A DNA stretch of 57,092 bases from positions 1,770 through 58,861 of the forward strand of contig MEKT01000027.1 in the NCBI GenBank assembly GCA_001767435.1, given 5' to 3'. The notes beneath the pieces were generated by a model, which saw nothing but the letters and a program-made list of their open reading frames with translations, did no database searches and was not told the origin of the DNA. Shown here one piece after another: positions 1-57,092 of this stretch (the first letter of the stretch is position 1; the number at the start of each line of letters is the position of its first letter). Source of the stretch: Acidobacteria bacterium RIFCSPLOWO2_02_FULL_65_29 (GTDB lineage Bacteria; Acidobacteriota; Vicinamibacteria; Vicinamibacterales; CAVVIG01). The position numbers and the translations under genes were made by a program.

Positions 1-190
1 CCGGGAGCGGGCCTGTTCCATGGGCCAGCTGCCGGTTGTCTTCGAGCGTCTGGACGAATTTCGACGCGTCCTCCATCAGCACGTCGTCCGGCTCGCCGCT
101 GTCGGGCACTTCCACGTCAACGCTCTGGCGTTTGCCGTCGTGCAGGTAGGACACGTGCACCGTCTTGGTCTTGCTTCTCGCGGAATCCAC
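1..190 (-). CDS. hypothetical protein, N-terminal part (runs off the left edge)
   Basis: The reverse strand is open from a GTG at 190 to the window edge, giving about 63 residues that begin VDSARSKTKTVHVSYLHDG. The composition is charged and soluble (acidic residues around SGEPDDVLMEDASKF), with no signal peptide or membrane segment, so a cytoplasmic protein is likely. A purine-rich AGGGGG stretch lies just upstream of the GTG. It lies 54 bp downstream of the TPR gene on the same strand and may be the last gene of the sdh operon. No family was recognised. Confidence 0.5.
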   Translation of the reverse strand, partial: MDSARSKTKTVHVSYLHDGKRQSVDVEVPDSGEPDDVLMEDASKFVQTLEDNRQLAHGTGPLP

Positions 191-244
191 TCCGCCCCCT
201 CACTTATCTGCCGCGGCGCGAGAGACAGCCGCCCGCCCCACGCG

Positions 245-751
245 TCACTCGAGTAAAAGGGGTTCCTCCCGCTCCTCGGTAGCCGGCACCAGCTGGCGAT
301 CGCGCATGATCAGCCTGGCGCACGCGTTCCAGCGAAGGAGGGCATCGTCGTTGCCGGGCGGCCGCATGGATTCGGCTTCCTCGTACCGCGCCATCGCCTC
401 ACGCAGCCATGCATACGCCCGCGGGCCGCCTCCCGGCAGATGGTGACGGCGCTCGGCCTTCGCCCGCCGCTCGTGGACGATCCCGGCGTAATAGGCGTGC
501 GAGTACGGATTGTCGATCCGCTCGATCGCCTTGCGGGCCTCGCCGAACGCGGAGGCATGGTCGAGGTCGAACTGGTCGGTGAGCGCCAAGAGCAGCGTGA
601 CCAGCGCGTCCTGGTTCTCCGGGTCGACCTCGAGGACATCGCGACAGATGCTCTCGGCCTCCGCCGGCTCGTTCAGCAGCCGGTAGAGCTGGGCCTTCTC
701 GAGAGCCCCGGGCACGGCGTCCGTCGACAGCGTCTTGAGCTCAAACGTCAT
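245..751 (-). CDS. TPR-like protein at the end of the sdh operon
   Basis: This 168-aa soluble protein has two visible helix-turn-helix repeats of TPR type. One is near residues 15-50 (LEKAQLYRLLNEPAEAESIC followed by DVLEVDPENQDALV). The second covers the AYAWLREAMARYEEAESMRP segment near residue 115. TPR proteins are usually protein-protein scaffolds, so a role in assembly or regulation of the neighbouring dehydrogenase is possible but inferred. The ATG at 751 is preferred over a GTG at 757 because GGGGAGG sits 5 nt upstream. The start overlaps the end of sdhB by 11 nt, which suggests translational coupling. Confidence 0.75.
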   Translation of the reverse strand: MTFELKTLSTDAVPGALEKAQLYRLLNEPAEAESICRDVLEVDPENQDALVTLLLALTDQFDLDHASAFGEARKAIERIDNPYSHAYYAGIVHERRAKAERRHHLPGGGPRAYAWLREAMARYEEAESMRPPGNDDALLRWNACARLIMRDRQLVPATEEREEPLLLE

Positions 752-1496
752 GGGCACCTCCCCGGACCATGCGAAGCAACTTGGCGACAGGATCGTAGAG
801 CCGGTCGACGACGCGCTCTTTCAGCGGGATGATGGCGTTGTCGGTAATCGCGATGTCTTCCGGACAGACATTCGTGCAGCATTTCGTGATGTTGCAGTAC
901 CCGATGCCGCGATCCTTCTTCAGATCGCGAACGCGATCGTCGGTGTCCAGGGGATGCATCTCCAGTGCGGCGGCGTACACCAGGTGGCGCGGCCCCGCAA
1001 ACTGGTCGAACATGTGGTGCTCGCGAAGCACGTGGCACACGTCCTGGCACAAGAAGCACTCGATGCACTTCCGAAATTCCTGCACGCGCTCGACATCCGA
1101 CTGGAACATCCGCCACGTGCCGTCGGCCTCGGGAGGCCGCGGTTTGAAACGACGGATCGTCTTCTTGACCTGGAAGTTCCACGAGACGTCGGTCACGAGG
1201 TCTCTGACAGGCGGGAAGCTGCGCATGGGTTCGACCGTGACCGCCGCGGAGAGATCCAGCTGATTGAGCCGGGTCATGCACATCAGCTTTGGGTGGCCGT
1301 TGACCTCGGCTGAACACGACCCGCATTTCCCGGCCTTGCAGTTCCACCGGACGGCGAGATCGTTGGCCTGTTCGGCCTGAATCTGGTGGATCGCGTCGAG
1401 CACGACCATGCCCTCGGACACCGGCGTCGAATAGTCCTTGAACTCTCCGCTCGTCCGATCTCCGCGCCAGACACGGAATGTCGCGCTCGTTGGCAT
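741..1496 (-). CDS. sdhB: succinate dehydrogenase / fumarate reductase iron-sulfur subunit
   Basis: This 251-aa protein is the electron-transfer subunit between the flavoprotein and the membrane quinone site. An N-terminal plant-ferredoxin-type 2Fe-2S domain has C53, C58, C61 and C73 (CKAGKCGSC then MCM). The C-terminal alpha-helical ferredoxin domain holds the CIECFLCQDVC cluster motif and a later CCTNVCPEDI motif, which together supply ligands for the 4Fe-4S and 3Fe-4S centres. The length is normal for SdhB/FrdB. It follows sdhA, but the spacer between them (1497-1626) is filled with an inverted repeat. Sequence alone does not decide between succinate oxidation and fumarate reduction; an aerobic acidobacterium would favour SDH. 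Confidence 0.93.
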   Translation of the reverse strand: MPTSATFRVWRGDRTSGEFKDYSTPVSEGMVVLDAIHQIQAEQANDLAVRWNCKAGKCGSCSAEVNGHPKLMCMTRLNQLDLSAAVTVEPMRSFPPVRDLVTDVSWNFQVKKTIRRFKPRPPEADGTWRMFQSDVERVQEFRKCIECFLCQDVCHVLREHHMFDQFAGPRHLVYAAALEMHPLDTDDRVRDLKKDRGIGYCNITKCCTNVCPEDIAITDNAIIPLKERVVDRLYDPVAKLLRMVRGGAHDV

Positions 1497-1499
1497 CTT

Positions 1500-1626
1500 G
1501 ATCTCAGCTTTCAGCTCTCAGCTTTCAAGTCGACAGTTCACAGTCGACAGTTGACAGACTGTTAGCTGTTGACTGTTAACTGTCAACTGTCAACTGTCAA
1601 CTACGGGCACGCTGACAGCTACCTGA
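1500..1626. repeat. GTYRACA heptamer inverted repeat and TCAGCT words between sdhA and sdhB
   Basis: Arms at 1529-1557 and 1573-1601 (29 nt each) are built from four heptamers of the form GTYRACA and pair at 25 of 29 positions around a 15-nt loop. Immediately before them are tandem words of the type TCAGCTTTCAGCTCTCAGC (1503-1526). The element lies inside an operon, between two subunits of one complex, so as mRNA it would fold into a long imperfect hairpin. There is no T-run, so it is not a typical terminator; it could be an mRNA-stability or processing element (inference). Confidence 0.85.
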
Positions 1627-3441
1627 TCATTTCATCTCTTCGATGATCTTCTTCAACTCCAGCGGCATCTCCGGAATCGGCGTGCGGGACACCGCCATGC
1701 GGCCGTCGCGCTCCTTGCGCACGACGACGTTCACCGTGCCGAAGGCGGGGTCCTTGTCCGGATAGTCCTCGCGGAAATGTCCGCCCCGGCTCTCCTTCCG
1801 CTCGATCGCCGAATGCGTAATGGCCTCCGAGACCGTCAACAGGTTGTGCAGATCCAGCGCGGCGTGCCAGCCAGGGTTGTACTCGCGATGCCCGCCGACG
1901 CCCACGCGGGACGCTCGCTCCCGCAGGCGCGCCAAGCCGTCCAGCGCGCGCCGCATCTCGGCTTCGTTTCTCACGATGCCGACCAGTTCCTGCATCATCT
2001 CCTGCAGCGCATACTGCACCTGGTACGGACCTTCCCCTTGCGTGCTCCGCTCGAACGGTTCGACCGCCTGCCGAGCCGCATCATCCAGTTGCCGGCTGTC
2101 GATCGCGGCGCCGGACTGCTGGCGCGCAAACGTCGCGGCGAATTCGCCGGCGCGCTTGCCAAAGACCAGGAGGTCCGACAGCGAGTTGCCGCCAAGCCGA
2201 TTGGCGCCGTTGATCCCGGCGGCGCACTCGCCGGCCGCGAACAGGCCGGGCACCGACGACATCTGCGTGTCGGCGTCGACCCGCACCCCGCCCATGATGT
2301 AGTGCGTGGTCGGCCCGACTTCCATCGGCTCGCGCGTGATGTCGATATCGGCCAGCTGCTTGAACTGCTGGTACATGCTCGGGAGCTTCTTCTTGATGTG
2401 CTCGGCCGCGTTCGGCAACCGCTCCTTGATCCACGCGATGTCGAGGAACACGCCGCCGTGCGGACTGCCTCGTCCCTGCTTGATTTCGCGGACGATGCAC
2501 CGGCTCACGTGGTCGCGCGTCAACAGCTCGGGCGGCCGCCGTGCGTTCTTGTCGCCTTGGGTGTATCGCCACCCCTCCTCTTCGTTTTCGGCGGTCTGCG
2601 ATCGATAGTTCGGGGGAATGTCGTCGAACATGAATCGACGGCCCTGATTGTTCTTCAGCACGCCACCGTCGCCCCGCACGGCCTCCGTCACGAGAATGCC
2701 ACGGACGCTCGGCGGCCAGATCATCCCCGTCGGATGGAATTGCACGAACTCCATGTCCGTGAGCTCCGCACCGGCGTCGTAGGCAAGCGCATGACCATCA
2801 CCCGTGTACTCCCAGCTGTTGCTGGTGATCTTGAACGCACGGCCGACGCCTCCCGTGGCCAGGACGACGGCACGGGCCCGAAACACCTTGAAGCGGCCGC
2901 GCTCGCGCTCGTACGCGAACGCACCGACGCAGCGATCCCCGTCCTTCAAGAGCCGGGTGATCGTGCACTCCATGTGCACGTCAATCCCCTGGTGAATGCC
3001 GTGGTCCTGCAGCGTGCGGATCATTTCCAGGCCGGTGCGGTCGCCAACATGCACCAGACGCGGGTAGCGGTGTCCGCCGAACTGGCGCTGGAGGATGCGC
3101 CCGTCCGTCGTCCGATCGAACATCGCCCCCCACGCTTCCAGCTCGCGCACGCGGTCGGGCGCCTCGCGGGCGTGCAGCTCCGCCATGCGCCAGTTGTTCA
3201 CGTACTGGCCGCCGCGCATCGTGTCGGCGAAGTGGACCTTCCAGTTGTCGCGATCGTCCACGTTGGCGAGGGCGGCCGCAATGCCGCCTTCGGCCATGAC
3301 CGTGTGGGCCTTGCCCAGGAGGGACTTGCAGACCAGACCCACGGAAGCGCCGCCCGCCGACGCCTCGATCGCCGCGCGCAGGCCCGCGCCGCCTGCGCCG
3401 ACAACCAGCACGTCGTGCTCGTGGGTGTGGTAATCGGGCAT
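1627..3441 (-). CDS. sdhA: succinate dehydrogenase / fumarate reductase flavoprotein subunit
   Basis: This 604-aa catalytic subunit binds FAD and interconverts succinate and fumarate. Visible are the Rossmann motif VVGAGGAGLRAA near the N-terminus, H46 in the KAHTVMAEGG segment (the usual covalent-FAD histidine), the FVQFHPTG motif, the active-site segment EVGPTTHYIMGGV, and the C-terminal FAD motif GANRLGGNSLSDLLVFG. An ATG at 3441 is chosen: it overlaps the stop of the upstream anchor gene by one base (TGATG) and removes an unlikely 13-residue extension. The order anchor-flavoprotein-iron-sulfur is the usual sdhCAB order. Direction of catalysis cannot be read from the sequence. Confidence 0.95.
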   Translation of the reverse strand: MPDYHTHEHDVLVVGAGGAGLRAAIEASAGGASVGLVCKSLLGKAHTVMAEGGIAAALANVDDRDNWKVHFADTMRGGQYVNNWRMAELHAREAPDRVRELEAWGAMFDRTTDGRILQRQFGGHRYPRLVHVGDRTGLEMIRTLQDHGIHQGIDVHMECTITRLLKDGDRCVGAFAYERERGRFKVFRARAVVLATGGVGRAFKITSNSWEYTGDGHALAYDAGAELTDMEFVQFHPTGMIWPPSVRGILVTEAVRGDGGVLKNNQGRRFMFDDIPPNYRSQTAENEEEGWRYTQGDKNARRPPELLTRDHVSRCIVREIKQGRGSPHGGVFLDIAWIKERLPNAAEHIKKKLPSMYQQFKQLADIDITREPMEVGPTTHYIMGGVRVDADTQMSSVPGLFAAGECAAGINGANRLGGNSLSDLLVFGKRAGEFAATFARQQSGAAIDSRQLDDAARQAVEPFERSTQGEGPYQVQYALQEMMQELVGIVRNEAEMRRALDGLARLRERASRVGVGGHREYNPGWHAALDLHNLLTVSEAITHSAIERKESRGGHFREDYPDKDPAFGTVNVVVRKERDGRMAVSRTPIPEMPLELKKIIEEMK

Positions 3442-4253
3442 CACATGATCCTGACGTCCGACCATACGCCCATGGAGCACAGTCGAACGTACAGGTCAGC
3501 GAAGCCCACGGAAAACAGACTCGCCCATGCCCACGCCATGTGACGACGATTGAGGCAGCTGACGCATGCGTAGGCTCGCGCGCCCAGCGGCGCACGGGTG
3601 AGCTGGTCGACGCAGCCGCCGGCGAGGTGACGCATGGAATGGCAACCCAACAGGTATGCGCCGAGCAGCGCGGTGTTCGCGGCCAGCACGATCGTGCCCA
3701 GTCCGATCCCGAATGACGCCGTTCCCGTGGCCGGGTCGGTGAACCACATCGCCTTCCACACATCGCCGGCGAGGATCGTGAGCACGCCGATGGTAATGAA
3801 CAGCATGTACCGATGCGCGTTCTGCAGAATGAGTGGAAACGAGTTCTCGCCCAAGTAAGACGACCGTGGCTCGCCAACGGTACAGGAAGGAGGGTCTGCC
3901 CAGAACGCCTTGTAATACGCGCCGCGATAGTAGTAGCACGTCAACCTGAAGAATCCTGGGATCGGCAGGATGATCAGCGCGGGCGAGAACGGAAGCCACG
4001 CGGGCCAGGCCGCAGGTTTCTGTCCGAACCAACTGTGAGGCGAGGCGCCGAAGATTTCCGGCGAATAGAACGGGGACAGATACGGCCCCGACGTGTAGTA
4101 CTCACCCTGAAACGCCGCCCACGTGGCGTAGACGATGAAGGTCGACAAGCCCGCGAAGACGGCGAGCGGCTGGATCCACCAGCGGTCCCGCCGCCTCGTC
4201 TCGCCAAATCGCCGCCGCGCTATCTGGATGGGTACTGCACTCGACGTGGACAC
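3441..4253 (-). CDS. five-helix membrane anchor of the succinate dehydrogenase complex (SdhC/FrdC-like)
   Basis: This 270-aa integral membrane protein has about five hydrophobic segments: near PLAVFAGLSTFIVYATW, FSPALIILPIPGFFRL, YMLFITIGVLTILAG, GIGLGTIVLAANTALLGAYL and WASLFSVGFADLYV. The CYYYRGAYYKAFWADPPSC stretch is a conserved signature of the single large anchor found with actinobacterial and acidobacterial SDH. Histidines near helix ends (NAHRY, GCHSMRH, RRHMAW) are candidate haem b ligands, as in the five-helix FrdC of dihaem enzymes. A GTG at 4253 avoids overlap with the preceding stop at 4258; a start at 4301 is also open. Placement just before sdhA supports the role. Confidence 0.8.
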   Translation of the reverse strand: MSTSSAVPIQIARRRFGETRRRDRWWIQPLAVFAGLSTFIVYATWAAFQGEYYTSGPYLSPFYSPEIFGASPHSWFGQKPAAWPAWLPFSPALIILPIPGFFRLTCYYYRGAYYKAFWADPPSCTVGEPRSSYLGENSFPLILQNAHRYMLFITIGVLTILAGDVWKAMWFTDPATGTASFGIGLGTIVLAANTALLGAYLLGCHSMRHLAGGCVDQLTRAPLGARAYACVSCLNRRHMAWAWASLFSVGFADLYVRLCSMGVWSDVRIM

Positions 4254-4257
4254 GCCT

Positions 4258-5619
4258 CTAGGCTCGCTTGAGCGCCTCCGCCATGTGCGACAGCGCGACA
4301 TCGAGCGTCTTGCGCGACGTCGCGATATTCATGCGCATGTGGCCCTTCCCGCCGTTGCCATACGACGCGCCCTGGTTCATGTGCACTTTCGCGTGCTTCA
4401 CGAGCCACTGCTCGACGATCGTCTCGGGCGTGACGGTCCGGCCGCCGGTGCTGGCGTCGGCCGCCAGCTTCTTGGCGCCGATCTTGTCGACCACCTGGCT
4501 GACGTCGATCCAGGCCAAGTAGGTGCCTTGCGGCTTGACCCACTTGACGAGCGGAATATTCTTCGCCACGTACTTCTCGACGAAGTCGTGATTGCCGTCG
4601 ATGTAGACACCCAGCTGGTTGAGCCAGTCCTCTCCGTCGGCGTACGCGGCCTGGCTGGCAATCATCCCGAGCGTGGTCAAATCGGTCCGGTTGTTGGCCC
4701 TCACCCGACGCATGAACTCCGCGTTGTCGGAGAAGAACCAGCCGCACTTCATCGCGGCGAGGCCGAAGGACTTGCTCGCCGCCTTGAACGTGAGGCTGTT
4801 CATCACGACGTCTTTGTTCTCGAGCGTCGCGAAAGGCGTGTACTTGATGCCCTTGTTGGCGAAGTCGCAGTGAATCTCGTCGGACAGCACGATCACGCGG
4901 CGCTTGAGACAGATGTCTCCCAGCCTGGCGAGATCCGCCCGCGACCAGACGTTGCCCGTCGGGTTCTGCGGGTTGCAGAGGATGAACGTGTTGGTGTCGT
5001 GGCTGATGCGGCGCTCGAAATCCTCGAAGTCGATGGAATAGCGGCCGTCGACCAGCCTGAGCGGGCTCTCCTCGGGCGTCAATCCGGCGAATCGGATGTC
5101 TCCGTAGAAACCGTTATAGGTCGGCGTTATCAGTAGCACCTTGCTTCCCGGCGGCGAGAAGGTCTTCAACGCGGCAATCAACGCCGGGTGAACGCCCGTC
5201 GTGACGACAATTGAATCGGGATTGACGTCGAGGTTGTACCGCCGCTTGTTCCACGCGGCAATGCCTTCGACGAAAGAGCGGGGCTGGGCCAGGTAGCCCC
5301 AGTTCTCGTGCTGCAGGCGGTCGCGCAGGGCTTTGGTGATGGCCGGCGCGGCTCGGAAATCCATGTCCGCGATGCCCATCCCCGCCACGATGCTGTCGGC
5401 GCCGTAGAGCCTGATCGGCTGATCCCACTTGGTTGAATCGGTTCCGAAGCGGTTGTACGGCGTGTCGAAATCGAACTTGCCGCCGGTCTCGTCGAAGACC
5501 CCGCTTGCAGCCGTCGCGCCGGCAGCGATTGACGCACCAGGGGCGACGGCGCCCGCCAGCGCGGTCAGGCCCGCGCTTCTCAGAAACGTCCTGCGATTCA
5601 ACCCGGCGTGCTGTGACAT
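4258..5619 (-). CDS. Tat-exported MalY/PatB-type PLP-dependent C-S lyase or aminotransferase
   Basis: This 453-aa fold-type I PLP enzyme has a twin-arginine signal (NRRTFLRSAGLTALAGA, residues 8-24). Core motifs are NPQNPTG, SDEIHCDF (diagnostic of the MalY/PatB cystathionine beta-lyase branch) and AASKSFGLAAMK, whose lysine should hold PLP. Members of the branch cleave C-S bonds of cystathionine-like substrates, releasing pyruvate and ammonia through an enamine, or transaminate. Tat export fits a protein that folds around its cofactor before transport, so it should act in the periplasm, which is unusual for this family. It is the first gene of the sdh operon, 4 bp from the anchor gene, with AAGGAG ahead of the ATG. 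Substrate unknown. Confidence 0.85.
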   Translation of the reverse strand: MSQHAGLNRRTFLRSAGLTALAGAVAPGASIAAGATAASGVFDETGGKFDFDTPYNRFGTDSTKWDQPIRLYGADSIVAGMGIADMDFRAAPAITKALRDRLQHENWGYLAQPRSFVEGIAAWNKRRYNLDVNPDSIVVTTGVHPALIAALKTFSPPGSKVLLITPTYNGFYGDIRFAGLTPEESPLRLVDGRYSIDFEDFERRISHDTNTFILCNPQNPTGNVWSRADLARLGDICLKRRVIVLSDEIHCDFANKGIKYTPFATLENKDVVMNSLTFKAASKSFGLAAMKCGWFFSDNAEFMRRVRANNRTDLTTLGMIASQAAYADGEDWLNQLGVYIDGNHDFVEKYVAKNIPLVKWVKPQGTYLAWIDVSQVVDKIGAKKLAADASTGGRTVTPETIVEQWLVKHAKVHMNQGASYGNGGKGHMRMNIATSRKTLDVALSHMAEALKRA

Positions 5620-5998
5620 GGGTGGTTCTCCTTGTCGATGGCCAGTGTGCCTGCCCGGAACGGCCTAATCCTACACCCAGGCGAGGCTTCTGGCGAGTCT
5701 TTCCAGACCGGCGCCGGACGTGGCGCTTGGCAGCCTGCGGGAGCTTCTTCCAGCTTCTCGATCACGTTGCAGGAGGAGAACACGCCGATCATCGCATCCC
5801 TCGACAGGGCTCGGGATGCCTTGAGCATGGTCGCCCCTCGACGGGTGCTCGGAACGACCCTGAGCCAGTCGAACAGTCGAAGAGCTGCACCCGCGGCGCG
5901 CCAAACAGTTGGCTGATCTGCGGTCTCTGCCCTTCGACTCTCGCTCAGGGCTCCCGAGCGAAGTCGAGGGATGCGTCCTCCGCGATTTTCGTCGTCGG
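5620..5998. other. gene-free spacer with dispersed CTTCGACTCGCTCAGGG-type inverted repeats
   Basis: These 379 bases hold no convincing gene. The right end of the operon at 5619 probably has its promoter just above 5640. Between about 5850 and 5970 are copies of a GC-rich dispersed motif: CGACCCTGAGCCAGTCGAA near 5855-5875, and CTTCGACTCTCGCTCAGGG near 5932-5950 followed by CTCCCGAGCGAAGTCGAGGG. They form inverted pairs with each other and recur at 46432-46476. They lie downstream of the DUF5916 gene, where they may end or stabilise its message (inference). Confidence 0.6.
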
Positions 5999-8263
5999 TC
6001 AGAAACGAACCAGCCTCGTGGCTTTGACGGCGAACGTCCGGTTCAGGAGCCCCTGCGCGGCCCCGCTGTCGGTCGTCCGGCCATCGCTGTACACGACGAA
6101 CAGCTCGCTGCCGGGCTGATATTCCCAGCGCCAGCGAACGCTGGCGCTCACGGTGTGCGCGCTGGGGTTGAGCTGCACGAGGCTGCTCACCATCATCCGC
6201 GGCGTCGGGGTGAGAATGAACCGTGAATTGAGCAGCGTCGCTCGGAACTCCCCGAATGGCAGATCGACCCAGTTGAGCGACACGCTCGGCTCGAACGCGA
6301 ACTGCGGCACGATCCCGATTCGCCCGTTGTAGCTCGCCTCGGTCCGTGTGCCGTCGTAGAACGTGCCGTGGCCGATCGCTGCGCGGCCCGACAGCAGGCG
6401 CTGCTGGCCGAGCGAATACGACGCTCGCACGTTCCGAGAGGAATAACCGGCGGCGGGCACCACCACACCCGGAGCGATGGCGAAGCTTCTGGGAACCAGC
6501 TCGTACTCCCGCGTGTAGTCCAGCGCGAACTGATCGCTGCTTTGAAAATCGGTCTGGAAGCGCCCGAGCGCCCGGCGGTTCTCGACCGACGATCCCCGCG
6601 CATCGGTGACGTAGTCGAGGCTGCCGATGAAGTTGAATTTCCGCACGAGGGTCCGGCGCCTGGGCCGAGGGCTGAACCGCGCTTCCCCGAGCGTCCGACG
6701 AAAGTCGGTACGGCGCACGTATCCCGTCTGGGCGTCGAACCGCTCGCCGACGAGCAGGTGCTCGCCGCTCACCCCGTAGCGATCGCCCGCATATTCGAAG
6801 GCGCCGCGATAGCTCGTGGTGTCCCCCGCCACGCCCGGCGTGTGGCTCCGGGCGTAGTAGCCATTGGCCGTCACGTTCGTGAACAGGAAGAAGTTGCCGT
6901 CGACGCCGAGGACCGTGTTCGACACGGTGCCGGACGCATCGGGGGTGCGACGGGTGGCGATGACACCAACGTTGCTGCGCCGGAGCACGTCGCGCTTCAC
7001 GCGGATCGTGCTGAAATTGGTCTTCACCGCGCCCGCCGACTCGTGGTGGCCCGTCTCGATGTTCAACGCCCCGATGCTGTAGCGTCCCGATCGCCCGGTC
7101 AGCCGCGCGCCGCCCAGCACCGGCACCGCCTGACCCTGGCTCAGCCCGATCCGACGGCTGAAGAACAGCACGGGCACATCGCCCGGCGTGCCATTCCCCG
7201 ACCCGACCCCCCCAAACGCGAAAAGGCCTTGCCCCTCGAGGAAGAAGTCGCGTTTTTCCGGGAAGAACAGGCTGAACCGTGTGAGGTTGACCTGCTGTAC
7301 GTCCTCTTCGACCTGGGCGAAGTCGGTGTTGACCGTCACGTCCGCGATCAGGCTGCGGGTGAGGCCGTACTTGAAATCGAAACCCACGTCCGCGTTCCGA
7401 TCGTTCGAGAACGGCCGCGCCGCCGTCCTGTCGGTTGTGACCGACGACACGGCATAGGGCTTGATCTCGAGATTCAGTGACTGCGCGGGCGTCTCCACGC
7501 CCACGAGCGTGGCCACCGAACCCACTCGTGCGATGGCATTCCCGGTGCCGAACGACGCCGGCATCGCGACGACGTACGAGTACTCGTTCTTCCATTTCAC
7601 GACGCGGCGCATGTTGAGGCCCCACACCTGCGGGCCCGGGCCCGGATAGCGGAGCGACTTGAAGGGAATGGACATCTCGAGCGTCCACCCGCCCTCGAAA
7701 CGCGCGGTTCGCACGTCCCACACGGTATTCCAGTTCACATTGAGCCCGTCGTCCACGATGGCCTGATCGCGGAACGCCCCGAGCGGAGTGGTCTGAAAGA
7801 ACAAGCCGTTCCGGCGATCGAGAAACGTGTCGAACACCGCCGTGAAGCTCTCGTTCTGCGTGATGTTGTTCTGGTCGCGGCGCATCTCGGTGAGCACCTC
7901 GCGCTCCGGCTGGCTGTCCCAACAGCGAGCCGACACGTAGAGATTTTGCTCATCGAAGAGAATCCACGCCTCGGTCGGCTCGGACGCCGGCGCGCCCTCG
8001 CTCGGCTCCTGCTGAATGAAGCCGTCGATCGCCCGAATCGACCGATAGACGTCTTCGTCGAGGCGCCCGTCGATCGTCAGCGGCTGCGTGGTGCGGATCG
8101 CACGAGCCGTCACGCGCCCATCCTCGTTGCGGGTGATCACGGCCGGCGGATCGGGAGCGGCGGCCATGACGGTTCTCCCCACCGCGATCGGCTGCGCGTG
8201 GACCGGCACCGAGGCCAGTCCAGCGCACAATCCGGCCAGAAACCCGCACGCTCGCGCCGTCAT
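5999..8263 (-). CDS. CBM9-like domain / DUF5916 outer-membrane barrel protein
   Basis: This 754-aa protein has a Sec signal peptide (MTARACGFLAGLCAGLASVPVHA). An N-terminal CBM9-like beta-sandwich follows, roughly residues 60-250 (IDGRLDEDVYRS then PTEAWILFDEQNLYVSARC). A long beta-rich C-terminal region (DUF5916) contains the family motif FPEKRDFFLEGQGLF and ends in the aromatic RLVRF typical of outer-membrane barrels. Family members are thought to sit in the outer membrane and bind or take up oligosaccharide-like ligands, but function is not established. A paralogue lies at 42536-44797. It is followed downstream by a repeat-rich spacer and preceded by a VWA-like gene 15 bp upstream, likely one transcript. 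Confidence 0.85.
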   Translation of the reverse strand: MTARACGFLAGLCAGLASVPVHAQPIAVGRTVMAAAPDPPAVITRNEDGRVTARAIRTTQPLTIDGRLDEDVYRSIRAIDGFIQQEPSEGAPASEPTEAWILFDEQNLYVSARCWDSQPEREVLTEMRRDQNNITQNESFTAVFDTFLDRRNGLFFQTTPLGAFRDQAIVDDGLNVNWNTVWDVRTARFEGGWTLEMSIPFKSLRYPGPGPQVWGLNMRRVVKWKNEYSYVVAMPASFGTGNAIARVGSVATLVGVETPAQSLNLEIKPYAVSSVTTDRTAARPFSNDRNADVGFDFKYGLTRSLIADVTVNTDFAQVEEDVQQVNLTRFSLFFPEKRDFFLEGQGLFAFGGVGSGNGTPGDVPVLFFSRRIGLSQGQAVPVLGGARLTGRSGRYSIGALNIETGHHESAGAVKTNFSTIRVKRDVLRRSNVGVIATRRTPDASGTVSNTVLGVDGNFFLFTNVTANGYYARSHTPGVAGDTTSYRGAFEYAGDRYGVSGEHLLVGERFDAQTGYVRRTDFRRTLGEARFSPRPRRRTLVRKFNFIGSLDYVTDARGSSVENRRALGRFQTDFQSSDQFALDYTREYELVPRSFAIAPGVVVPAAGYSSRNVRASYSLGQQRLLSGRAAIGHGTFYDGTRTEASYNGRIGIVPQFAFEPSVSLNWVDLPFGEFRATLLNSRFILTPTPRMMVSSLVQLNPSAHTVSASVRWRWEYQPGSELFVVYSDGRTTDSGAAQGLLNRTFAVKATRLVRF

Positions 8264-8278
8264 TGGTCCGATCGCCTC

Positions 8279-8917
8279 CTACTGATCGGCCGCGACGTAG
8301 CCGGCAAGCGTGCGCATGATCTTCGGGACGGGGTTGGGGAGCCCGACGGCCTCGAAGAAGCCGCCGGTATTGGTCGTGAGGTTCTCGACAATCCGGCTGG
8401 TCATCCCGCTCGCGAGCTGGCGGACGACGATGGCGTGGGCGCGGCCACCTCTCGCCAAAAAGCCGTCGAGGAACTTGTTGTAGGCGTCGACCCGCACGTC
8501 TCCCAGGCCCGAGGCATTGTCGGTCGTGAGGATCACGAAGACCGGCCGTCGATCGGGCGCGCTTTTCAGAAAACGCTGGTCGGCCTCGATCAGGGTCTCG
8601 AGCAGGGAATTGCCGCCGCCGTCGGAGCTGAAGGCGCGCGCCGCCGCCAGAAGCGCCGCCCGATCGCTTGTCGGCCCCACGCGGAGCCGCAGCTGGCCGC
8701 CCGTCGTGACGACCGCGATTTCGGGGTCGCCTGGCAACTCGTCGAGGAAATCCGCGAGGCCGGCTCGAAAATGCGTGATCATCGTCGAAACAGTCGTGCT
8801 CGAGTCCACGAGGAGGATAATCCGCATGCGGCCGCCCGGCCGCCACTGTGCCGACACGGCCGGCCCGATCAGGAGCGAAGCGGCAACGAGCGCCGCGGCG
8901 AGATCTCGTTTCGTCAT
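8279..8917 (-). CDS. secreted VWA-like protein with an altered MIDAS motif
   Basis: This 212-aa protein has a signal peptide ending near VSAQ and a single von Willebrand A-like domain. The metal site reads DSSTT (about residues 37-41) where the canonical motif is DxSxS, so the last serine is threonine, which may still coordinate metal. Later segments PVFVILTTDNAS and GGRAHAIVVRQ match the central strands of the fold. A role in protein binding at the envelope is the usual expectation. It precedes the DUF5916 gene by 15 bp on the same strand. Two other VWA proteins are in the window (11583 and 20688), but their motifs are canonical. Confidence 0.7.
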   Translation of the reverse strand: MTKRDLAAALVAASLLIGPAVSAQWRPGGRMRIILLVDSSTTVSTMITHFRAGLADFLDELPGDPEIAVVTTGGQLRLRVGPTSDRAALLAAARAFSSDGGGNSLLETLIEADQRFLKSAPDRRPVFVILTTDNASGLGDVRVDAYNKFLDGFLARGGRAHAIVVRQLASGMTSRIVENLTTNTGGFFEAVGLPNPVPKIMRTLAGYVAADQ

Positions 8918-8941
8918 TGCTGTTCTCGGCAGCCACGGCAG

Positions 8942-8947
8942 TATAAT
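8942..8947 (+). promoter_or_regulatory. candidate -10 element TATAAT for the gene at 9001
   Basis: A perfect TATAAT stands in GC-rich surroundings 53 nt upstream of the ATG at 9001, in the divergent spacer between the VWA-like gene and the secreted protein gene. The best upstream partner is a weak TTGCTG at 8917-8922 with a 19-bp gap, so the -35 is not convincing. Confidence 0.45.
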
Positions 8948-9000
8948 CCTTCTACCACGGCGCGTCGCAGTCAGGCCCGGCCTGGGCCTTGGAGAATTCC

Positions 9001-10068
9001 ATGCGGCAACGATTCTCTCAAATCCTCAATTCCTCAAATCCTCAAATCCTTAAATCCTTGGCGTTGGCTGGCATTCTCGCGGTCGCGCCCCTGTCGGGCG
9101 ACCTTCTCATCGCGCAAACAGCCACGAACGGCCGCGCGTCGCCTCGCGACCAGAAATGGACCGCGCCGCGCACGCCGGATGGCAAACCCGACCTTCAAGG
9201 CATCTGGGATTTCCGGACCGTCACGCCGATGGAGCGGCCAAGCGAGTTCGCTGACAGGCCCACGCTGACCTCTGACGAGGCGGCCGCCTACGAGCGGCAC
9301 ATCGTCGAAGGGCGCAACGCCGACACCAACCGCGACAAGACGACGTCGCGAGGCGTCATCAACGGCACGAATACGACCGCCGACGTGGCTCTTGCCTACA
9401 ACGAGTTCTGGTGGGACCGGGGCACCAAAGTCGTCGGGGGCCTCAGAACCTCGCTGATCGTCGATCCACCGGACGGCCGAATCCCGGCGCTGACGCCCGC
9501 AGCGCAGAAGCGTCTGGAAGCGATGGATGAAGCCCGTGAGCGCCCCGCGCTCGGTCCCGAGGATCGCAGCGTCGGCGAACGGTGCATCCTCGGCTTCAAC
9601 TCGGGCCCGCCGATGGTTCCCGGTGGCTACAACCAGAACGTGCAGATCGTGCAGACGCCCGGCTACGTGATGCTGATGAACGAGATGGTCCACAACGCCC
9701 GCATCGTGCCGCTCGACGGCCGTCCGCAGGGGAGCCTGCGGCAGTGGGTCGGCACCTCCCGCGGACACTGGGACGGCGACACGCTCGTTGTCGAGACCAA
9801 GAACTTCTCGCGTGAGACGGCGCTGCGCGGCTCGAGCCCCAACCTCCGATTGACGGAGCGCTTCACGCGCGCGGATGCGAACACACTGCTGTATGAGTTC
9901 ACCGTCGACGACCCCACGACGTGGACAAGGCCGTGGACGGCGCGGGTCCCCATGCAGCGGACCGACGATCAGATCTTCGAGTACGCGTGCCACGAAGCCA
10001 ACTACGGCATGACGAACCTGCTCCAGGGCGCTCGCTTCATCGAGAAGGCATCGAGCGACAGACCGTAG
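9001..10068 (+). CDS. secreted protein of the 'PDLxGIWD' family
   Basis: This 355-aa exported protein has a long polar n-region, a hydrophobic core ALAGILAVAPL and a likely cleavage near LIAQ. The mature part starts with TPDGKPDLQGIWDF, a signature of a family abundant in acidobacteria whose function is not known to me; the C-terminal half is beta-rich with the conserved YEYACHEANYG segment. A partial paralogue lies at 56777 and a shorter relative at 18763. ATG 9001 is chosen because TTGGAG lies upstream; a TTG at 8989 is the alternative. Codons 6-20 are formed by the TCAAATCC word repeat found elsewhere in spacers, so the n-region QILNSSNPQILKS is repeat-derived. Confidence 0.8.
   Translation: MRQRFSQILNSSNPQILKSLALAGILAVAPLSGDLLIAQTATNGRASPRDQKWTAPRTPDGKPDLQGIWDFRTVTPMERPSEFADRPTLTSDEAAAYERHIVEGRNADTNRDKTTSRGVINGTNTTADVALAYNEFWWDRGTKVVGGLRTSLIVDPPDGRIPALTPAAQKRLEAMDEARERPALGPEDRSVGERCILGFNSGPPMVPGGYNQNVQIVQTPGYVMLMNEMVHNARIVPLDGRPQGSLRQWVGTSRGHWDGDTLVVETKNFSRETALRGSSPNLRLTERFTRADANTLLYEFTVDDPTTWTRPWTARVPMQRTDDQIFEYACHEANYGMTNLLQGARFIEKASSDRP
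9017..9059. repeat. TCAAATCC word repeat inside a signal-peptide coding region
   Basis: About five near-copies of CTCAAATCC / CTCAATTCC run in tandem. The same words occur in spacers at 42483-42530 and 44799-44826. Here they are translated as part of the signal peptide n-region of the gene at 9001. Confidence 0.8.
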
Positions 10069-10092
10069 GACTGGGCCGGCTCCCGAGGAGCA

Positions 10093-11586
10093 ATGCCTGC
10101 CATGTGCCCCGTGGTGACGCTCCCGTCCTTGGTCGTCACGGCCGCCCTGATTGTTGCCGGCGGACTGGCGTGCCAGTCCGTTGACGCGCAGGTGTCCAGA
10201 CAGCCTGAGCTTCGCCCGCCGCCCACGCCGTCGTTCGTCCAGCCCGTCGTCATCGTCGAGCCCGTGCGTCTCACGCGCGTCGAGCAGTGGCTCACAGCCG
10301 TCCTCCATCACGAGCCAGGCACCACGGACGCGTCCGCGCAGCAGGCGGCCTCATGGTCGGGCCAGGATCTGCGCACGCTCTGGATCGATCTGAGCGTGCT
10401 CGTTCGGCTGATGCGCACTCCCGGCATGAGCGCTTTCAACGTTCAATCGGAGCCTTACCCGAAGCCGACCACGATCCGTTACTCGCCCTCGCACCTCAAC
10501 CGGATGCGGGCGCTCGCCTGCGTGGCCGCGGGAACCGCGCAGTCTCCGGCGTGTTCGGCGCTCGGCGCGCTTCGCGATCTCGATCCCGATCTGCTGGAGC
10601 TCGCCGTTCGCACCTCGGACGCGCGTCTCGACGACGCGGACAACTTCATCCTGCGGCGCGGCGCCCTGCTCCATGCCGACGTCGCGATGCTCCTGCCCAA
10701 CGCCTCGGCGGATCCCCTGGGGCTGTCGGGCGCCGCCGCCGCCGACAATTTCAGGGTCACCATCGCCGATGGCCGTCAGACGCAGCTCCGCCGGGAGGGA
10801 TTCCACTGGGACGTCGGGCGCGGGCTGCTCGCCTACGTGCGGCCGCGCGATTCGGAGCGTCCCGCCCCCGGGCGCGACGAGATGGTCCGGCAGTGGTACG
10901 TGGCCACGGCCGCCTGGATGCAGGACAGGGGCGACTACGACACGGCGCATCTCGCGCGTGCGCGCGAGCTCTTTCCCGCCGATCTAGACATTCTGTTTCT
11001 GAGCGGGTGCCTGCACGAGACGTTCGCGAGCCCGCCGGTCCAGAGCGTGGTGCAGGGCGCCGTGCTCCCCACGGGCATCACGCTCGCGGTCGGCCCCGAG
11101 GGACGGGAGCTGCGTCAGGCGGAATCCTATTTCCGCCGATCGCTCCAGCTGAATCCCGCCCACCCCGAGGCGCGCGTGCGCCTCGGACACGTCCTGGCGC
11201 GGCTCAACCGCCACGCGGACGCGGCCCGCGAGCTGCGCGAGGCCGTCGCGTCCACTGACGACGATCTGCTGCGGTACTACGCGTCGATGTTCCTGGGGGC
11301 CACAGCGGAGGCGCTCCAGCTCTACGACGAAGCGCAGGCGGCGTTCGAGCGGGCAGCGGCGCACTACCCCACCGCGCAGTCGCCGCGCCTGGCGCTCAGC
11401 GAGCTGGCCCGGCGGCGCGGCGATCGGGGCGGCGCGCTTCGGGAGATGCAGCGGGTCTTCGCGCTGCCGGTCAGCCAGTTCGAGCGCTACGACCCGTGGT
11501 GGAATTACGACAAGGCGCAGGCGCGCAACATCGGCGATCTGCTGGCACGGCTCCGCCGCCCGTTTCTCGAGGGAGCCGGCCGATGA
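10093..11586 (+). CDS. exported TPR-repeat protein
   Basis: This 497-aa protein has an N-terminal signal sequence (VVTAALIVAGGLACQSVDAQ), a middle region without recognised domain, and a C-terminal half with several TPR units, for example ESYFRRSLQLNPAHPEARVR, HVLARLNRHADAARELREAV and QLYDEAQAAFERAAAHYPTA. TPRs suggest a periplasmic scaffold. The gene begins 24 bp after the preceding stop with GAGGAG in front, and its TGA overlaps the ATG of the VWFA-related gene (ATGA), so the two are very likely translationally coupled and functionally linked. The signal contains LACQ, which could also serve as a lipobox. Confidence 0.75.
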   Translation: MPAMCPVVTLPSLVVTAALIVAGGLACQSVDAQVSRQPELRPPPTPSFVQPVVIVEPVRLTRVEQWLTAVLHHEPGTTDASAQQAASWSGQDLRTLWIDLSVLVRLMRTPGMSAFNVQSEPYPKPTTIRYSPSHLNRMRALACVAAGTAQSPACSALGALRDLDPDLLELAVRTSDARLDDADNFILRRGALLHADVAMLLPNASADPLGLSGAAAADNFRVTIADGRQTQLRREGFHWDVGRGLLAYVRPRDSERPAPGRDEMVRQWYVATAAWMQDRGDYDTAHLARARELFPADLDILFLSGCLHETFASPPVQSVVQGAVLPTGITLAVGPEGRELRQAESYFRRSLQLNPAHPEARVRLGHVLARLNRHADAARELREAVASTDDDLLRYYASMFLGATAEALQLYDEAQAAFERAAAHYPTAQSPRLALSELARRRGDRGGALREMQRVFALPVSQFERYDPWWNYDKAQARNIGDLLARLRRPFLEGAGR

Positions 11587-12491
11587 GCGCGCGCGCGACG
11601 CGGCTGGAGGCGGCCCTCGGCCTGGCCCTGTCCGTGTCCGCCGCGTCGGCCGGCGCGCAGCAACCCATGTTCTCGACGCGGATTGAGGCCATCCGCGTCG
11701 ACGTCCTCGTGACCGATCGCGAGAACGGCCCGGCGCTCCTCGGTCTCGGCCCCGCCGATTTCGAGGTGCTCGACAACGGCGTGCTCCAGCAGGTCGAGCT
11801 CGTCAGCTTCGAGGAAATCCCCTTGAACGTGATCTTCGCGCTCGACTTGAGCGAAAGCGTCGAGGGAGAGCGCCTGGAGCACTTGCAGCGCGCGGGCAGC
11901 GCGCTGCTGGCCGCGCTGCAGAAGGACGACCAGGCGGCGCTCGTCGCCTTCAGCCACGTCGTGAACCTGGGTTCGGGCCTGACCAACGATCACGCGAAGG
12001 TGCGGCGGGCGCTCTTCGATACCTTCCCGACGGGCGATACCGGGCTCATCGACGCGACGTTCGCCGGCATGATGATCGGCGAGTCCGACGTCGGGCGCGG
12101 GCTGCTCATCGTGTTCAGCGACGGGCTCGATACGGCGAGCTGGCTCACGGCCGACCAGGTACTCGACGCCGCGAGGCGATCCGACATCGTCGTCTACGGC
12201 GTCGCCGTGCAGTCGCGGGTCAAGCCCGAATTCTTCCGTGAGCTGACGTCGGCCACCGGAGGGCGTTTCTACGAGATCGAGAAGACGAGCGACCTCGACA
12301 AGACCTTCCTCGAGGTGCTCGAAGAGTTTCGGCACCGCTATCTGGTGAGCTATACCCCGCGCGGCGTGGAGCCCACCGGATGGCATCGCCTCACCGTCGG
12401 CGTCAAGGGACGCAGGGCGACCGTCCGGGCGCGGCCCGGCTACCTGGCGGGTTCGGTTCCCGCTCCCCAGGACCCCGCACTACGCGAGTAA
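11583..12491 (+). CDS. VWFA-related protein (acidobacterial type)
   Basis: This 302-aa secreted protein has a signal peptide (LGLALSVSAASAGAQ), a short beta-domain with FSTRIEAIRVDVLVTDRENG and DFEVLDNGVLQQVE, then a VWA domain with an intact MIDAS motif, DLSES. The remaining metal ligands are plausible in TGDTGLID and FSDGLDTASW. The C-terminal YLVSYTPRG...WHRLTVGVKG segment is the typical ending of the VWFA-related family found mainly in acidobacteria. Such proteins are extracytoplasmic and probably bind partner proteins in a metal-dependent way; no substrate is known. The start ATG is inside the stop of the TPR gene, so the pair may form one complex (inference). Confidence 0.85.
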   Translation: MSARATRLEAALGLALSVSAASAGAQQPMFSTRIEAIRVDVLVTDRENGPALLGLGPADFEVLDNGVLQQVELVSFEEIPLNVIFALDLSESVEGERLEHLQRAGSALLAALQKDDQAALVAFSHVVNLGSGLTNDHAKVRRALFDTFPTGDTGLIDATFAGMMIGESDVGRGLLIVFSDGLDTASWLTADQVLDAARRSDIVVYGVAVQSRVKPEFFRELTSATGGRFYEIEKTSDLDKTFLEVLEEFRHRYLVSYTPRGVEPTGWHRLTVGVKGRRATVRARPGYLAGSVPAPQDPALRE

Positions 12492-12545
12492 GAATTTGTC
12501 CTATGCTTTGCGGATTGTGAGACCCTGATCCGAAATGGAGACACT

Positions 12546-13139
12546 GTGCCACGAGCGTTGAAAATGACCGCCACCCTGGTTCTGGCTGCCGTACTGGCCG
12601 CACTCTGCACGACGTTCCTGGGCCTGGTCGACGCCGGCCGTGAGCTGGACGCCACCCTGTCGCGCTTCGAGGCGGAAGCGGCGGCGCTGCACCGGGCCAC
12701 CGGCGACACGGTGCAGCACGGCGCACCGGCCGACGCGATCGCCCGGCCGCGCACGTCGCTCAAGCGCATGATCGATTCGCTTCCAGCGAACGCAGACCGC
12801 ATCGTGCGCAGCAGCGCGCCACGCTACGTCGGCGGCCTCGCGTCGTCGCTCGCCGACAGAATCGACCTTCGGCCCGCCTCCGACGACATCGACCGGGCGT
12901 ACAGCGACTATCTCGACCAGACCACGCAGGCGCAGGCCGAGAAGGCGCGCACGGCGGGCGCGATAGAGCTGAGATCGCGCCTGCTCGACCTCAGCCACGG
13001 TATGCTCGCGCAGCGGATTTCGGAGGCCCGTGAACGCACGCGCCGGGGAGTCGCCAGCGCGCTGAACGGCCTCCAGCTGATCACGTTCATCAGCATCGGA
13101 ATCGCCGCGCTCGCGGTGGGCCTCACCGGCGATCGGTAG
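12546..13139 (+). CDS. membrane protein with two TM segments and a helical periplasmic region
   Basis: This 197-aa protein has an N-terminal membrane segment (TATLVLAAVLAALCTTFLGLV), about 140 residues of helix-rich charged sequence with heptad-like spacing (ASRF..EAEAAAL, AQAEKARTAGAIELRSRLLD), and a second membrane segment at the C-terminus (LITFISIGIAALAVGL). The layout resembles the ligand-binding part of a sensor without an output domain. No family was recognised. It begins with GTG and follows the VWFA gene by 54 bp. Confidence 0.55.
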   Translation: MPRALKMTATLVLAAVLAALCTTFLGLVDAGRELDATLSRFEAEAAALHRATGDTVQHGAPADAIARPRTSLKRMIDSLPANADRIVRSSAPRYVGGLASSLADRIDLRPASDDIDRAYSDYLDQTTQAQAEKARTAGAIELRSRLLDLSHGMLAQRISEARERTRRGVASALNGLQLITFISIGIAALAVGLTGDR

Positions 13140-13140
13140 A

Positions 13141-13181
13141 CCTGGGGTCAGCGTGGGGTCAGAGTGGGGTCAGACCCCAGG
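13141..13181. repeat. TGGGGTCAG tandem words closing as a hairpin
   Basis: Three tandem copies of GTGGGGTCAG-type words are bounded by CCTGGGGTC (13141-13149) and its complement GACCCCAGG (13173-13181). The hairpin sits between two plus-strand genes. Its right end contributes the AGGAGG that serves as the ribosome binding site, 8 nt before the ATG at 13193. Confidence 0.7.
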
Positions 13182-13192
13182 AGGCGGATCAG

Positions 13193-15109
13193 ATGCGCTC
13201 GACATTCTCGACATTTTCAACGGGGATCCTCTGTGGGTCGGTCGGTGTCCTGTTGGGGGCTGTCCTCCTGCAGTCGAGCGTGCAGTCGAGCGCGACCGTG
13301 CAGCCGCCCGCCGACAAACCGGGCGCCGACTGGCCGATGTACCGCCGCGACGAGGCCGGCACCGGCTATTCACCGCTCGCGGACATCAATCTGAAAAACG
13401 TCGCCAACCTGACACTCGCGTGGACCTATCGCCTGCAGAGCGAAACGCCGCCTGCGGCGGCCACAGCCGGCGGGCGCGGCGGCGCCGCGGCCGGCGTCAA
13501 CTCCCAGGCGACGCCCATCGTCGTGAGCGGCGTCATGTACGTGCCGGCGGCAGACCGCGTGGTGGCGCTCGAACCGGGCACCGGCAAGGAGATCTGGCGG
13601 TTCACGGTCACCGGCGGCGCGCCTTCGCGTCGAGGCGTGGCGTACTGGGCCGGCGACGGCGGCCAGCCGCCTCGCGTGCTGTTCACGGCCGGACGCCGCC
13701 TCATCGCGCTCGATGCCCGGACCGGCGCGCTCGACCCGGGCTTTGGCACACAAGGCGAAGTGGACCTCGTGGTGCCGTACAACTCGGTACCGCTCGTCTA
13801 TGAGAACGTGGTCGTCGTTGGCGCCAACACGCCGCCGGGCACGATCGGAGGCATCGGCAACGCCCGCGCGTACGACGCCCGCACGGGCGCGAAGGTGTGG
13901 GAGTTCAGCTCCGTGCCGCCGCCCGGCGCGGTCGGCCACGACACGTGGGAGGGCGACAGCTGGAAGGGCCGCCTCGGCGCGAATGCCTGGCCCTTCTACT
14001 TCACGGTCGACCGACAAGGTGGACTTCTGTACATCCCGCTGGCATCGCCGATCGTCGGCGCCTACGGAGGCGATCGCAAGGGCGCGAATCTGTTCGGCAA
14101 CTCGGTTGTGGCCGTTGACGTGCGGACGGGCGCCTACAAGTGGCACTTCCAAACCATCCATCACGACCTGTGGGACGCCGACCCGCCGGCGCCTCCGGCG
14201 CTGTTCGACATCTCGCGTAATGGTCGCCTGGTGCCCGCCCTCTCATTGACCACCAAGTCCGGCTACTTGTACCTGCTCAATCGCGAAACCGGCCAGCCGA
14301 TCTTCGGCGTCGACGAGCGTCCCGTGCCGCCGAGCGACGTTCCGGGCGAGCTCGCGTTTCCGACGCAACCCTTTCCGGTGAAGCCGGCGCCCATCGCGCG
14401 GACCAGTTACACGACGGAGGATCTCGTCACCGCGGCAGACACCACGCCGGAACACGCTCGGGCCTGCGCCGAGCTGGTGCAGAAGATCGGCGGCGTGCGC
14501 AACGCCGGCCCGTTCACGCCGTGGGGGTACCGTGCCGAGGGCGGCGGCACGGCGGCCACGCTCGTGTTTCCCGGTGGACTGGGCGGCGCAAATTGGGGCG
14601 GCACGGCATTCGATCCCAGTTCCGGGTTCGTGTTCTTGGCGACGCAAGACGTCGGTGCGCTGGGGTCGATGGAAAAAGCCCGCGACGGCTCGCCCGTGCC
14701 GTACGAAAAGACCACACCGGGCCGCGGCACGTTCGACGTTCGCATGGGCGACGCGAACTGGCCGTGCCAGAAGCCGCCATGGGGCCGCCTGATCGCCGTC
14801 AACGCGTCGACGGGAGACATCGCGTGGCAGACCCCGCTCGGCATCACCGAGCAACTGCCCGCTGGAACACGGAACACGGGACGGCCTCTCCTTGCAGGCG
14901 CCATCGTCACGGCCGGCGGCGTGCTGTTCATCGCGTCGACCGACGACAACCGGTTTCGCGCGCTCGACGCAAAGACGGGTAAGGAGCTCTGGGTGACGAA
15001 GCTCGAGCGGCGCGGCAACGCCGATCCGATGACGTACCGCAGCAGAAACGACAAGCAGTACGTGGTGGTGGTCGCGACCGATACGGTAGCGGCGTTCGCG
15101 CTTCCCTAG
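13193..15109 (+). CDS. periplasmic PQQ-dependent (quinoprotein) dehydrogenase
   Basis: This 638-aa protein has a signal peptide (GILCGSVGVLLGAVLLQSS) and an eight-bladed PQQ-type propeller. Tryptophan-docking style repeats are visible: NLTLAWTYRLQSE, VVALEPGTGKEIWRFTV, RAYDARTGAKVWEFSS, VVAVDVRTGAYKWHFQ, LIAVNASTGDIAWQTPL and RALDAKTGKELWVTKL. The WPMYRRD start and HHDLWDADPPAPPAL are typical of membrane-type glucose/alcohol dehydrogenase relatives. Such enzymes oxidise sugars or alcohols in the periplasm and pass electrons to quinone or cytochrome. No cytochrome domain is fused. Substrate cannot be assigned. AGGAGG lies 8 nt upstream of the ATG. Confidence 0.85.
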   Translation: MRSTFSTFSTGILCGSVGVLLGAVLLQSSVQSSATVQPPADKPGADWPMYRRDEAGTGYSPLADINLKNVANLTLAWTYRLQSETPPAAATAGGRGGAAAGVNSQATPIVVSGVMYVPAADRVVALEPGTGKEIWRFTVTGGAPSRRGVAYWAGDGGQPPRVLFTAGRRLIALDARTGALDPGFGTQGEVDLVVPYNSVPLVYENVVVVGANTPPGTIGGIGNARAYDARTGAKVWEFSSVPPPGAVGHDTWEGDSWKGRLGANAWPFYFTVDRQGGLLYIPLASPIVGAYGGDRKGANLFGNSVVAVDVRTGAYKWHFQTIHHDLWDADPPAPPALFDISRNGRLVPALSLTTKSGYLYLLNRETGQPIFGVDERPVPPSDVPGELAFPTQPFPVKPAPIARTSYTTEDLVTAADTTPEHARACAELVQKIGGVRNAGPFTPWGYRAEGGGTAATLVFPGGLGGANWGGTAFDPSSGFVFLATQDVGALGSMEKARDGSPVPYEKTTPGRGTFDVRMGDANWPCQKPPWGRLIAVNASTGDIAWQTPLGITEQLPAGTRNTGRPLLAGAIVTAGGVLFIASTDDNRFRALDAKTGKELWVTKLERRGNADPMTYRSRNDKQYVVVVATDTVAAFALP

Positions 15110-15113
15110 ACAT

Positions 15114-15265
15114 CTTCTAACGCCGATGTCCATGCGAACAAGGCAAGTTTGCGGCTTTAGAAGCTGTCTTAGTGCGGCCGCAGAGCGGCCGCCTGGTAGC
15201 GAAGATTCGCCGTTCGAGCTCATGGGCCCGTCACTCGGCGGTTTGAGGCGAAGCTTCGCTACCAG
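15114..15265. repeat. nest of three inverted repeats before the kinase gene
   Basis: Three hairpins follow one another: CTTCTAACGCCG (15114-15125) with CGGCTTTAGAAG (15152-15163), 11 of 12 paired; GCGGCCGC-AGA-GCGGCCGC (15174-15192), perfect with a 3-nt loop; and CTGGTAGCGAAGATTCGCC (15193-15211) with GGCGAAGCTTCGCTACCAG (15247-15265), 18 of 19 paired. The last arm ends 3 nt before the ATG of the kinase gene and leaves no room for a Shine-Dalgarno sequence. The first may end the quinoprotein message. The whole looks like a mobile intergenic cassette (inference). Confidence 0.75.
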
Positions 15266-15268
15266 CCC

Positions 15269-17599
15269 ATGCCGCTGACCGCCGGAACACGTTTCGGTCC
15301 GTACGAGATCCTCAGTCTGCTCGGCGTCGGCGGCATGGGCCAGGTGTACCGGGCGCGCGATACGCGGCTCGGTCGCGATGTCGCGGTCAAGATTCTGCCG
15401 GAGGCCGCCGCGCAGGATGAGGAAGCGACGGCGCGCTTCCGGGAAGAAGCGCGCCTGCTCGCCACGCTGAATCACGCCAACATCGTGGGGATCCACGACG
15501 TGGGCGCCCAGGACGGGATTGCCTTCGTGGTCTTCGAGCTCGTCGAGGGCGACACGCTCCGGCGGCGCCTCGAGGGCGGGGCGCTCTCCCCGGCCACGTC
15601 CCTCGATTACGCGCGTCAGATCGTCGACGGCATCGCCGCCGCGCACGATCGGGGCATTGTCCATCGAGACCTGAAGCCCGAGAACCTGGTGGTCACGCCC
15701 GGTGGACGCGTCAAGATCCTCGATTTCGGCGTGGCGAAGGCCCGGCCCGCGCGCGCCGACGCCGACGCCACGATACCCGCGATGACTCGCCCGGGCGTTG
15801 TCCTGGGCACCATCGGCTACATGGCCCCCGAGCAGCTGCGCGGCGAGCCCTTCGACCATCGCATCGATCTGTTCGCCTTCGGCGCGATCCTGCACGAGAT
15901 GCTGACCGGCTCACGCGCGTTTCGCGGCGAGTCCGACGTCGAGATCGTCGCGGCGATCCTCGAACACGACGTCGAGAATCCCGCGATCGCCGATCCCCAC
16001 GTGCCCGCCGCGCTCGGCGCGATCGTCTGCCACTGCCTCGAGAAGAATCCGGCGGACCGCATGCAGTCGGCGCGCGACCTGCTCCAGGCGCTGACGGATC
16101 TCCGTCTGGCCGGGCTCGAGCCGTCCGGCGGCTCGGGCGTCGGTGCGCCGCCCGATCGGTCGCCGGGAGCGACCGTTGCGGTCCTGCCCTTCATGGACAT
16201 GAGCGCACAGAAAGATCAGGACTATCTGTGCGACGGCATCGCGGAAGAAATCATGAGCGCCCTCGGGCACGCGCACGGGATGCGTGTGGTCGCGCGAAGC
16301 TCTTCATTTCAGTTCAAGGGCGGCGCCCACGACGTCCGCGACGTCGGACGGCGCCTCGGAGCGACAGCCGTCCTCGAGGGGAGCGTGCGGAAGTCGGCCA
16401 AGCGGATTCGCGTCGGCGTTCAGCTGGCGACGACCGACCGAGGCGTGCAGATCTGGTCCGAGCGCTACGATCGCGATCTCGAAGACGTCCTGGCGATGCA
16501 GGACGACATCGCGCTGAAAGTCGCCGAGGCCCTCGAGGCTCGGCTCGCGGCACCCTCGGCGTCGCGGACGCAAGCACGGGCGAGCGATCTCGAGGCCTAC
16601 ACGCACTACTTGAAGGCCCGCTACTACTGGAATCGGCGGACCGAGGCCGGCCTCGAGGAGAGCCTGGCCCACTTCCGGCTGGCGCTCGAACGCGATCCGT
16701 CGTACGCGCGGGCGCACGCCGGGCTGGCGGACGCGCTCGTGACGCTCGCGGTGTACGGCACGAAGGCGTCGGCCGACGTCGTGCCACACGCCAGAAGCGC
16801 CGCAAGGCGCGCACTCGAGCTCGATGCCTCGCTGGCAAGTGCGCATGCCTGTCTCGGCTGCATCGAGGGCTTGCACGACTGGTCGTGGGCCGCCGCGGCG
16901 CGGAGTCTCCGCCGCGCCATCGCGCTCGGTCCCAACGAAGGGACAGCCCACCAGGCGCTGGCCACCAACTATCTGCTGCCCCTCCGTATGTTCGACGAAG
17001 CGCTGGCCGAACTGCGGCTGGCCATGGCGCTCGATCCGCTGTCGTTGGCCGTGAGCTCGACGCTGGGCGTCGTGCTGTTCTACGCGTCTCGGTACGACGA
17101 AGCGGAGCGCGCGCTGCAGGAGACCCTCGGGCTCGACGATCGGTTTTCGTTTGCCCATCTGTTCCTCGGCCACGTCCGCGCGGCGCAGCATCGCTACCAC
17201 GAGGCGGTCGAATCCATCGAGGCGGCTCTTCGCCTGGGCGGCCGCGCGCCCGAGAGCCTCGGCGCCCTGGGGTACGCGCTCGCGATGTCGGGTGCCGCGG
17301 AAGCGGCGCGCGGCGTCCTGGCCGAGCTCGCCTCGCTCGCCGAGCGTCGCTACGCCTCGCCAACCGCGTCTGCGCAGATCCACATCGGCCTCGGCGATCA
17401 CGCCTCCGCGCTCGACGCGTTGACACGCGCGGCTGATCTCCGCTCGTTGGATCTCGCGTGGCTCGTGCTCCGTCCCCCCTTCGCCGCGCTTCGCGGCGAG
17501 CCTCGCTTCGATAGCCTGACGAGCGCGATGGGGCTGTCCAAGGCAGGCGGGTCGGAAGCCGAGACGCGCGCCTCCGCGCCATTGCCGCCCGTCGGTTAG
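15269..17599 (+). CDS. soluble Ser/Thr protein kinase with TolB-like and TPR domains
   Basis: This 776-aa protein has a complete Hanks-type kinase domain in residues 10-280: GVGGMGQVY loop (19-27), K41, HRDLKPEN (132-139), DFG (152-154) and APE. It is followed by a TolB-like N-terminal-type domain (VAVLPFMDMSAQKDQDYLCDG, about 310-440, including WSERYDRDLEDV) and then TPR repeats to the end. No membrane segment is present, so it is cytoplasmic. This architecture is common in acidobacteria and adenylate-cyclase-like signalling proteins. Input signal and targets are unknown. An inverted repeat ends 3 nt before the ATG and no ribosome site is visible, so initiation may be leaderless or the start may be further in. 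Confidence 0.88.
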   Translation: MPLTAGTRFGPYEILSLLGVGGMGQVYRARDTRLGRDVAVKILPEAAAQDEEATARFREEARLLATLNHANIVGIHDVGAQDGIAFVVFELVEGDTLRRRLEGGALSPATSLDYARQIVDGIAAAHDRGIVHRDLKPENLVVTPGGRVKILDFGVAKARPARADADATIPAMTRPGVVLGTIGYMAPEQLRGEPFDHRIDLFAFGAILHEMLTGSRAFRGESDVEIVAAILEHDVENPAIADPHVPAALGAIVCHCLEKNPADRMQSARDLLQALTDLRLAGLEPSGGSGVGAPPDRSPGATVAVLPFMDMSAQKDQDYLCDGIAEEIMSALGHAHGMRVVARSSSFQFKGGAHDVRDVGRRLGATAVLEGSVRKSAKRIRVGVQLATTDRGVQIWSERYDRDLEDVLAMQDDIALKVAEALEARLAAPSASRTQARASDLEAYTHYLKARYYWNRRTEAGLEESLAHFRLALERDPSYARAHAGLADALVTLAVYGTKASADVVPHARSAARRALELDASLASAHACLGCIEGLHDWSWAAAARSLRRAIALGPNEGTAHQALATNYLLPLRMFDEALAELRLAMALDPLSLAVSSTLGVVLFYASRYDEAERALQETLGLDDRFSFAHLFLGHVRAAQHRYHEAVESIEAALRLGGRAPESLGALGYALAMSGAAEAARGVLAELASLAERRYASPTASAQIHIGLGDHASALDALTRAADLRSLDLAWLVLRPPFAALRGEPRFDSLTSAMGLSKAGGSEAETRASAPLPPVG

Positions 17600-17668
17600 G
17601 CTAGACAGATCCTCAGACTGCTCCTATCATCAATTCTCAGCACTCGCTCTCTTGCCGTTGGAGTCAAC

Positions 17669-18709
17669 ATGATGAACGCCTTCGCCCGGCACGCGTCGTT
17701 CGCCGCCTTGATCGTTGCCCTTGCGATGCTCACCGCGAAGCATCAGCCGGCGCAGGCCCAGAGCCAGGCGGCGCCCGTCGAGCCGCTGCATTTTCACCAC
17801 GTGCACCTGAACGCGGTGGACCCGGCGGCGGCGGCCGCGTACTACCCGAAACCGTTTGCGCTCTCGGCCACCAAGACGACCTTCAACGGCTTCGAGGCGG
17901 TCAAGACCGGCAACATCTATCTCCTCTTCACGAAGGTGGCGACCACGCCGCAGAACGAGCTGACGGGCCCGCAGACCTCGGTGTGGCACTTCGGCTGGAA
18001 CACGCCCAACTCGCGCCAGTACAACGAAAAGTTCCGCGCCATGGGGCTCCAGATCGCTCAGATGTGGGACGCGCTCGACGGCAAGCTGGTGGACATGTCG
18101 AGCGACGTGATGCCCGGCTTGGTCACGCAGGAGCAGATTCTCGAGATGCGCGCGAAGGGCACGCAGCCGACCCGCGAGGGTGGCTTCGGTTACCTCCGCG
18201 GTCCCGACGGCGCGATGATCGAGAACGCGCAGGGCGGCCAGGCCGAACGGTTCAACCACGTGCACATGTACCACGAGCACCCCGACTGCGCCATGCAGTG
18301 GTACATGACGCACCTGGGCGCGGTGCGCCCACAGGGACGGGGACGGGGCGGTCCCGCGCCGGCCGCGCCCGCGGCGCCCTCCGGCGGCGACTGCAAGACG
18401 CTGCTCTACGCCCCGCCGACGTGGCCGTCGTTTGCCAAGACCGGATTCGTGCGGAACCCGTCCGGCGGCGTCACCGTCGACGACATCTCCATCTCTATCC
18501 GGCCGTGGCCCGGCGGCGGCCTCGCGAGCACGCGCGGCAAGATCGTCGACCACTGGGCGCTCAGCGCTGCCGATTTGTCGGCAACGGTGGCCCGTCTGAA
18601 GGGCGAAGGGGTCAAGTTCCTGGAAGAGATTCACCCCTGGGGAAATTCGCGCGCGGCCATGATCGAAGGACCCGACCGCATCGCCATCGAGATCGTTGAG
18701 GTGAAGTGA
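17669..18709 (+). CDS. secreted VOC (glyoxalase-fold) protein
   Basis: This 346-aa exported protein has a signal peptide (FAALIVALAMLTA...AQAQ). Two VOC-like beta-alpha-beta-beta-beta units are visible: HFHHVHLNAVDPAAAAAYY near residue 45 and FNHVHMYHEHPDCAMQWYM near 200. The H and E residues in these strands are usual metal-ligand positions. A Gly-Arg-Pro-Ala linker (GRGRGGPAPAAPAAP) sits between the second unit and the last part. VOC proteins are metal-dependent dioxygenases, lyases or binding proteins; export is unusual. The stop overlaps a possible GTG of the next reading frame, so it is co-transcribed with the gene at 18763. Confidence 0.75.
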   Translation: MMNAFARHASFAALIVALAMLTAKHQPAQAQSQAAPVEPLHFHHVHLNAVDPAAAAAYYPKPFALSATKTTFNGFEAVKTGNIYLLFTKVATTPQNELTGPQTSVWHFGWNTPNSRQYNEKFRAMGLQIAQMWDALDGKLVDMSSDVMPGLVTQEQILEMRAKGTQPTREGGFGYLRGPDGAMIENAQGGQAERFNHVHMYHEHPDCAMQWYMTHLGAVRPQGRGRGGPAPAAPAAPSGGDCKTLLYAPPTWPSFAKTGFVRNPSGGVTVDDISISIRPWPGGGLASTRGKIVDHWALSAADLSATVARLKGEGVKFLEEIHPWGNSRAAMIEGPDRIAIEIVEVK

Positions 18710-18762
18710 GCGGACGCGGTAGAATCGTGTCGAGGCGCGGAGCTGTGCCAGAAGGAGTGCCC

Positions 18763-19521
18763 ATGGGAGGCTCGAACCGTCGAGCGCCGTTCGGCCGGTG
18801 GTTCGGCGCCGCGGCGTCGGCCGCGATCATCGCGGTCGCGGCGGGACTTGCGCGGCCGACCTTGGTCGCTCAATCGGCGCCAGCAGGCGCGATTCCCGAT
18901 CTGGCCGGGATCTGGGACAGCACCAACCGATCGCACCCCACCAACAGCGCGACCGTGCCGTGGGGCAAGGACAACTTTCCTGAACTGAACGAGCGGGCGC
19001 TGGCCTACCAGAAGGTCTTCGACGAGGCGATCTCGCCGAAATACGACTGCCAGCCCTCGACGCCGCCGGCCATCGAGTTCGATCCCTACTTCATCGAAAT
19101 CGTCCAGACGAAGGACCGTGTCGTGTTCAAGTACGAAAAGGACGATCAGGTGCGCACCGTGTGGCTCGACGGCCGCAAGCCGACGGTCCACGATATCGGC
19201 ATTCAGGGGTTCTCGGTCGGCCGGTACGAAAACAACGCGCTCATCGTCGAGACCGATCATTACGTGTTCGACATCACCGGCTTCGACGACTACAACGGCA
19301 TTCCCTCGTCTCCGTTGAAGAAAGTGACGGAGCGCTATTGGCGTGAAGGCAACGAGGTTCGCTTCACGGTCACGGTTGAGGATCCGATGTTTCTCAAGAA
19401 ACCGACGTCCTACACCTCGCGGTATCTCCCGGGCCCGAAGGGCTACACGCTCGTCACTTTCGATTGCGATCCGGAATCGTCGAGGGCGATGGTGAAGTTC
19501 CTGCCGCCGAAGTACAAGTAA
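18763..19521 (+). CDS. secreted protein related to the 'PDLxGIWD' family
   Basis: This 252-aa exported protein (signal AAASAAIIAVAAGLARPTLVAQ) has a mature sequence beginning IPDLAGIWDSTN, like the gene at 9001, followed by a beta-rich region with TVEDPMFLKKPTSYTSRY. The function of this family is not known to me. The ATG at 18763 is chosen because AAGGAG lies 6 nt upstream; a GTG at 18706 overlapping the previous stop is also open. It lies between the VOC protein and the DUF6152 protein, all exported and on one strand, which suggests a shared periplasmic job. Confidence 0.75.
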   Translation: MGGSNRRAPFGRWFGAAASAAIIAVAAGLARPTLVAQSAPAGAIPDLAGIWDSTNRSHPTNSATVPWGKDNFPELNERALAYQKVFDEAISPKYDCQPSTPPAIEFDPYFIEIVQTKDRVVFKYEKDDQVRTVWLDGRKPTVHDIGIQGFSVGRYENNALIVETDHYVFDITGFDDYNGIPSSPLKKVTERYWREGNEVRFTVTVEDPMFLKKPTSYTSRYLPGPKGYTLVTFDCDPESSRAMVKFLPPKYK

Positions 19522-19525
19522 GACA

Positions 19526-19570
19526 CGGGACTCGGGGCTCCGGGCTCGAGGCTCGGGCCTCGGGGCTCGA
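19526..19570. repeat. GGGACTCGGGGCTCGG word repeat
   Basis: The spacer between two genes is made of near-copies of CTCGGGGCTC / CTCGGGCCTC words. The same words recur at 20026-20056 and 56746-56773, each time directly after a stop codon. Confidence 0.75.
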
Positions 19571-19590
19571 TCGAAATGGAGGCTATGCGA

Positions 19591-20025
19591 ATGAACGTCA
19601 ATCGATGGATCGTGGCGACGGCAGCCGGCCTGGTGGCAGCGTTGGGAGCGTTCGCGATCACGAGCCTGCCCGCCTTGGCCCATCACGCGAGCGGGCCGTT
19701 CTACGACTCGAGCAAGCGCGTCGAGATGCAGGGCGCGGTCACGCGGTTCGTGTTCAAGAACCCGCATGCGACGTTGTATGTCGACGCGGCCGACGACAAG
19801 GGACAGACCATTCACTGGCAGATCGAGCTCGGCGCCCCGGCGTCGCTCGTCCGCACGGGATGGACCCCCGACACGCTCAAGGCCGGCGTCATGATCAAGG
19901 TGTCGGGCCAGCCGTCGCGCGCCGAGGGCACCTACGGGATGTGCTGCGCGCGAATCACGAAGATCGACGGCAGCCCCATCGTCAGTGGCGGCCGGGTGCA
20001 GGAAGAAGTGCAGCCGCCGAGGTAG
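19591..20025 (+). CDS. exported DUF6152-like protein
   Basis: This 144-aa protein has a signal peptide (AAGLVAALGAFAITSLPALA) followed by HHASGPFYDSSKRVEMQGAV, the start of the mature domain typical of DUF6152: a histidine pair, then a small beta-barrel (VFKNPHATLYVDAADDKG). Two cysteines in MCCARI could form a disulfide or bind metal. The function is unknown; proteins of this kind often sit near the PDLxGIWD family in acidobacteria. The ATG at 19591 is chosen because GGAGG lies 8 nt upstream; ATGs at 19576 and 19585 overlap or crowd that site. Confidence 0.75.
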   Translation: MNVNRWIVATAAGLVAALGAFAITSLPALAHHASGPFYDSSKRVEMQGAVTRFVFKNPHATLYVDAADDKGQTIHWQIELGAPASLVRTGWTPDTLKAGVMIKVSGQPSRAEGTYGMCCARITKIDGSPIVSGGRVQEEVQPPR

Positions 20026-20056
20026 GGGCTGGAGGCTAGGGACTCGGGGCTCGGGA
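20026..20056. repeat. GGGACTCGGGGCTCGGG word repeat between convergent genes
   Basis: Words GGGGCTGGAGGCTAGGGACTC and CGGGGCTCGGGA fill the gap between the plus-strand DUF6152 gene and the minus-strand small ORF, and also encode the last codons of that ORF. Confidence 0.65.
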
Positions 20057-20128
20057 ATAACTGACCGCCACGCTAACGAGCGCGGCGGTCAGGCACGCGA
20101 CGAGCGCCGCGCAGACGTGGCGGGTCAT
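20036..20128 (-). CDS. 30-residue membrane peptide ORF
   Basis: An ATG at 20128 overlaps the stop of the haem lipoprotein gene (ATGA) and opens a 30-codon frame: MTRHVCAALV, then an uninterrupted hydrophobic stretch to VSVAVSY, ending RAPSP. One membrane helix is predicted. The exact ATGA overlap and the membrane-like composition favour translation. The last codons lie in a GGCTCGGGG word repeat, so the real protein may have been shortened by that repeat. No family recognised. Confidence 0.4.
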   Translation of the reverse strand: MTRHVCAALVACLTAALVSVAVSYSRAPSP

Positions 20129-20691
20129 GGCTGCTTCTTGGGCGGGCCCGGCGGGTACCAGTACTTCAGGTGGCAGGTTTCGCACGCCTTGTCCAGGCTC
20201 TCGCCCGAGTAGAGCAGCGCGTCTTTGTCTTTGGCCTCGATCGCTTTCAGCGCTTCCATCGCCGCGTCGTGAAGGCCGTGCGCGAGCAGCGTCCAGCTCG
20301 TCCGGTCCTGGCTGAGCATCGCCTCGATCTGATCGGGGCCGAGCTCGATCGCGGGATCCTCGGCCTTCGCGCCGGGCCCGGCGATGCGACGGCCGGGCAC
20401 GAGCAGCAGGTTGCTGGCTTCGGCAAGCGCGATCGCCCGGCGCCGGACCTCGTTCCACTCCTCGTCGGTCTTCGGCGCCCGTTCCTCCCGGCCCTGCGCG
20501 GTGACAATCACCTCGACCGAATCCCACAGGTAGTCGGCGCTCGGATCGACAACCGCGTCCATGATGTCTCTCACGGTCGCTGTCGGACGGTATCCGGCCT
20601 CAGGGGGCGGCGCAGGCGGCGAGCATCCGATCGCGAAGAACAGGACCGCCGACGCACTCAACGTAAGCATCCGCCGGCGACCGGCGTTCAT
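20125..20691 (-). CDS. c-type cytochrome lipoprotein
   Basis: This 188-aa protein has a lipoprotein-type signal (LSASAVLFFAIGC, C23 as probable lipidation site) and a single haem c motif CETCH near residues 170-174, close to the C-terminus (CHLKYWYPPG). The rest is helical, with conserved-looking segments DIMDAVVDPSADYLWDSV and EAMEALKAIEAKD, as in cytochrome c'-like four-helix proteins where the haem motif is also C-terminal. It is probably a membrane-tethered electron carrier or sensor in the periplasm. GGAGGG precedes the ATG, which overlaps the stop of the VWA gene (ATGA). Confidence 0.75.
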   Translation of the reverse strand: MNAGRRRMLTLSASAVLFFAIGCSPPAPPPEAGYRPTATVRDIMDAVVDPSADYLWDSVEVIVTAQGREERAPKTDEEWNEVRRRAIALAEASNLLLVPGRRIAGPGAKAEDPAIELGPDQIEAMLSQDRTSWTLLAHGLHDAAMEALKAIEAKDKDALLYSGESLDKACETCHLKYWYPPGPPKKQP

Positions 20692-21476
20692 CGACCCTCC
20701 ACGAGAATTTCTCCGGTCAGGAGCGCCCCAAGCGTCTCGTCCAGCTCCACGGCGTTCGCCGCGGCCAGCACCAGGCCGCCGGCCTCGCGGACGGCGTTGA
20801 AGCGCGACGCCGACACGTCGAACGCCACGAAGTAGACCGACGGCCGTCGCTGCTCCGGGCGGCGCGCGAGCACGCGCATCACGTCTTCGGGCTCTCGGCC
20901 GTCCGTATTCTCGCCGTCGGTGACCACGAGCAGATGCCGCCGCGTCAGGCCGGAGCCATCGAGCACGTGGATGGCCGCGATAACCGCCTCGCCGATCGGC
21001 GTGCCGCCATCGGGCCTGAGCTTCGCAAGCGCGTCGGCGGCCCGGGCTGGATCGGCCGGCGACAGCGGAATCACCTCTCTCGCGGCCGACGGGGGCCGTT
21101 GACTGAACTCGATCAGGCCGACGTGCACCGGCTCGTCGGCGTGGACCGCCGCGTAGGCCGCGAACTGGCCGACGAGCGCGCGCGCCGCTTCGCGAGCGAT
21201 GTCGATTTTCGGACGCGGCGATCCGCTGGCGTCCGGCACCGAATCGGCCATGCTGCCCGAGACGTCCATCAACACGACCGCCGCGATGCCCTCCCGCGCA
21301 GCGCCGCCGCCGCCAGGCCCGATCTCGCGTTCGATGGACGACAGGTCAACCGCCGGCGGCTCTTCGTCCGCGCCGCCGCGATCGCCTGACCTCAGCCACA
21401 TGATGAAACTGGCGATACCCACCAGGAGCACCAGGTTGGTGAACCTGCGGCTCGGCCGGGAAGAATCGCGGACCAC
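20688..21476 (-). CDS. membrane-anchored VWA-domain protein
   Basis: This 262-aa protein has one N-terminal membrane segment (NLVLLVGIASFIMWL) and a VWA domain facing the periplasm. The MIDAS motif is DVSGSMAD, with further ligand positions in RPDGGTPIG and VVTDGENTDG. VWA domains of this type bind a partner through a bound divalent cation. It is tightly packed between the amine oxidase (3 bp) and the cytochrome lipoprotein (4-nt overlap), so the three probably work together. It could act as the adaptor for the oxidase or cytochrome (inference). Start codon GTG. Confidence 0.8.
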   Translation of the reverse strand: MVRDSSRPSRRFTNLVLLVGIASFIMWLRSGDRGGADEEPPAVDLSSIEREIGPGGGGAAREGIAAVVLMDVSGSMADSVPDASGSPRPKIDIAREAARALVGQFAAYAAVHADEPVHVGLIEFSQRPPSAAREVIPLSPADPARAADALAKLRPDGGTPIGEAVIAAIHVLDGSGLTRRHLLVVTDGENTDGREPEDVMRVLARRPEQRRPSVYFVAFDVSASRFNAVREAGGLVLAAANAVELDETLGALLTGEILVEGR

Positions 21477-21479
21477 GAT

Positions 21480-22958
21480 TCACGCCCTCGGCTTCGCCAC
21501 GCCATCGCGCTCGGCGATCGCGCGGGCCACGAGCGCGCCGCTATGCAGCGCGCCCTCCATATAGCCCATGAACGCGTACGACGTGTACTCGCCGGCAAAA
21601 CGCAGGCGCGAGCCGTCTCGCCACAGCGTCGGGCCCATGCTCGTCACCTGGCCAGGCGCCGGAAACGAGTACGACGCCTTGGCCCAGACATCCGACGGCC
21701 AGTCCATGAAGCGGCCCCGCACGTAGGCGGGGCGAATACCTGTATAGACCTTCGAGAGCTCGGCGAGATAACTTTCGAGCTTCAGCGCCGTCTGTGCCGG
21801 CCAGGCGCGACACGTGTCGGCCGATGGTCCACCTGAAAACGCCACAAGGGCCGCGCCGGCGCCCGGCTGACCGTCGGTGCCGTCCCACGTCTGATTGATG
21901 GGGCCATCCGAGAGCAGATCCGGCGCCAGCTCGGCACGCCGCCAGAACCGATCCTGCAGCGCGATGAGACATTTCACGTTCGCGCCCATCTGGGGCGCAA
22001 GCGACGCCGGCAGCACCGGATCGAACGCGATCTTGTTCCACACCGACGGCGGAACCGTGACGACCACGTCTTCGGCTTCGAGTGTCCGCCCGTTGGCCAG
22101 CCGCACACGCGCGAGCCGATCGTCCACCGACACGGCCTCGACCGGCGTGGCCAGCAGCACGCGCTTCTCGCCGACCTCGGTCGCCAGCCTTCGCGCGAGC
22201 TGCTGGTTGCCGCCGCGGCACCTGTAGACCTCGCTGTCGGTCCAGTACCGCTCCAGACCGTGGCCCTTCACCATCGCCAGGTTGCCCAGATAGCTCTGCC
22301 ACTCGCTTCGCACGCCGGCGTCCGACGCCATCATCACGTCGATGGCCGCCTTGCACGGCGACGACGCCTGCAGTCCCTGAATCCACGACGCCAGTGTCCG
22401 CCGATCGAGCGCCTCGGCGCCCGGCGTCGACCACGGCCGATCGGCGTCGGTGACGCGCGCCGCTTCGGCGTTCATCGTGTTGACCGCTTTCTCGAGCTCC
22501 TCCCACAGCGCTTCGGACTGCTCCTCGGTGAGCTTCTTGCCACCCAGCATGATCGGCGCTTCGAGATCTTCCTCCGTCACGTCCAGAAACGACAGATTGA
22601 ACCGCTCGGCGTAGGCCACCCACGTCGGGTGATTCGATCCGATCAACTCCCCGCCCCCTTCGACGTTCCTGCCAGGCACCAGATCGCTGAAGCTCACGAC
22701 GCGGCCACCCACGCGGTTGCGGGCCTCCACGACCGTGACGTCGTAGCCGGCGCGCGAGAGCTCGTAGGCCACCGTCAGGCCGCTGAAGCCCGCCCCGACC
22801 ACGATCACGCGCCGCCCGGCTTGGGCCGCGAGATCGATCCGGTTGCTGAGCAGGACGCCCGCGGCGGCCCCGAGGCTCGCCTGCAGCATCTCACGGCGCG
22901 TCAGGCCGTCGTGTGGGCGTCCGAATCGTCGATGTAATCGAGCGTACAGTTGCGGCAT
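21480..22958 (-). CDS. Tat-exported flavin amine oxidase
   Basis: This 492-aa FAD protein of the monoamine oxidase / L-amino-acid oxidase family has a twin-arginine signal (TRREMLQASLGAAAG, near residue 20), the ADP-binding Rossmann motif VIVVGAGFSGL followed by ARNRVGGRV, and a C-terminal FAD segment RLRFAGEYTSYAFMGYMEGA. Such enzymes oxidise amines to imines and release H2O2 and ammonia. Tat export of the folded flavoprotein places it in the periplasm. The downstream cytochrome could take electrons if it acts as a dehydrogenase (inference). Substrate unknown. The spacer to the upstream gene holds a tandem repeat array. Confidence 0.85.
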   Translation of the reverse strand: MPQLYARLHRRFGRPHDGLTRREMLQASLGAAAGVLLSNRIDLAAQAGRRVIVVGAGFSGLTVAYELSRAGYDVTVVEARNRVGGRVVSFSDLVPGRNVEGGGELIGSNHPTWVAYAERFNLSFLDVTEEDLEAPIMLGGKKLTEEQSEALWEELEKAVNTMNAEAARVTDADRPWSTPGAEALDRRTLASWIQGLQASSPCKAAIDVMMASDAGVRSEWQSYLGNLAMVKGHGLERYWTDSEVYRCRGGNQQLARRLATEVGEKRVLLATPVEAVSVDDRLARVRLANGRTLEAEDVVVTVPPSVWNKIAFDPVLPASLAPQMGANVKCLIALQDRFWRRAELAPDLLSDGPINQTWDGTDGQPGAGAALVAFSGGPSADTCRAWPAQTALKLESYLAELSKVYTGIRPAYVRGRFMDWPSDVWAKASYSFPAPGQVTSMGPTLWRDGSRLRFAGEYTSYAFMGYMEGALHSGALVARAIAERDGVAKPRA

Positions 22959-22963
22959 CTAGA

Positions 22964-23068
22964 GAACCTCACTCTCCATGGAACCTCGTGACTCCATGAA
23001 CCTCGCGAAGGCACCGAACCTCGTGAGAGCACCGAACCCCGCGACGGCACTGAACCTCGCGATCGCGC
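22964..23068. repeat. 17/18-bp tandem repeat array, six units
   Basis: Six units begin GAACCTC or GAACCCC: two of 17 bp, then four of 18 bp such as GAACCTCGCGAAGGCACC and GAACCTCGTGAGAGCACC. The array fills the whole spacer between the SBP-OmpA stop and the amine oxidase start (on the reverse strand the units read GGTGCC...GAGGTTC). On the reverse strand each unit offers a GAGG that could mimic a ribosome site. Confidence 0.8.
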
Positions 23069-24733
23069 CTATTCAATGGTGAACCACTGCACTTCGACCC
23101 GACGGTTCTGTTCCGAATCCTTCGAGATCGGCTCTTCCCAGCCACGGCCGACGACGTCGACGCGTGCGACGGGGATGCCGTGGCGCTCGGCCAGCAGGCG
23201 ACGGATCTCGCCCGCGCGGTTCTTGCTGAGCTCCATCGCGCGCAACGCTTGCGTGCGCACGTACGCCTCTCCGCCCTGCTGCCGGAACTTGTCGACGAGG
23301 GCGTTGTCCACGTGGCCGCGCAAGAGGAGCGTGGATCCCGGGCTGACCGCAAGCAGCTTCTTGATCGCTTCGAGGCTCCTGATATTCTCCTGGTTCGCGT
23401 TGTCGAGCGCGGCGGAGTTGGCCTCGAAGAAGAACCGGATGTCCTTGCTCAGCAGCGGATCGGCTTCGAGTGACCCTTTGGCGGCCGTGCGAATCGGCGC
23501 GATCGCGATCTTCTGATCCTTGTACGCCCCGGATTTCTCGAATGCCCGCAGGTGCTTCAGATCGACGAACCGCTCCGAGTCGATCGGATCCTTGATGAGG
23601 TCGCTGCCGTACGCGTAAATGGCCGACTGGTAGATCCCGCCGAAGCTCCCCGCCTCGCCGATCTCTCCGGAAAAGAACGCCAGGTTCTCCGGCAGATTCG
23701 ACAGGTGGACGGCCGCCAGCTCGCTTCTCGTCTCCTCGCGGCTCCACTTGAATGGACGACCGACCAGATCCAGGTAGGTGTCGGGCTGGTCGCGGACCAT
23801 CTTGTTGCCTTCGAGGACGCCGTGTACGAGGCCCGCGACGATCTCGGGATGCTGCTCCGACAGACCGCGGTGCACGACGAGGACGTCGGCCACGATCAGC
23901 AGGTTCCGGTTCGTCGTCAGCACGTGGGCCTTGCCGGTCGACTGCGTGACGACCTCGGAGACCTTGGGTTCCCACGTCACGCATCCGGCGATTCGGTTCC
24001 TGCCCGACTTGATGTCGCTCAAGAACAAGTCGCCCGCGCTGAAGCCGTCGTCGGTGTAAATGACATTGATGCGCTCCGGGTCTGGAGCGGCGTCGATGCT
24101 GCCGAGCGCGCGGACGGCCAGGCCGGCCTCCTGGGCCAGATAGCGGATGAAGAAATCCACTTCGGTGAACTGTGCGGTCGCGATGACCTTCCCTTTGAGC
24201 GCGTTGATCCGCTTGATATCGCTCCGGACCACCAGGCCATCGGCGCCGCGGGAAAACCCGATCTGCGCCGGCACCACGGCGTGAAGTTGCTTCCCGTAGG
24301 CGGCCAGGACGTCGACCGTCGTGACCGACGCGCCTATTTTGCCTTCGTTCAGCTCCGACCAGTTCTCGTCTTCGCTGACGGTCAGCTTGACCTTGAAGCC
24401 GTGCTGCTTGAAGAAGATCGAGTTTTCGGTCGGATCCAAGCCGCCGTTGGCCGCGATCAGGCCGGCGTAGCCGGCGTACTCGCTGATCTCGACCGGCACG
24501 GTGTTGTCTTTGAGCAGGAAGGCCGCCGGCGGCGCGAGCTTGGGCACTTCGAGCTGGACGTCAGCGACATCGGGGGCCGCCTCGGACGTCGCCGCGGCTT
24601 CGGGCGAGTCGGTTCCGGACGGTCCGCTGGCGCGCCGATTCGTCACCATGTACGCGCCAAGCGCGACGAGTCCGCCGATGAGCAGGATCGAAAGCAGCTT
24701 CCCTAGCGCGGTGAATCGAGGCTCGGCCATCAT
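23069..24733 (-). CDS. membrane-anchored substrate-binding protein fused to an OmpA domain
   Basis: This 554-aa protein has one N-terminal membrane helix (LLSILLIGGLVALGAYMV) and a periplasmic type-2 substrate-binding domain of the NMT1/SsuA kind, about residues 75-400 (IFFKQHGFKVKLTVSE; GKIGASVTTVDVL; NALKGKVIATAQFTEVDFFI). A C-terminal OmpA/MotB-like domain follows from about 430 (LLLRGHVDN; LSKNRAGEIRRLL; VDVVGRGWEEP; NRRVEVQW), which normally holds peptidoglycan. It may sense a small ligand while linking inner membrane and cell wall. No ABC permease or ATPase is nearby, so transport is unlikely. AAGGAGGG precedes the ATG, and the start overlaps the pspA stop (ATGA). Confidence 0.85.
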   Translation of the reverse strand: MMAEPRFTALGKLLSILLIGGLVALGAYMVTNRRASGPSGTDSPEAAATSEAAPDVADVQLEVPKLAPPAAFLLKDNTVPVEISEYAGYAGLIAANGGLDPTENSIFFKQHGFKVKLTVSEDENWSELNEGKIGASVTTVDVLAAYGKQLHAVVPAQIGFSRGADGLVVRSDIKRINALKGKVIATAQFTEVDFFIRYLAQEAGLAVRALGSIDAAPDPERINVIYTDDGFSAGDLFLSDIKSGRNRIAGCVTWEPKVSEVVTQSTGKAHVLTTNRNLLIVADVLVVHRGLSEQHPEIVAGLVHGVLEGNKMVRDQPDTYLDLVGRPFKWSREETRSELAAVHLSNLPENLAFFSGEIGEAGSFGGIYQSAIYAYGSDLIKDPIDSERFVDLKHLRAFEKSGAYKDQKIAIAPIRTAAKGSLEADPLLSKDIRFFFEANSAALDNANQENIRSLEAIKKLLAVSPGSTLLLRGHVDNALVDKFRQQGGEAYVRTQALRAMELSKNRAGEIRRLLAERHGIPVARVDVVGRGWEEPISKDSEQNRRVEVQWFTIE

Positions 24734-25470
24734 CCCTCCTTCGGTCCGATTTCCTTCGCCTTCGCCGGCGCGTCAGCGACCGGCGCCGCCTGGACGCCCT
24801 GGTTGGCGAGGAACTCGGCCAGCGCGGTTTGTTCGAGCGCCTTGCGCTCGCTTTCCTTTTCCTGGACCTGGTCCATGTTGACCATGTCTTTCGCCACGCG
24901 CGCCTTCCCGGCCGACACCTCGTAGCGCTTCTGCAGGACTTCCTCGACGGTCTTCATCGTATCGCCCAGGTCGCCGACCTTGAAGGCAACGCCCGAGAGT
25001 GCCGTCGCGGCCTCGGCCTGCGCTTCCTTGATCTTCACCTGCGACAGCTGGGTCTCGAGCCGTCGTACTTTCTCTTCGAAATCCTTCTGCGCCACTTTGG
25101 CCTGCCGGAGGTTGGCCTGGTACGCCTCTTCGGTTTCCTGAAGCTCGCTCGTGTCGGTCGTGAGATCCGCCTTCAGCTCCTGAAGCTCGCGAGCGAGGCT
25201 GCCGGCGAGATCCATGTTGCCGGCGCGATGGTTCGCCAGGATCCTTCGTTCGAGATCCTGAGCCCTCGTGGCCTTGTGCTTCACCTGGCTCTTGAGCCGC
25301 TCGGCCACGCCAGCCATTTTCGCGAGCGCCAGGTTGTAGCTCGTCATCTTGTCGCGGAAATCCTGGCGCGCGGCTTCCATGAGCGCCTCCGGGTTCGCTT
25401 CTTCGAGGCCGCTGATGAACAGGCTCAGAAACCCGCGGAACAACCGGCCGATTCGCCCCAGTAATGCCAT
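24730..25470 (-). CDS. pspA: PspA/IM30 family (bacterial ESCRT-III-like) protein
   Basis: This 246-aa protein is almost entirely alpha-helical. It starts with the amphipathic segment LLGRIGRLFRGFLSLFISGLE, then EEANPEALMEAARQDFRDK, and continues as a long coiled coil (heptads through QTEEAYQANLRQAKVAQKDF and KVRRLETQLSQVKIKEAQAE). PspA/Vipp1 proteins assemble into ESCRT-III-like rods and rings on the inner membrane and protect or reshape it. The last 40 residues (GVQAAPVADAPAKAKEIGPKEG) are a flexible tail. It is encoded between an AAA+ ATPase and the SBP-OmpA protein, not beside pspB, pspC or pspF. It may be a PspA-family paralogue rather than the classical stress PspA. Confidence 0.9.
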   Translation of the reverse strand: MALLGRIGRLFRGFLSLFISGLEEANPEALMEAARQDFRDKMTSYNLALAKMAGVAERLKSQVKHKATRAQDLERRILANHRAGNMDLAGSLARELQELKADLTTDTSELQETEEAYQANLRQAKVAQKDFEEKVRRLETQLSQVKIKEAQAEAATALSGVAFKVGDLGDTMKTVEEVLQKRYEVSAGKARVAKDMVNMDQVQEKESERKALEQTALAEFLANQGVQAAPVADAPAKAKEIGPKEG

Positions 25471-25484
25471 GTCGCCTCCAGACA

Positions 25485-25568
25485 GTTGATAGTCGACAGT
25501 CGACAGTCAACAGTTGACCGTCAGTTGGCTGACTGTGAGCTGTTGACTGTCAACTGTCGACTGTCGAC
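25485..25568. repeat. GTYRACA heptamer inverted repeat between the AAA+ and pspA genes
   Basis: Arms 25485-25513 and 25540-25568 (29 nt) pair at 26 of 29 positions. Words in the loop (AGTTGACCGTCAGTTGGCTGAC) extend the same theme. As in the sdh operon, the element separates two genes of one apparent transcript. Confidence 0.85.
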
Positions 25569-25574
25569 TTCACT

Positions 25575-27329
25575 CTATACAAACCTCCTGAGCGCTTCGA
25601 TGCGATCCTCGATCGCCTCGGGATCGAGCTCTCGGTAGCGCTCGGGAAGAAATCGCGCGTCGGTGCATTCTTTCACGGCCACGAGGTCCATGAATTCCAG
25701 TTTCCGCGTGTGCGCGCTCGGCCGGACCTCACGGAAGACGTCGGCCAGCAGGTCCTTCAGCGGCCGCTTCGGCTCGACCGCCAGCTCCCACGTGCGCAGC
25801 GCGCGCACGAGCACGCCCTCGATCTCGTGGCCGCCGAGCGTGATGCGGTCGGGCACGTCGGGCACGTCGGCGAGCGCCAGCGGCAGCTTCAGCTTGCCCG
25901 CAATCGCGACGAGGAGTGTCCGCAGCTCGTCTTCCGTCTGCGGCGGAAAGAGCGGGATGTGCACGTCGAGCCGGCCTTGGCGCTTGAGATCGACCTCGAG
26001 CAGGTCGGGACGCGACGTCGCGAACACCCAGATGATGCGCCCGCGGTTGCGCGTCTCGGACATTTCCTTGGCGAGCATCGAGTACACGCGGCCCGACAAC
26101 CCGCTGTCGTTGTCGCCCGACTCGCGGCGCCCCGCCGCCTGGTCGGCCTCGTCCACGAACACCACCACCTGGCCGATCGCGCGCAGCACGGCGAAGATCT
26201 TCTCGAGGTTCGACTCGGTCGCGCCCACCCACCGGTCGCGGAAGTTCTTGAAGACCACGCACGGCACGCCGAGCTCGCCGGCCCAGCACTGCACGAGAAA
26301 CGTCTTCCCCGTGCCGATGCGTCCGGCAATCAGGTAGCCCATCGGAAGCGCTCTCAGCGCGCCGCGGCGCAGGAGCTCGCCGTCCTCGCGCAGCCACGCC
26401 TTCACCGCGTCGTGGCCCGCGACGTGGTCGAGCGTGAACGGCGACTCGATGAACTCGAGCAGGCCCTGGCACTCGCGCTCGATCACGTCCTTCTTGCGCT
26501 CGGTCAGCCATTTCGACGTGATGGTCCGGTCGTTGCCGAGCGCCAGCGCGATGGTCGTGCGCGCGCCGACGCGGCTCAGCCCGGTCAGGCGCGACGCCAG
26601 CACGTCCATCGGCACCTCGCACCGCGTGCGCAGGTCCGGAAACTGCGACGCCTCGAGCGCCTCGAGATACGCCAGCATCTCGGGCTCGGACGGAAGCGGC
26701 AGGTGAATCGAGACGGTGTGCGGATTCTCGACCAGCAGCTCGTTGAGGTCGTGCAGCCCCTCGCTGATGAACACGGTGATGATGTTCGACTGCTGAATGC
26801 CCGGGTCGTTGGCCCAACCAAGCGCTTTGACCACGTTCGCGCTGAACGCCCCGCCGAGCTGTACGGCGTCGCCGCGCGGCACCGCGAACTCGGCGAAGTC
26901 CACGAGGACCGCGATCTTGTGCGGCGCCGACCGCGTCGTCTTCTCCGCGCTCTCGAGCGCGCGCAGGTTGAGCGTGCGCAGCAGATACCGATCGATCAGC
27001 TCGAGCGCGGAGCCCGGCTCCCGCAAGAGCGTGAGCGCGTGTCCCGTGCCGTCGGCCGGCCCCAGCGCCTGCTCGAGCCAGGCGCTCCAGTCCTCGCTGC
27101 CGCGCGTGGCTCGCACCCCGCGACTGCGGTCGTAATGCAGAACGACGTCGTAGCCGGCGAACATGACTTCGTCGAGGAAACCCTTGAGCGACAGCTGCCG
27201 CCCGCCGGCTGGCACGAGGTCGAACACGTTGCCGTGGAGGATGAACTGCGCCGCCGATCCGGTCCGAAACAGATCGCGCAACCGCATGGCCCAAGCCGGA
27301 AGCGCGGTGGTGGCCGGCGTGGCCGTCAC
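25575..27329 (-). CDS. AAA+ ATPase, degenerate plus active domain (Ycf46/Vps4-like layout)
   Basis: This 584-aa cytoplasmic protein has an N-terminal half (1-300) that looks like an inactive NTPase: a Walker-B-like IAVLVDFAEF (139-148) and an ISEGLHDLNELL sensor-like region, but no P-loop. The C-terminal half is an intact AAA+ domain: GRIGTGKT (336-343), VVVFVDEAD (388-396), FATSRPDLLEVDLKRQGRLD with sensor 1 and arginine positions, then a helical lid. In ESCRT systems a Vps4 AAA+ ATPase disassembles the ESCRT-III polymer, so the neighbouring PspA is a natural substrate (inference). The GTG at 27329 overlaps the upstream stop (GTGA); a longer 616-aa frame is rejected. Confidence 0.85.
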   Translation of the reverse strand: MTATPATTALPAWAMRLRDLFRTGSAAQFILHGNVFDLVPAGGRQLSLKGFLDEVMFAGYDVVLHYDRSRGVRATRGSEDWSAWLEQALGPADGTGHALTLLREPGSALELIDRYLLRTLNLRALESAEKTTRSAPHKIAVLVDFAEFAVPRGDAVQLGGAFSANVVKALGWANDPGIQQSNIITVFISEGLHDLNELLVENPHTVSIHLPLPSEPEMLAYLEALEASQFPDLRTRCEVPMDVLASRLTGLSRVGARTTIALALGNDRTITSKWLTERKKDVIERECQGLLEFIESPFTLDHVAGHDAVKAWLREDGELLRRGALRALPMGYLIAGRIGTGKTFLVQCWAGELGVPCVVFKNFRDRWVGATESNLEKIFAVLRAIGQVVVFVDEADQAAGRRESGDNDSGLSGRVYSMLAKEMSETRNRGRIIWVFATSRPDLLEVDLKRQGRLDVHIPLFPPQTEDELRTLLVAIAGKLKLPLALADVPDVPDRITLGGHEIEGVLVRALRTWELAVEPKRPLKDLLADVFREVRPSAHTRKLEFMDLVAVKECTDARFLPERYRELDPEAIEDRIEALRRFV

Positions 27330-28174
27330 TGGCTCTCCCTGACCCGCACGGCCGCCGTGAGCGGCGGCGGCTCCGCGAGCAGGTCCTCCATCTCGCCGTA
27401 CACCTTCTGCTGATCGCGAATCCATTGCGCCGTGCCTCCGAGCGTGGCCGTGATCTGATCAATACGCTGGGACAGCCGCTCGGGATCCGTGGAGAGCGCC
27501 GCCTGCTCCCGAATGAGCTCGACCTGCTCCTGGATGCGCACGATCTCGGCGTCGAGGAAGCGGAGCTTCTCCTTCGCCTCGGACTGCTGCGCGATGCGCT
27601 GCCGCAGGATGTCCACCTGGCTGTTCAGGCTTCGCCGGAGATCGTCGCTCACGCCCGGCGCCTCGACCTGCGCTTCGAGATCGCGGAGACGCCGATCGAG
27701 CGGCTCGCCGCGGCCGGCGTCGCCGAGCACGCGATCGATCGCGTGGCGCGCGACCAGCAGCCGCAGATACATCCACATCAAGCGGCCGAGGCCCTCGCTC
27801 TGCGTCTCGATGGCCGCGACCTCGCCCTGCGTCTGCTGATCGAGGATGCCCTTGCAGCGCGCCGCCAGCGCGTCGTACCGCCGGCGATCGCCGTCGCCCA
27901 GTCCCGAGAGCAAGCCGCCGATCTTCCGCTGCCAATCGCGCTCCGATCCCGACACATCGACCGCATCGACGACCCGCTGAAAGCGCCTGTTCGTGGACAG
28001 AAGGGCGAGATAGCCGAGCTCCATCCCGGCGCCGAGCACCCAGAAACCTGGATTGACCAGACCGAGCAGGGCAAACGACGCCACCCCCACCCAGTTCGGG
28101 GCGACAAACATGCCGAACGGGCGCGCGTTGAAGGCCGCCCGCGCGTAGTCGAAGAGGCCGCGGCTCTGGGGCAT
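27326..28174 (-). CDS. membrane coiled-coil protein, first gene of the PspA/AAA+ operon
   Basis: This 282-aa protein has a short cytoplasmic N-terminus (LFDYARAAFNARPFGM) and a hydrophobic hairpin (VAPNWVGVASFALLGLVNPG then FWVLGAGMELGYLALL), followed by about 200 residues of charged helix with strong coiled-coil character (RSLNSQVDILRQRIAQQSEA; EIVRIQEQVELIREQAAL). Both termini should be cytoplasmic, so it could be the membrane platform for the AAA+ ATPase or PspA. No named family was recognised. The ATG at 28174 is preferred over a GTG at 28240; no Shine-Dalgarno is visible, but a TACAAT lies 15 nt upstream, so the message may be nearly leaderless. The stop overlaps the ATPase start. Confidence 0.7.
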   Translation of the reverse strand: MPQSRGLFDYARAAFNARPFGMFVAPNWVGVASFALLGLVNPGFWVLGAGMELGYLALLSTNRRFQRVVDAVDVSGSERDWQRKIGGLLSGLGDGDRRRYDALAARCKGILDQQTQGEVAAIETQSEGLGRLMWMYLRLLVARHAIDRVLGDAGRGEPLDRRLRDLEAQVEAPGVSDDLRRSLNSQVDILRQRIAQQSEAKEKLRFLDAEIVRIQEQVELIREQAALSTDPERLSQRIDQITATLGGTAQWIRDQQKVYGEMEDLLAEPPPLTAAVRVRESQ

Positions 28175-28188
28175 CGGCGGTGGGCTGT

Positions 28189-28194
28189 ATTGTA
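28189..28194 (-). promoter_or_regulatory. candidate -10 element TACAAT upstream of the PspA/AAA+ operon
   Basis: TACAAT on the minus strand lies 15-20 nt before the ATG at 28174. No good -35 hexamer was found at 16-18 bp spacing, so this is weak. Confidence 0.3.
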
Positions 28195-28375
28195 CTGCGA
28201 CGTGATAGCCGTGGCCGGGGCTACCGTCAACCGCCGCCACCGCCCGGCCAATCCACGCCAGTCCCAGGCGAAAATGGGGCGGCCGGCCAGCCCATCTTTC
28301 CTTTACTTTATTCGAGGAAGCAGATAAGGTCAGTGGCTGTCCCTCATCTCATTTTGGCTAGCGTAGGAGGAAGTC

Positions 28376-29434
28376 ATGCGACGTGTTATCGCCAGCGTTG
28401 TCGCCGGTTTACTGCTCACAGCAGGTCCGGCGCTCGCGCAGCAGGGCACCGGTGCACCGGCCAAGGCCAGAGCCACCGCGCCCGAGATCCCGTTCGAGTC
28501 CGTAGCGAACTTCTTCAAGATGCCGGCCGGCACCTACATGGGTGAAGGCGTCGGCGTCGCCACCAACTCGAGAGGGCACGTGTTCGTGTACGTGCGAAGC
28601 GGCGAATCGCGCGTCTTCGAGTTCGATCAGACCGGCGCGTTCGTCAAGGAATTTGGCGCCAACAGCTACGGCTACGCCTTCGCGCACGCGGTGCGCGTGG
28701 ACGCCCAGGACAACGTGTGGGTCGTGGACGAGGGCACGAACATCGTTCAAAAGTTCGCTCCCGACGGCAAACTGCTGATGGTGCTCGGCAAGCGGCCCGA
28801 CCCCCTCGATCAGCTGGCACTGATGCCCGGGGGCGCGCCGTACTCCGGCGCCAACAGGCCCTACACCTTCCATCGCCAGACCGACATCGGGTTCGACCCG
28901 CAGGGCAACATCTTCGTGTCGGACGGTTACGGCGACTCGCGCGTCGTGAAATTCGACAGGACCGGCAAGTTCATCAAGGCGGCCGGCACGCGCGGCAACG
29001 GCCCGCTCCAGTTCAGCACGCCCCACGCGATCTCGGTCGACGCCAAGGGCATGGTCTACGTCGCCGACCGCGGCAACTCGCGCATCATCGTCCTCGACAA
29101 CGACCTGAATCAAAAGGCCGTGTATAGCGACACTGGCGCTCCGTGGGCGGTGTGCATCTCGCAGGGACCGCATCAGTACCTGTACACCTCCAACTCCTTC
29201 CCGACCGGCAACAACTTCGATCAGGCCGCGAATACGGGCGAGGTCTACAAGATGGAGCTGGACGGCAGAGTGGTCGGCAAGTTTGGCAAAGCCGGGCATG
29301 GGTTCAAGGAGTTCAGCAGCATCCACCAGATGGACTGCCGGAACGAGAACGAGCTGTACGTGGCCGAAATCACCGCATGGCGCGTGCAGAAGCTCCTGCT
29401 CAAGCCAGCCAACCGTCCCCCGACGGCGAACTAG
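28376..29434 (+). CDS. secreted NHL-repeat beta-propeller, copy 1
   Basis: This 352-aa protein has a signal peptide (VIASVVAGLLLTAGPALAQ) and about six NHL blades, each with a VDxxGxxYVADxxxxRI-like core: GVGVATNSRGHVFVYVRSG, VRVDAQDNVWVVDEGTN, IGFDPQGNIFVSDGYGD and ISVDAKGMVYVADRGNS. NHL propellers bind proteins or act as lyases (peptidyl-alpha-hydroxyglycine alpha-amidating lyase is a close fold relative), but no catalytic set is clear. AGGAGG lies 5 nt before the ATG. The next gene is a related copy 9 bp away. Confidence 0.85.
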   Translation: MRRVIASVVAGLLLTAGPALAQQGTGAPAKARATAPEIPFESVANFFKMPAGTYMGEGVGVATNSRGHVFVYVRSGESRVFEFDQTGAFVKEFGANSYGYAFAHAVRVDAQDNVWVVDEGTNIVQKFAPDGKLLMVLGKRPDPLDQLALMPGGAPYSGANRPYTFHRQTDIGFDPQGNIFVSDGYGDSRVVKFDRTGKFIKAAGTRGNGPLQFSTPHAISVDAKGMVYVADRGNSRIIVLDNDLNQKAVYSDTGAPWAVCISQGPHQYLYTSNSFPTGNNFDQAANTGEVYKMELDGRVVGKFGKAGHGFKEFSSIHQMDCRNENELYVAEITAWRVQKLLLKPANRPPTAN

Positions 29435-29443
29435 GAGGCCCAC

Positions 29444-30559
29444 ATGAAACGCTTCCTTCAGTTCTTCGTCGCAGCGTTGGCGGTCGCCGCCGGCGCCACG
29501 CTCATGGCGCAGTCGGCGCCGCAGATCAACTACGACGGCGTGGTTGATGCGCTCTCGCTCCCCTCCTACGGTGAAGTCGCCGGCGTGGCGACCAACTCGA
29601 GGGGCAACGTGTTCGTCTACGCGCGCACCGGTCACGCGGTCGCGACGCTCGGCGACGAGCGGACCTTCTATCACGGCGGCTCGCGTCTGTTTCAATTCGA
29701 CCAGACCGGCAAGTTCGTGAAGGAGATCGGCCAGGGCGTCTACGCGGTCAACTTCGCGCAGCAGGTGCGCGTCGATCCGCAGGACAACATCTGGATCGTC
29801 GATGCGGGCTCGAACATGGTCGTCAAGTTCGATCCCGACGGCCGGCTGGCGATGGTGCTCGGCAGAAAGCCCGAAAACATTCCCGTGCGTCCTGGACCCG
29901 GCATTCCGGCAAACGTTGCCGACGTGAAGTCGGCGGCGGAGGCGGCGGCTCGAGGCGCCGCGCCCGCAGCCGGTCGCGGCGGTGGTGGCCGCGGCGGCGG
30001 CACTCCGGGCGTCGGCATCAACGGTGACAACTTCAACCGACCCTCGGACGTCACGTGGGACAAGGCCGGCAACGTCTACGTGGCCGACGGCTTCGGCAAC
30101 AACAACCGCATCGCGAAGTTCACTCGCGACGGCAACTTCATCAAGCAGTGGGGCAGCACGGGAGCCGGGCAGGGCCAGCTCAGCGGCATCCGCGGCATCG
30201 CCAGCGACGCGGCCGGTAACATCTACGTGGCCGACGCCGGCAACAAGCGTATCTCAGTGTTTGATGGCGAGGGCACGTTCAAGTCGCAGATTACGGGCAT
30301 CGGCACGCCCATGGCGATCTGCATCTCGGGCGGCGCCACGCAGTACCTCTACAGCTCCAACTCGAACGAAGCCGAGAGCATGGACAACGGCGAGATCTAC
30401 AAAGTCCGGCTCAACGGGCAGGTCGCCGGCAGGTTTGGCAGCGCCGGCAAGCTGGCCAAGCAGTTCGGCATGGCCAACGCGATCGACTGCCGCACGGAAA
30501 ACAATCTGTGGGTCGGCGAGGTCTGGAACTGGCGGGCGCAGAAGGTGACGCTGAAGTAA
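29444..30559 (+). CDS. secreted NHL-repeat beta-propeller, copy 2
   Basis: This 371-aa protein is a diverged tandem copy of the preceding gene: a signal peptide (FVAALAVAAGATLMAQ) and matching blades GVATNSRGNVFVYARTG, VRVDPQDNIWIVDAGSN, VTWDKAGNVYVADGFGN and IASDAAGNIYVADAGNK. It differs by an insert near residues 165-190, rich in Ala and Gly (AARGAAPAAGRGGGGRGGG), between two blades. Both copies end with a W-containing blade (WRAQKVTLK here, WRVQKLLLK in copy 1), so the pair arose by tandem duplication. AGGAGG precedes the ATG. Ligand unknown. Confidence 0.85.
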   Translation: MKRFLQFFVAALAVAAGATLMAQSAPQINYDGVVDALSLPSYGEVAGVATNSRGNVFVYARTGHAVATLGDERTFYHGGSRLFQFDQTGKFVKEIGQGVYAVNFAQQVRVDPQDNIWIVDAGSNMVVKFDPDGRLAMVLGRKPENIPVRPGPGIPANVADVKSAAEAAARGAAPAAGRGGGGRGGGTPGVGINGDNFNRPSDVTWDKAGNVYVADGFGNNNRIAKFTRDGNFIKQWGSTGAGQGQLSGIRGIASDAAGNIYVADAGNKRISVFDGEGTFKSQITGIGTPMAICISGGATQYLYSSNSNEAESMDNGEIYKVRLNGQVAGRFGSAGKLAKQFGMANAIDCRTENNLWVGEVWNWRAQKVTLK

Positions 30560-30575
30560 CCGTCCGTAACCTGAA

Positions 30576-30644
30576 GTTGACAGTCCACAGTCGACAGTTA
30601 ACAGCTCTGAGCAGCCTGTCAACTGTTAACTGTTGACTGTCAAC
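30576..30644. repeat. GTYRACA heptamer inverted repeat between convergent genes
   Basis: Arms 30576-30604 and 30616-30644 (29 nt each, 25 paired) are separated by an 11-nt loop CTCTGAGCAGC. It lies between the stop of the NHL copy 2 and the stop of the RidA gene on the other strand, the position of a bidirectional terminator. TTCTTT follows on the plus strand. Confidence 0.85.
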
Positions 30645-30654
30645 TTCTTTATCT

Positions 30655-31101
30655 CTATCTCTTCACGGCTGTTCCCATCACCTCGAACCGCGCGCCGTTC
30701 AGGAGCGGTCCCGACCCCAGAAACGCCCTCGCCGGGTACTCCTGCTTGAAGAATGTTCGGTACACCCGATTGAACCCGTCGAAATTGGTGACGTCTGGCG
30801 TGAAGACCTGAATCGACACGAGATCGTCCATCGTCATCCCCGCGGCCTTGAGCGTGTTCTGGATACCTGTCAGGACGGTGGTCGCCGCGACCTCCGCCGT
30901 GTCGCCGGTGCCGAGCATACCGGAGACATACAGCGTGCCGTTGGCGAGCACGGCGCCGCTGAACGGCGGTTGCGTCGCCGCAGCCGGGTTGGCGGCCGAC
31001 CGCCCATTGATGTATTGCCGTCCAGGCTGCGCGGTGGTCGTGAAGGACCATCCCGCACCGATCACGAAGCCGACAGCCAGGGTGAGCGATCTATTCAGCA
31101 C
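30655..31101 (-). CDS. exported RidA (YjgF/UK114) family protein
   Basis: This 148-aa protein is one RidA domain (about residues 28-146) behind an N-terminal signal sequence (LTLAVGFVIGAGWSFTTTAQ). R125 in YPARAFLGS is the position of the catalytic arginine that holds the substrate carboxylate; GARFEVMGTA is the usual closing strand. RidA trimers hydrolyse reactive enamine/imine intermediates made by PLP and flavin amine enzymes. They are normally cytoplasmic, so export is notable and fits the exported PLP enzymes and amine oxidase in this window (inference). Start GTG with GAGGAGG 6 nt upstream. Confidence 0.85.
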   Translation of the reverse strand: MLNRSLTLAVGFVIGAGWSFTTTAQPGRQYINGRSAANPAAATQPPFSGAVLANGTLYVSGMLGTGDTAEVAATTVLTGIQNTLKAAGMTMDDLVSIQVFTPDVTNFDGFNRVYRTFFKQEYPARAFLGSGPLLNGARFEVMGTAVKR

Positions 31102-31133
31102 AAGCGGCCTCCTCAGGGTTGTGACCTGAAATT

Positions 31134-31199
31134 TTAGAGTTCAGACTTCAGAGTTCAGATTGCTGCAGATTTCACACTTCAGATTGGCGATTTTCGACT
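31134..31199. repeat. AGTTCAGACTTCAG word repeat
   Basis: The spacer between two minus-strand genes is made of near-copies of AGAGTTCAG, ACTTCAG and CAGATT words. It resembles the other word families in architecture but has a different word. Confidence 0.6.
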
Positions 31200-32438
31200 T
31201 CATTTGATTTCGACGAGAGCGACGCGGTTCACGCCGCTGCACGCCAGCGCGAGATTGCCATCGCGGGTCGTCATCATGTTGCGCACCACGCCTCCGCCAG
31301 AGGGAATCGCCCACGTCTGGAACTTCTCGGTCTTCGGGTCGAAGCGCACGATCGTGTTCGGCCTCACGGCCGACTCGCTGTACCAGACGATGTCTTTCGA
31401 GACCGTGATCCCGTAAGGCTGGGAGCGCGGACCGCTCGGCGACGGCCACTCCTTGACCGCGCCGGTCTTCGGATCGAGCCGGCCGAGATAGCCTCGCGAA
31501 TAATCCGAGTACCAAATCGCGTCGTCGCTGGTGATGGCAATGCGGCGGGGACGCGACTCGGCGTTCGGCAACGGGTACTCCGTGATCGCCATCGTGACGG
31601 GATCGAAGCTGGCCACCCGGTTGGCGCCGAATTCCACGAGGAACGGCACGCCAGTCGAGCTCACGACCATGCCGTAGGGCAACGACCGCGCAGAGGGCAT
31701 CGTGACGAGCTTGATGTCGCCGGTCTGGGGATTGAGCCGCCCCACCATGTTCGCCTGCTGCAGCGTGAACCAGAGCATGCCCTTCTGGTCGAAGATGGGC
31801 GTGTGCGGATCGCGCGCGGCCGGATCGGGCATTGGATATTCGGTAACCGTTCCGGTTTTCGGATCCAGCTTGCCGACGTGCGCCTTGGAGTTGCCGGTGT
31901 ACCAGATATTGCCGGCGGCGTCGGCCGCCAGCCCGTGCGGCCCGGACGCGGGCGTCTTCAGCGGAAATTCCTTCATGGCGCCGGTTTTCGGATCGAGGCG
32001 GCCCAGCACGTTGGCCCATTGCCCCGTCCACCAGATCGCGCCATCGGGCGTGGCAATCGGATCGTGCGGGCGCGACCCGAGCGACGGCACCACCCACTCC
32101 TTGATCGAGACGCTCGCGCTGCCGGGGATCAACACGGCGGGCGGCCGGGGCTTTTCCGGAAAATTCTTCCCGAGATAATCCGACAGGACGGCGCGATCCG
32201 CGGCCGGCGCCGCCACCATCGACGAGTACAGGGTTTCCCATCCCTCGCGTGTGTAACCGCCGGAATTCACCACCAGGTTGACGGCATGGCACTTCGTGCA
32301 CGTCGCCTGGACGAGGTCCTTGCCGCTGCCTTCGGGTAGAACGGCAGGCGGACCGCCGCGCTGCGTCTGAGCCGGCACGGCGAAGACCGATATGAGAACG
32401 GCGGCCGCTACCGCAGGTACGAAGGACTTCAAAGACAT
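31200..32438 (-). CDS. secreted cytochrome c domain fused to a Vgb-like (streptogramin B lyase) propeller
   Basis: This 412-aa protein has a signal peptide (VPAVAAAVLISVFAVPAQTQ), a small cytochrome c domain near residues 38-105 with haem motif CTKCH, then a seven-bladed propeller of the Vgb/virginiamycin B lyase type with blades ending LGRLDPKTGAMKEFPL, VGKLDPKTGTVTEYPM and VGRLNPQTGDIKLVTM. Vgb enzymes linearise streptogramin B, but most environmental relatives have other, unknown roles, and the fused haem points to a redox function. ATG 32438 is preceded by GAGGAGGAAGC; the frame runs open far upstream, but that part is antisense to the patatin gene and rejected. Confidence 0.85.
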   Translation of the reverse strand: MSLKSFVPAVAAAVLISVFAVPAQTQRGGPPAVLPEGSGKDLVQATCTKCHAVNLVVNSGGYTREGWETLYSSMVAAPAADRAVLSDYLGKNFPEKPRPPAVLIPGSASVSIKEWVVPSLGSRPHDPIATPDGAIWWTGQWANVLGRLDPKTGAMKEFPLKTPASGPHGLAADAAGNIWYTGNSKAHVGKLDPKTGTVTEYPMPDPAARDPHTPIFDQKGMLWFTLQQANMVGRLNPQTGDIKLVTMPSARSLPYGMVVSSTGVPFLVEFGANRVASFDPVTMAITEYPLPNAESRPRRIAITSDDAIWYSDYSRGYLGRLDPKTGAVKEWPSPSGPRSQPYGITVSKDIVWYSESAVRPNTIVRFDPKTEKFQTWAIPSGGGVVRNMMTTRDGNLALACSGVNRVALVEIK

Positions 32439-32507
32439 GCTTCCTCCTCGCGAGTCTGGCGGACCGGGCTCGCAAACTCTGCCCGAAATCATATACCCTC
32501 TTCGCGC

Positions 32508-33656
32508 GTGCATGACCCTTCGCTTGCATTGATGCTGAGCGGCGGCGGCGCCCGCGCCGCCTACCAGGTGGGCTTCCTCCGGCACGTCGCGTCGCGGCAT
32601 CCCGACCTCGCGCCGGGCATCCTCACGGGTGTCTCCGCAGGGGGGATCATCGCGTCGTATCTCGCCTCGCACCCCGGCCGGTTCATCGACGCGGTCACGG
32701 CCCTGTCCGACATCTGGCGGGATCTGCAAATCGACCAGGTGTTCCGCGTCGATACTCGCCACTTGACCACGCGGGTGGGCCGATGGGCCCTGCGCCTCAT
32801 GTCGGGAGGCGCGCCGGGAGCGCCGGGGGCGAAGAGCCTCGTCGACACGACTCCGCTCCAGCAACTGCTCGTGCGGATGCTGGATGCGGAGCCCGACGGC
32901 ACGCTCGGCGGCATCGCCCGCCGCATCGAGCAAGGACGGGTGGGGGCGGTGGCGCTCACGGCGTCGAGCTACACCACGGGCCAGTCGGTCACCTGGGTGC
33001 AGGGGCGCGGCGCCTCTCGGGTGATCACCTGGGAGGGCGCGCAACGCGAGAGCCTTGGGGTCCCGCTGTGCGTGGGCCACGTGATGGCGTCGGCCGCTCT
33101 GCCGCTATTCTTTCCGGCCATCGAGATCGGCGGCGCGTGGTACGGCGACGGCGGCATCCGGCTGACGGCGCCGTTGTCGCCAGCGATTCATCTGGGCGCG
33201 AAGAAGATCATGGCGGTGTCCACGCGCTACGCGCGGTCGCGAGAGGAGGCGCGCGATCCGGCTGTCTCGGGCTATCCCCCGCCGGCCCAGGTCGCGGGCG
33301 TGCTGTTGAACGCCGTCTTCCTGGACCTGCTGGACAGCGATGCGATCAGGCTCGAGCAGCTCAACGCGCTCATCGATCGGCTGCCGCCCGGGTCGCACGA
33401 CGGCCTCCACCACATCAATCTGCTGGTGCTCAGACCGTCGCAGGATCTGGGCCGCCTGGCCAACGAGTTCGAGGCCGACCTGCCGAATCCGTTCCGTTTT
33501 CTCATCCGCGGCCTTGGCAGCCGCGAGACGCGATCGAACGACCTGCTCAGTCTCGTGATGTTCCAGCGCGACTACATCGCGCGGCTGATCGACATCGGCG
33601 AGTCCGACGCGCGCGCGCGCGCATCGGAGATCGACGCGTTCCTCGCCCGTCCCTGA
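32508..33656 (+). CDS. patatin-like phospholipase
   Basis: This 382-aa soluble protein has the patatin fold at the N-terminus: oxyanion-hole glycine loop SGGGARAA (11-18), nucleophile S43 in GVSAGG, and the catalytic Asp in the WYGDGGIR segment near residue 215. Patatin domains hydrolyse acyl ester bonds of membrane lipids. The C-terminal 140 residues are helix-rich and may regulate or bind membranes. No signal peptide, so the enzyme probably acts on the inner leaflet. It starts with GTG at 32508, divergently from the cytochrome-Vgb gene. Confidence 0.85.
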   Translation: MHDPSLALMLSGGGARAAYQVGFLRHVASRHPDLAPGILTGVSAGGIIASYLASHPGRFIDAVTALSDIWRDLQIDQVFRVDTRHLTTRVGRWALRLMSGGAPGAPGAKSLVDTTPLQQLLVRMLDAEPDGTLGGIARRIEQGRVGAVALTASSYTTGQSVTWVQGRGASRVITWEGAQRESLGVPLCVGHVMASAALPLFFPAIEIGGAWYGDGGIRLTAPLSPAIHLGAKKIMAVSTRYARSREEARDPAVSGYPPPAQVAGVLLNAVFLDLLDSDAIRLEQLNALIDRLPPGSHDGLHHINLLVLRPSQDLGRLANEFEADLPNPFRFLIRGLGSRETRSNDLLSLVMFQRDYIARLIDIGESDARARASEIDAFLARP

Positions 33657-33688
33657 GTCCGCGACCGGCCACCCTGCTGCGATTTTCA

Positions 33689-33775
33689 AGACGGTGTAGT
33701 GCAGGTCTTCAGACCTGCACGCGCCGCGGCCGGCGGGACTAAAGTCCCGCGCTACACGCCGGCGCAAGACCGTCT
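33689..33775. repeat. nested inverted repeats forming a three-way-junction element
   Basis: Outer arms AGACGGT (33689-33695) and ACCGTCT (33769-33775), then GTGTAG (33694-33699) and CTACAC (33752-33757), enclose two perfect hairpins. The first is TGCAGGTC-TTCA-GACCTGCA (33700-33719) and the second is GCGGGAC-TAAA-GTCCCGC (33733-33750). It sits between the patatin and ABC-F genes. Similar loops (TGAA) occur at 50342-50359. Confidence 0.8.
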
Positions 33776-33823
33776 AGTCACCCGGCACGAACCGTCTGGC
33801 AACTCGCCGTATAGAATTGATGT

Positions 33824-35449
33824 GTGATTGCTTTTTCGGGCGTGGGCAAGCAGTACGGCCGGCAGGTGCTGTTTGTCGACGCGTCCTTCCAGCTCAATCC
33901 CGGTGAAAAGATCGGGCTCGTCGGCCCAAACGGCTCGGGCAAGACGACGCTCTTCCGGATGATTGTCGGCGAGGAACAGCCAGACGAAGGCGAGGTGACG
34001 GTGCCGCGCAGGTTGAGCATCGGCTACTTCCGCCAGGACGTCGAGGAGATGGCGGGCCGCTCGGTGCTCGATGAAGCGATCGCGGGGAGCGGGCGGCTCG
34101 GCGATCTCCACCACGAGCTCGAGGCGTTGCAGCGGGCGCTGTCCGAGACTGACGCCGACCGCGTGCTCGCGCGCTTCGGCGAGGTGCAGGCCGAGTACGA
34201 GCACCTCGGCGGCTACGCGCTCGAGAGCCGCACACGCGAGATCCTCCACGGCCTGGGCTTCGACGATGAGCGGATTGACGGCGACGTGGGCGCCTTGTCC
34301 GGCGGGTGGAAGATGCGGGTGGCGATGGCCCGCGTCCTGCTCGGCGATCCTGACGTGCTCCTGATGGACGAGCCGACCAACCACCTCGACATCGAATCGA
34401 TCATCTGGCTCGAGGAATTCCTCGAGACAAGGGCCGGCGCGCTCCTCATGACGACGCACGACCGCGAGTTCATGAATCGGGTGGTGACCAAGATTGCCGA
34501 GATCGACGGAGGCGTGATCACGACCTATTCGGGCAACTACGATTTCTACGAGCGCGAGCGCGCCATCCGCGAGGCGAACCGCGAGGCGGCCTACGCGCGC
34601 CAGCAGGCGATGTTCGCCAAGGAGCAGCGCTTCATCGATCGGTTCGCGGCCCACGCGGCCAAAGCGGCGCAGGTCCAGAGCCGCGTCAAAGCGCTCGACA
34701 AAATCGAGAAAATCGAGCTGCCGAAGAAGCGGCGCGTGGTGACGTTCGACTTCCACGCGCCGCCGCGATCGGGAGAGCAGGTGGCCACGCTCGAAGGGGT
34801 GACGAAGGCCTACGGCCGCCGCGTCGTGCATGACGGCCTCGACCTGACGATTCGGCGCGGCGAGCGCTGGTCGGTGATGGGCAGGAACGGCGCCGGCAAA
34901 TCGACGCTGCTCAAGATGGTGGCCGGCGTTCTCGCCCCAGACGCCGGCGCCGTGACGCTCGGCGCGAGCCTCACGATGGGGTACTTCGCGCAGCAGGCCC
35001 TGGATCTGCTGGACCCGACCCTGACGATCGACGAGCAGCTCCAGAAAGACTTCCCCCACGAATCGATCGGCGCACTGAGAAACCTCGCCGGCGCGTTCCA
35101 GTTCTCAGGCGACGAGGTCGACAAGAAGATCGGGACGCTCTCGGGCGGCGAGAAGACGCGGCTCGTGATGGCGCGCATGCTCCTCCACCCGCCCAACTTC
35201 CTGGTCCTCGACGAGCCGACCAACCACCTCGATCTGGCCACCAAGGAGATGCTGCTCGCATCGCTCGGGCACTTCGAGGGCACCATGATGTTCGTGTCGC
35301 ACGACCGGATGTTCCTCCGTGCGCTCGGCAGTCGCGTGCTCGAGCTGGGCGGCGAGGACGGCACTCATGCGCGGGCACAGGTGTATCCAGGGTCCTACGT
35401 GGACTACGTGGCCAGAACCGGCCACGAAGCGCCGGGGGTGCACAACTGA
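33824..35449 (+). CDS. ABC-F family ATPase (Uup/Etta-type, ribosome-associated)
   Basis: This 541-aa soluble protein has two ABC ATPase domains and no membrane part. Walker A motifs are GPNGSGKTT and GRNGAGKST; signature motifs are LSGGWKMRVAMA and LSGGEKTRLVMA; both Walker B motifs (LLMDEPTNHLD, LVLDEPTNHLD) contain the ABC-F specific NHLD. A charged helical linker (EKIEKIELPKKRRV region) separates the domains. ABC-F proteins bind the ribosome E site and modulate translation or give antibiotic protection; which subgroup cannot be decided here. It begins with GTG. Confidence 0.9.
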   Translation: MIAFSGVGKQYGRQVLFVDASFQLNPGEKIGLVGPNGSGKTTLFRMIVGEEQPDEGEVTVPRRLSIGYFRQDVEEMAGRSVLDEAIAGSGRLGDLHHELEALQRALSETDADRVLARFGEVQAEYEHLGGYALESRTREILHGLGFDDERIDGDVGALSGGWKMRVAMARVLLGDPDVLLMDEPTNHLDIESIIWLEEFLETRAGALLMTTHDREFMNRVVTKIAEIDGGVITTYSGNYDFYERERAIREANREAAYARQQAMFAKEQRFIDRFAAHAAKAAQVQSRVKALDKIEKIELPKKRRVVTFDFHAPPRSGEQVATLEGVTKAYGRRVVHDGLDLTIRRGERWSVMGRNGAGKSTLLKMVAGVLAPDAGAVTLGASLTMGYFAQQALDLLDPTLTIDEQLQKDFPHESIGALRNLAGAFQFSGDEVDKKIGTLSGGEKTRLVMARMLLHPPNFLVLDEPTNHLDLATKEMLLASLGHFEGTMMFVSHDRMFLRALGSRVLELGGEDGTHARAQVYPGSYVDYVARTGHEAPGVHN

Positions 35450-35451
35450 TC

Positions 35452-35715
35452 CTACTGCGGCCGCCGGAACAGCCCCATGTAGACGGCCCGTCCGATGATG
35501 TGTCCCTGCATGGCCTTCATCACATTCGCGCGCGTCTCGAAGGCATCGGCCGCCGGCGCGACATCGATCTTCGTGTCGAGCGCGAAAATCTCGAACGTGT
35601 AGTGATGCATCGGCCCCGTGGCGGGCGCGCCCGGGCCCCGGTACACCGGACCGCTGGCGCTCACCTGGCGGCTGCCATCCTTGAGATCCGCGCCCTGCGG
35701 AACGCCTTCCGGCAT
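35452..35715 (-). pseudogene. truncated PEBP (YbhB-type) gene, C-terminal half only
   Basis: These 87 codons match the C-terminal half of a phosphatidylethanolamine-binding protein of the YbhB type: PVYRGPGAPATGPMHHYTFEI, FALDTKIDV and the ending VMKAMQGHIIGRAVYMGLF. A complete member is about 180 residues, so the first half with the ligand-binding Asp/His residues is missing. The frame begins at ATG 35715, which overlaps the stop of the upstream aldolase gene (TAATG). No frame just upstream holds the lost N-terminus. It may be a deletion remnant, since both this family and the aldolase carry Gly-rich GRGG coding stretches that could recombine (inference). Called pseudogene; expression as a coupled fragment is possible. 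Confidence 0.75.
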
Positions 35716-36725
35716 TAGCGCCCGGGCGGCTGAGCGCTACGGCCTGGCGCTGTTCCGCGCGCCGGCGGGGTCGTCCCGCCCGGTTGAGCGCCGCGCCCGG
35801 CGCCGCCGCCGCGCCCGGGGTTGACCCAGCCATCGTTGGACTGCCCGTTCTGGTGGAAGCGCGAGTCGGGGCTGAGGCGATTCCCTGTCGCGAACTGAAA
35901 GCCCGCGTTCCCCCAGAATTTTCCCGCCTGATAGGTCGCATCGCGAACCCGAGTCAACAGGTCCTGATAGCGGTCGTCGGTCTGCTGGAAGCCGGAGAAC
36001 GACACCAGATCGCTATTGCCCTGAATCACGACGTCAACGCCGGGCTGCGCGGCGATCTCGAGTGCGTTCTCGACGCCGTCGGGGGTCTCTATCATGACGA
36101 TCACGAGCATGTTGTCGTTGACCGTCTGACGGAAGGTCATCCCAGACGGCTGGACGGGACCCCACAGGTTCCCTGCCTGGCCGCCACCCGAGCTGCGCCG
36201 CGCCGTCGGTGGGAAGCGCGCGTACCTCGCAGCCTCCCGCGCCTCGAGCGCATCGTCAACCGTCGGCACGATGATGCCGAGCATCCCCATGTCCATCGCC
36301 TTCTGGATGTTGCCTTCGAGCGCGTCGGGCACGCGGAGGATCGGCGTCGCCCCCACGCGCGGGCACGCCGCCACCATGCGCTCGACGTCGGAGAACCACA
36401 TCGTGCTGTGCTGCATCTCGAACCAGGTGAAATCGTAGTGTGGCGCCTGCTGGCAGTAGGCGTCGATGTCGAAGCGCGAGATCGTGTGGCTGAAGACCTG
36501 CTTGCCGTCGAGCAGCTTCTGTTTGGCGGTGTTGTACAGCTTCTGGTTCGGGTTCTCCATGAAGGCTTTCACCGCCCAGCCCCAGGGCCGCCCCGCGTCG
36601 AGCGGTTTCGGTGTGAGCGTGCCGTTGGCATGTTGCGGCGCGCCGCCGCGTCCCTGGGCGTGCGGCACAGCGATCATCACTGCTGCCAGTCCGCACACCA
36701 AGATCAACGCCGCCAGCCTTTTCAT
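35715..36725 (-). CDS. exported HpcH/HpaI-type aldolase/lyase
   Basis: This 336-aa protein has a signal peptide (LAALILVCGLAAVMIAVPHAQ) and a TIM-barrel of the HpcH/HpaI family: FTWFEMQHS, PILRVPDALEGNIQKAMDMG, GIIVPTVDDALEAREA, then E in VMIETPDGVENALEIA and D in GNSDLVSFSG, the usual metal-binding and substrate-arginine positions. Cytoplasmic members cleave 4-hydroxy-2-oxo acids to pyruvate and an aldehyde. Export is unusual. The C-terminal 40 residues (GRGGGAGRGAQPGG and onward) are low-complexity Gly/Arg/Pro and appear to be an extension of the domain. Its stop overlaps a truncated PEBP gene. Start ATG at 36725 with AAGGTGAGG upstream. Confidence 0.85.
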   Translation of the reverse strand: MKRLAALILVCGLAAVMIAVPHAQGRGGAPQHANGTLTPKPLDAGRPWGWAVKAFMENPNQKLYNTAKQKLLDGKQVFSHTISRFDIDAYCQQAPHYDFTWFEMQHSTMWFSDVERMVAACPRVGATPILRVPDALEGNIQKAMDMGMLGIIVPTVDDALEAREAARYARFPPTARRSSGGGQAGNLWGPVQPSGMTFRQTVNDNMLVIVMIETPDGVENALEIAAQPGVDVVIQGNSDLVSFSGFQQTDDRYQDLLTRVRDATYQAGKFWGNAGFQFATGNRLSPDSRFHQNGQSNDGWVNPGRGGGAGRGAQPGGTTPPARGTAPGRSAQPPGR

Positions 36726-36787
36726 AACGCCTCACCTTCCCCAAACGATTGCGCGACCGAAATGATTTTACGACGATCAACGCACAG

Positions 36788-36828
36788 AAAAAAGCGGAGC
36801 TCGCTGCGTCTCTGCGCCAGCGAGCTCC
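36788..36828 (-). terminator. intrinsic terminator after the TonB receptor gene
   Basis: On the minus strand, GGAGCTCGCTG and CAGCGAGCTCC (36828-36818 and 36806-36796) pair perfectly over 11 bp with a loop, followed by CGC and six T residues (36793-36788). It lies 43 bp beyond the TonB receptor stop. Confidence 0.85.
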
Positions 36829-36836
36829 CGTCCGGT

Positions 36837-36869
36837 CCTTCTAACTTCTCACTTCTAACTTCTAACTTT
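36837..36869. repeat. CTTCTAACTTCTAA word repeat at the end of the TonB receptor gene
   Basis: Tandem near-copies of CTTCTAA / CTTCTCA abut the receptor stop codon. The same words occur, reversed, at 41425-41464. Confidence 0.7.
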
Positions 36870-36870
36870 C

Positions 36871-39800
36871 CTAAAACCCCAGCCTGAGCCCGAGCTGCGC
36901 CTGCCTCGGCAAGCCCGAGGTCGCGACCAATCCGGCCAGCCTGAGGAAGTCGGCCGTGTTCCGGCGGTCTCCGCTCGGATTCACGAAGTTCGCGTGATTC
37001 GTGGCGTTGAAGACCTCGCCGAAAACGTCGAGCGTTCGTCGTGACCCGAGCCTGGCGCGGTAGCCAACCCGCAAGTCGAGCTGCATGAAACCGGGACCGC
37101 GGGCACCGTTGCGGCCTCCCTTATTCTCGACGTTCTGCAACGAGCCCGCCGCTGTGCCGCTGTAGGGCCCCGCCGGGAGCGGGTCGAAAAAGACGCCGTT
37201 CCGGTCGGCATCGATGTTCTGATCCTGAATCGTGAACGGCGTGCCGCTCAGCATCCGCAACATGCCGCTCACGTTCACGCCGTGCGTCTTGGGAATCTCC
37301 AGTCGTCCACTGATGGCCGCGTTGTGCCTGCGGTCGACGTTCGCGGGCGCCTCGAACGCGTCGAGGTTGAGGTCCGTCCCGACTTGCAGCTGTGCCGTAT
37401 CGGCCTGCCCGGCCGCAACGCCCCGCGAGTGCGAAAGCGAGTAGGCCCCTCGGAGGCTCCAGAGGTTGGCATACCGTTTCTCCACCGAGAGGTTCAACGC
37501 GTCGTAATCGTTGTACCCGTATTGGGTTGTGATCAGGCGTACAACGCTCACGTATGCCGGCTCCGCGGGAGACAGACTTCCGTTCAGGATGCCAAAGGGA
37601 TCCAGGAAGTCCCGCCGGCCGGTGCGGGTCGTGTTGATGCGAGATGCGATGTTGAGGTCCGGGTTCAGGAACATGTCCCGCCCGGCCATATGGATGTAGT
37701 CCGCCGATACCGACAGTCCCGACAGCACCTCTCGCTCCCACCCGGCGCTGATCTGATGGAAGTACGGCTGCGTCCGCTCGGGGTCATCCCAGGTGACCGT
37801 CGCGGTGTTTCGACGAATGGCCCCCGGCGGGTAGGTCGCGTTGATGTACGCGCGGACAGCCGGAGTGAGCTGACCGACCGTGGGGGTGTTCAGCGTGGGA
37901 TCGGTCGGGAACCGGCCTGCCGCTGGACCCGGGTCGGCGGCGTTCTGCGGGAATGACGCGATGAACGACGATGAATACTTCGTGTCGAACAACAAATTGT
38001 CGACGGTTCCGAGCAGCGTCCGGTCGTAGAACAGCCCGTAGCCGGCGCGGACGACCGACTTCCCCTGGCCGTCCGGATTCCACACGAGCCCCAGCCTCGG
38101 CGCGAAGTTGTTCTTGTCGACCGGATATGCGTTGGGATCGGAGAAGAGAGGGTTCCCTGTTTCGTCGATCGGCATGACCTCCAGATCGTAGCGAACGCCC
38201 AGGCTCAGCGTGAGGCCGTTCCTCACCTGCCACTTGTCCTGCGCGTAAAACTCGTAGATGTGGGAGATCAACTCGTATTCGAGTATCCCTGGCACTCGGA
38301 TGTTCAGCCGTTCCGGGTACGTTCTCGGATCGGCGGCATTGAACGCCAGATTGTGGTTGAAGACGTACGTGCCATTCCCCTGGCTGTTGTTCGGGTTGCT
38401 GATCCAGATGCGTGTGTACTTGGCCCCGAACTTGTTGTCGTGTCTCCCCGCCTTGTCCGGGATGAACCAGGAGAACGTGTTCTCGAACGAATACGAATTG
38501 TCCAACGAGAAGTCGGCCGTGTCGTCGGCTTGAATATTCAGACTCTGGTAGGACAACCGCGGCGGAAGGAGACTCTGGCCCGTGACGATCCCGTCGCCAC
38601 AGGGAACGCAACGGCCGTACCCTCCGTCCAGTTCGCGCGCAAGAGGGTTTGAGTGGACGGTGCTCTCAAACGTGCCGCCAAACCGGAAGGTGTTCACCTT
38701 CGTATTCGAGACCACGGTCGTCCAGGTCCCGACCAGCGTCTGATCCAGATCGGTCTCATCGTCGTGACTCTGCGGTGTCTCGACGCCGCTCATCACGAAG
38801 AACTGCGGCGCGTACTCGCGCAGATGACGAACCGCCCACGTGTTGTTCGCGTTCACCTGGTGATCGACGCGCCAGAAAGTGTTCCAGGCGGACACGTCAT
38901 CGGTGTTCGAATAACTGAATTCGGGCCGGTCGGCGAACGTTCGTGACTGGTTCCTGGACTGCGCGACACGCTCGATGCTCCCGAAGAAGAAGAGCTTGTT
39001 TCGCAGGATCGGTCCACCGACCGTGGCGCCCCACTCCGTCTTGCCGACATCCGGCTTGGGCCGGCCGGCGAGCTCCGTGAAATAGTCTTTCGCGGTGACG
39101 CCCTTTCCGGTGAAGAAATCGAAGGCGGAGCCCGACAGCTGATTGCTGCCCGATTTGGTCACCGCGTTGATCACGGCGCCCGACGCGCGGCCGTACTCCG
39201 CGTCGAACTGGTTGGTGATGACCTGGACCTCCTGGACCGTTTCGTTGGCCGCGCGGGCTTGACCGCCCACGTTCGACCCGCGCAGGTCGTCGATGTTGCT
39301 GCTGCCATCGAACGAGACGTTGTTGGCGGCCGCAGGCTGCCCGTTGGCGAGCATGGTGTCGTTCAGGAAACCGGCAGCGGGCACGAACACCGCTCCGGGC
39401 ACGTTCCCGACAAACGCCATGTAGCTTCGGCTTCCCGACGGCAGCTGAGCGAGTTCGTCAGCCGAAATGTGGCCGCCGACCTCGGCCGACGACAGGTCGA
39501 CGAGCGGGCTGTCGCCTGTGACGGTAATGGTCTCGGCGAGCGCGCCGACGTCCAAGGTGAGGTCGAGGGTCGACGTTCTTCCCACCTCGATCGTGATGCC
39601 GCGCCGTTCGAGACTTCTAAACCCCTCCATCTTCGCCGTCACGCGGTACCGCCCGGGAACCATCTGCGAGATGAAGTAGCTCCCGTCCGGGTTCGTGACG
39701 ACCTCGCGAAAGATGCCGGTGTCTTCGTTGGTGATCACGAGCGCCACGCCGGGCAACACACCGCCCTGCTGGTCGGTGACTTTCCCGCCGATTTCTGAAG

Positions 39801-39876
39801 TTCCCTGTTGTGCGGAGGCGGGTGCCGCCGTCCACACGAACAGGCCCACAACCACGCCGAGCGCCAATGCACGCAT
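36871..39876 (-). CDS. Oar-like TonB-dependent receptor with carboxypeptidase-regulatory-like domain
   Basis: This 1001-aa outer-membrane protein has a signal peptide (ALGVVVGLFVWTAAPASA). A CarboxypepD_reg-like beta-sandwich follows (about 25-115; GKVTDQQGGVLPGVALVITN, then DGSYFISQMVPGRYRV), then a plug domain (AETITVTGDSPLVD, then VITNQFDAEYGRASGAVINAVT) and a large barrel region ending in LRLGF with terminal Phe, the usual outer-membrane signature. Oar-type receptors take up or display ligands using energy from TonB; the ligand is unknown. The ATG is preceded by AGGAGG and by a promoter at about 39966-39996. An intrinsic terminator lies downstream, so it appears to be a single-gene transcript. 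Confidence 0.9.
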   Translation of the reverse strand: MRALALGVVVGLFVWTAAPASAQQGTSEIGGKVTDQQGGVLPGVALVITNEDTGIFREVVTNPDGSYFISQMVPGRYRVTAKMEGFRSLERRGITIEVGRTSTLDLTLDVGALAETITVTGDSPLVDLSSAEVGGHISADELAQLPSGSRSYMAFVGNVPGAVFVPAAGFLNDTMLANGQPAAANNVSFDGSSNIDDLRGSNVGGQARAANETVQEVQVITNQFDAEYGRASGAVINAVTKSGSNQLSGSAFDFFTGKGVTAKDYFTELAGRPKPDVGKTEWGATVGGPILRNKLFFFGSIERVAQSRNQSRTFADRPEFSYSNTDDVSAWNTFWRVDHQVNANNTWAVRHLREYAPQFFVMSGVETPQSHDDETDLDQTLVGTWTTVVSNTKVNTFRFGGTFESTVHSNPLARELDGGYGRCVPCGDGIVTGQSLLPPRLSYQSLNIQADDTADFSLDNSYSFENTFSWFIPDKAGRHDNKFGAKYTRIWISNPNNSQGNGTYVFNHNLAFNAADPRTYPERLNIRVPGILEYELISHIYEFYAQDKWQVRNGLTLSLGVRYDLEVMPIDETGNPLFSDPNAYPVDKNNFAPRLGLVWNPDGQGKSVVRAGYGLFYDRTLLGTVDNLLFDTKYSSSFIASFPQNAADPGPAAGRFPTDPTLNTPTVGQLTPAVRAYINATYPPGAIRRNTATVTWDDPERTQPYFHQISAGWEREVLSGLSVSADYIHMAGRDMFLNPDLNIASRINTTRTGRRDFLDPFGILNGSLSPAEPAYVSVVRLITTQYGYNDYDALNLSVEKRYANLWSLRGAYSLSHSRGVAAGQADTAQLQVGTDLNLDAFEAPANVDRRHNAAISGRLEIPKTHGVNVSGMLRMLSGTPFTIQDQNIDADRNGVFFDPLPAGPYSGTAAGSLQNVENKGGRNGARGPGFMQLDLRVGYRARLGSRRTLDVFGEVFNATNHANFVNPSGDRRNTADFLRLAGLVATSGLPRQAQLGLRLGF

Positions 39877-39965
39877 CTGCCCCTCCTATGAAGTCCGAGA
39901 ACGGGCTTTGCAAACGCGAGTAAAAGGGCGCGACGAACGTGAATAATTTCCGGAGTGCTACTGCC

Positions 39966-39996
39966 CCTATAGTGCGCGCGGACCGACGAGTGTCAA
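39966..39996 (-). promoter_or_regulatory. candidate sigma-70 promoter of the TonB receptor gene
   Basis: On the minus strand a perfect -35, TTGACA, lies at 39996-39991 and TATAGG at 39971-39966, separated by 19 bp. The start of transcription would be near 39960, giving about an 85-nt leader. The spacing is long by one or two bases, which lowers confidence. Confidence 0.5.
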
Positions 39997-40094
39997 GCAT
40001 TTTTTCATTGGGGCACGATAGAACGATTCAATCTATTGGATGTTGCCTGCCAAGATTAGGGTGAGACCTCCCTGGCCGTCGCTGAGCGACCCGC

Positions 40095-40130
40095 AAAAAA
40101 GAAAGGCCACGCGGGCGGTCCCGCGCGGCC
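40095..40130 (-). terminator. intrinsic terminator after the HisC-like gene
   Basis: On the minus strand, GGCCGCGCGGG (40130-40120) and CCCGCGTGGCC (40115-40105) pair over 11 bp with one mismatch and a 4-nt loop, followed by TTTC and six T (40100-40095). It lies 26 bp past the stop of the aminotransferase. Confidence 0.85.
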
Positions 40131-40155
40131 TCATCGAGCGAAGCGCTCCGCGAGC

Positions 40156-41346
40156 TTATTGCAGCTGCGCGCCGGTGGATCGACCTCCCGCGGGGAAGAT
40201 CTCCCTGAAGGCCGTCATGAAGCGCGCCATCTCCTCGTCGGTGCCGACCGACACGCGCATGTGCTGCGTCATCGGCGGGAACGGACGGCCGACTGCCACG
40301 CGCTTCTCGCGGAAGGCCTGGATGACCGGCTGCACCTCGCGACGGATGCCGACCATGAAGAAGTTCGTCTCGGTCGGGAGCACTTCGTACCCGAGCGCCT
40401 TGATGTCGGCGATGGCCTTGGTGCGGATGCGCACCGTGTTGTCGAGCACCTTCTTCTGCCCGGCCGTGTCGGCCAGACCCGCCGTGCCACCCCACTTCAC
40501 CAGAGCGTTGATGCTGCCCATCGAGTACGGCCGCATCTGCTGAATGATGTCCGGCGGCGCGACCGCGTAGCCGAGGCGCATGGCGGCGATCCCGAAGATC
40601 TTCGAGAAGGTGCGCGCGATGACCACCGGCCGGCCCTCGAGCACGTAAGGCAGCGCCGTCGCATAGTCCGGGCTCTGCACGAAGTGGAAGTAGGCCTCGT
40701 CGACGAGCACCGGCATGTCGGCCGGAATCCCGTCGAGCAGTCGCTTCACGTCGGACTTCGAGACGATGATCCCGGTCGGGTTGTTCGGGTTGCACAGGTA
40801 GAGCACGCCAATCTCGCGTGCGCGCCGGTTGGCGGTGTCGATGAACGCCTGGATGTTCTGCGTGTAGTCCTTGTTGAGCGGCAGCCGAATCGCGTCGGAC
40901 TTGATGCTCGTCGCGTGCTGGTACACCGAGCTGTAGGTCGGCTCGACGCCGAGCACTTTCCTGCCGTCCTGCAGGAACGTGTTGCCGACCACATCGAGGA
41001 TTTCGCCGGAGCCGGCGCCAAGAAGGACATGCTGCGGGGTGACCCCGTGATGAGCGGCGATCGCCTGCACGATGCCGCCGTCCGGATATCCGTACCGGTT
41101 GGAGTATTTCCAAGCCGAGTTCATGGCCTCCATCACCGAGTCGAGCGGCCCCCACGGGTTCTCATTGCTCGACAGCTTGGCCATCGCGTCGTACTCGGTG
41201 ACGCGCGTGCGCGCGGCGGCCGTCAGGTACGGGGCGCTCCCCGCCGTCCTGGGCTGCGACTGACCGAAAACCTCCGCCGGGCGCAGGCCGGCATACCCCA
41301 GCGCGGTGGCCAACCCGCCGACGAAGCCGCGACGACTCAAACTCAT
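40156..41346 (-). CDS. Tat-exported histidinol-phosphate-aminotransferase-like PLP enzyme
   Basis: This 396-aa fold-type I aminotransferase of the HisC branch has a twin-arginine signal (MSLSRRGFVGGLATALGYAG). Core motifs are NPNNPTG, DEAYFHF and ARTFSKIFGIAAMRLGY with the PLP lysine, and the conserved arginine MRVSVGTDEEM near the end. Cytoplasmic HisC makes histidinol phosphate; an exported copy must use another amino acid or oxo acid in the periplasm. GGAGGACGTC precedes the ATG at 41346, so the 25-residue extension to 41421 is rejected. It stands alone between repeat spacers and has its own terminator. Confidence 0.88.
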   Translation of the reverse strand: MSLSRRGFVGGLATALGYAGLRPAEVFGQSQPRTAGSAPYLTAAARTRVTEYDAMAKLSSNENPWGPLDSVMEAMNSAWKYSNRYGYPDGGIVQAIAAHHGVTPQHVLLGAGSGEILDVVGNTFLQDGRKVLGVEPTYSSVYQHATSIKSDAIRLPLNKDYTQNIQAFIDTANRRAREIGVLYLCNPNNPTGIIVSKSDVKRLLDGIPADMPVLVDEAYFHFVQSPDYATALPYVLEGRPVVIARTFSKIFGIAAMRLGYAVAPPDIIQQMRPYSMGSINALVKWGGTAGLADTAGQKKVLDNTVRIRTKAIADIKALGYEVLPTETNFFMVGIRREVQPVIQAFREKRVAVGRPFPPMTQHMRVSVGTDEEMARFMTAFREIFPAGGRSTGAQLQ

Positions 41347-41424
41347 GACGTCCTCCGTAGTTTCGTGATCCGCTGCACGTGTACTGTCAGGCATTCTACG
41401 CCCGGCCCGGCGGGATGTCACTCG

Positions 41425-41464
41425 AGAAGTGAGAACTTAGAAGTTAGAAGTTAGAAGTTAGGAG
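41425..41464. repeat. AGAAGTTAGAAGTTAG word repeat
   Basis: Five near-copies of AGAAGTT / AGAACTT in tandem fill the gap between the cytochrome stop and the upstream aminotransferase region. The reverse complement of the same words is at 36837-36869. Confidence 0.75.
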
Positions 41465-41475
41465 TTCTGCGAAAG

Positions 41476-42465
41476 CTAGGGCGCGAGCGACGACAGGTAC
41501 GCCGAGATCGCGAGCATGTCGTCGTTGGTGAGCCTGGCCACCGCCGGGGCCATCAGCTCGGCCCACACACCGTGTCTCGCGCCCTGTTGAATGTCGTAGA
41601 GCTGGCGCATCAGGTAACTGGGAGAGCGGCCCGCGAGCGGCGGCACGGGACCGAGCCCTTTCAGATCCGCGCCGTGGCACACCCCGCACCGCTCGGTCCT
41701 GCCGTTCCCTCCGGTCTTCACGAGCGCCTCGCCCCGCTTGACGCTGCCAACCGGGACGTAGGCGATGAACCCGCCGCGCGGATCGCGCAGCAGCTCGGTG
41801 CGCTCGGCGTCCTCCGGCGTCTCGATGATACGCCGGCCGATCGGCTCCGTCTCGTGACCCTCGACGACCAGAAACATGCCGCCCTGGGAGCGCGTCTTCG
41901 GCACGCGCTCGGCTTCAACGACGCGAATCCACGACGTCCACTTCATCGACCCGAAATACTCGGCCGCGGCGGTCACGTCCTCGTCGGTCATCCCGCGCGC
42001 GATCGCGATCATCGTGTTCGTGTTGGCTTTCCGAGGCTCGGCGCTTTTTCGGAGGCCCATCTTGAAATCGGCCATCGTCTGCCGGAAGTACTCGACCGGC
42101 AGACCGGCGACGCCCGCGTTTTCCGGACGCCCCTTGCCGTTCGGATAGTGGCACAGGCTGCACGCGCGAACGTCGGGCCTGCGGCCGTGCGCGACGATGT
42201 CCGGCATCAGCGGATGATCGCCGGGATACCAGTCGGCGGGACCGAACGCGTTGCGGATCTCGGTCAACGTAAACGCGCTGCCCGCTCCCACCAGGCGCCT
42301 CGCCGTCCCTTCGTCTGGCACCGCTTGCGCGGGCGGCGCGCCGGGCGCGGGCGCCGGCGCGATGTTGTACGCCCACGCCGGCGGGTCCTCGGCGGCGCGA
42401 AGAAGACCAGCCGCGCCGCACACGACGAGCGCGACAACCGCCGAACCGATCAGCCTTGTCTTCAT
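41476..42465 (-). CDS. dihaem cytochrome c
   Basis: This 329-aa exported protein has a signal peptide (IGSAVVALVVCGAAGLLRA). Two class I cytochrome c domains are present: the first haem motif is CSLCH near residue 107 and the second CGVCH near residue 263 (followed by GADLKGLGPVPPLAGRSP). The second domain is of the c4/c553 type; the first resembles cytochrome c domains in respiratory electron carriers. It probably carries electrons in the periplasm, for instance between a quinol oxidase-type donor and an acceptor (inference). The ATG at 42465 follows a run of TTGAGGATT words that may supply the ribosome site. Confidence 0.85.
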   Translation of the reverse strand: MKTRLIGSAVVALVVCGAAGLLRAAEDPPAWAYNIAPAPAPGAPPAQAVPDEGTARRLVGAGSAFTLTEIRNAFGPADWYPGDHPLMPDIVAHGRRPDVRACSLCHYPNGKGRPENAGVAGLPVEYFRQTMADFKMGLRKSAEPRKANTNTMIAIARGMTDEDVTAAAEYFGSMKWTSWIRVVEAERVPKTRSQGGMFLVVEGHETEPIGRRIIETPEDAERTELLRDPRGGFIAYVPVGSVKRGEALVKTGGNGRTERCGVCHGADLKGLGPVPPLAGRSPSYLMRQLYDIQQGARHGVWAELMAPAVARLTNDDMLAISAYLSSLAP

Positions 42466-42482
42466 GCTAGAGCCTCGATTCC

Positions 42483-42530
42483 CCAAATCCTCAAATCCTC
42501 AAATTCTCAAATCCTCAAATTCTCAATTTC
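42483..42530. repeat. TCAAATCC word repeat upstream of the cytochrome gene
   Basis: Five near-copies of TCAAATCC / TCAAATTC in tandem. Read on the minus strand (TTGAGGATTTGAG...), they lie just upstream of the cytochrome ATG and provide several GAGG Shine-Dalgarno-like words. Confidence 0.8.
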
Positions 42531-42535
42531 GAGCG

Positions 42536-44797
42536 TCACCGCGCCAGCAGGTAGGTCATCTTCACCACCACTTGCCGATCGACGGGCTGGAACACGTCGT
42601 GCGGCAGGCCGGTCCGCTGCAGGCCGTTGTAGACCACGTACACATCGCTGCCCGGCCGGAAGACCCAGTTGAAGCGCACGCTGCTGCTGAATTCGTGCGT
42701 CGACGAGTTGTACTGCGTCAGCGCTCGGATCGACGCCCGCGGCGACGGCGTGTAGTCGACGCGCAGAATGCCGAGGTTGACGAGGAACGCGCCGTAGGGC
42801 ATGTCGACGTCGTTCCGGTTGTACTGGAGCTCGGCCGAGAGCTGACTCGTGGCGCGAACGCCGAGCGTCGCGTTCAGCGTCTTGCGCGTGCCGCCGTAGA
42901 ACCCGGACGGCGAGAACGACAGGCGCTCGTAGAACCGCCGGGCCGGGTTCGTGTTGAACGTCAGGTTCCAGTCATCGAACCGGTAGGTCCCGCTCGGAAT
43001 GCGCACGCCAGGCTGAATCGCGAACGGCGCGTCGAGCACATCGAGATTCTTCTGGTAGACCACGTTGATGAACGAGCCGTCTTCGAGCGTCGTGCTCGTC
43101 ATGAAATGCTGGGTCCGGCCGACCATCCGGTTCTGCTGGTCCGTCACGTAGGTGAAGACGAACATCGGGTCCATCACGCGAATGTTCCACTTCCCGGGCC
43201 GCGGCGTCCGGCTGATGTACGCCTTGGTCGTCTTCACGCCGGTCCGCTGCACGAAGCCCACTTCCGCATTGAAGTGCTCCTGGACGTCGAGATAGTTCAA
43301 CCAGAGGTTCCACGCCGGATCGCGATAGGCAATCCGGCCGTAGAATGACAGGTCCTCGCCGTTCAGGCCGGGCGTCGCGGTCTTCGCCAGAAACGAGTTG
43401 ATCTGCAGATTGGAGCCCACGGCGAGGTTGGCGTCCACGCCGAGCGTGCGGTTGTAGGCGGGGCTGCCGCCGCCCGCTTCCTTGTTCACGAAGATCGCGC
43501 CGATGCGCGATCGCGACAGCACGTCGTGGCTATAGCGGCCCACGAGGAAGTTCTCGCCTGGCCGGCTGAAGTAGTCGTCGGTTTGAATGTCGAGCAGGCC
43601 CACGTTGTGCCTGCCGGCTTTGCCGGCGAGGCGCGCGCCCGCCAGGATGCCAACCGGCTGGCCGTCGGCGGAGAGCCCGATTCGCCGGCTGAAGAACAGG
43701 TCGGTTTCGACCGGCGTCGACGTGAACGAGGTGCCGGTGCCCATCTGAAACAGCCCCGCGCTCTCGAGGAAGAAATCGCGCTTCTCGGGGAAGAGCAGGT
43801 TGAACCGCGTCAGGTTCACCTGCTGCTCGTCGACCTCCACCTGGGCGAAATCCGTGTTGACCGTCAGGTCCAGGTTCACGCCGGGCGTGACGCCGTAGCG
43901 GGCGTCGAGCCCGACGTCGCGCACCGCCGTGGTGCCGCTGGCAGTCGGCGAGGTGCGCTTGTCACGCGCGCCACCGAGGACGAAGGGCTTGAGCCTGGCG
44001 TCGGCGCCCTGGCTGAGCGAGGCCAGGCCGGAGAGCTGGCCGGCAAGGCTGACGCGCGTGAGGCCGTACGCCTTGGGAATCGGCGCCCAGAAGACCTGCT
44101 CGTTCTTCCGGCGGATGTTCCGTTGAAAGTTGAGGCCCCAGACCTTATTGTCCTTGGGAATGAAACGCAACGTCGTCGCCGGGATGGCAATCTCGGCGGT
44201 CCAGCCGTCGTCGGTGATGCGAGCCGCGGCTTCCCACACGCCGTCCCAATTGCGGTTGATGTTCGAGTTGGTGCCCCGTCCGCCGCCCTCGCCCTCGTCG
44301 GCCACCTGCTCTTCGAGCTTGGCGCCGAGCGGCGTGGTCACGAAGATGTAGCCGTTCCGCAAGTCGTGGAAGGTGTCGAGGAGCACCTGAAAATTGTCTT
44401 CGTCCATCAGGCGGTCCGAATCGCGGCGCATCTCGGTGGCCACGATGCCTGAAGGGTCCGAATCGAAGGCGTGGACGCTGATGTACAGGTGGCGGTTGTC
44501 GTACGCGACGCCGACCTCGGTGCGCTCGGTGGCGGGCTCGCCGATGCGCGGCTCCTGCTGGGTGAACGCGTCGAGCTTCGGCACCGCTTCCCACGCGGGT
44601 TCGTCGAGCACGCCATCGATCTTCGGCGCCTTCTCAATCCTGACCGCGCGGACCACCGGACGCTCCATGGGAGCGTCGATCGATGTGGTCGCAGGCTCGT
44701 GCTGGTGGGTCTGGGTCTGGGCGCGGACTGGCGAGCCGGCCAGCGCCGCCCCCAGCCCACACACCCCACAGGCTTTGATCATCGAACGTCTATTCAA
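42536..44797 (-). CDS. second CBM9-like / DUF5916 outer-membrane barrel protein
   Basis: This 753-aa paralogue of the gene at 5999-8263 has the same layout: N-terminal CBM9-like domain (KIDGVLDEPAWEAVPKLDAF; ATERTEVGVAYDNRHLYISV), middle segment NTDFAQVEVDEQQVNLTRFN and barrel motif FPEKRDFFLESAGLF. A TTG at 44797 gives the start NRRSMIKACGVCGLG, a twin-arginine-like signal, while an ATG at 44782 would remove the arginine pair; the TTG is preceded by GAGGAA from the adjoining word repeat. The choice is uncertain. It follows the cytochrome c gene closely in the other direction and may share regulation. Confidence 0.85.
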   Translation of the reverse strand: MNRRSMIKACGVCGLGAALAGSPVRAQTQTHQHEPATTSIDAPMERPVVRAVRIEKAPKIDGVLDEPAWEAVPKLDAFTQQEPRIGEPATERTEVGVAYDNRHLYISVHAFDSDPSGIVATEMRRDSDRLMDEDNFQVLLDTFHDLRNGYIFVTTPLGAKLEEQVADEGEGGGRGTNSNINRNWDGVWEAAARITDDGWTAEIAIPATTLRFIPKDNKVWGLNFQRNIRRKNEQVFWAPIPKAYGLTRVSLAGQLSGLASLSQGADARLKPFVLGGARDKRTSPTASGTTAVRDVGLDARYGVTPGVNLDLTVNTDFAQVEVDEQQVNLTRFNLLFPEKRDFFLESAGLFQMGTGTSFTSTPVETDLFFSRRIGLSADGQPVGILAGARLAGKAGRHNVGLLDIQTDDYFSRPGENFLVGRYSHDVLSRSRIGAIFVNKEAGGGSPAYNRTLGVDANLAVGSNLQINSFLAKTATPGLNGEDLSFYGRIAYRDPAWNLWLNYLDVQEHFNAEVGFVQRTGVKTTKAYISRTPRPGKWNIRVMDPMFVFTYVTDQQNRMVGRTQHFMTSTTLEDGSFINVVYQKNLDVLDAPFAIQPGVRIPSGTYRFDDWNLTFNTNPARRFYERLSFSPSGFYGGTRKTLNATLGVRATSQLSAELQYNRNDVDMPYGAFLVNLGILRVDYTPSPRASIRALTQYNSSTHEFSSSVRFNWVFRPGSDVYVVYNGLQRTGLPHDVFQPVDRQVVVKMTYLLAR

Positions 44798-44798
44798 G

Positions 44799-44826
44799 AT
44801 TCTCAGTTCCTCAATTCCTCAAATCC
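44799..44826. repeat. TCAAATCC/TCAATTCC word repeat at the DUF5916 start
   Basis: About three copies of the CTCAATTCC / CTCAAATCC word. On the minus strand they supply the GAGGAA in front of the DUF5916 start and the stop codon of the small ORF 44811-44987. Confidence 0.7.
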
Positions 44827-44987
44827 GAGCTCGACGCGGCGCCGGTCTTCGCCAGCCCGGCGGCAATGTCGGCCGCGCTCATGTAGGCCGCGGGAGGCGC
44901 CCCGCCCTGCGCCGCGGCACCCACGGCGGCCAGCAGAACGAAGGCGGCGCGAATGAAGCGAATGAAGCGAATGAAAAGGCCTCTCAT
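44811..44987 (-). CDS. 58-residue exported stub, possibly a truncated secreted protein
   Basis: A frame from ATG 44987 encodes a signal peptide (three RFIRFIR repeats, then AAFVLLAAVGAAAQG) and a short mature part (PPAAYMSAADIAAGLAKTGA) ending at a stop formed by the TCAATTCC words. The mature start looks like the beginning of a longer secreted protein, such as a cupin, but the rest is absent. A perfect TATAAT lies 10 nt upstream of the ATG. It is probably a gene interrupted by the repeat or a small exported peptide. Confidence 0.45.
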   Translation of the reverse strand: MRGLFIRFIRFIRAAFVLLAAVGAAAQGGAPPAAYMSAADIAAGLAKTGAASSSDLRN

Positions 44988-44997
44988 CGCTCACGGT

Positions 44998-45003
44998 ATT
45001 ATA
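44998..45003 (-). promoter_or_regulatory. candidate -10 element TATAAT in the divergent spacer
   Basis: A perfect TATAAT on the minus strand lies 10 nt before the ATG at 44987. No matching -35 was found at usual spacing, so transcription from it would give a nearly leaderless message. Confidence 0.35.
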
Positions 45004-45090
45004 GGGCGCGCGGCGCCGGGAGTCCGCCGCGTTTTGACGAAGGTGCACGAGTGCCGCTGGGTTATAGTTAGCCGCACAAGGAGAGGAACG

Positions 45091-45612
45091 ATGAAGCTCT
45101 GCCACACAGCAGTCGCGGCAACGGTCGCGGTTCTTTCGATCGGGGTGTCGGCGATTGGCCTCGCGCAAGCGCCCCAGGGACAGGCGCCCCCGGCGCCGCT
45201 CGTCGACGCCAACCATCTGATTATGCAGCCCGAGCAGGCCGAGACCGGAGGGCGGGTCTTCGGCGACGCGTCGAAGCCGGGGATGTACATCACCCGCAAT
45301 CTGTTCCGGGCCGGCAACGGGAGCAGGCCGCACTATCATGATTCGGACCGGTGGGTCACCGTGATCAAGGGCACGTGGTGGACGGGCTCTGGCGACCTGT
45401 ATCAGCCGGACAAGATGATGCCCATCAAGGCGGGGGGCCTCATGTTCCATCCGGCCGGCTTCCATCACTACGACGGCGCGAAAAGCGAAGACGTCATCGT
45501 CCAGATCATGGGCATGGGTCCGGTGAAGACCGTGCAGACCGAGGTCGACGAAAAGGGTCAGCCGGTCAGTCGAGGCGCGGGCGGCGGTCGCGGCCGCGGA
45601 GCGCAACCCTAG
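45091..45612 (+). CDS. secreted cupin-domain protein
   Basis: This 173-aa exported protein has a signal peptide (AATVAVLSIGVSAIGLAQ) and one cupin barrel. A short motif-1-like GSRPHYHDSDRWVTVIKG and a motif-2-like FHPAGFHHYDG hold the three histidines and a possible acidic ligand for a metal. The C-terminus is low-complexity Gly/Arg (RGAGGGRGRGAQP). Such small exported cupins are common in acidobacteria and may be dioxygenases or sugar-binding proteins. AAGGAGAGGAACG precedes the ATG at 45091; upstream in-frame sequence is rejected as it lacks a ribosome site and signal. Confidence 0.8.
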   Translation: MKLCHTAVAATVAVLSIGVSAIGLAQAPQGQAPPAPLVDANHLIMQPEQAETGGRVFGDASKPGMYITRNLFRAGNGSRPHYHDSDRWVTVIKGTWWTGSGDLYQPDKMMPIKAGGLMFHPAGFHHYDGAKSEDVIVQIMGMGPVKTVQTEVDEKGQPVSRGAGGGRGRGAQP

Positions 45613-45668
45613 GCGGCGGATACTCGCGTCGAATCAGCGCCGCGAGCGAGTGGAGCGAGCGGCGGTAG

Positions 45669-45692
45669 GCGCTGGGGGTGGGGCCCCAGCGC
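45669..45692. terminator. GCGCTGGGG hairpin after the cupin gene
   Basis: GCGCTGGGG and CCCCAGCGC pair perfectly over 9 bp around the loop GTGGGG, 57 bp beyond the cupin stop. There is no T-run, so it is only terminator-like; it could also be a copy of a dispersed GC-rich hairpin. Confidence 0.4.
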
Positions 45693-45713
45693 AAAGTAGA
45701 TAATGAGGTCTAC

Positions 45714-46412
45714 ATGAACAGAATCACATCCGTACTCGCGGCTCTCGCGCTCGCCAGCTTCGCGGCAGTTGTCATCAGCGCCCAGAATCCACCGGCGCAG
45801 GCGCCGGGCCAGGGTCGCGGCGGACCGCCGCAGCCGATGTCGTTCTTCATCACCAGCGTCGGCAAAGGCGACGGCGCGAACCTCGGCGGGTTGGCCGGCG
45901 CCGATGCCCACTGCCAGGCGATGGCCCAAGCGGCGGGGCGCGGCGCCGTGACGTGGCGCGCGTATCTCAGCACGCAAGGTCCAGGCGCCGTGAACGCGCG
46001 CGATCGGATTGGCACTGGTCCCTGGTTCAACCAGCGCGGAGGGCGCATCGGGCAGAACGTCGCCGAGCTTCACGGCGACACGATCGAACAGGCGCGCATG
46101 GGCGTTGCGCTCGGCAAGCAGTTGTCCCTGACTGAAAAGGGCGCGCCCGTCAACGGCGTGGGCGACACGCCGAACCAGCACGACATCCTGACCGGAACGC
46201 AGCCCGACGGTCGTGCCTACACCGACGCCAACGATCACACCTGCGGCAACTGGAGCAGTAACGGCCGCGGCACCGCGCAGCTCGGGCACTCCGACAAGCA
46301 GGGCGGCGGCAACGGGTCGTGGAATTCCGCGCATCCCAGCCGCGGCTGCAGCCAGCCGGAGCTTGTGGCCACCGGCGGCGCGGGATTGTTGTACTGCTTC
46401 GCCGTGAACTAG
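45714..46412 (+). CDS. secreted lectin-like protein
   Basis: This 232-aa exported protein has a signal peptide (VLAALALASFAAVVISAQ) and a beta-rich domain beginning MSFFITSVGKGDGANLGGLA. The segment GADAHCQAMAQAAG, a tryptophan (TWRAYLST) and later CGNWSSNG and C...C pairs are like the C-type-lectin/endostatin-fold proteins annotated as lectins in acidobacteria. Two cysteine pairs are likely. Ligand unknown. The ATG at 45714 is preceded by GAGGTC; a start at 45678 is less likely. Confidence 0.7.
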   Translation: MNRITSVLAALALASFAAVVISAQNPPAQAPGQGRGGPPQPMSFFITSVGKGDGANLGGLAGADAHCQAMAQAAGRGAVTWRAYLSTQGPGAVNARDRIGTGPWFNQRGGRIGQNVAELHGDTIEQARMGVALGKQLSLTEKGAPVNGVGDTPNQHDILTGTQPDGRAYTDANDHTCGNWSSNGRGTAQLGHSDKQGGGNGSWNSAHPSRGCSQPELVATGGAGLLYCFAVN

Positions 46413-46431
46413 GCGCGCACGGCGCGCCTGC

Positions 46432-46476
46432 GTCCCTCGACTTGGCTCGGGACGACCCTGAGCCGTTCGAAGGGCG
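46432..46476. repeat. CTTCGAAGGGCG / CCTCGACTTGGCTCGGG dispersed repeat
   Basis: CCTCGACTTGGCTCGGGACGA and CCCTGAGCCGTTCGAAGGGCG are variants of the GC-rich dispersed motif also seen at 5850-5970, here between the convergent lectin and DUF4139 genes. Confidence 0.6.
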
Positions 46477-46569
46477 CAAGCGACCGAGCCGCCGCCTGCG
46501 CCGAAGGCTTCGGCGAGCCTCGCCATCGCTCGCAGGGCGGAGGCAGGGGGTGTGGGGCGGAGCCCCACG

Positions 46570-48033
46570 TTAGTAGGTCACCCGGGCGCGATACCTCAGG
46601 GTCGCCGTGCCATCGGGTGCCACCGGCACGGAGAAGTGCGCCGCCCACGCGGCCGTTTTCGTCCACTCGTGTGACGAACGCAGCATGCGCCAGGTCCCGC
46701 CGATCGGCTCGTTGACCTCGACAGCCACCGCTGTCGACTTGTGGTTGCGAAGCGTGACCTCGTACTCGACCTCGTAGGTGCTGGCTGCGATCTTCTGGAA
46801 GTCGATCTGATTGCGCTCGCACACCACATCGAACGCGTTGCCGATCTTGAGATTGAGCGTCTCGTCGTTCGGCGTGTGGTCGATCCGGTCCTCGCCGACA
46901 AACTGCACGCCGCCTTTCGAGTCTGACTGATACACACGGACAATGCCGGCCGGCATCGGCATGCCAAGACCCGTGCGCTCTTCGTTCTTGAACTGATAGA
47001 AGACCTGCACGACGTCCTTGATCGGCGATCCCGGATGGGTCGCGTTGTGGTAGTAGAACGCCTGGCCCTCGACCACGTAGCGTTTCTGGACAGGGACGCC
47101 GGTGCCGCCGAGCATGCTCACCTGTTTGGTCTCACTGTTGTTGATCGTCGTCTTGCGTCCGAGCGTGTACAGGTGGTAATCGGAGAACGATTCCTGCGCC
47201 ATAGGCGCTGAGGCGGGCGCCCGCTCCGCGCGCAGCGAGTCGGCCGCCATCCGGCCGAGTACGTTGCGGACGCGGTTCAGATCGCCCGCCACGAGCTGCA
47301 GCCTGGCGTTCCTGAACGACGTCCCGCTGCCGTTGGTGAGCGTCACCCAGCCGTCGACGTCCGCCGACGTGTCGTCGCGGGCCACGGTCAGCACGTAGTC
47401 GGCGTTCCAGGAGAGCTTTCCAGCAAGATACGACGCTTCGACGCGGTGGCGCGCCGCGCCGCCGTTCTCGAGCGTCCAGATGAGCGTCGGCCGCGAGTAG
47501 AGCGTGTCCGGCAACGCAGGGAATCGAATGTGGTCGGCGCCAATCCCGGTGACGATCTCGTTGCCGATCCTCCACACGGGCGCGCTGTTGTACGAGAGTA
47601 GATGCGCTTTCACTTCCTCCTGGCGCGTCGATCCTCCCTCCTGACGATTGCGGATGAGCGTCAGGTCGCGCCCGACGTACTTGCGCAGGAGTTTGTCGGG
47701 GTCGAGCAGGTCGTACTCGTAGTTCTGCTCGAGCACGCTGACGCGCGACGGCTCGGTGAGCGAGCGGAAGTGGACGGTCGCGGGGTTCACCGTGGCGGCG
47801 ATGTCCATGAAGTGAAGGTCCGACGTGCCACGCGCCAGCTGGAGGTTGCGCACGTCGCGCACGAGCGCGATGTCGGAGTTGTAGACCGTCACGGCCAGCT
47901 CGACCTGGTCGTCGAGCGTCGTCGTGGCGTCCTGCTCCGCGGCGGCGACGGTCGACGCCACTGGCGGGCGATTGAGCGGGAGCATCGCGGTCGAGGCGAC
48001 GAGAAGCGCAGCGCCGAAGAATCGTGCAGACAT
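46570..48033 (-). CDS. exported DUF4139-type protein
   Basis: This 487-aa protein has a signal peptide (GAALLVASTAMLPLN...). Its beta-rich body matches the DUF4139 family: VTVYNSDIALVRDVRNL at the N-terminus, a central WTLENGGAARHRVEASYLAG and a DPDKLLRKYVGRDLTLIRN segment, and repeated strands in the C-terminal half (YYHNATHPGSPIKDVVQVFY; NDETLNLKIGNAFDVVCER). The family is probably envelope-located; biochemical role unknown. The ATG at 48033 (MSARFFGAAL) is chosen because GGAGGAG stands 6 nt upstream; the ATG at 48039 would overlap it. Confidence 0.8.
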   Translation of the reverse strand: MSARFFGAALLVASTAMLPLNRPPVASTVAAAEQDATTTLDDQVELAVTVYNSDIALVRDVRNLQLARGTSDLHFMDIAATVNPATVHFRSLTEPSRVSVLEQNYEYDLLDPDKLLRKYVGRDLTLIRNRQEGGSTRQEEVKAHLLSYNSAPVWRIGNEIVTGIGADHIRFPALPDTLYSRPTLIWTLENGGAARHRVEASYLAGKLSWNADYVLTVARDDTSADVDGWVTLTNGSGTSFRNARLQLVAGDLNRVRNVLGRMAADSLRAERAPASAPMAQESFSDYHLYTLGRKTTINNSETKQVSMLGGTGVPVQKRYVVEGQAFYYHNATHPGSPIKDVVQVFYQFKNEERTGLGMPMPAGIVRVYQSDSKGGVQFVGEDRIDHTPNDETLNLKIGNAFDVVCERNQIDFQKIAASTYEVEYEVTLRNHKSTAVAVEVNEPIGGTWRMLRSSHEWTKTAAWAAHFSVPVAPDGTATLRYRARVTY

Positions 48034-48169
48034 GACCATCTCCTCCGGAGAAATGAGGTCAGGTGGATCGTCGTTCCGACAAGCCCGACCCCTTTCTCTG
48101 AGAACGGGGACGTCTGGAAACCTTGCAGAGGGCTACGGCGGTTTTCACTTGTGCGTGGTACCAGACGCG

Positions 48170-48244
48170 GTCGACAGTTGACAGTCTACAGTTGACAGAA
48201 CACACCCATCGACGTCGATGACCTGTCGACTGTGAACTGTGAAC
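48170..48244. repeat. GTYRACA heptamer inverted repeat with a perfect inner palindrome
   Basis: Left arm 48170-48198 and right arm 48223-48244 share the heptamer type (22 of the right arm pair with few mismatches). Inside is the perfect palindrome CATCGACGTCGATG at 48207-48220. It lies between the anti-sigma stop and the DUF4139 start. Confidence 0.8.
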
Positions 48245-48270
48245 TTCGCGACGCCGAGGTGCGAAGCGCT

Positions 48271-49347
48271 CTATTGCCAGGTGCGGCCGGCGTCGGTCGT
48301 GCGGAAGACGCGGCCATCGGAGGCCGTCACGGTGGCGGTCACGCCATCGATGGCCTGCACGCCGACAAGATCCACGGCTCGAGGAAAGGCCACGCGAAGC
48401 CAGGTGCGGCCGGAGTCGTCGGTGCGAAGCACGGTGCCACCTCGTCCGACGACCCAACACACCGACGGCGCCGGCGCGGAACCGGCCGTCAGGTCCGCGG
48501 TCACACCGGACGCCTGCGTTTGCCATGACCCGCCGCCGTTCGAAGAGACCTCCACCGATCCGCCCGCGCCGATGCGCCACCGGACAGATGGATCGGGCGA
48601 CGCGACCTGACGGGCGTCGGCCGCGTCTTGACGAAACGCCCTGTCGCGCTCGGCCGCTGCCGCGGGCGCGGCCAGGGGCGACGCCGCTGCAGACACGGCG
48701 GACGGTTCCGCGGCCAATCTCCCCAAGGCGTCCTGCGACGCCAGGGCTCCACGTCGCGGTGTCTCTTCCGCCGGGCGGGCGCCGGAAACCGATTCATCGC
48801 GGCGCAGCGCATTCGATGCCTCGGCCTTCGCCAGCTCATTCACGGGCTTCGACCGCGCGTCGGCAGAAGCGGCGCGCTCGGCGCCCACTGCGGCCTGGGG
48901 CGGCACAGGCTGAACACGATCGGCGAGCGTGGAAGGTGGCGACGCGGGCGCCTGCGCACTCGGCGTCTCGATCCGTGCCCGCGAGAAGGGCCGGGACGAA
49001 TCGATGGGCGTCGTCCTCTGCGGCACCGCGAACCAGAGGCTCACCGCCGCGACACCCGCACCGAGCGGCACAAGCCATCCCAGGCTCCACTTCCACGAGC
49101 GGTGCGCGTCAGCGGCCTGGACGGGTGGCTGCTTCATCAGCACCGCGACCATCGCCTGGCACCGTGCGCACTCCGACACGTGTGCTTCAGCCATCGCGAG
49201 CGCGCGCGGGGACAATCCTTCGTCTGCCCACGCGGCGAGCGCTTCGGCGTCCAGGCAGGGGCCGAGCCCGCTCGGCGCGGGACCGGCCGCGCTGGCCTGC
49301 CGCAGCAGGTGCTCGAGCGATCGATCCTTGTCGCCACTGGCCATCAT
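48271..49347 (-). CDS. anti-sigma factor with zinc-finger and extracytoplasmic YCF48-like domain
   Basis: This 358-aa protein has an N-terminal zinc-binding anti-sigma domain (EALAAWADEGLSPRALAMAE then HVSECARCQAM, H-x3-C-x2-C, residues about 20-60), one membrane segment (WSLGWLVPLGAGVAAVSLWFAV) and a long Ala-rich linker. The C-terminal WRIGAGGSVEVSSNGGGSW, CWVVGRGGTVLRTDDSGRTW and ASDGRVFRTTDAGRTW units are of YCF48/BNR type and face the periplasm. ZAS anti-sigma factors hold their sigma partner at the membrane until a signal releases it. It follows the sigma gene by 15 bp. Start ATG 49347 is preferred to TTG 49359. Confidence 0.85.
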   Translation of the reverse strand: MMASGDKDRSLEHLLRQASAAGPAPSGLGPCLDAEALAAWADEGLSPRALAMAEAHVSECARCQAMVAVLMKQPPVQAADAHRSWKWSLGWLVPLGAGVAAVSLWFAVPQRTTPIDSSRPFSRARIETPSAQAPASPPSTLADRVQPVPPQAAVGAERAASADARSKPVNELAKAEASNALRRDESVSGARPAEETPRRGALASQDALGRLAAEPSAVSAAASPLAAPAAAAERDRAFRQDAADARQVASPDPSVRWRIGAGGSVEVSSNGGGSWQTQASGVTADLTAGSAPAPSVCWVVGRGGTVLRTDDSGRTWLRVAFPRAVDLVGVQAIDGVTATVTASDGRVFRTTDAGRTWQ

Positions 49348-49362
49348 GGCTGCATCCAACCC

Positions 49363-50253
49363 CTACTTAGAACGAAGTGAACCTGATGTCTTGCGATCAT
49401 CGCCCGCCGCGAGCATCTCGTTCAGGTCGATCGGCCCGGCGTCGTCGACGACCGACTGGAAACACTCCTCGACCGCCGCGTCGGTCAGTCCCGCCTCCGC
49501 GCGAAGGTACTGCTCGACATCCTGACGGATCGCCTTGCGCGTGCGCGCCAGGTTCCTCGACACGGTGGCTTCGTGCTCACCGAGGAGCCGGCCGATCTGG
49601 GCCAACGTCATCTCCTGACCATAGTAACAACTGATTCGCAGCCGATCGCGGGCCTCGAGGCCGGCCAGTGCACGGCCAAGCCCCTGCCGAACGAGCGCCA
49701 CGTAGCGTGTCCGCTCGGGATTGGACCAGGCGGCGGGCGCGGCCCTCGCCGAGGGCGCCTCTGGCTCCGGCATCGGTTCCATGCGCCGGCCGGCGCGCAG
49801 CCGGTCGACGTGCCGCTGCGCGAGCACCGCGCGCAGCCACGTGGCCAGGCTGCTTCGTCCGTGAAAGTACCGAAACAACGACTGTCGAGCGCCCTCGCGC
49901 TCGGTCAGTCCGTACAGGTCCGCATAGAGCGAGTCGGCCAGCTCGCGGGCGCCGCCCGTGGGATCGATCGCGTCCGCGGATCGATACAAAACCGGCCGGA
50001 ACTCGAGCACGAAATGTTCCCACGCGGCGGCATGGCCCGCGGCGCACGCGCACGCCAGCGCGAGGTCTTCTGCGTGCAGGGAATCCAGATACCGACCGAG
50101 CTCGCGAGCGCCCGGGATGTCGCCGCCGAACGCCTTGCTCGCGCTCGCGTGCAGGGCCGCCACGAACACATCGATCTCGAGTTGCCACCGCGCCGCACCC
50201 GCACGGTCGAACTGCCGCTGGACAGTCGCCTCGTCAATCGGCAGCGCCGGCAT
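49363..50253 (-). CDS. RNA polymerase sigma-70-type factor (extracytoplasmic-function-like)
   Basis: This 296-aa protein has a region 2-like N-terminal segment (AWEHFVLEFRPVLYRSADAID) and a region 4 helix-turn-helix (MTLAQIGRLLGEHEATVSRN, then LARTRKAIRQDVEQYL). It is longer than typical ECF factors and belongs with the acidobacterial sigma factors that carry an extra helical N-terminus. It is encoded directly before its probable anti-sigma factor and should direct RNA polymerase to its own regulon, perhaps envelope-stress genes. The upstream gap 50254-50567 holds repeats and may contain its own promoter. Confidence 0.85.
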   Translation of the reverse strand: MPALPIDEATVQRQFDRAGAARWQLEIDVFVAALHASASKAFGGDIPGARELGRYLDSLHAEDLALACACAAGHAAAWEHFVLEFRPVLYRSADAIDPTGGARELADSLYADLYGLTEREGARQSLFRYFHGRSSLATWLRAVLAQRHVDRLRAGRRMEPMPEPEAPSARAAPAAWSNPERTRYVALVRQGLGRALAGLEARDRLRISCYYGQEMTLAQIGRLLGEHEATVSRNLARTRKAIRQDVEQYLRAEAGLTDAAVEECFQSVVDDAGPIDLNEMLAAGDDRKTSGSLRSK

Positions 50254-50567
50254 GCCACTCTATTCTGACAGCTATCAGCCGTCAGCCCTCAGAGCCTGTG
50301 AAGAATCGCTGTCGTGTCTGCCTTGGGGCGGACTTTTCATGGTCCGGCTGAAGCCGGACACTACAAACCTGCGATTTCTTCACACGCTCTCAGCTGTCAG
50401 CTCTCGGCCACGCCAGTCTACAGTTGACAGTCGACAGGTTCCTCAACTGTCAACTGTGAACTGTTGACTGTCAACTTCGCTGATCGCTGATCTCAACTGT
50501 CAACTGTCAACTGTTGACTGTCAACTTCCCTGATAGCCGATAGCCGAAAATGGTAGTCTGATCTCTC
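50254..50567. other. gene-free repeat cluster between the sigma factor and cytochrome b561
   Basis: These 314 bases hold no gene but a dense mix of repeats. There are TCAGCC/TCAGCT words (50272-50292 and 50391-50405), a nested element with outer arms AGAGCCTGTGAAGAATCGC (50291-50309) and GCGATTTCTTCACACGCTCT (50371-50390), and an inner perfect hairpin GTCCGGC-TGAA-GCCGGAC (50342-50359). Heptamer words GTYRACA follow from about 50416 to 50525, then GATAGCCGATAGCCG words. No promoter could be separated from them. Confidence 0.75.
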
Positions 50568-51125
50568 GTGGACCTCAACAGCCGGTCCTACACTCGGCCC
50601 GCCCGCCTCCTGCATTGGATCACCGCCAGCCTGCTCGTGCTGTCGTTCGGGCTTGGGCTTTCGATGACGCGATTCATCGGCGACGATCTCAAGATCCGCG
50701 TGTACGGCTGGCACGAATGGGTGGGGGTCACGATTTTCGCCGCCACCATCGCGCGGCTCGTGTGGCGCCTGGGCCATCGGCCACCGCCGCTCGACGTGCC
50801 ATGGGTGGAGCGCGTCGGCGCCGGCTCGGTCTACGTCGCGATGTACGTCGTGCTCCTCGCCCAGCCCATCGTCGGCTGGCTGATGAGCACCGCGTTTGGC
50901 TTCCCCGTCGTGTACCTGGGGCTCGTGCCGTTACCGCAGATCGTGGAAGTCGATCGCGATCTCGCGGCACGCCTGCAGCAGATTCACTTCGCTCTGGCGA
51001 TGACGCTCGTCGCGCTGTTTGCCGCACACATCGCGGGCGTGCTCTACCATCATCTGATTCGTCAGGATGGCGTGCTCGGGCGCATGCTGCCCGGTCGGGC
51101 CAGCCGCGCCAGCACGAAGCGATAG
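50568..51125 (+). CDS. cytochrome b561 family protein
   Basis: This 185-aa integral membrane protein has four hydrophobic helices: near LLHWITASLLVLSFGLGL, WVGVTIFAATIARLVWRL, VYVAMYVVLLAQPIVGWLM and ALAMTLVALFAAHIAGVLYH. Histidines H16 (LLHW), H49 (WHEW), one in IHFAL and two in the last helix (AAHIAGVLYHH) are the usual haem b ligands of the family. Bacterial b561 proteins move electrons from quinol or a carrier to a periplasmic acceptor such as superoxide. GTG start. Its 3' end overlaps the convergent methyltransferase by 64 bp. Confidence 0.88.
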   Translation: MDLNSRSYTRPARLLHWITASLLVLSFGLGLSMTRFIGDDLKIRVYGWHEWVGVTIFAATIARLVWRLGHRPPPLDVPWVERVGAGSVYVAMYVVLLAQPIVGWLMSTAFGFPVVYLGLVPLPQIVEVDRDLAARLQQIHFALAMTLVALFAAHIAGVLYHHLIRQDGVLGRMLPGRASRASTKR

Positions 51126-51967
51126 CGCATCAGGCCACGGCGGTAGAGGCGTTCGAGCATCAGGCCGCCATGGAGCGAGTCCACGAGCGAGCCGAGAACG
51201 GAGCCGCCCAGCACCCGTCTCCACCGCCGGTTGCTCAGCACCAGGCGCTCGAGGGCCGCCCGATCCCGCAGCGGAACGAGCGGCGTCAGATCCTCGTCGT
51301 GCTCGACCGAGAGATGCGCCGCGGCGAATGCGGCGGCGAGCGTGCGGTCGCGTGCGATGGCCGGACACGACCATCCCCCGCGGAACGCCGCAAAATCCGG
51401 ATCGTCATCGCCTAGCGTGTCGCGCGGCACATCGTCGATGATCGCGAGCGTCCCCCCCGGACGAAGCGCGCGCGAGAGATGGACGACCGATCGCAACGGA
51501 TCGGCCGAGTGGGCCAGCGACTCGATGGCCACGACGAGGTCGGCGCCGCCGGGCACCACATCCGTCAGGTCGGCATCGTAGCTCCGCACGTGAAAGCGGC
51601 AGGATCCGGCCACCCCACGTCGCGCTGCCTCCCGTGCGGCACGCGCCTGCTGCACGGGGCTGAGCGTCAGGCCATCGTATTGCCCGTCCAGCCGTGCGCA
51701 CATGTAGAAGACCGTTCCACCGAACCCCGACCCTGCGTCGATCACGCGCGGCGCCGCGATGGGCCCAAGCGTGGTCAGCAGACGATCGTGCGCGACGTCG
51801 GCGGGCGCCACCTCCGCGCGATCCGATCGCAGCAGGCGGTGGACCGTCAGCGGATCGAAGCCGCCCTTGTGTCCGAGGCGGGCGACGAGGCTGTGATACC
51901 GCGACAGCCAGTCGTAATACCGCGCAACGCGCGATTCCCGCGCCGCCCCCGTCATGAGCCCGGCCAT
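51062..51967 (-). CDS. class I SAM-dependent methyltransferase
   Basis: This 301-aa soluble enzyme has the SAM motif VIDAGSGFGG, then DADLTDVVPGGADLVVAIESLAHS and the post-motif GTLAIIDDVPRDTL. N-terminal helices (RYYDWLSRYHSLVARLGH) and an Arg-rich C-terminus (RRGLMRYRFVLARLARPG) may help bind a lipid or quinone-like substrate, as in UbiE/cyclopropane-type enzymes, though the substrate is not known. Start ATG 51967, divergent from the M48 gene; the 3' end overlaps cytochrome b561. Confidence 0.8.
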   Translation of the reverse strand: MAGLMTGAARESRVARYYDWLSRYHSLVARLGHKGGFDPLTVHRLLRSDRAEVAPADVAHDRLLTTLGPIAAPRVIDAGSGFGGTVFYMCARLDGQYDGLTLSPVQQARAAREAARRGVAGSCRFHVRSYDADLTDVVPGGADLVVAIESLAHSADPLRSVVHLSRALRPGGTLAIIDDVPRDTLGDDDPDFAAFRGGWSCPAIARDRTLAAAFAAAHLSVEHDEDLTPLVPLRDRAALERLVLSNRRWRRVLGGSVLGSLVDSLHGGLMLERLYRRGLMRYRFVLARLARPGSMRPSTPS

Positions 51968-51996
51968 TATCGGTCGTTTGGCGATAAAATCAGTGG

Positions 51997-53388
51997 ATGG
52001 TCCGGAACGCTACCGCGCTCCTCCTCGTCTTGACCCTGGCCGCGGCGTCGCCTTTCGGGCAGACCCCGATCAAGCTCCCCAAGAATTCCTATACCCCCGC
52101 GCAGGACGTCGAGCTCGGCAGAAAGGCCGCGGCCGAGGCGCGGAAGCAGTACGCCGTGATCGACGATCCGGTGATTGCGCGATACCTGACCAGGCTCGGC
52201 GATCGCCTCGTGGCGGTCGCGCCGCGCGAGCTCAACCAGCCGGTCTACGAATACTCGTTCACGCCGCTGAACGTGAAAGCAATCAACGCGTTTGCCCTCC
52301 CTGGCGGACCCATGTTCGTCAACCGCGGGATGTTCGAGGCGGCCAAGGAGGAAGGCGAGGTCGTCGGCGTGATGGCCCACGAGCTGTCGCACGTGCTCCT
52401 GCGCCACGGCACCGCGAACGCGTCGAAGGCGCGGAACCCGTGGCTGCAGCTCGGGCAGCTCGCGGGAATCATCGGCGGCGCCGTCGTCGGCGGCACCGCT
52501 GGCGGGGTAATCTCGCAGGGCAGCCAGTTCGGCCTCGGAACGATTCTGCTGAAATACAGCCGCGACTTCGAGAAGCAGGCCGATCTGCTGGGCGCGCAGA
52601 TGATGGCGCGCGCTGGATACGATCCCCGTGCGCTGGCGCGCATGTTCGAAACGATCGAAAAGGAATCCAAGGGCGGCGGCAGTCCACAGTGGATGAACAG
52701 TCATCCCAATCCGGGAAACCGGACGGCGTACATCACCAAGGAAGCCGGACAACTCGCGAGCGGGCCGCCTCCCGATACGAGCGATTTCCCCGGCGCCAAG
52801 GAGGCGTTCGCGAAGATTCCGGGTGGCGCCTCGTCGGCCAAACGAAACGAGTCGGCGGCCAGCGAGACGCCGGGGGCCATCGGCGTTCCCGGGCGGCCCG
52901 TCCCGGCGCCTTCGAGCCAGTTCCGCAGCGTCGGCGTCAACGGTGTCTTCCAGGCCACCGTGCCGGCGAACTGGACGGGCATCGAGTCGCCGGACTCGAT
53001 CAAGTTCGTGCCGCCGAATGCCTTCGGCCCGCTCAACGGCGAGACGGTGTTCACGCACGGCGTCGAGTTCGGCGTGGCGAGGTCGGGCTCGCGCGATCTG
53101 CGCGAAGCCACGAGTGCGTGGATCACGGCGGTCCGCCAGGACAACCCAGACATACGCGTCGCAGGCGATCAGCGCACGCTCCCTCTATCGCAGCGCACCG
53201 CGATGGCCACGCCGCTCTCGAACCCTTCGCCGCTCGGCGGCGACGAGTGGATGACGGTATACACCACGTTTCTGGCCGACGGGAGCCTCTTCTACTACCT
53301 CACGCTGGTGCCGGCGCGCGAGGCGCCGGACTACGATTTGGCGTTCGAGCGGATCACGCGGACGCTGCGATTGACTGACGCGCCGTAG
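51997..53388 (+). CDS. exported M48-family zinc metalloprotease
   Basis: This 463-aa protein has a signal sequence (TALLLVLTLAAASPFGQ), the zinc motif HELSH (128-132) and the downstream glutamate in KQADLLGAQMMARAGYDP. A glycine-rich hydrophobic loop (GIIGGAVVGGTAGGVI) follows the zinc helix. The C-terminal third (about 310-460) is a beta-rich extension absent from minimal M48 proteins; its role is unknown. BepA-like M48 proteases degrade or help fold outer-membrane proteins in the periplasm; without a TPR domain, this one is more like a LoiP/YcaL-type protein. Confidence 0.85.
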   Translation: MVRNATALLLVLTLAAASPFGQTPIKLPKNSYTPAQDVELGRKAAAEARKQYAVIDDPVIARYLTRLGDRLVAVAPRELNQPVYEYSFTPLNVKAINAFALPGGPMFVNRGMFEAAKEEGEVVGVMAHELSHVLLRHGTANASKARNPWLQLGQLAGIIGGAVVGGTAGGVISQGSQFGLGTILLKYSRDFEKQADLLGAQMMARAGYDPRALARMFETIEKESKGGGSPQWMNSHPNPGNRTAYITKEAGQLASGPPPDTSDFPGAKEAFAKIPGGASSAKRNESAASETPGAIGVPGRPVPAPSSQFRSVGVNGVFQATVPANWTGIESPDSIKFVPPNAFGPLNGETVFTHGVEFGVARSGSRDLREATSAWITAVRQDNPDIRVAGDQRTLPLSQRTAMATPLSNPSPLGGDEWMTVYTTFLADGSLFYYLTLVPAREAPDYDLAFERITRTLRLTDAP

Positions 53389-53685
53389 AAACGCCGGACC
53401 ACTTCTACGACGCTCCGCGCTGAAGCCTGCGACCGCCGGCAATCTGCCGCCTCGTCTAGACGCCGTCGCAGCTCGTGGATACCTCGTCTACATCCAGAAG
53501 AGGTGCGTCAGCTTTCCAATCTCGTAAAGCGATGGTATAGAAGGAGTTAGAAATAGCTGAGATGACTATAAAATATCTTTGTGTACCATAGAGTCCTTTG
53601 GTGGTATATTGGGTGGCAGCACAGGACTGAGTCGACCTGCACGGGGGTCCCCCTCCTCGTTTTGGAGTCGCGGGAGGACGTGTGT
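53389..53685. other. AT-rich upstream region of the collagen-like gene
   Basis: These 297 bases contain no clear gene. The part from about 53540 to 53625 (TATAAAATATC, GGTATATTGGG) has much lower GC than the rest of the window and is the likely promoter area of the gene at 53686. No single pair of -35 and -10 hexamers at good spacing was found. The frame is open in from 53581, but the ATG at 53686 with GGGAGGA upstream is a better start. Confidence 0.5.
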
Positions 53686-54678
53686 ATGGCGCCTGTTATG
53701 AAAGGTCGTGACGTCGTGCGCGGAGTTGTAGGTCTTGCAGCCGGCGTGTGGATGGGGCTCGTCCCCTCGCTTGTGCTCGCGCAAAACATCGCTCCAAACG
53801 ACGTCATCTACGCCTGCGTGCGAAGTGACGGCACCCGCGACGGCGATCCCAACGATGGGAGGCCTGTCCGGCTGATCAGCATGAACGAGGCATGTCGGCG
53901 GGGCGAAGTGCGAGTTCAGTGGAACGTCATGGGCCCACCGGGTCCCGCAGGACCTGCGGGCGCGACCGGTGATCAGGGTCCGCAGGGCGCGACGGGACCG
54001 CAGGGCGCAACGGGTGCGACCGGAGCGCAAGGCCCGGAAGGTCCGAAGGGCGACACCGGCGAGCCTGGAGCGGGCACCACGGTGACGCCCGCGAGCGAGC
54101 TCAATTGCCTCGCGGGGGGCGTACAGGTCACCGACGACGATGGCAATCTCGCGTTCGCGTGCAACGGCAGGGACGGAGCCGACGGAGCCCCAGGCGCTCC
54201 AGGCACCACGGGACAAGGCGCACTGACGGTCCCCTCCGCCGCGGGCTTGACGATGACGACGGTCGGCGCGTCGAGCGACGTCCAGGGTCTGTCGTTGACG
54301 GTCACTGTGCCCAGCACGGCCGCCGCGGTCGTCATCCACTCGGACGGCAGCATTCGATTGGTCAATGGAGCGCTCAACCAGGGTGTGTCCATGGAGATTG
54401 ACTTGTTCGTCGATACGAATACGACGCCCACGGTCCTTCGCCGGATCATCGTGACCAACACGGTGTTCTTCGGTGTCACGAGCTGGGCGTTCACGATCGC
54501 GCTGGATGGCCCGGCGACGAATAAGGCACTGGCGCTGACGCCCGGTGATCACACGTTCAGAGTCGCCGCAAAGTACCTGAACCAATCACCCTCGACGGCC
54601 GGGCTTCAGCCCATCGTCGGTGATGTGGCGAACGGCGCGCACCGCGGGACGCTGACCGCGATGGTCATCAATCAGTAG
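53686..54678 (+). CDS. secreted collagen-like (Gly-X-Y repeat) protein
   Basis: This 330-aa exported protein has a signal sequence (VVRGVVGLAAGVWMGLVPSLVLAQ) and a short N-terminal domain with two cysteines (YACVRSDG, NEACRRGEV). An uninterrupted run of about 16 Gly-X-Y triplets starts GPPGPAGPAGATGDQGP and ends GEPGAG, followed by a cysteine-flanked piece, a short second collagen run (GADGAPGAPGTTGQG) and a beta-rich C-terminal domain of about 140 residues. Bacterial collagen repeats form triple-helical stalks at the surface. The host range or ligand is unknown. GGGAGGA lies about 8 nt before the ATG. Confidence 0.85.
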   Translation: MAPVMKGRDVVRGVVGLAAGVWMGLVPSLVLAQNIAPNDVIYACVRSDGTRDGDPNDGRPVRLISMNEACRRGEVRVQWNVMGPPGPAGPAGATGDQGPQGATGPQGATGATGAQGPEGPKGDTGEPGAGTTVTPASELNCLAGGVQVTDDDGNLAFACNGRDGADGAPGAPGTTGQGALTVPSAAGLTMTTVGASSDVQGLSLTVTVPSTAAAVVIHSDGSIRLVNGALNQGVSMEIDLFVDTNTTPTVLRRIIVTNTVFFGVTSWAFTIALDGPATNKALALTPGDHTFRVAAKYLNQSPSTAGLQPIVGDVANGAHRGTLTAMVINQ

Positions 54679-54915
54679 CTGAAGATTGCTCGTCGAACGG
54701 CGCGGGTCATCATGGCGATGGCCGGCGCCGTTTGCGTGTACGGCTATCGGGGCTCGCCGCCTTCGCGCCGAAGGCGCTACGGCGCGCCACGCCGTGGCTC
54801 GCTCAGCGATCAGGCGAGCGGAGGCGAGGCTCGGGTCCGTTGCGTGCCGGGTCACGTAATCAGCATGGACGCAGACGGGCGGAACGGTGCGACAATACGG
54901 CCCGTGAGGTGCACC
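54679..54915. other. 237-bp spacer with GC-rich inverted repeats
   Basis: The spacer holds CGCCTTCG-CGC-CGAAGGCG, a perfect 8-bp hairpin, and a second inverted pair around AACGGCGC...GGCGCCGTT. The frame of the next gene is open through it, but no signal peptide or ribosome site fits there. Confidence 0.5.
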
Positions 54916-56745
54916 GTGAAGCGTGTCCGACGATCTCTAGGCGCCGCCGTTCTGGCCTTCGCATGCGCCGCCGTCCTGCTCGCCCAGCAGCAGGCGGCCG
55001 AAGCGCCCGCGGCCGACCGCCGCGTGCAAACGCGTCCGGCAGTCACCGGCCTCCATGGCCTGGTCGCGGCCGGCCATCCGATTGCCTCGTCCGCCGGATT
55101 GCAGATGCTGCTCAAGGGCGGAAACGCGTTCGACGCCGCCGTGGCGGTGGGCGCAGCGGCCGCGTTGGGCGAGCCCGAAATGAACGGTATTGGCGGCAAC
55201 GGCTTCATGACGATCTTCGAGAAGAAGACCGGCAAGGTGTTGTCACTCGCGATGGCGGGCGCGGCGCCGCGTGCGCTGAAGCCGGCCGAGATGACGCCCG
55301 AGACGCTCAACGCCGGCATGAAGGCCGGCATCGTGCCCGGCAATCTTGGCGGATACCTCTCGCTGCTCGAGCGCTACGGCACGATGAGCGTGGCAGACGT
55401 CTTCGCCCCGGCGATCGAGATCGCCGAAAAGGGATATCCGATCGATCCGATGCTTGCGCAGTCGATCGATCGCGGCAAGAACAACCTCGTGAGGTATCCG
55501 ACGACGGCAAGGATCTTTTTGCCGGGCGGCCAGCCACTCAAGTCCGGCGATCTCCTGAAGAACCCCGACTATGCCGCGACGCTCAGGAAGATGGTCGAAG
55601 CCGAACAGCAGGCCAAATCCCGGAAGGCTTCGCGCGCGGCCGCCATCCAGGCCGCCTTCGATCGATTCTACAAGGGCGACATCGCGCAGGAATTCGATCG
55701 CTTCTTTCGTGAGAACGGCGGGATTCTCACCGCCGCCGATCTCGCGGCGTACGAGCCGCACTGGAGCGAGCCGGTCCATACGGCGTATCGCGGCTACGAC
55801 GTCTACAGCAATCCCTCCACGTCGCGCGGCGGCCTCGAAGTGCTGATGCAGGCCAACCTCGTCGAGGGCTTCGACCTCAAGGCGTTCGGCGCCGGCTCCC
55901 CCAAGGCGCTCCACGCGATGATCGAAGCCATCAAGGTGGCCAAAGCCGACATCTACCGATACGTCGCCGATCCGAAGTTCACGATCATCCCGACCTCCGG
56001 CATGCTCGCGAAGTCTTATGCCGCCACACGCCGCAACCTGATCGACATGACCAAGGCGGGCCCGTACCCGGAGCCTGGAGCGCCTGCCGGGAGCACGACG
56101 AGCGCCGGCCAGCAGCAGGCCGACGGCCGGGCGTTCCCGGACAAGTACGACGCCGATCAGCACACCACGAGCTTCTCGATCGTCGACGGACAGGGCAACG
56201 CCGTCGGCGTGACGCCCACCCTCGGTGGACTCTTCGGCAACAACGTCGTCGTCGGCTCGACCGGGCTCCTCCTGAACAACGGGATGCGGCTCGGCTCGAC
56301 GTCGCCCTATCCCGACAATGTGAACTACGTCGGTGCGGGAAAGACTCCCATTCTGAACAACTCGCCCGTCGTCGTGCTCAAGGACGGCACGCTGGCGTTC
56401 GTGTTCGGGTCGCCGGGCGGCGAGACGATTGGCCAGACCGAATTCCAGATGCTCGTGAGCCTGATCGACTTCGAGCTGCCGGTGCAGGAGGCGATCGAAT
56501 CGCCGCGCTTCGCGCTCAACGCGAGCCCGAATTTCTACAAGCCGGGCGCCGAGATCACGGTGTCGATTGAGAATCGCGTGGCCGCCGGCACCATCGCGGC
56601 CCTGCGGACGCTGGGCCATAAGCTGAACGTCCAAATCGGCTGGGGCAGCATCGGGCATATGCAGACGATTCGCGTGGATCTGAAGACCGGCGCGATGACC
56701 GCAGGCGGAGATCCGCGGCGCACCGGCTATGCGATGGGGTATTGA
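54916..56745 (+). CDS. ggt: gamma-glutamyltransferase
   Basis: This 609-aa periplasmic enzyme of the Ntn-hydrolase family has a signal peptide (LGAAVLAFACAAVLLAQ). It self-cleaves before a threonine: T417 in HTTSFSIVD is the nucleophile of the small subunit (family form TTHFSVVD; the histidine is serine here). Also conserved are HPIASSAGLQML, GGNAFDAAVA, NGIGGNGFMT and the substrate-pocket SPGGETIGQTEFQML. It transfers or hydrolyses the gamma-glutamyl group of glutathione and related peptides. Start GTG 54916 with GAGGTGCACC in front; a long open extension to 54712 is rejected. Confidence 0.9.
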   Translation: MKRVRRSLGAAVLAFACAAVLLAQQQAAEAPAADRRVQTRPAVTGLHGLVAAGHPIASSAGLQMLLKGGNAFDAAVAVGAAAALGEPEMNGIGGNGFMTIFEKKTGKVLSLAMAGAAPRALKPAEMTPETLNAGMKAGIVPGNLGGYLSLLERYGTMSVADVFAPAIEIAEKGYPIDPMLAQSIDRGKNNLVRYPTTARIFLPGGQPLKSGDLLKNPDYAATLRKMVEAEQQAKSRKASRAAAIQAAFDRFYKGDIAQEFDRFFRENGGILTAADLAAYEPHWSEPVHTAYRGYDVYSNPSTSRGGLEVLMQANLVEGFDLKAFGAGSPKALHAMIEAIKVAKADIYRYVADPKFTIIPTSGMLAKSYAATRRNLIDMTKAGPYPEPGAPAGSTTSAGQQQADGRAFPDKYDADQHTTSFSIVDGQGNAVGVTPTLGGLFGNNVVVGSTGLLLNNGMRLGSTSPYPDNVNYVGAGKTPILNNSPVVVLKDGTLAFVFGSPGGETIGQTEFQMLVSLIDFELPVQEAIESPRFALNASPNFYKPGAEITVSIENRVAAGTIAALRTLGHKLNVQIGWGSIGHMQTIRVDLKTGAMTAGGDPRRTGYAMGY

Positions 56746-56773
56746 CTCGGGGCTCGGGACTCGGGACTCGGGA
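56746..56773. repeat. GGGACTCGGGACTCGGG word repeat
   Basis: The words GGCTCGGGACTCGGGACTCG follow the ggt stop codon directly, before the convergent gene at 56777. Same family as at 19526 and 20026. Confidence 0.75.
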
Positions 56774-56776
56774 TGT

Positions 56777-57092
56777 CTACCGGGGGGCCTCGGCCATACG
56801 CGCGGCCTTGAGCATCCCTTCCATCGCGTAGTTCGCTTCGTGACAGGCGTATTCGTAGATCCGTTCGTTCAAACGCGTGAACGGCAGCGAAACGCTCCAC
56901 GGTCTCGTGAAGGCCGTTGGATTGTCCACCGTGAATTCGTAGTGCAGCGTGTCGGCGTCGACGCGCGTGAACCGCTCGACCAGATGGAGGTGGCGGTCGG
57001 TGCCTCGGACCGCTGTCTTGTCGGAGAAATTGGTCGACTCGACGACGAGCGTGTTGCCTTCCCAGCGGCCGCGGGGATCTCCGAGCCAGTGG
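56777..57092 (-). CDS. C-terminal part of a 'PDLxGIWD'-family secreted protein (runs off the right edge)
   Basis: Reading the minus strand from the right edge gives about 104 residues ending in a TAG at 56777-56779. The sequence includes GRWEGNTLVVESTNFS, LVERFTRVDADTLHYEFTVD and IYEYACHEANYAMEGML. This is a close paralogue of the C-terminal half of the gene at 9001 (GHWDGDTLVVETKNFS; TERFTRADANTLLYEFTVDD; EYACHEANYG). The rest is outside the window. Function unknown. Confidence 0.85.
   Translation of the reverse strand, partial: HWLGDPRGRWEGNTLVVESTNFSDKTAVRGTDRHLHLVERFTRVDADTLHYEFTVDNPTAFTRPWSVSLPFTRLNERIYEYACHEANYAMEGMLKAARMAEAPR

Follow-up and report, generated by a model that had tools for sequence, protein, structure and literature searches.

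What does a PspA-type membrane protein do beside an AAA+ ATPase and a periplasmic protein that may bind both a solute and the cell wall? The question is raised by four genes in a 57,092-nucleotide stretch of contig MEKT01000027.1 of Acidobacteria bacterium RIFCSPLOWO2_02_FULL_65_29 (hereafter the window), which code for a membrane coiled-coil protein (TMcc), a two-domain AAA+ ATPase, PspA and a fusion of a solute-binding domain with OmpA (SBP-OmpA). The preliminary description of this DNA supposed that the combination may be known in other bacteria, and this is the case: in their account of operon types, Ravi et al. 2024 (mSystems, PMC11237479) include one with PspA, a transmembrane "Snf7" (Snf7 with a TM segment), a two-domain AAA+ with an inactive N-half, an ABC ATPase, a permease and PBPB-OmpA, exemplified by OGG56892.1. 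According to the same account, the ABC ATPase and permease occur in longer operons and are not required. The basic four-gene set, already published in 2024, is therefore not new; the window, like some of its relatives, carries an importer-less variant of the known PspA-AAA+ module with an adjoining amine oxidase.

Organization of the locus

The four open reading frames are uninterrupted and lie on the minus strand, and their linkage through two 4-nt overlaps was confirmed: TMcc (27326-28174; 282 amino acids, ATG start at 28174) overlaps the AAA+ gene (25575-27329; 584 amino acids, GTG start) at 27326-27329, and PspA (24730-25470; 246 amino acids) overlaps SBP-OmpA (23069-24733; 554 amino acids) at 24730-24733. 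The gap of about 104 bp between the AAA+ and PspA genes is occupied by an inverted-repeat element (25481-25569, no strand; 41-nt arms, 85% complementary), the motif of which has more than 200 matches across the genome; it is probably a dispersed genome repeat, incidental to the operon. The genome holds a single PspA, that of the window, and PspB and PspC, already described as missing here, were absent in a genome-wide search.

The unit was originally thought to end at 23069. The operon extends past this position, as at least the next two genes on the same strand recur with the module in relatives: a flavin amine oxidase (21480-22958) and a VWA-domain protein (20688-21476) with a hydrophobic N-terminal stretch and a MIDAS-like DVSGS motif. 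An array of 18-bp direct repeats (22981-23062, no strand; five copies of GAACCTCGYGA) fills part of the gap between SBP-OmpA and the oxidase. The VWA gene has a 4-nt overlap with a further minus-strand gene (20125-20691), whose 188-amino-acid product carries a C-terminal CxxCH motif and is a possible single-haem cytochrome; this protein was not found at related loci.

PspA, TMcc and the AAA+ ATPase

The identification of the third protein as PspA/IM30 was borne out by a match to PspA_IM30 (PF04012) at the cut-off of 33.9 bits (33.8 bits for the protein alone, 34.4 bits in the genome search) and by alignment of its family profile with Vipp1/PspA structure chains (E ~1e-12, positions 1-214). By these profile similarities it belongs to PspA/IM30, within the ESCRT-III superfamily.

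TMcc, a conserved member of the module among relatives, consists of a TM hairpin at approximately residues 26-61 and a C-terminal antiparallel helical coiled coil (AlphaFold model, pLDDT 91), and matched no known family in domain and family model searches. That TMcc is a second ESCRT-III protein, a possible sense of the published TM "Snf7", is not claimed: the hhalign probability against the PspA profile is 2.8%, and Foldseek gave a best E of 0.19, with BAR-like and designed bundles at Z 7-10 and no ESCRT-III chain among the matches listed.

In the ATPase, the PF00004 match (2e-22) is confined to the C-terminal half, which contains Walker A at 337-344, Walker B at 394-395, the aromatic pore residue W368 and arginines R451/R454, while the N-terminal half lacks the P-loop lysine and retains G34 and D38 (the numbering carries one extra residue at the front). 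In the C half, the lysine and acids of Walker A/B are invariant in 91 of 91 relatives, as are both SRH arginines, in keeping with the earlier view of a degenerate N half and an active C half. When the two halves were compared by hhalign, they aligned in Walker-B/SRH register with a probability below 5% (P 0.0085), such that an AAA fold of the N half is weakly supported. On its Walker motifs, SRH arginines and aromatic pore loop the protein is a classical AAA ATPase. The suggested kinship with Vps4 did not hold by model cut-off: the CdvC model gave 30 bits where its cut-off is 650, the best scores being those of CDC48 (61) and FtsH (60), and the Pfam search reported neither an MIT nor a Vps4_C domain. 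Family model searches did not place the ATPase with MoxR or CbbX, a placement that would have spoken against the original description. A role in defence was considered and set aside, PADLOC yielding only the generic AAA match IetA (39 bits).

The SBP-OmpA protein

SBP-OmpA comprises an N-terminal TM helix (residues 9-35), a TauA/SsuA-type solute-binding domain (~78-410; NMT1 match, 4e-4) and an OmpA-like domain (~428-552; PF00691, 2e-12), and is thus the one-TM fusion that had been described. D476 and R506 of the OmpA-like domain are conserved and align with Omp38 (3td3); we take their equivalents to be the residues that bind diaminopimelate in A. baumannii OmpA. With this fold and Asp/Arg pair, the domain is predicted to bind peptidoglycan.

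The window protein falls in a separate clade, termed W, distinct from the canonical type. In a sequence alignment at about 15% identity, TauA residues Glu106, Asp205 and Trp176 correspond to D165, D283 and W254, which are conserved in both types, and Thr132 corresponds to E191, which is Glu in 100% of W proteins and Pro in 98% of canonical ones. E121, close to the sulfonate-binding Gly61, is likewise Glu in 100% of the W type and Pro in 97% of the canonical type. The W pocket therefore appears, from the alignment, to retain the amine-binding acids of TauA and to have gained two invariant acids (E191 and E121).

Distribution of the ABC importer genes

The genome search for co-occurrence suggested at the outset recovered, in many phyla, a six-gene operon (PspA-SBP/OmpA-permease-ATPase-TMcc-AAA+), the homologues being recurrently linked rather than scattered. 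In most relatives the ABC genes lie inside the operon. The four genes are hence real, but not a whole unit: they form part of a larger operon, the common form of which carries an ABC importer, and for this reason the SBP was probably a transport receptor ancestrally.

A permease adjoins SBP-OmpA in none of 27 W-type loci compared to 56 of 65 canonical loci, and in 0 of 19 versus 16 of 20 when Planctomycetota loci were sampled by SBP-OmpA alone; the W loci constitute a single SBP-OmpA clade, so that these simple counts overstate independence. The SBP type switches four times on the AAA+ tree; wherever permease presence differed in random independent pairs, its absence always accompanied the W type, in a sign test that with four pairs cannot reach 0.05. 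No permease match occurs within 23 kb around the window operon, and the ABC match at 33824-35449 lies on the strand opposite to the operon and belongs to a soluble ATPase with two ABC domains and ABC_tran_Xtn. The window genome as a whole yielded no cognate permease beyond a partial match at E=3e-5. None was found in the genomes of loci L032 and L107, and the same holds for G037 and G335. The ABC-less locus L063, a seeming counter-example, was rejected as such: its SBP is of the canonical type, and a permease with 52% identity is encoded elsewhere in the genome.

The amine oxidase and other neighbours

The oxidase has an FAD-binding motif and matches its family over the full length (PF01593, 7e-57, residues 58-481). 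Its twin-arginine motif (R21 R22) is invariant, and it is probably exported as a Tat-type protein. Its closest structures are monoamine, cyclohexylamine and putrescine oxidases. The family adjoins W-type SBP-OmpA in 9 of 27 loci, in two phyla, and the canonical type in 0 of 65. A reciprocal search found a close homologue in 16 of 382 Planctomycetota; the top three adjoin W-type SBP-OmpA, and eleven others examined have no module gene nearby, showing that this family also occurs outside the PspA-AAA+ system. Among the W-type loci, the oxidase is present in only about one third, and PspA, AAA+ and TMcc are missing from the vicinity of about half; the pieces of the module are therefore separable. 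The VWA protein is a conserved neighbour of both SBP-OmpA types. All-against-all clustering of the neighbours returned many antisense-ORF artefacts of high-GC DNA; the only real-looking extra neighbours were a coiled-coil ORF in the AAA+/PspA gap (L045-L051), an ORF of about 100 residues downstream of AAA+, and VWA.

Two related genomes belonging to two families (G004 and G747) display a parallel order, PspA-TMcc-AAA+-amine oxidase-(TM-SBP_bac_3-LysM), with no ABC permease at either locus. Perhaps a bacterial membrane-remodelling machine of ESCRT-III type (PspA and AAA+) swapped its periplasmic arm at least twice from an ABC importer to a wall-anchored amine receptor and exported oxidase, with unrelated receptor and wall-binding domains, thereby coupling envelope remodelling to extracellular amines, possibly polyamines; we regard this broader scenario as unlikely.

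These associations bear on whether the locus is simply the ordinary module of Ravi et al. (PMC11237479), in which the SBP would serve an ABC importer encoded elsewhere and the oxidase would be a bystander. Such an arrangement has a precedent in the distant permease of L063, and it accords with the ABC genes found in the operons of most relatives. It is difficult to reconcile with the lack of a cognate permease in the window genome, G037 and G335, with a W clade that never adjoins a permease, and with an oxidase adjacency that spans two phyla and reappears in the SBP_bac_3-LysM build. We thus consider it quite improbable. The ligand of the W-type SBP could be imported by an unlinked transporter.

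Proposed function

The absence of the importer together with the adjoining oxidase suggests that the cluster handles amines at the cell envelope. Our tentative reading, to which we give a little less than an even chance, is that the known PspA/two-domain-AAA+/TMcc/SBP-OmpA envelope module occurs here in an amine-linked form, in which the AAA+ would remodel PspA inside while amines are captured and oxidized outside. PspA would polymerise on the cytoplasmic side of the inner membrane; a hexamer of the ATPase would use the aromatic pore loop and the active ring of its C-terminal halves to pull PspA and/or TMcc and thereby drive polymer turnover, and the TM hairpin of TMcc may tether the ATPase to the membrane. 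SBP-OmpA would be held in the inner membrane by its N-terminal helix and on peptidoglycan by its OmpA domain. Its TauA-like pocket may capture an amine, to be handed to, or sensed jointly with, the adjoining Tat-type flavin amine oxidase. We propose that, with the cognate ABC importer gone, the W-type system does not import the ligand of its SBP.

The preliminary description favoured a wall-anchored sensor, wherein ligand binding by SBP-OmpA would alter PspA polymer turnover; the signal would pass through TMcc to the AAA+. TMcc, AAA+ and PspA are indeed the conserved neighbours of SBP-OmpA in the module, and loss of the ABC genes removes its transport role. However, SBP-OmpA has no signalling domain, its cytoplasmic tail is very short and offers no obvious signal route to PspA, and many W-type genes have no PspA or AAA+ nearby. 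Any signal from the SBP to PspA is speculative, and a sensor of this kind seems doubtful. The same neighbours could instead form an envelope assembly station, in which PspA, AAA+ and TMcc build or repair the membrane around a periplasmic partner complex, as a chaperone and not a sensor. The periplasmic cargo varies (importer, oxidase, SBP_bac_3-LysM) while PspA-AAA+-TMcc stays constant, and Ravi et al. (PMC11237479), in discussing such PspA partners, suggest chaperone-like roles; yet sequence cannot separate this arrangement from a sensor, and we view it as rather unlikely.

As the periplasmic half is exchangeable and PspA-AAA+-TMcc constant, the inside and outside functions would be separable and testable. 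ESCRT-III has Vps4 as its AAA+ remodeller, and the widespread module is a natural candidate for a dedicated AAA+ remodeller of bacterial PspA polymers. Should the ligand prove to be an amine, the PspA system would gain a defined chemical input.

Comparison with known systems

Like ESCRT-III/Vps4 (CdvB/CdvC), the locus pairs an ESCRT-III-superfamily membrane polymer protein with a classical AAA+ that has substrate-threading motifs. Unlike that system, its ATPase has a degenerate N half in place of MIT, falls far below the CdvC cut-off with no Vps4_C reported, and is accompanied by a TMcc without detectable link to PspA. The module of Ravi et al. (PMC11237479) shares with the window PspA, a TM protein, the two-domain AAA+ whose N half is inactive, and a protein in the operon that combines solute and peptidoglycan binding; the window lacks the ABC ATPase and permease and has a W-type SBP, an amine oxidase and VWA, neither of the latter two being mentioned with the PspA-AAA+ module in the main text of that work. 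Ravi et al. also describe, among their operon types, PspA/CesT-Tir operons with spermidine synthase and polyamine oxidase. These are likewise PSP-linked and include an amine-oxidising enzyme, but their partners are CesT/Tir or band-7 and AdoMet decarboxylase, with no SBP-OmpA or two-domain AAA+. The TauABC/SsuABC sulfonate importers share the SBP fold and pocket positions, and the permease and ATPase of the canonical operon are ABC importer parts; the window SBP, by comparison, has no importer genes, is fused to a TM anchor and OmpA, and carries the W pocket with its extra acids.

Organization of the operon

Like the preliminary description, we found four linked minus-strand genes, all intact, encoding a transmembrane coiled-coil protein (TMcc; 27326–28174), a two-domain AAA+ ATPase (25575–27329, with a GTG start), PspA (24730–25470) and SBP–OmpA, a membrane-anchored solute-binding and peptidoglycan-binding protein (23069–24733); overlaps of 4 nt join TMcc to AAA+ and PspA to SBP–OmpA. 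The operon extends beyond SBP–OmpA, where the preliminary description stopped: on the same strand follow genes for a flavin amine oxidase (21480–22958), for a VWA protein (20688–21476) and for a CxxCH protein of 188 aa (20125–20691), the last two overlapping by 4 nt. The CxxCH protein, which has neither a Pfam or NCBIfam match nor a homologue at related loci, carries this motif at the C terminus; it is possibly a single-haem cytochrome and could be an electron acceptor for the amine oxidase. One PspA copy is present in the genome (5.5 Mb, 239 contigs, 97% complete), and a genome-wide search found neither PspB nor PspC.

Two intergenic regions contain repeats. The AAA+/PspA gap (25481–25569) holds an inverted-repeat element made of GTCGACAGT/GTTGACAGT units, and its 23-mer motif has 224 genomic matches (three mismatches at most) versus 32 for a reversed control. 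Five direct repeats of GAACCTCGYGA, spaced by 17–18 bp, occupy the SBP–OmpA/amine oxidase gap (22981–23062).

Putative membrane-remodelling components

PspA scores at the Pfam cut-off, and its family profile matches Vipp1/PspA structures (E about 1e-12); it belongs to the PspA/Vipp1 family. The C-terminal half of AAA+ exhibits Walker A and B motifs, two SRH arginines and an aromatic pore residue, all invariant or nearly so across 91 relatives; the N-terminal half lacks the P-loop lysine. The ATPase had been likened to Vps4 and may indeed work in a Vps4-like manner, but its top-scoring models are of the CDC48 and FtsH types, the score with the CdvC (archaeal Vps4) model, 30 bits, is far short of the cut-off (650), and a domain search of the protein reported no MIT or Vps4 C-terminal domain. 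TMcc is confidently modelled (pLDDT 91) as a transmembrane hairpin with a helical, BAR-like coiled coil; it has no trustworthy match in the PDB and no detectable relation to PspA.

Distribution of the module

The four-gene combination is real, widespread and already published: it recurs as a unit across phyla, and Ravi et al. 2024 (PMC11237479, section 18) describe PspA together with Snf7-like TM proteins and a two-domain AAA+ whose N-terminal copy is inactive, to which longer operons add an ABC ATPase, a permease and a PBPB–OmpA protein. The preliminary interpretation was supported in part. An AAA+ alignment search yielded 80 loci from named genomes and 12 from relatives, most commonly in the order PspA–SBP/OmpA–permease–ABC ATPase–TMcc–AAA+; planctomycetes and the clade of the window itself also have permuted orders. 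The carriers include Acidobacteriota, Planctomycetota, Myxococcota, Gemmatimonadota, Riflebacteria, Fischerbacteria, Ignavibacteriota and a MAG labelled Gammaproteobacteria.

Several loci show additional features. Canonical relatives of the window's operon (L045, L046, L047, L048, L049, L051 and L063) share a further, conserved coiled-coil ORF, about 200 aa long, in the AAA+/PspA gap; the window lacks it. A conserved ORF of ~100 aa lies near the AAA+ gene in 24 loci by clustering (L033, 7046–7360; also, e.g., L034, L035, L076, L102 and L112). Myxococcaceae and Archangium, some of them cultured strains, possess a rearranged module of about 10 kb, PspA–(short SBP/OmpA match)–TMcc–...–ABC ATPase–...–AAA+ (L092, L093, L100, L105, L106, L110 and L114).

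Apparent exchange of the ABC transporter for an amine oxidase

The window's operon has no ABC permease, and elsewhere in its genome there is only a partial match (E=3e-5), none of convincing similarity. The genomes of two further ABC-less operons, L032 and L107, gave zero matches, and that of a third, L050, a sole match of 34% identity. In these four operons SBP–OmpA falls into a single clade (100/100; W type), apart from the canonical type of the six-gene operon with ABC genes, even though the AAA+ of L107 falls in another AAA+ clade. In a Planctomycetota sample drawn by SBP–OmpA alone, a permease accompanies none of 19 W loci versus 16 of 20 canonical ones. Over all loci (L107 and L208 being one locus, counted once), the permease occurs in 0/27 W versus 56/65 canonical loci (P about 7e-16), and an amine oxidase adjoins SBP–OmpA in 9/27 versus 0/65 (P about 5e-6), both values ignoring kinship. 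The SBP type switches four times along the AAA+ tree, and the permease difference, where present, always has the same direction; these four independent pairs are too few for significance.

The order AAA+–PspA–SBP/OmpA(W)–amine oxidase–VWA is found, whole or to the contig limit, in five other genomes of the window's taxonomic order (L032, L262–L265), and in a sixth (L266) the contig stops inside SBP–OmpA. Members of the oxidase family are also encoded outside the module, and PspA, AAA+ and TMcc are missing from the vicinity of about half of the W-type SBP–OmpA genes; the parts are therefore separable. Two loci, L196 and L207, each carry two tandem W-type genes.

Two genomes, G004 of the window's family and G747 of another family in the same taxonomic order, share the order PspA–TMcc–AAA+–amine oxidase–(TM–SBP_bac_3–LysM), also without an ABC permease (L038, 3761–10120; L270, 4555–10771). 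Their oxidase and that of the window share only distant similarity (a score of about 200 bits against the family profile), and both the receptor family and the wall-binding domain differ from those of the window. This parallel build supports the idea that an anchored binding protein and an oxidase work as one unit joined to PspA–AAA+–TMcc.

Proposed function and comparison with known systems

Inside the cell, motifs and the ESCRT-III/Vps4 precedent suggest that a PspA polymer is most likely turned over by AAA+, with TMcc most likely the membrane adaptor; PMC11746142 discusses whether disassembly of PspA requires a Vps4-like factor. The window's AAA+ is not itself classed as Vps4, given the CdvC score and domain content. 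Outside, SBP–OmpA, tethered to the inner membrane and peptidoglycan, would capture an amine, which the Tat-type oxidase would convert. Since SBP–OmpA has only a short cytoplasmic tail, transmembrane coupling, if it exists, would presumably run via TMcc.

In SBP–OmpA a TM helix at the N terminus is followed by a solute-binding domain of the TauA/SsuA type (Foldseek 4e-15 versus TauA) and an OmpA domain that aligns with Omp38. In TauA, the taurine amine is held by Glu106, Thr132 and Asp205 in a site lined by Trp176 (PMC6906117). Three alignments place D165, D283 and W254, conserved in both types, at Glu106, Asp205 and Trp176; the amine-site acids and Trp are thus kept, whereas Thr132 corresponds to E191, a Glu in 100% of W and a Pro in 98% of canonical proteins. 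Likewise E121, near the sulfonate-binding Gly61 of TauA, is present in all W proteins and replaced by Pro in 97% of canonical ones. In all, 22 alignment columns switch between the two types, 19 of them in the solute-binding and 3 in the OmpA domain. These residues suggest that the W pocket may bind an amine and disfavour sulfonate, in agreement with the neighbouring oxidase, which among known structures is closest to monoamine, cyclohexylamine and putrescine oxidases.

The main text of Ravi et al. 2024 makes no mention of an amine oxidase or VWA protein with the PspA–AAA+ module. Compared with the longer operons described there, which include an ABC ATPase and permease, the window's operon has an amine oxidase and no permease; the ABC-to-amine-oxidase exchange, which goes with a distinct SBP clade and occurs in two architectures, appears to be new relative to that text.

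Follow-up and report, generated by a model that had tools for sequence, protein, structure and literature searches.

Tandem arrays of 7- and 8-nt units behind stop codons in an Acidobacteria genome

The five intergenic sites of facing GTYRACA heptamers in the 57,092-nt stretch of DNA analysed here (the window) belong to one of about ten families, or flavours, of 7- and 8-nt tandem repeats in the genome of the window (denoted G000; 239-contig assembly, 5.5 Mb). What looks like a hairpin at such a site is a facing pair of arrays from one family, with an unrelated loop between them. The observation of five sites is real and larger than first described; by the tests made, it does not represent an RNA family with selected pairing, and any function of the arrays is putative and unproven.

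Arrays in the window and in the genome

All five sites lie between genes, at the places given in the initial annotation. Genes were called with a codon-usage script and not taken from annotation; their starts are approximate, and some were missed (e.g. 31141-32529). Site 1 consists of an AGTNNAC array of four units at 1528-1557 (+ strand) and a right arm at 1573-1602 (AGTNNAC on the - strand), the stop codon of gene 1627-3480 (-) being 21-25 nt away; a heptamer array of another flavour, TCAGCTT, adjoins it at 1504-1527 (+). The inverted arms of site 2, at 25484-25524 (+) and 25529-25569 (-), are 41 nt long (85%), and the right one stands 3-6 nt behind the stop codon of gene 25575-27425 (-). 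At site 3, arms of 32 nt (88%) occupy 30573-30604 (+), 13-15 nt behind the stop codon of gene 29444-30559 (+), and 30616-30647 (-), 8-9 nt behind that of gene 30655-31101 (-). Site 4 has its left arm at 48170-48198 (+) and its right arm at 48223-48245 (-), with 48174-48191 and 48223-48240 as the inverted stretches; the right arm follows the stop codon of gene 48271-49359 (-) at a distance of 26-30 nt. Site 5 (50414-50526) comprises three arrays: the left arm at 50414-50437 (+) has two inverted partners to its right, at 50443-50476 and 50491-50526 (both -), and the right-hand copy lies inside a 50-nt tandem duplication (50442-50541, 92%).

The repeat unit is better written AGTNNAC, with AGT..AC conserved and NN variable. 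Among 295 units, positions 1, 2, 3, 6 and 7 agree in 265, 292, 284, 287 and 277 (90-99%); T or C predominates at position 4, and G, A or C at position 5. That these repeats form a family far above chance was borne out: GTYRACAGTYRACA with at most one mismatch yielded 34 matches (dimers) in the window, compared with 0.17 expected and a maximum of 2 in any of 100 shuffles. Genome-wide, exact occurrences numbered 258 (130 forward, 128 reverse), against 32 (18 and 14) for the pattern read backwards.

The window also holds arrays of other heptamers and octamers. An octamer array of CTCAAATC units (ATTTGAGG flavour on the - strand) is found at 9012-9058 (-). The same flavour, again on the - strand, recurs at 42480-42526, behind the stop codon of gene 42536-44797 (-). 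AGAGTTC heptamers (TGAACTC on the - strand) at 31136-31159 (-) overlap the stop codon of gene 31141-32529 (-), an array of the AGTNAGA flavour on the - strand (36836-36870) directly follows the stop codon of gene 36871-39876 (-), and GGGACTC heptamers (56742-56776, +) lie at the stop codon of a gene ending at 56745 (+). A TTAGAAG heptamer array at 41423-41471 (+) is antisense, 5-9 nt behind the stop codon of gene 41476-42486 (-). Separately, 18/36-nt tandem repeats (GAACCTCGCGAAGGCACC), of a period outside the 7/8 class, occupy 22981-23062, just behind the stop codon of gene 23069-24733 (-).

A sample of G000 made up of the window and 40 further stretches (753 kb in total) contained 119 period-7 and 45 period-8 arrays by a strict scan, and its Markov shuffle none. 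A looser scan yielded 209 arrays of period 7 (176 intergenic) and 101 of period 8 (96 intergenic); the other periods, 5, 6, 9, 10, 11 and 12, yielded 2, 26, 55, 1, 10 and 19. The families include AGTNNAC, AGTCGNT, AGTNAAA, AATTNAG, AGTNAGA, GCAAAGG and AGTCCCN, and the octamers ATTTGAGG, CACGAAGA and GGGTAATY. Every family combines nearly invariant positions with one or two free ones. AGTNNAC arrays usually have 4-5 units: runs of 2, 3, 4, 5, 6 and 9 AGTNNAC units numbered 8, 8, 47, 20, 9 and 1 in G000; shuffled sequence gave 12-21 runs of 2 and none longer. Runs of 4 units numbered 21 for ATTTGAGG, CACGAARN in G000 had 9 runs of 2, 38 of 3 and none above 3, and the AGTNNAC peak was at 5 units in a Chloroflexota metagenome-assembled genome (MAG). 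An octamer element of G000, CCACGAAGACACGAAGA, with examples at L052:14798-14865, L047:9057-9123 and L049:10154-10224, occurs in inverted pairs and mostly comprises three units (three-unit runs number 38 and two-unit runs 9, with no longer ones); it is also present in G017 (L177).

In G000, neighbouring AGTNNAC units resemble each other less than expected by chance (39 of 274, against 54.9 ± 6.3), and the same holds in Saprospiraceae (z -2.0); they are more alike than chance in cyanobacteria (z 17) and in the Chloroflexota MAG (z 3.6). Two other G000 flavours gave positive values (z 3.2 and 5.0) and three no clear signal (z 0.3, -0.5 and -1.8). Unit-wise duplication is clearly part of the picture, yet AGTNNAC is shaped by something further.

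Position behind stop codons and pairing of the arms

An array started within 15 nt of the stop codon in 108 of 590 G000 genes (72 of period 7 and 36 of period 8); for the other tested periods, the figure was 7 of 590. In a metagene of 582 genes, lag-7 identity was 0.26-0.29 over the 100 nt that end with the stop codon, rose to 0.35 over the next 28 nt, and then dropped, with lag 8 reaching 0.31 behind the stop and the other lags nearly flat. Strand orientation was counted for arrays less than 40 nt from a gene end where the nearest end is a stop. The sense-to-antisense ratios were 31:2 for AGTNNAC, 15:1 for AGTCGNT, 9:0 for AGTNAAA, 10:0 for AATTNAG, 10:2 for AGTNAGA, 7:0 for GCAAAGG and 20:1 for ATTTGAGG, which sum to 102:6 over these seven of twelve tested patterns in G000. 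The other five gave 8:2 (CACGAARN), 2:0 (AGTTCAG), 3:0 (GGGTAATY), 2:0 (CAGCTNT) and, reversed, 2:12 (AGTCCCN). A bias towards purine-rich sense strands was seen in 82 of 108 cases in G000, but in only 7 of 16 in the relative G037 and 6 of 17 in G011. G000 genes with a post-stop array used TAG stops more often than the others (64 of 136 versus 150 of 454, p 0.003) and TGA stops less often (46 of 136 versus 232 of 454); the TAG excess is partly expected because some array units contain TAG.

At matched spacer lengths above 40 nt, array frequency showed no dependence on the direction of the downstream gene. Arrays stood behind 33 of 122 codirectional and 16 of 69 convergent stops with spacers of 100-300 nt, and behind 21 of 80 and 13 of 54, respectively, with spacers of 40-100 nt; below 40 nt the values were 5 of 151 versus 9 of 42. 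That arrays are as common behind codirectional as behind convergent stops when the spacer exceeds 40 nt weighs somewhat against a terminator role. Heptad or octad hairpins were present in 36% (18 of 50) of the convergent spacers of 80-700 nt, compared with 17-23% in the other classes.

The initial annotation reported arms that, where measured, pair at 25-26 of 29 positions (86-90%) and read the pairing as kept, which suggested selection for structure or repeated gene conversion. The pairing itself is present, but it follows from the common heptamer and is not kept site by site. The orientation of GTYRAC arrays is carried only by the A/T spacer and the variable pair, and GTYRAC itself is palindromic; high pairing is therefore expected of any two facing arrays, whatever their history. 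Arms within a site paired no better than arms swapped between sites; selection for structure is thus not supported. When right arms were exchanged between sites, the pairing score was 13.3 within sites versus 14.8 ± 0.5 for permuted arms; pairing over 28 nt was 22.4 within versus 23.1 ± 0.24 between sites; and pairing at the variable positions, anchored at the outer ends, was 0.384 within versus 0.354 ± 0.026 permuted. Two of the three measures are below the permuted arms and the third is slightly above, not significantly so: there is no base-level covariation between the arms, which had been suggested as a check. Gene conversion between the arms is argued against by the variable strings, which are near random, and by the lack of any four-unit string common to both arms of one site.

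Pairing holds at the level of the flavour, not of the base. In the 753 kb of G000, neighbouring AGTNNAC arrays were convergent in 33 cases, divergent in none and in direct order in 2, which agrees with the two facing arms first described. Among 95 neighbouring pairs of 7/8-nt arrays found in G000 without the use of any pattern, 50 were inverted and of one flavour (13.1 permuted, maximum 20), as were 19 of 44 in six relatives (2.9 permuted, maximum 6). Most arrays in G000 are unpaired, with 50 inverted pairs among 269 arrays. A purine-rich-left polarity was seen in 47 of 50 cases in G000, but in only 10 of 19 in the relatives. The loops differ, as had been noted: those of heptad hairpins lack mutual similarity, and hairpin loops in general are unrelated, except for octamer loops that themselves contain arrays. 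Predicted folds of the RNA strands of the five sites (six folds) had z values of -4.5 to -9.9 relative to shuffles. Pairing of the flanks beyond the arms was not above permuted values in G000 (mean run 0.30 versus 0.55) or in cyanobacteria; it was 1.15 versus 0.70 in a Chloroflexota set (largest permuted value 1.23) and 1.38 versus 0.51 in a mixed set of other phyla (largest 1.07). Arm pairing in the mixed set was 17.1 versus 13.1 ± 0.7 permuted; since this set pools many species and the arms of one genome share composition, it provides no clean test of pairing. The window had no Rfam match above the gathering score and, given this result together with the lack of covariation, a structured RNA was rejected.

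Orthologous stops, relatives and other phyla

At orthologous stops the period and the place of the arrays are kept, and the sequence is not. At site 2, which is flanked by an AAA-ATPase/PspA-like pair (Pfam matches), the spacer is ∼104 nt long and filled by the facing arrays in G000, and ∼25 nt long with no array in G037, the flanking proteins being 69% and 79% identical. Behind the homologue of gene 29444-30559, G017 carries an octamer array, GGGTAATC. Behind homologues of gene 40156-41421, units of the GAATTCT type are found in G017, AAGTCRG in G010 and GTTCGGG in G014, each array standing between the stop and a shared GC-rich terminator; G000 and G037 have no array there. At one post-stop site of Microcoleus/Tychonema, whose left flank is 86-100% identical among 14 genomes, two genomes have facing AGTTGAC arrays, six TCAGTAG/TCATTAG, two units of the GAAGGAA type, one a two-unit remnant and three no array. 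The arrays at this site lie upstream of a conserved terminator-like hairpin, where the hairpin is kept. A second site, readable in 12 of the 14 genomes, has at least four unrelated families and no array in G073. These genomes (G060-G073) also contain many copies of a stretch of ∼140 bp that lies beside a heptamer array (L154:4773-4915).

Arrays within 15 nt of the stop codon were found for 16 of 111 genes in G037, 17 of 117 in G011, 9 of 86 in G007, 5 of 61 in G014 and 5 of 63 in G010 and G017 together, and for none of 87 genes in G029, 47 in G015 and 41 in a stretch of E. coli K-12. Ten more relatives were sampled by 6-40 kb each. Four period-7 arrays and one of period 8 were present in 21 kb of G016, one array in 29 kb of G005, one in 40 kb of G021 and one of period 8 in G003; the samples of G001, G002, G004, G008, G013 and G019 contained no array of period 7 or 8. 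Among GTDB genomes, the facing-pair pattern of the AGTNNAC heptamer matched 72 stretches, many of them from one groundwater Chloroflexota MAG and the others from cyanobacteria, Saprospiraceae and other Bacteroidota, Terriglobia and other Acidobacteriota, Anaerolineales and an Oscillospiraceae MAG. Because these loci were picked by the facing-pair pattern, array densities in the resulting sets (Chl1442, Cyano and Saprosp) are inflated and give no test of orientation. In Saprospiraceae SJ15 (L106, L113, L101), we observed stems built of two shells, one inside the other, each from a different heptamer family and mirrored between the arms.

A search for a responsible gene covered four candidates. 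The Y1 transposase family PF01797 had no member in G000 (three candidates scored; at 97% genome completeness the absence is not absolute), on which ground RAYT-driven REPINs were rejected; it likewise had none in array-rich G011 and four in array-free G029. The SbcD model TIGR00619 had no match in G000, in the array-bearing G010, G011, G014, G016, G017 and G037, or in G001-G004, G013, G015 and G019, relatives with few or no sampled arrays; it was present in array-bearing G007, in array-free G029, and also in G021 and G041. Loss of the hairpin nuclease SbcCD was rejected as a permissive factor, as SbcD presence does not track arrays. Reverse transcriptases (RVT_1, PF00078) were rejected as the cause on the same ground, being missing from array-bearing G007, G010, G016 and G017 and present in G001, G013 and G015, where no period-7 array was seen; the domain of Y-family polymerases does not track arrays either. 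Two other repeat types were encountered. GTAG-type REP-like inverted doublets (GTAGTGTCCG..., GTAGCGCAGG...) occur in G000 and G010 (L050:17370-17425, L053:10452-10509 and the L175 spacer), though no Y1/RAYT gene was found in G000. A dispersed hairpin family without tandem units, AGACAGCTTCTAAAGCCGA / TCGGCTTTAGAAGATGTCT, is present at L040:12079-12139, L042:13457-13519, L049:262-312 and L067:2954-3022.

Possible origins and related repeat systems

We tentatively regard the arrays as turnover products of a process that duplicates 7-8 nt and spreads behind stop codons, a reading that we hold to be the likeliest, though at somewhat less than an even chance. Arrays would be born and turned over by duplication in 7-8-nt steps just behind the translated part of genes, plausibly aided by the loss of ribosome cover there, which would allow RNA-DNA hybrids or let exposed transcripts slip. 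A small number of heptamer families would then spread between 3' ends, and inverted partners would arise by template switching or be supplied by another array of that family. Since a step of 7 or 8 nt is a frameshift inside genes, it would be purged there and tolerated behind the stop, where arrays could persist. No job as terminator or stabiliser at each site would be required to account for the data, and arm covariation lends it no support, although some arrays may have been put to use. The periodicity, the metagene profile, the share of genes with a post-stop array, its independence of the downstream gene's direction at matched spacers, the match of flavour between neighbours, the replacement of flavours, the unrelated loops and the empty orthologous site suggest such an origin, as does the likeness of adjacent units in cyanobacteria, the Chloroflexota MAG and two G000 flavours, a signature of slippage. 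Against it, adjacent AGTNNAC units are less alike than chance, the opposite of what plain slippage predicts; run lengths are peaked and do not fall; and AGT..AC stays fixed where NN varies freely, a pattern that neutral decay would not produce. We identified no carrier that would spread one family to hundreds of sites. These points speak rather for a recognised motif under selection, or for an enzyme that works from a template.

The main rival holds that each flavour is a selected tandem array of sites for a putative protein that binds ribosome-free RNA (or DNA) behind the stop, with about four copies needed; facing arrays would serve both flanking genes or allow symmetrical loading of the protein. 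This is possible, though we consider it rather unlikely. The fixed and free unit positions, the preferred unit number, the differing adjacent AGTNNAC units and the single strand orientation at 3' ends (102:6 over seven patterns) are all consistent with binding sites. Against them stand the number of flavours in a genome (about ten) and their free replacement at orthologous stops, whole relatives without arrays (0 of 87 and 0 of 47 genes) and the missing purine-rich sense bias in G037 and G011.

RNA hairpins selected as transcription terminators or 3'-end stabilisers would account for the strong predicted folds and for the excess of hairpins in convergent spacers (36% versus 17-23%). We hold this to be improbable, as base covariation is lacking (two of three measures lie slightly below the permuted arms), most arrays are unpaired, convergent stops are not enriched at matched spacer length, and arrays lie before a separate GC-rich terminator in three relatives or before the conserved hairpin in Microcoleus. 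REPIN- or MITE-like mobile elements with heptamer-array inverted ends, moved in trans by a transposase, have little to recommend them over that: two inverted ends of ∼29 nt with a spacer, solo ends, the 3'-extragenic place, the single polarity (33:0) and the empty orthologous site fit such elements, but PF01797 has no match in G000 and array-rich G011 and four in array-free G029, and the heptad loops lack similarity and the arms are not copies of a master. According to the available part of PMC3116915, REPINs moved by RAYTs resemble our sites in their inverted doublets with a spacer forming hairpins, their solo ends and their extragenic location; they differ in that G000 has no RAYT that we could find, and has tandem-heptamer arms without a master copy and unrelated loops. 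We consider very improbable a dedicated array-writing enzyme whose short template sets the flavour (telomerase-like addition or templated repair). Such an enzyme would fit the peak in unit number, the restriction of the free positions to Y and then V, the AGTNNAC units that are not homogenised, wholesale flavour replacement and patchy lineages, but no candidate enzyme was found and PF00078 does not follow the arrays. To the broader proposition, that in several phyla a dedicated process writes about four 7- or 8-nt units where translation stops, with a constant period and place, an interchangeable word (the flavour) and the trait present or absent as a whole in each lineage, we give a small chance; if true, orthologous genes of sister species end in different words.

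To our knowledge, heptamer arrays of bacteria have been noted for decades without a cause. The short tandemly repeated repetitive (STRR) heptamers of cyanobacteria share the heptamer period of the G000 arrays. The initial annotation knew of no named family, which is partly right: the layout has been published for G-rich heptamers of Xanthomonas (PMC4692102), and facing AGTNNAC pairs occur in other phyla and in other Acidobacteriota. The accessible sections of that paper describe GGGAATC and GGGGA(C/T)T heptamer arrays of Xanthomonas and Nostoc that have fixed and variable positions, are dispersed between genes, prefer four units, lie close behind the upstream ORF with no functional class of neighbours, and form 70-75 facing (convergent) pairs per Xanthomonas genome; they also cite three heptanucleotides of Calothrix PCC 7601. 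As far as these sections go, G000 is alike in its intergenic tandem heptamers with fixed and variable positions, its convergent pairs and the four-unit preference of AGTNNAC (47 runs) and ATTTGAGG (21), though CACGAARN peaks at 3. One G-rich flavour was studied there and four units were linked to G-quadruplexes; G000 differs, within the same limits, in having many flavours, among which AGTNNAC, AGTCGNT and AATTNAG have consensus units free of G-runs. Because families without G-tracts show the same four-unit preference, quadruplexes cannot be its general reason, and AGTNNAC is a variant of the Xanthomonas/Nostoc class by layout and not a member of the G-rich family.

By analogy, the closest precedent for flavour replacement in the literature available to us is the P6b stem of the Nostoc trnL intron. 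The part of PMC4476775 at hand reports Class I (TDNGATT) and Class II (NNTGAGT) heptamers with free positions, repeated class replacement at one site and indels in 7-nt steps. P6b is, on this account, a single site inside an intron RNA, unlike the G000 arrays, which stand at many places behind stops and lack arm covariation. The TAACTGA direct repeats of Beggiatoaceae, cyanobacteria and Bacteroidetes, in the excerpted text of PMC4679880, are intergenic and patchy across phyla, show 7-nt indels between close strains and are mixed with other heptamers; unlike the arrays of G000, those of the Guaymas Beggiatoa are there mostly upstream of start codons, with 169 direct-repeat sets and a single indirect repeat. 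The literature covered, with most subscription journals outside it, yielded no description of stop-anchored heptamer arrays with several interchangeable families.

Taken together, the arrays are anchored at the stop codons of nearly a fifth of the genes sampled in G000, independently of any one sequence, and their preferred length and facing layout recur in flavours unable to form quadruplexes. They also carry a warning: a strong predicted hairpin composed of repeats is not necessarily a structure under selection. Array-bearing and array-free relatives within one order, together with Microcoleus species whose flavours differ at a shared site, offer a direct means of searching for the cause, for which a mutational process tied to the coupling of transcription and translation, or a binding factor, are the candidates.
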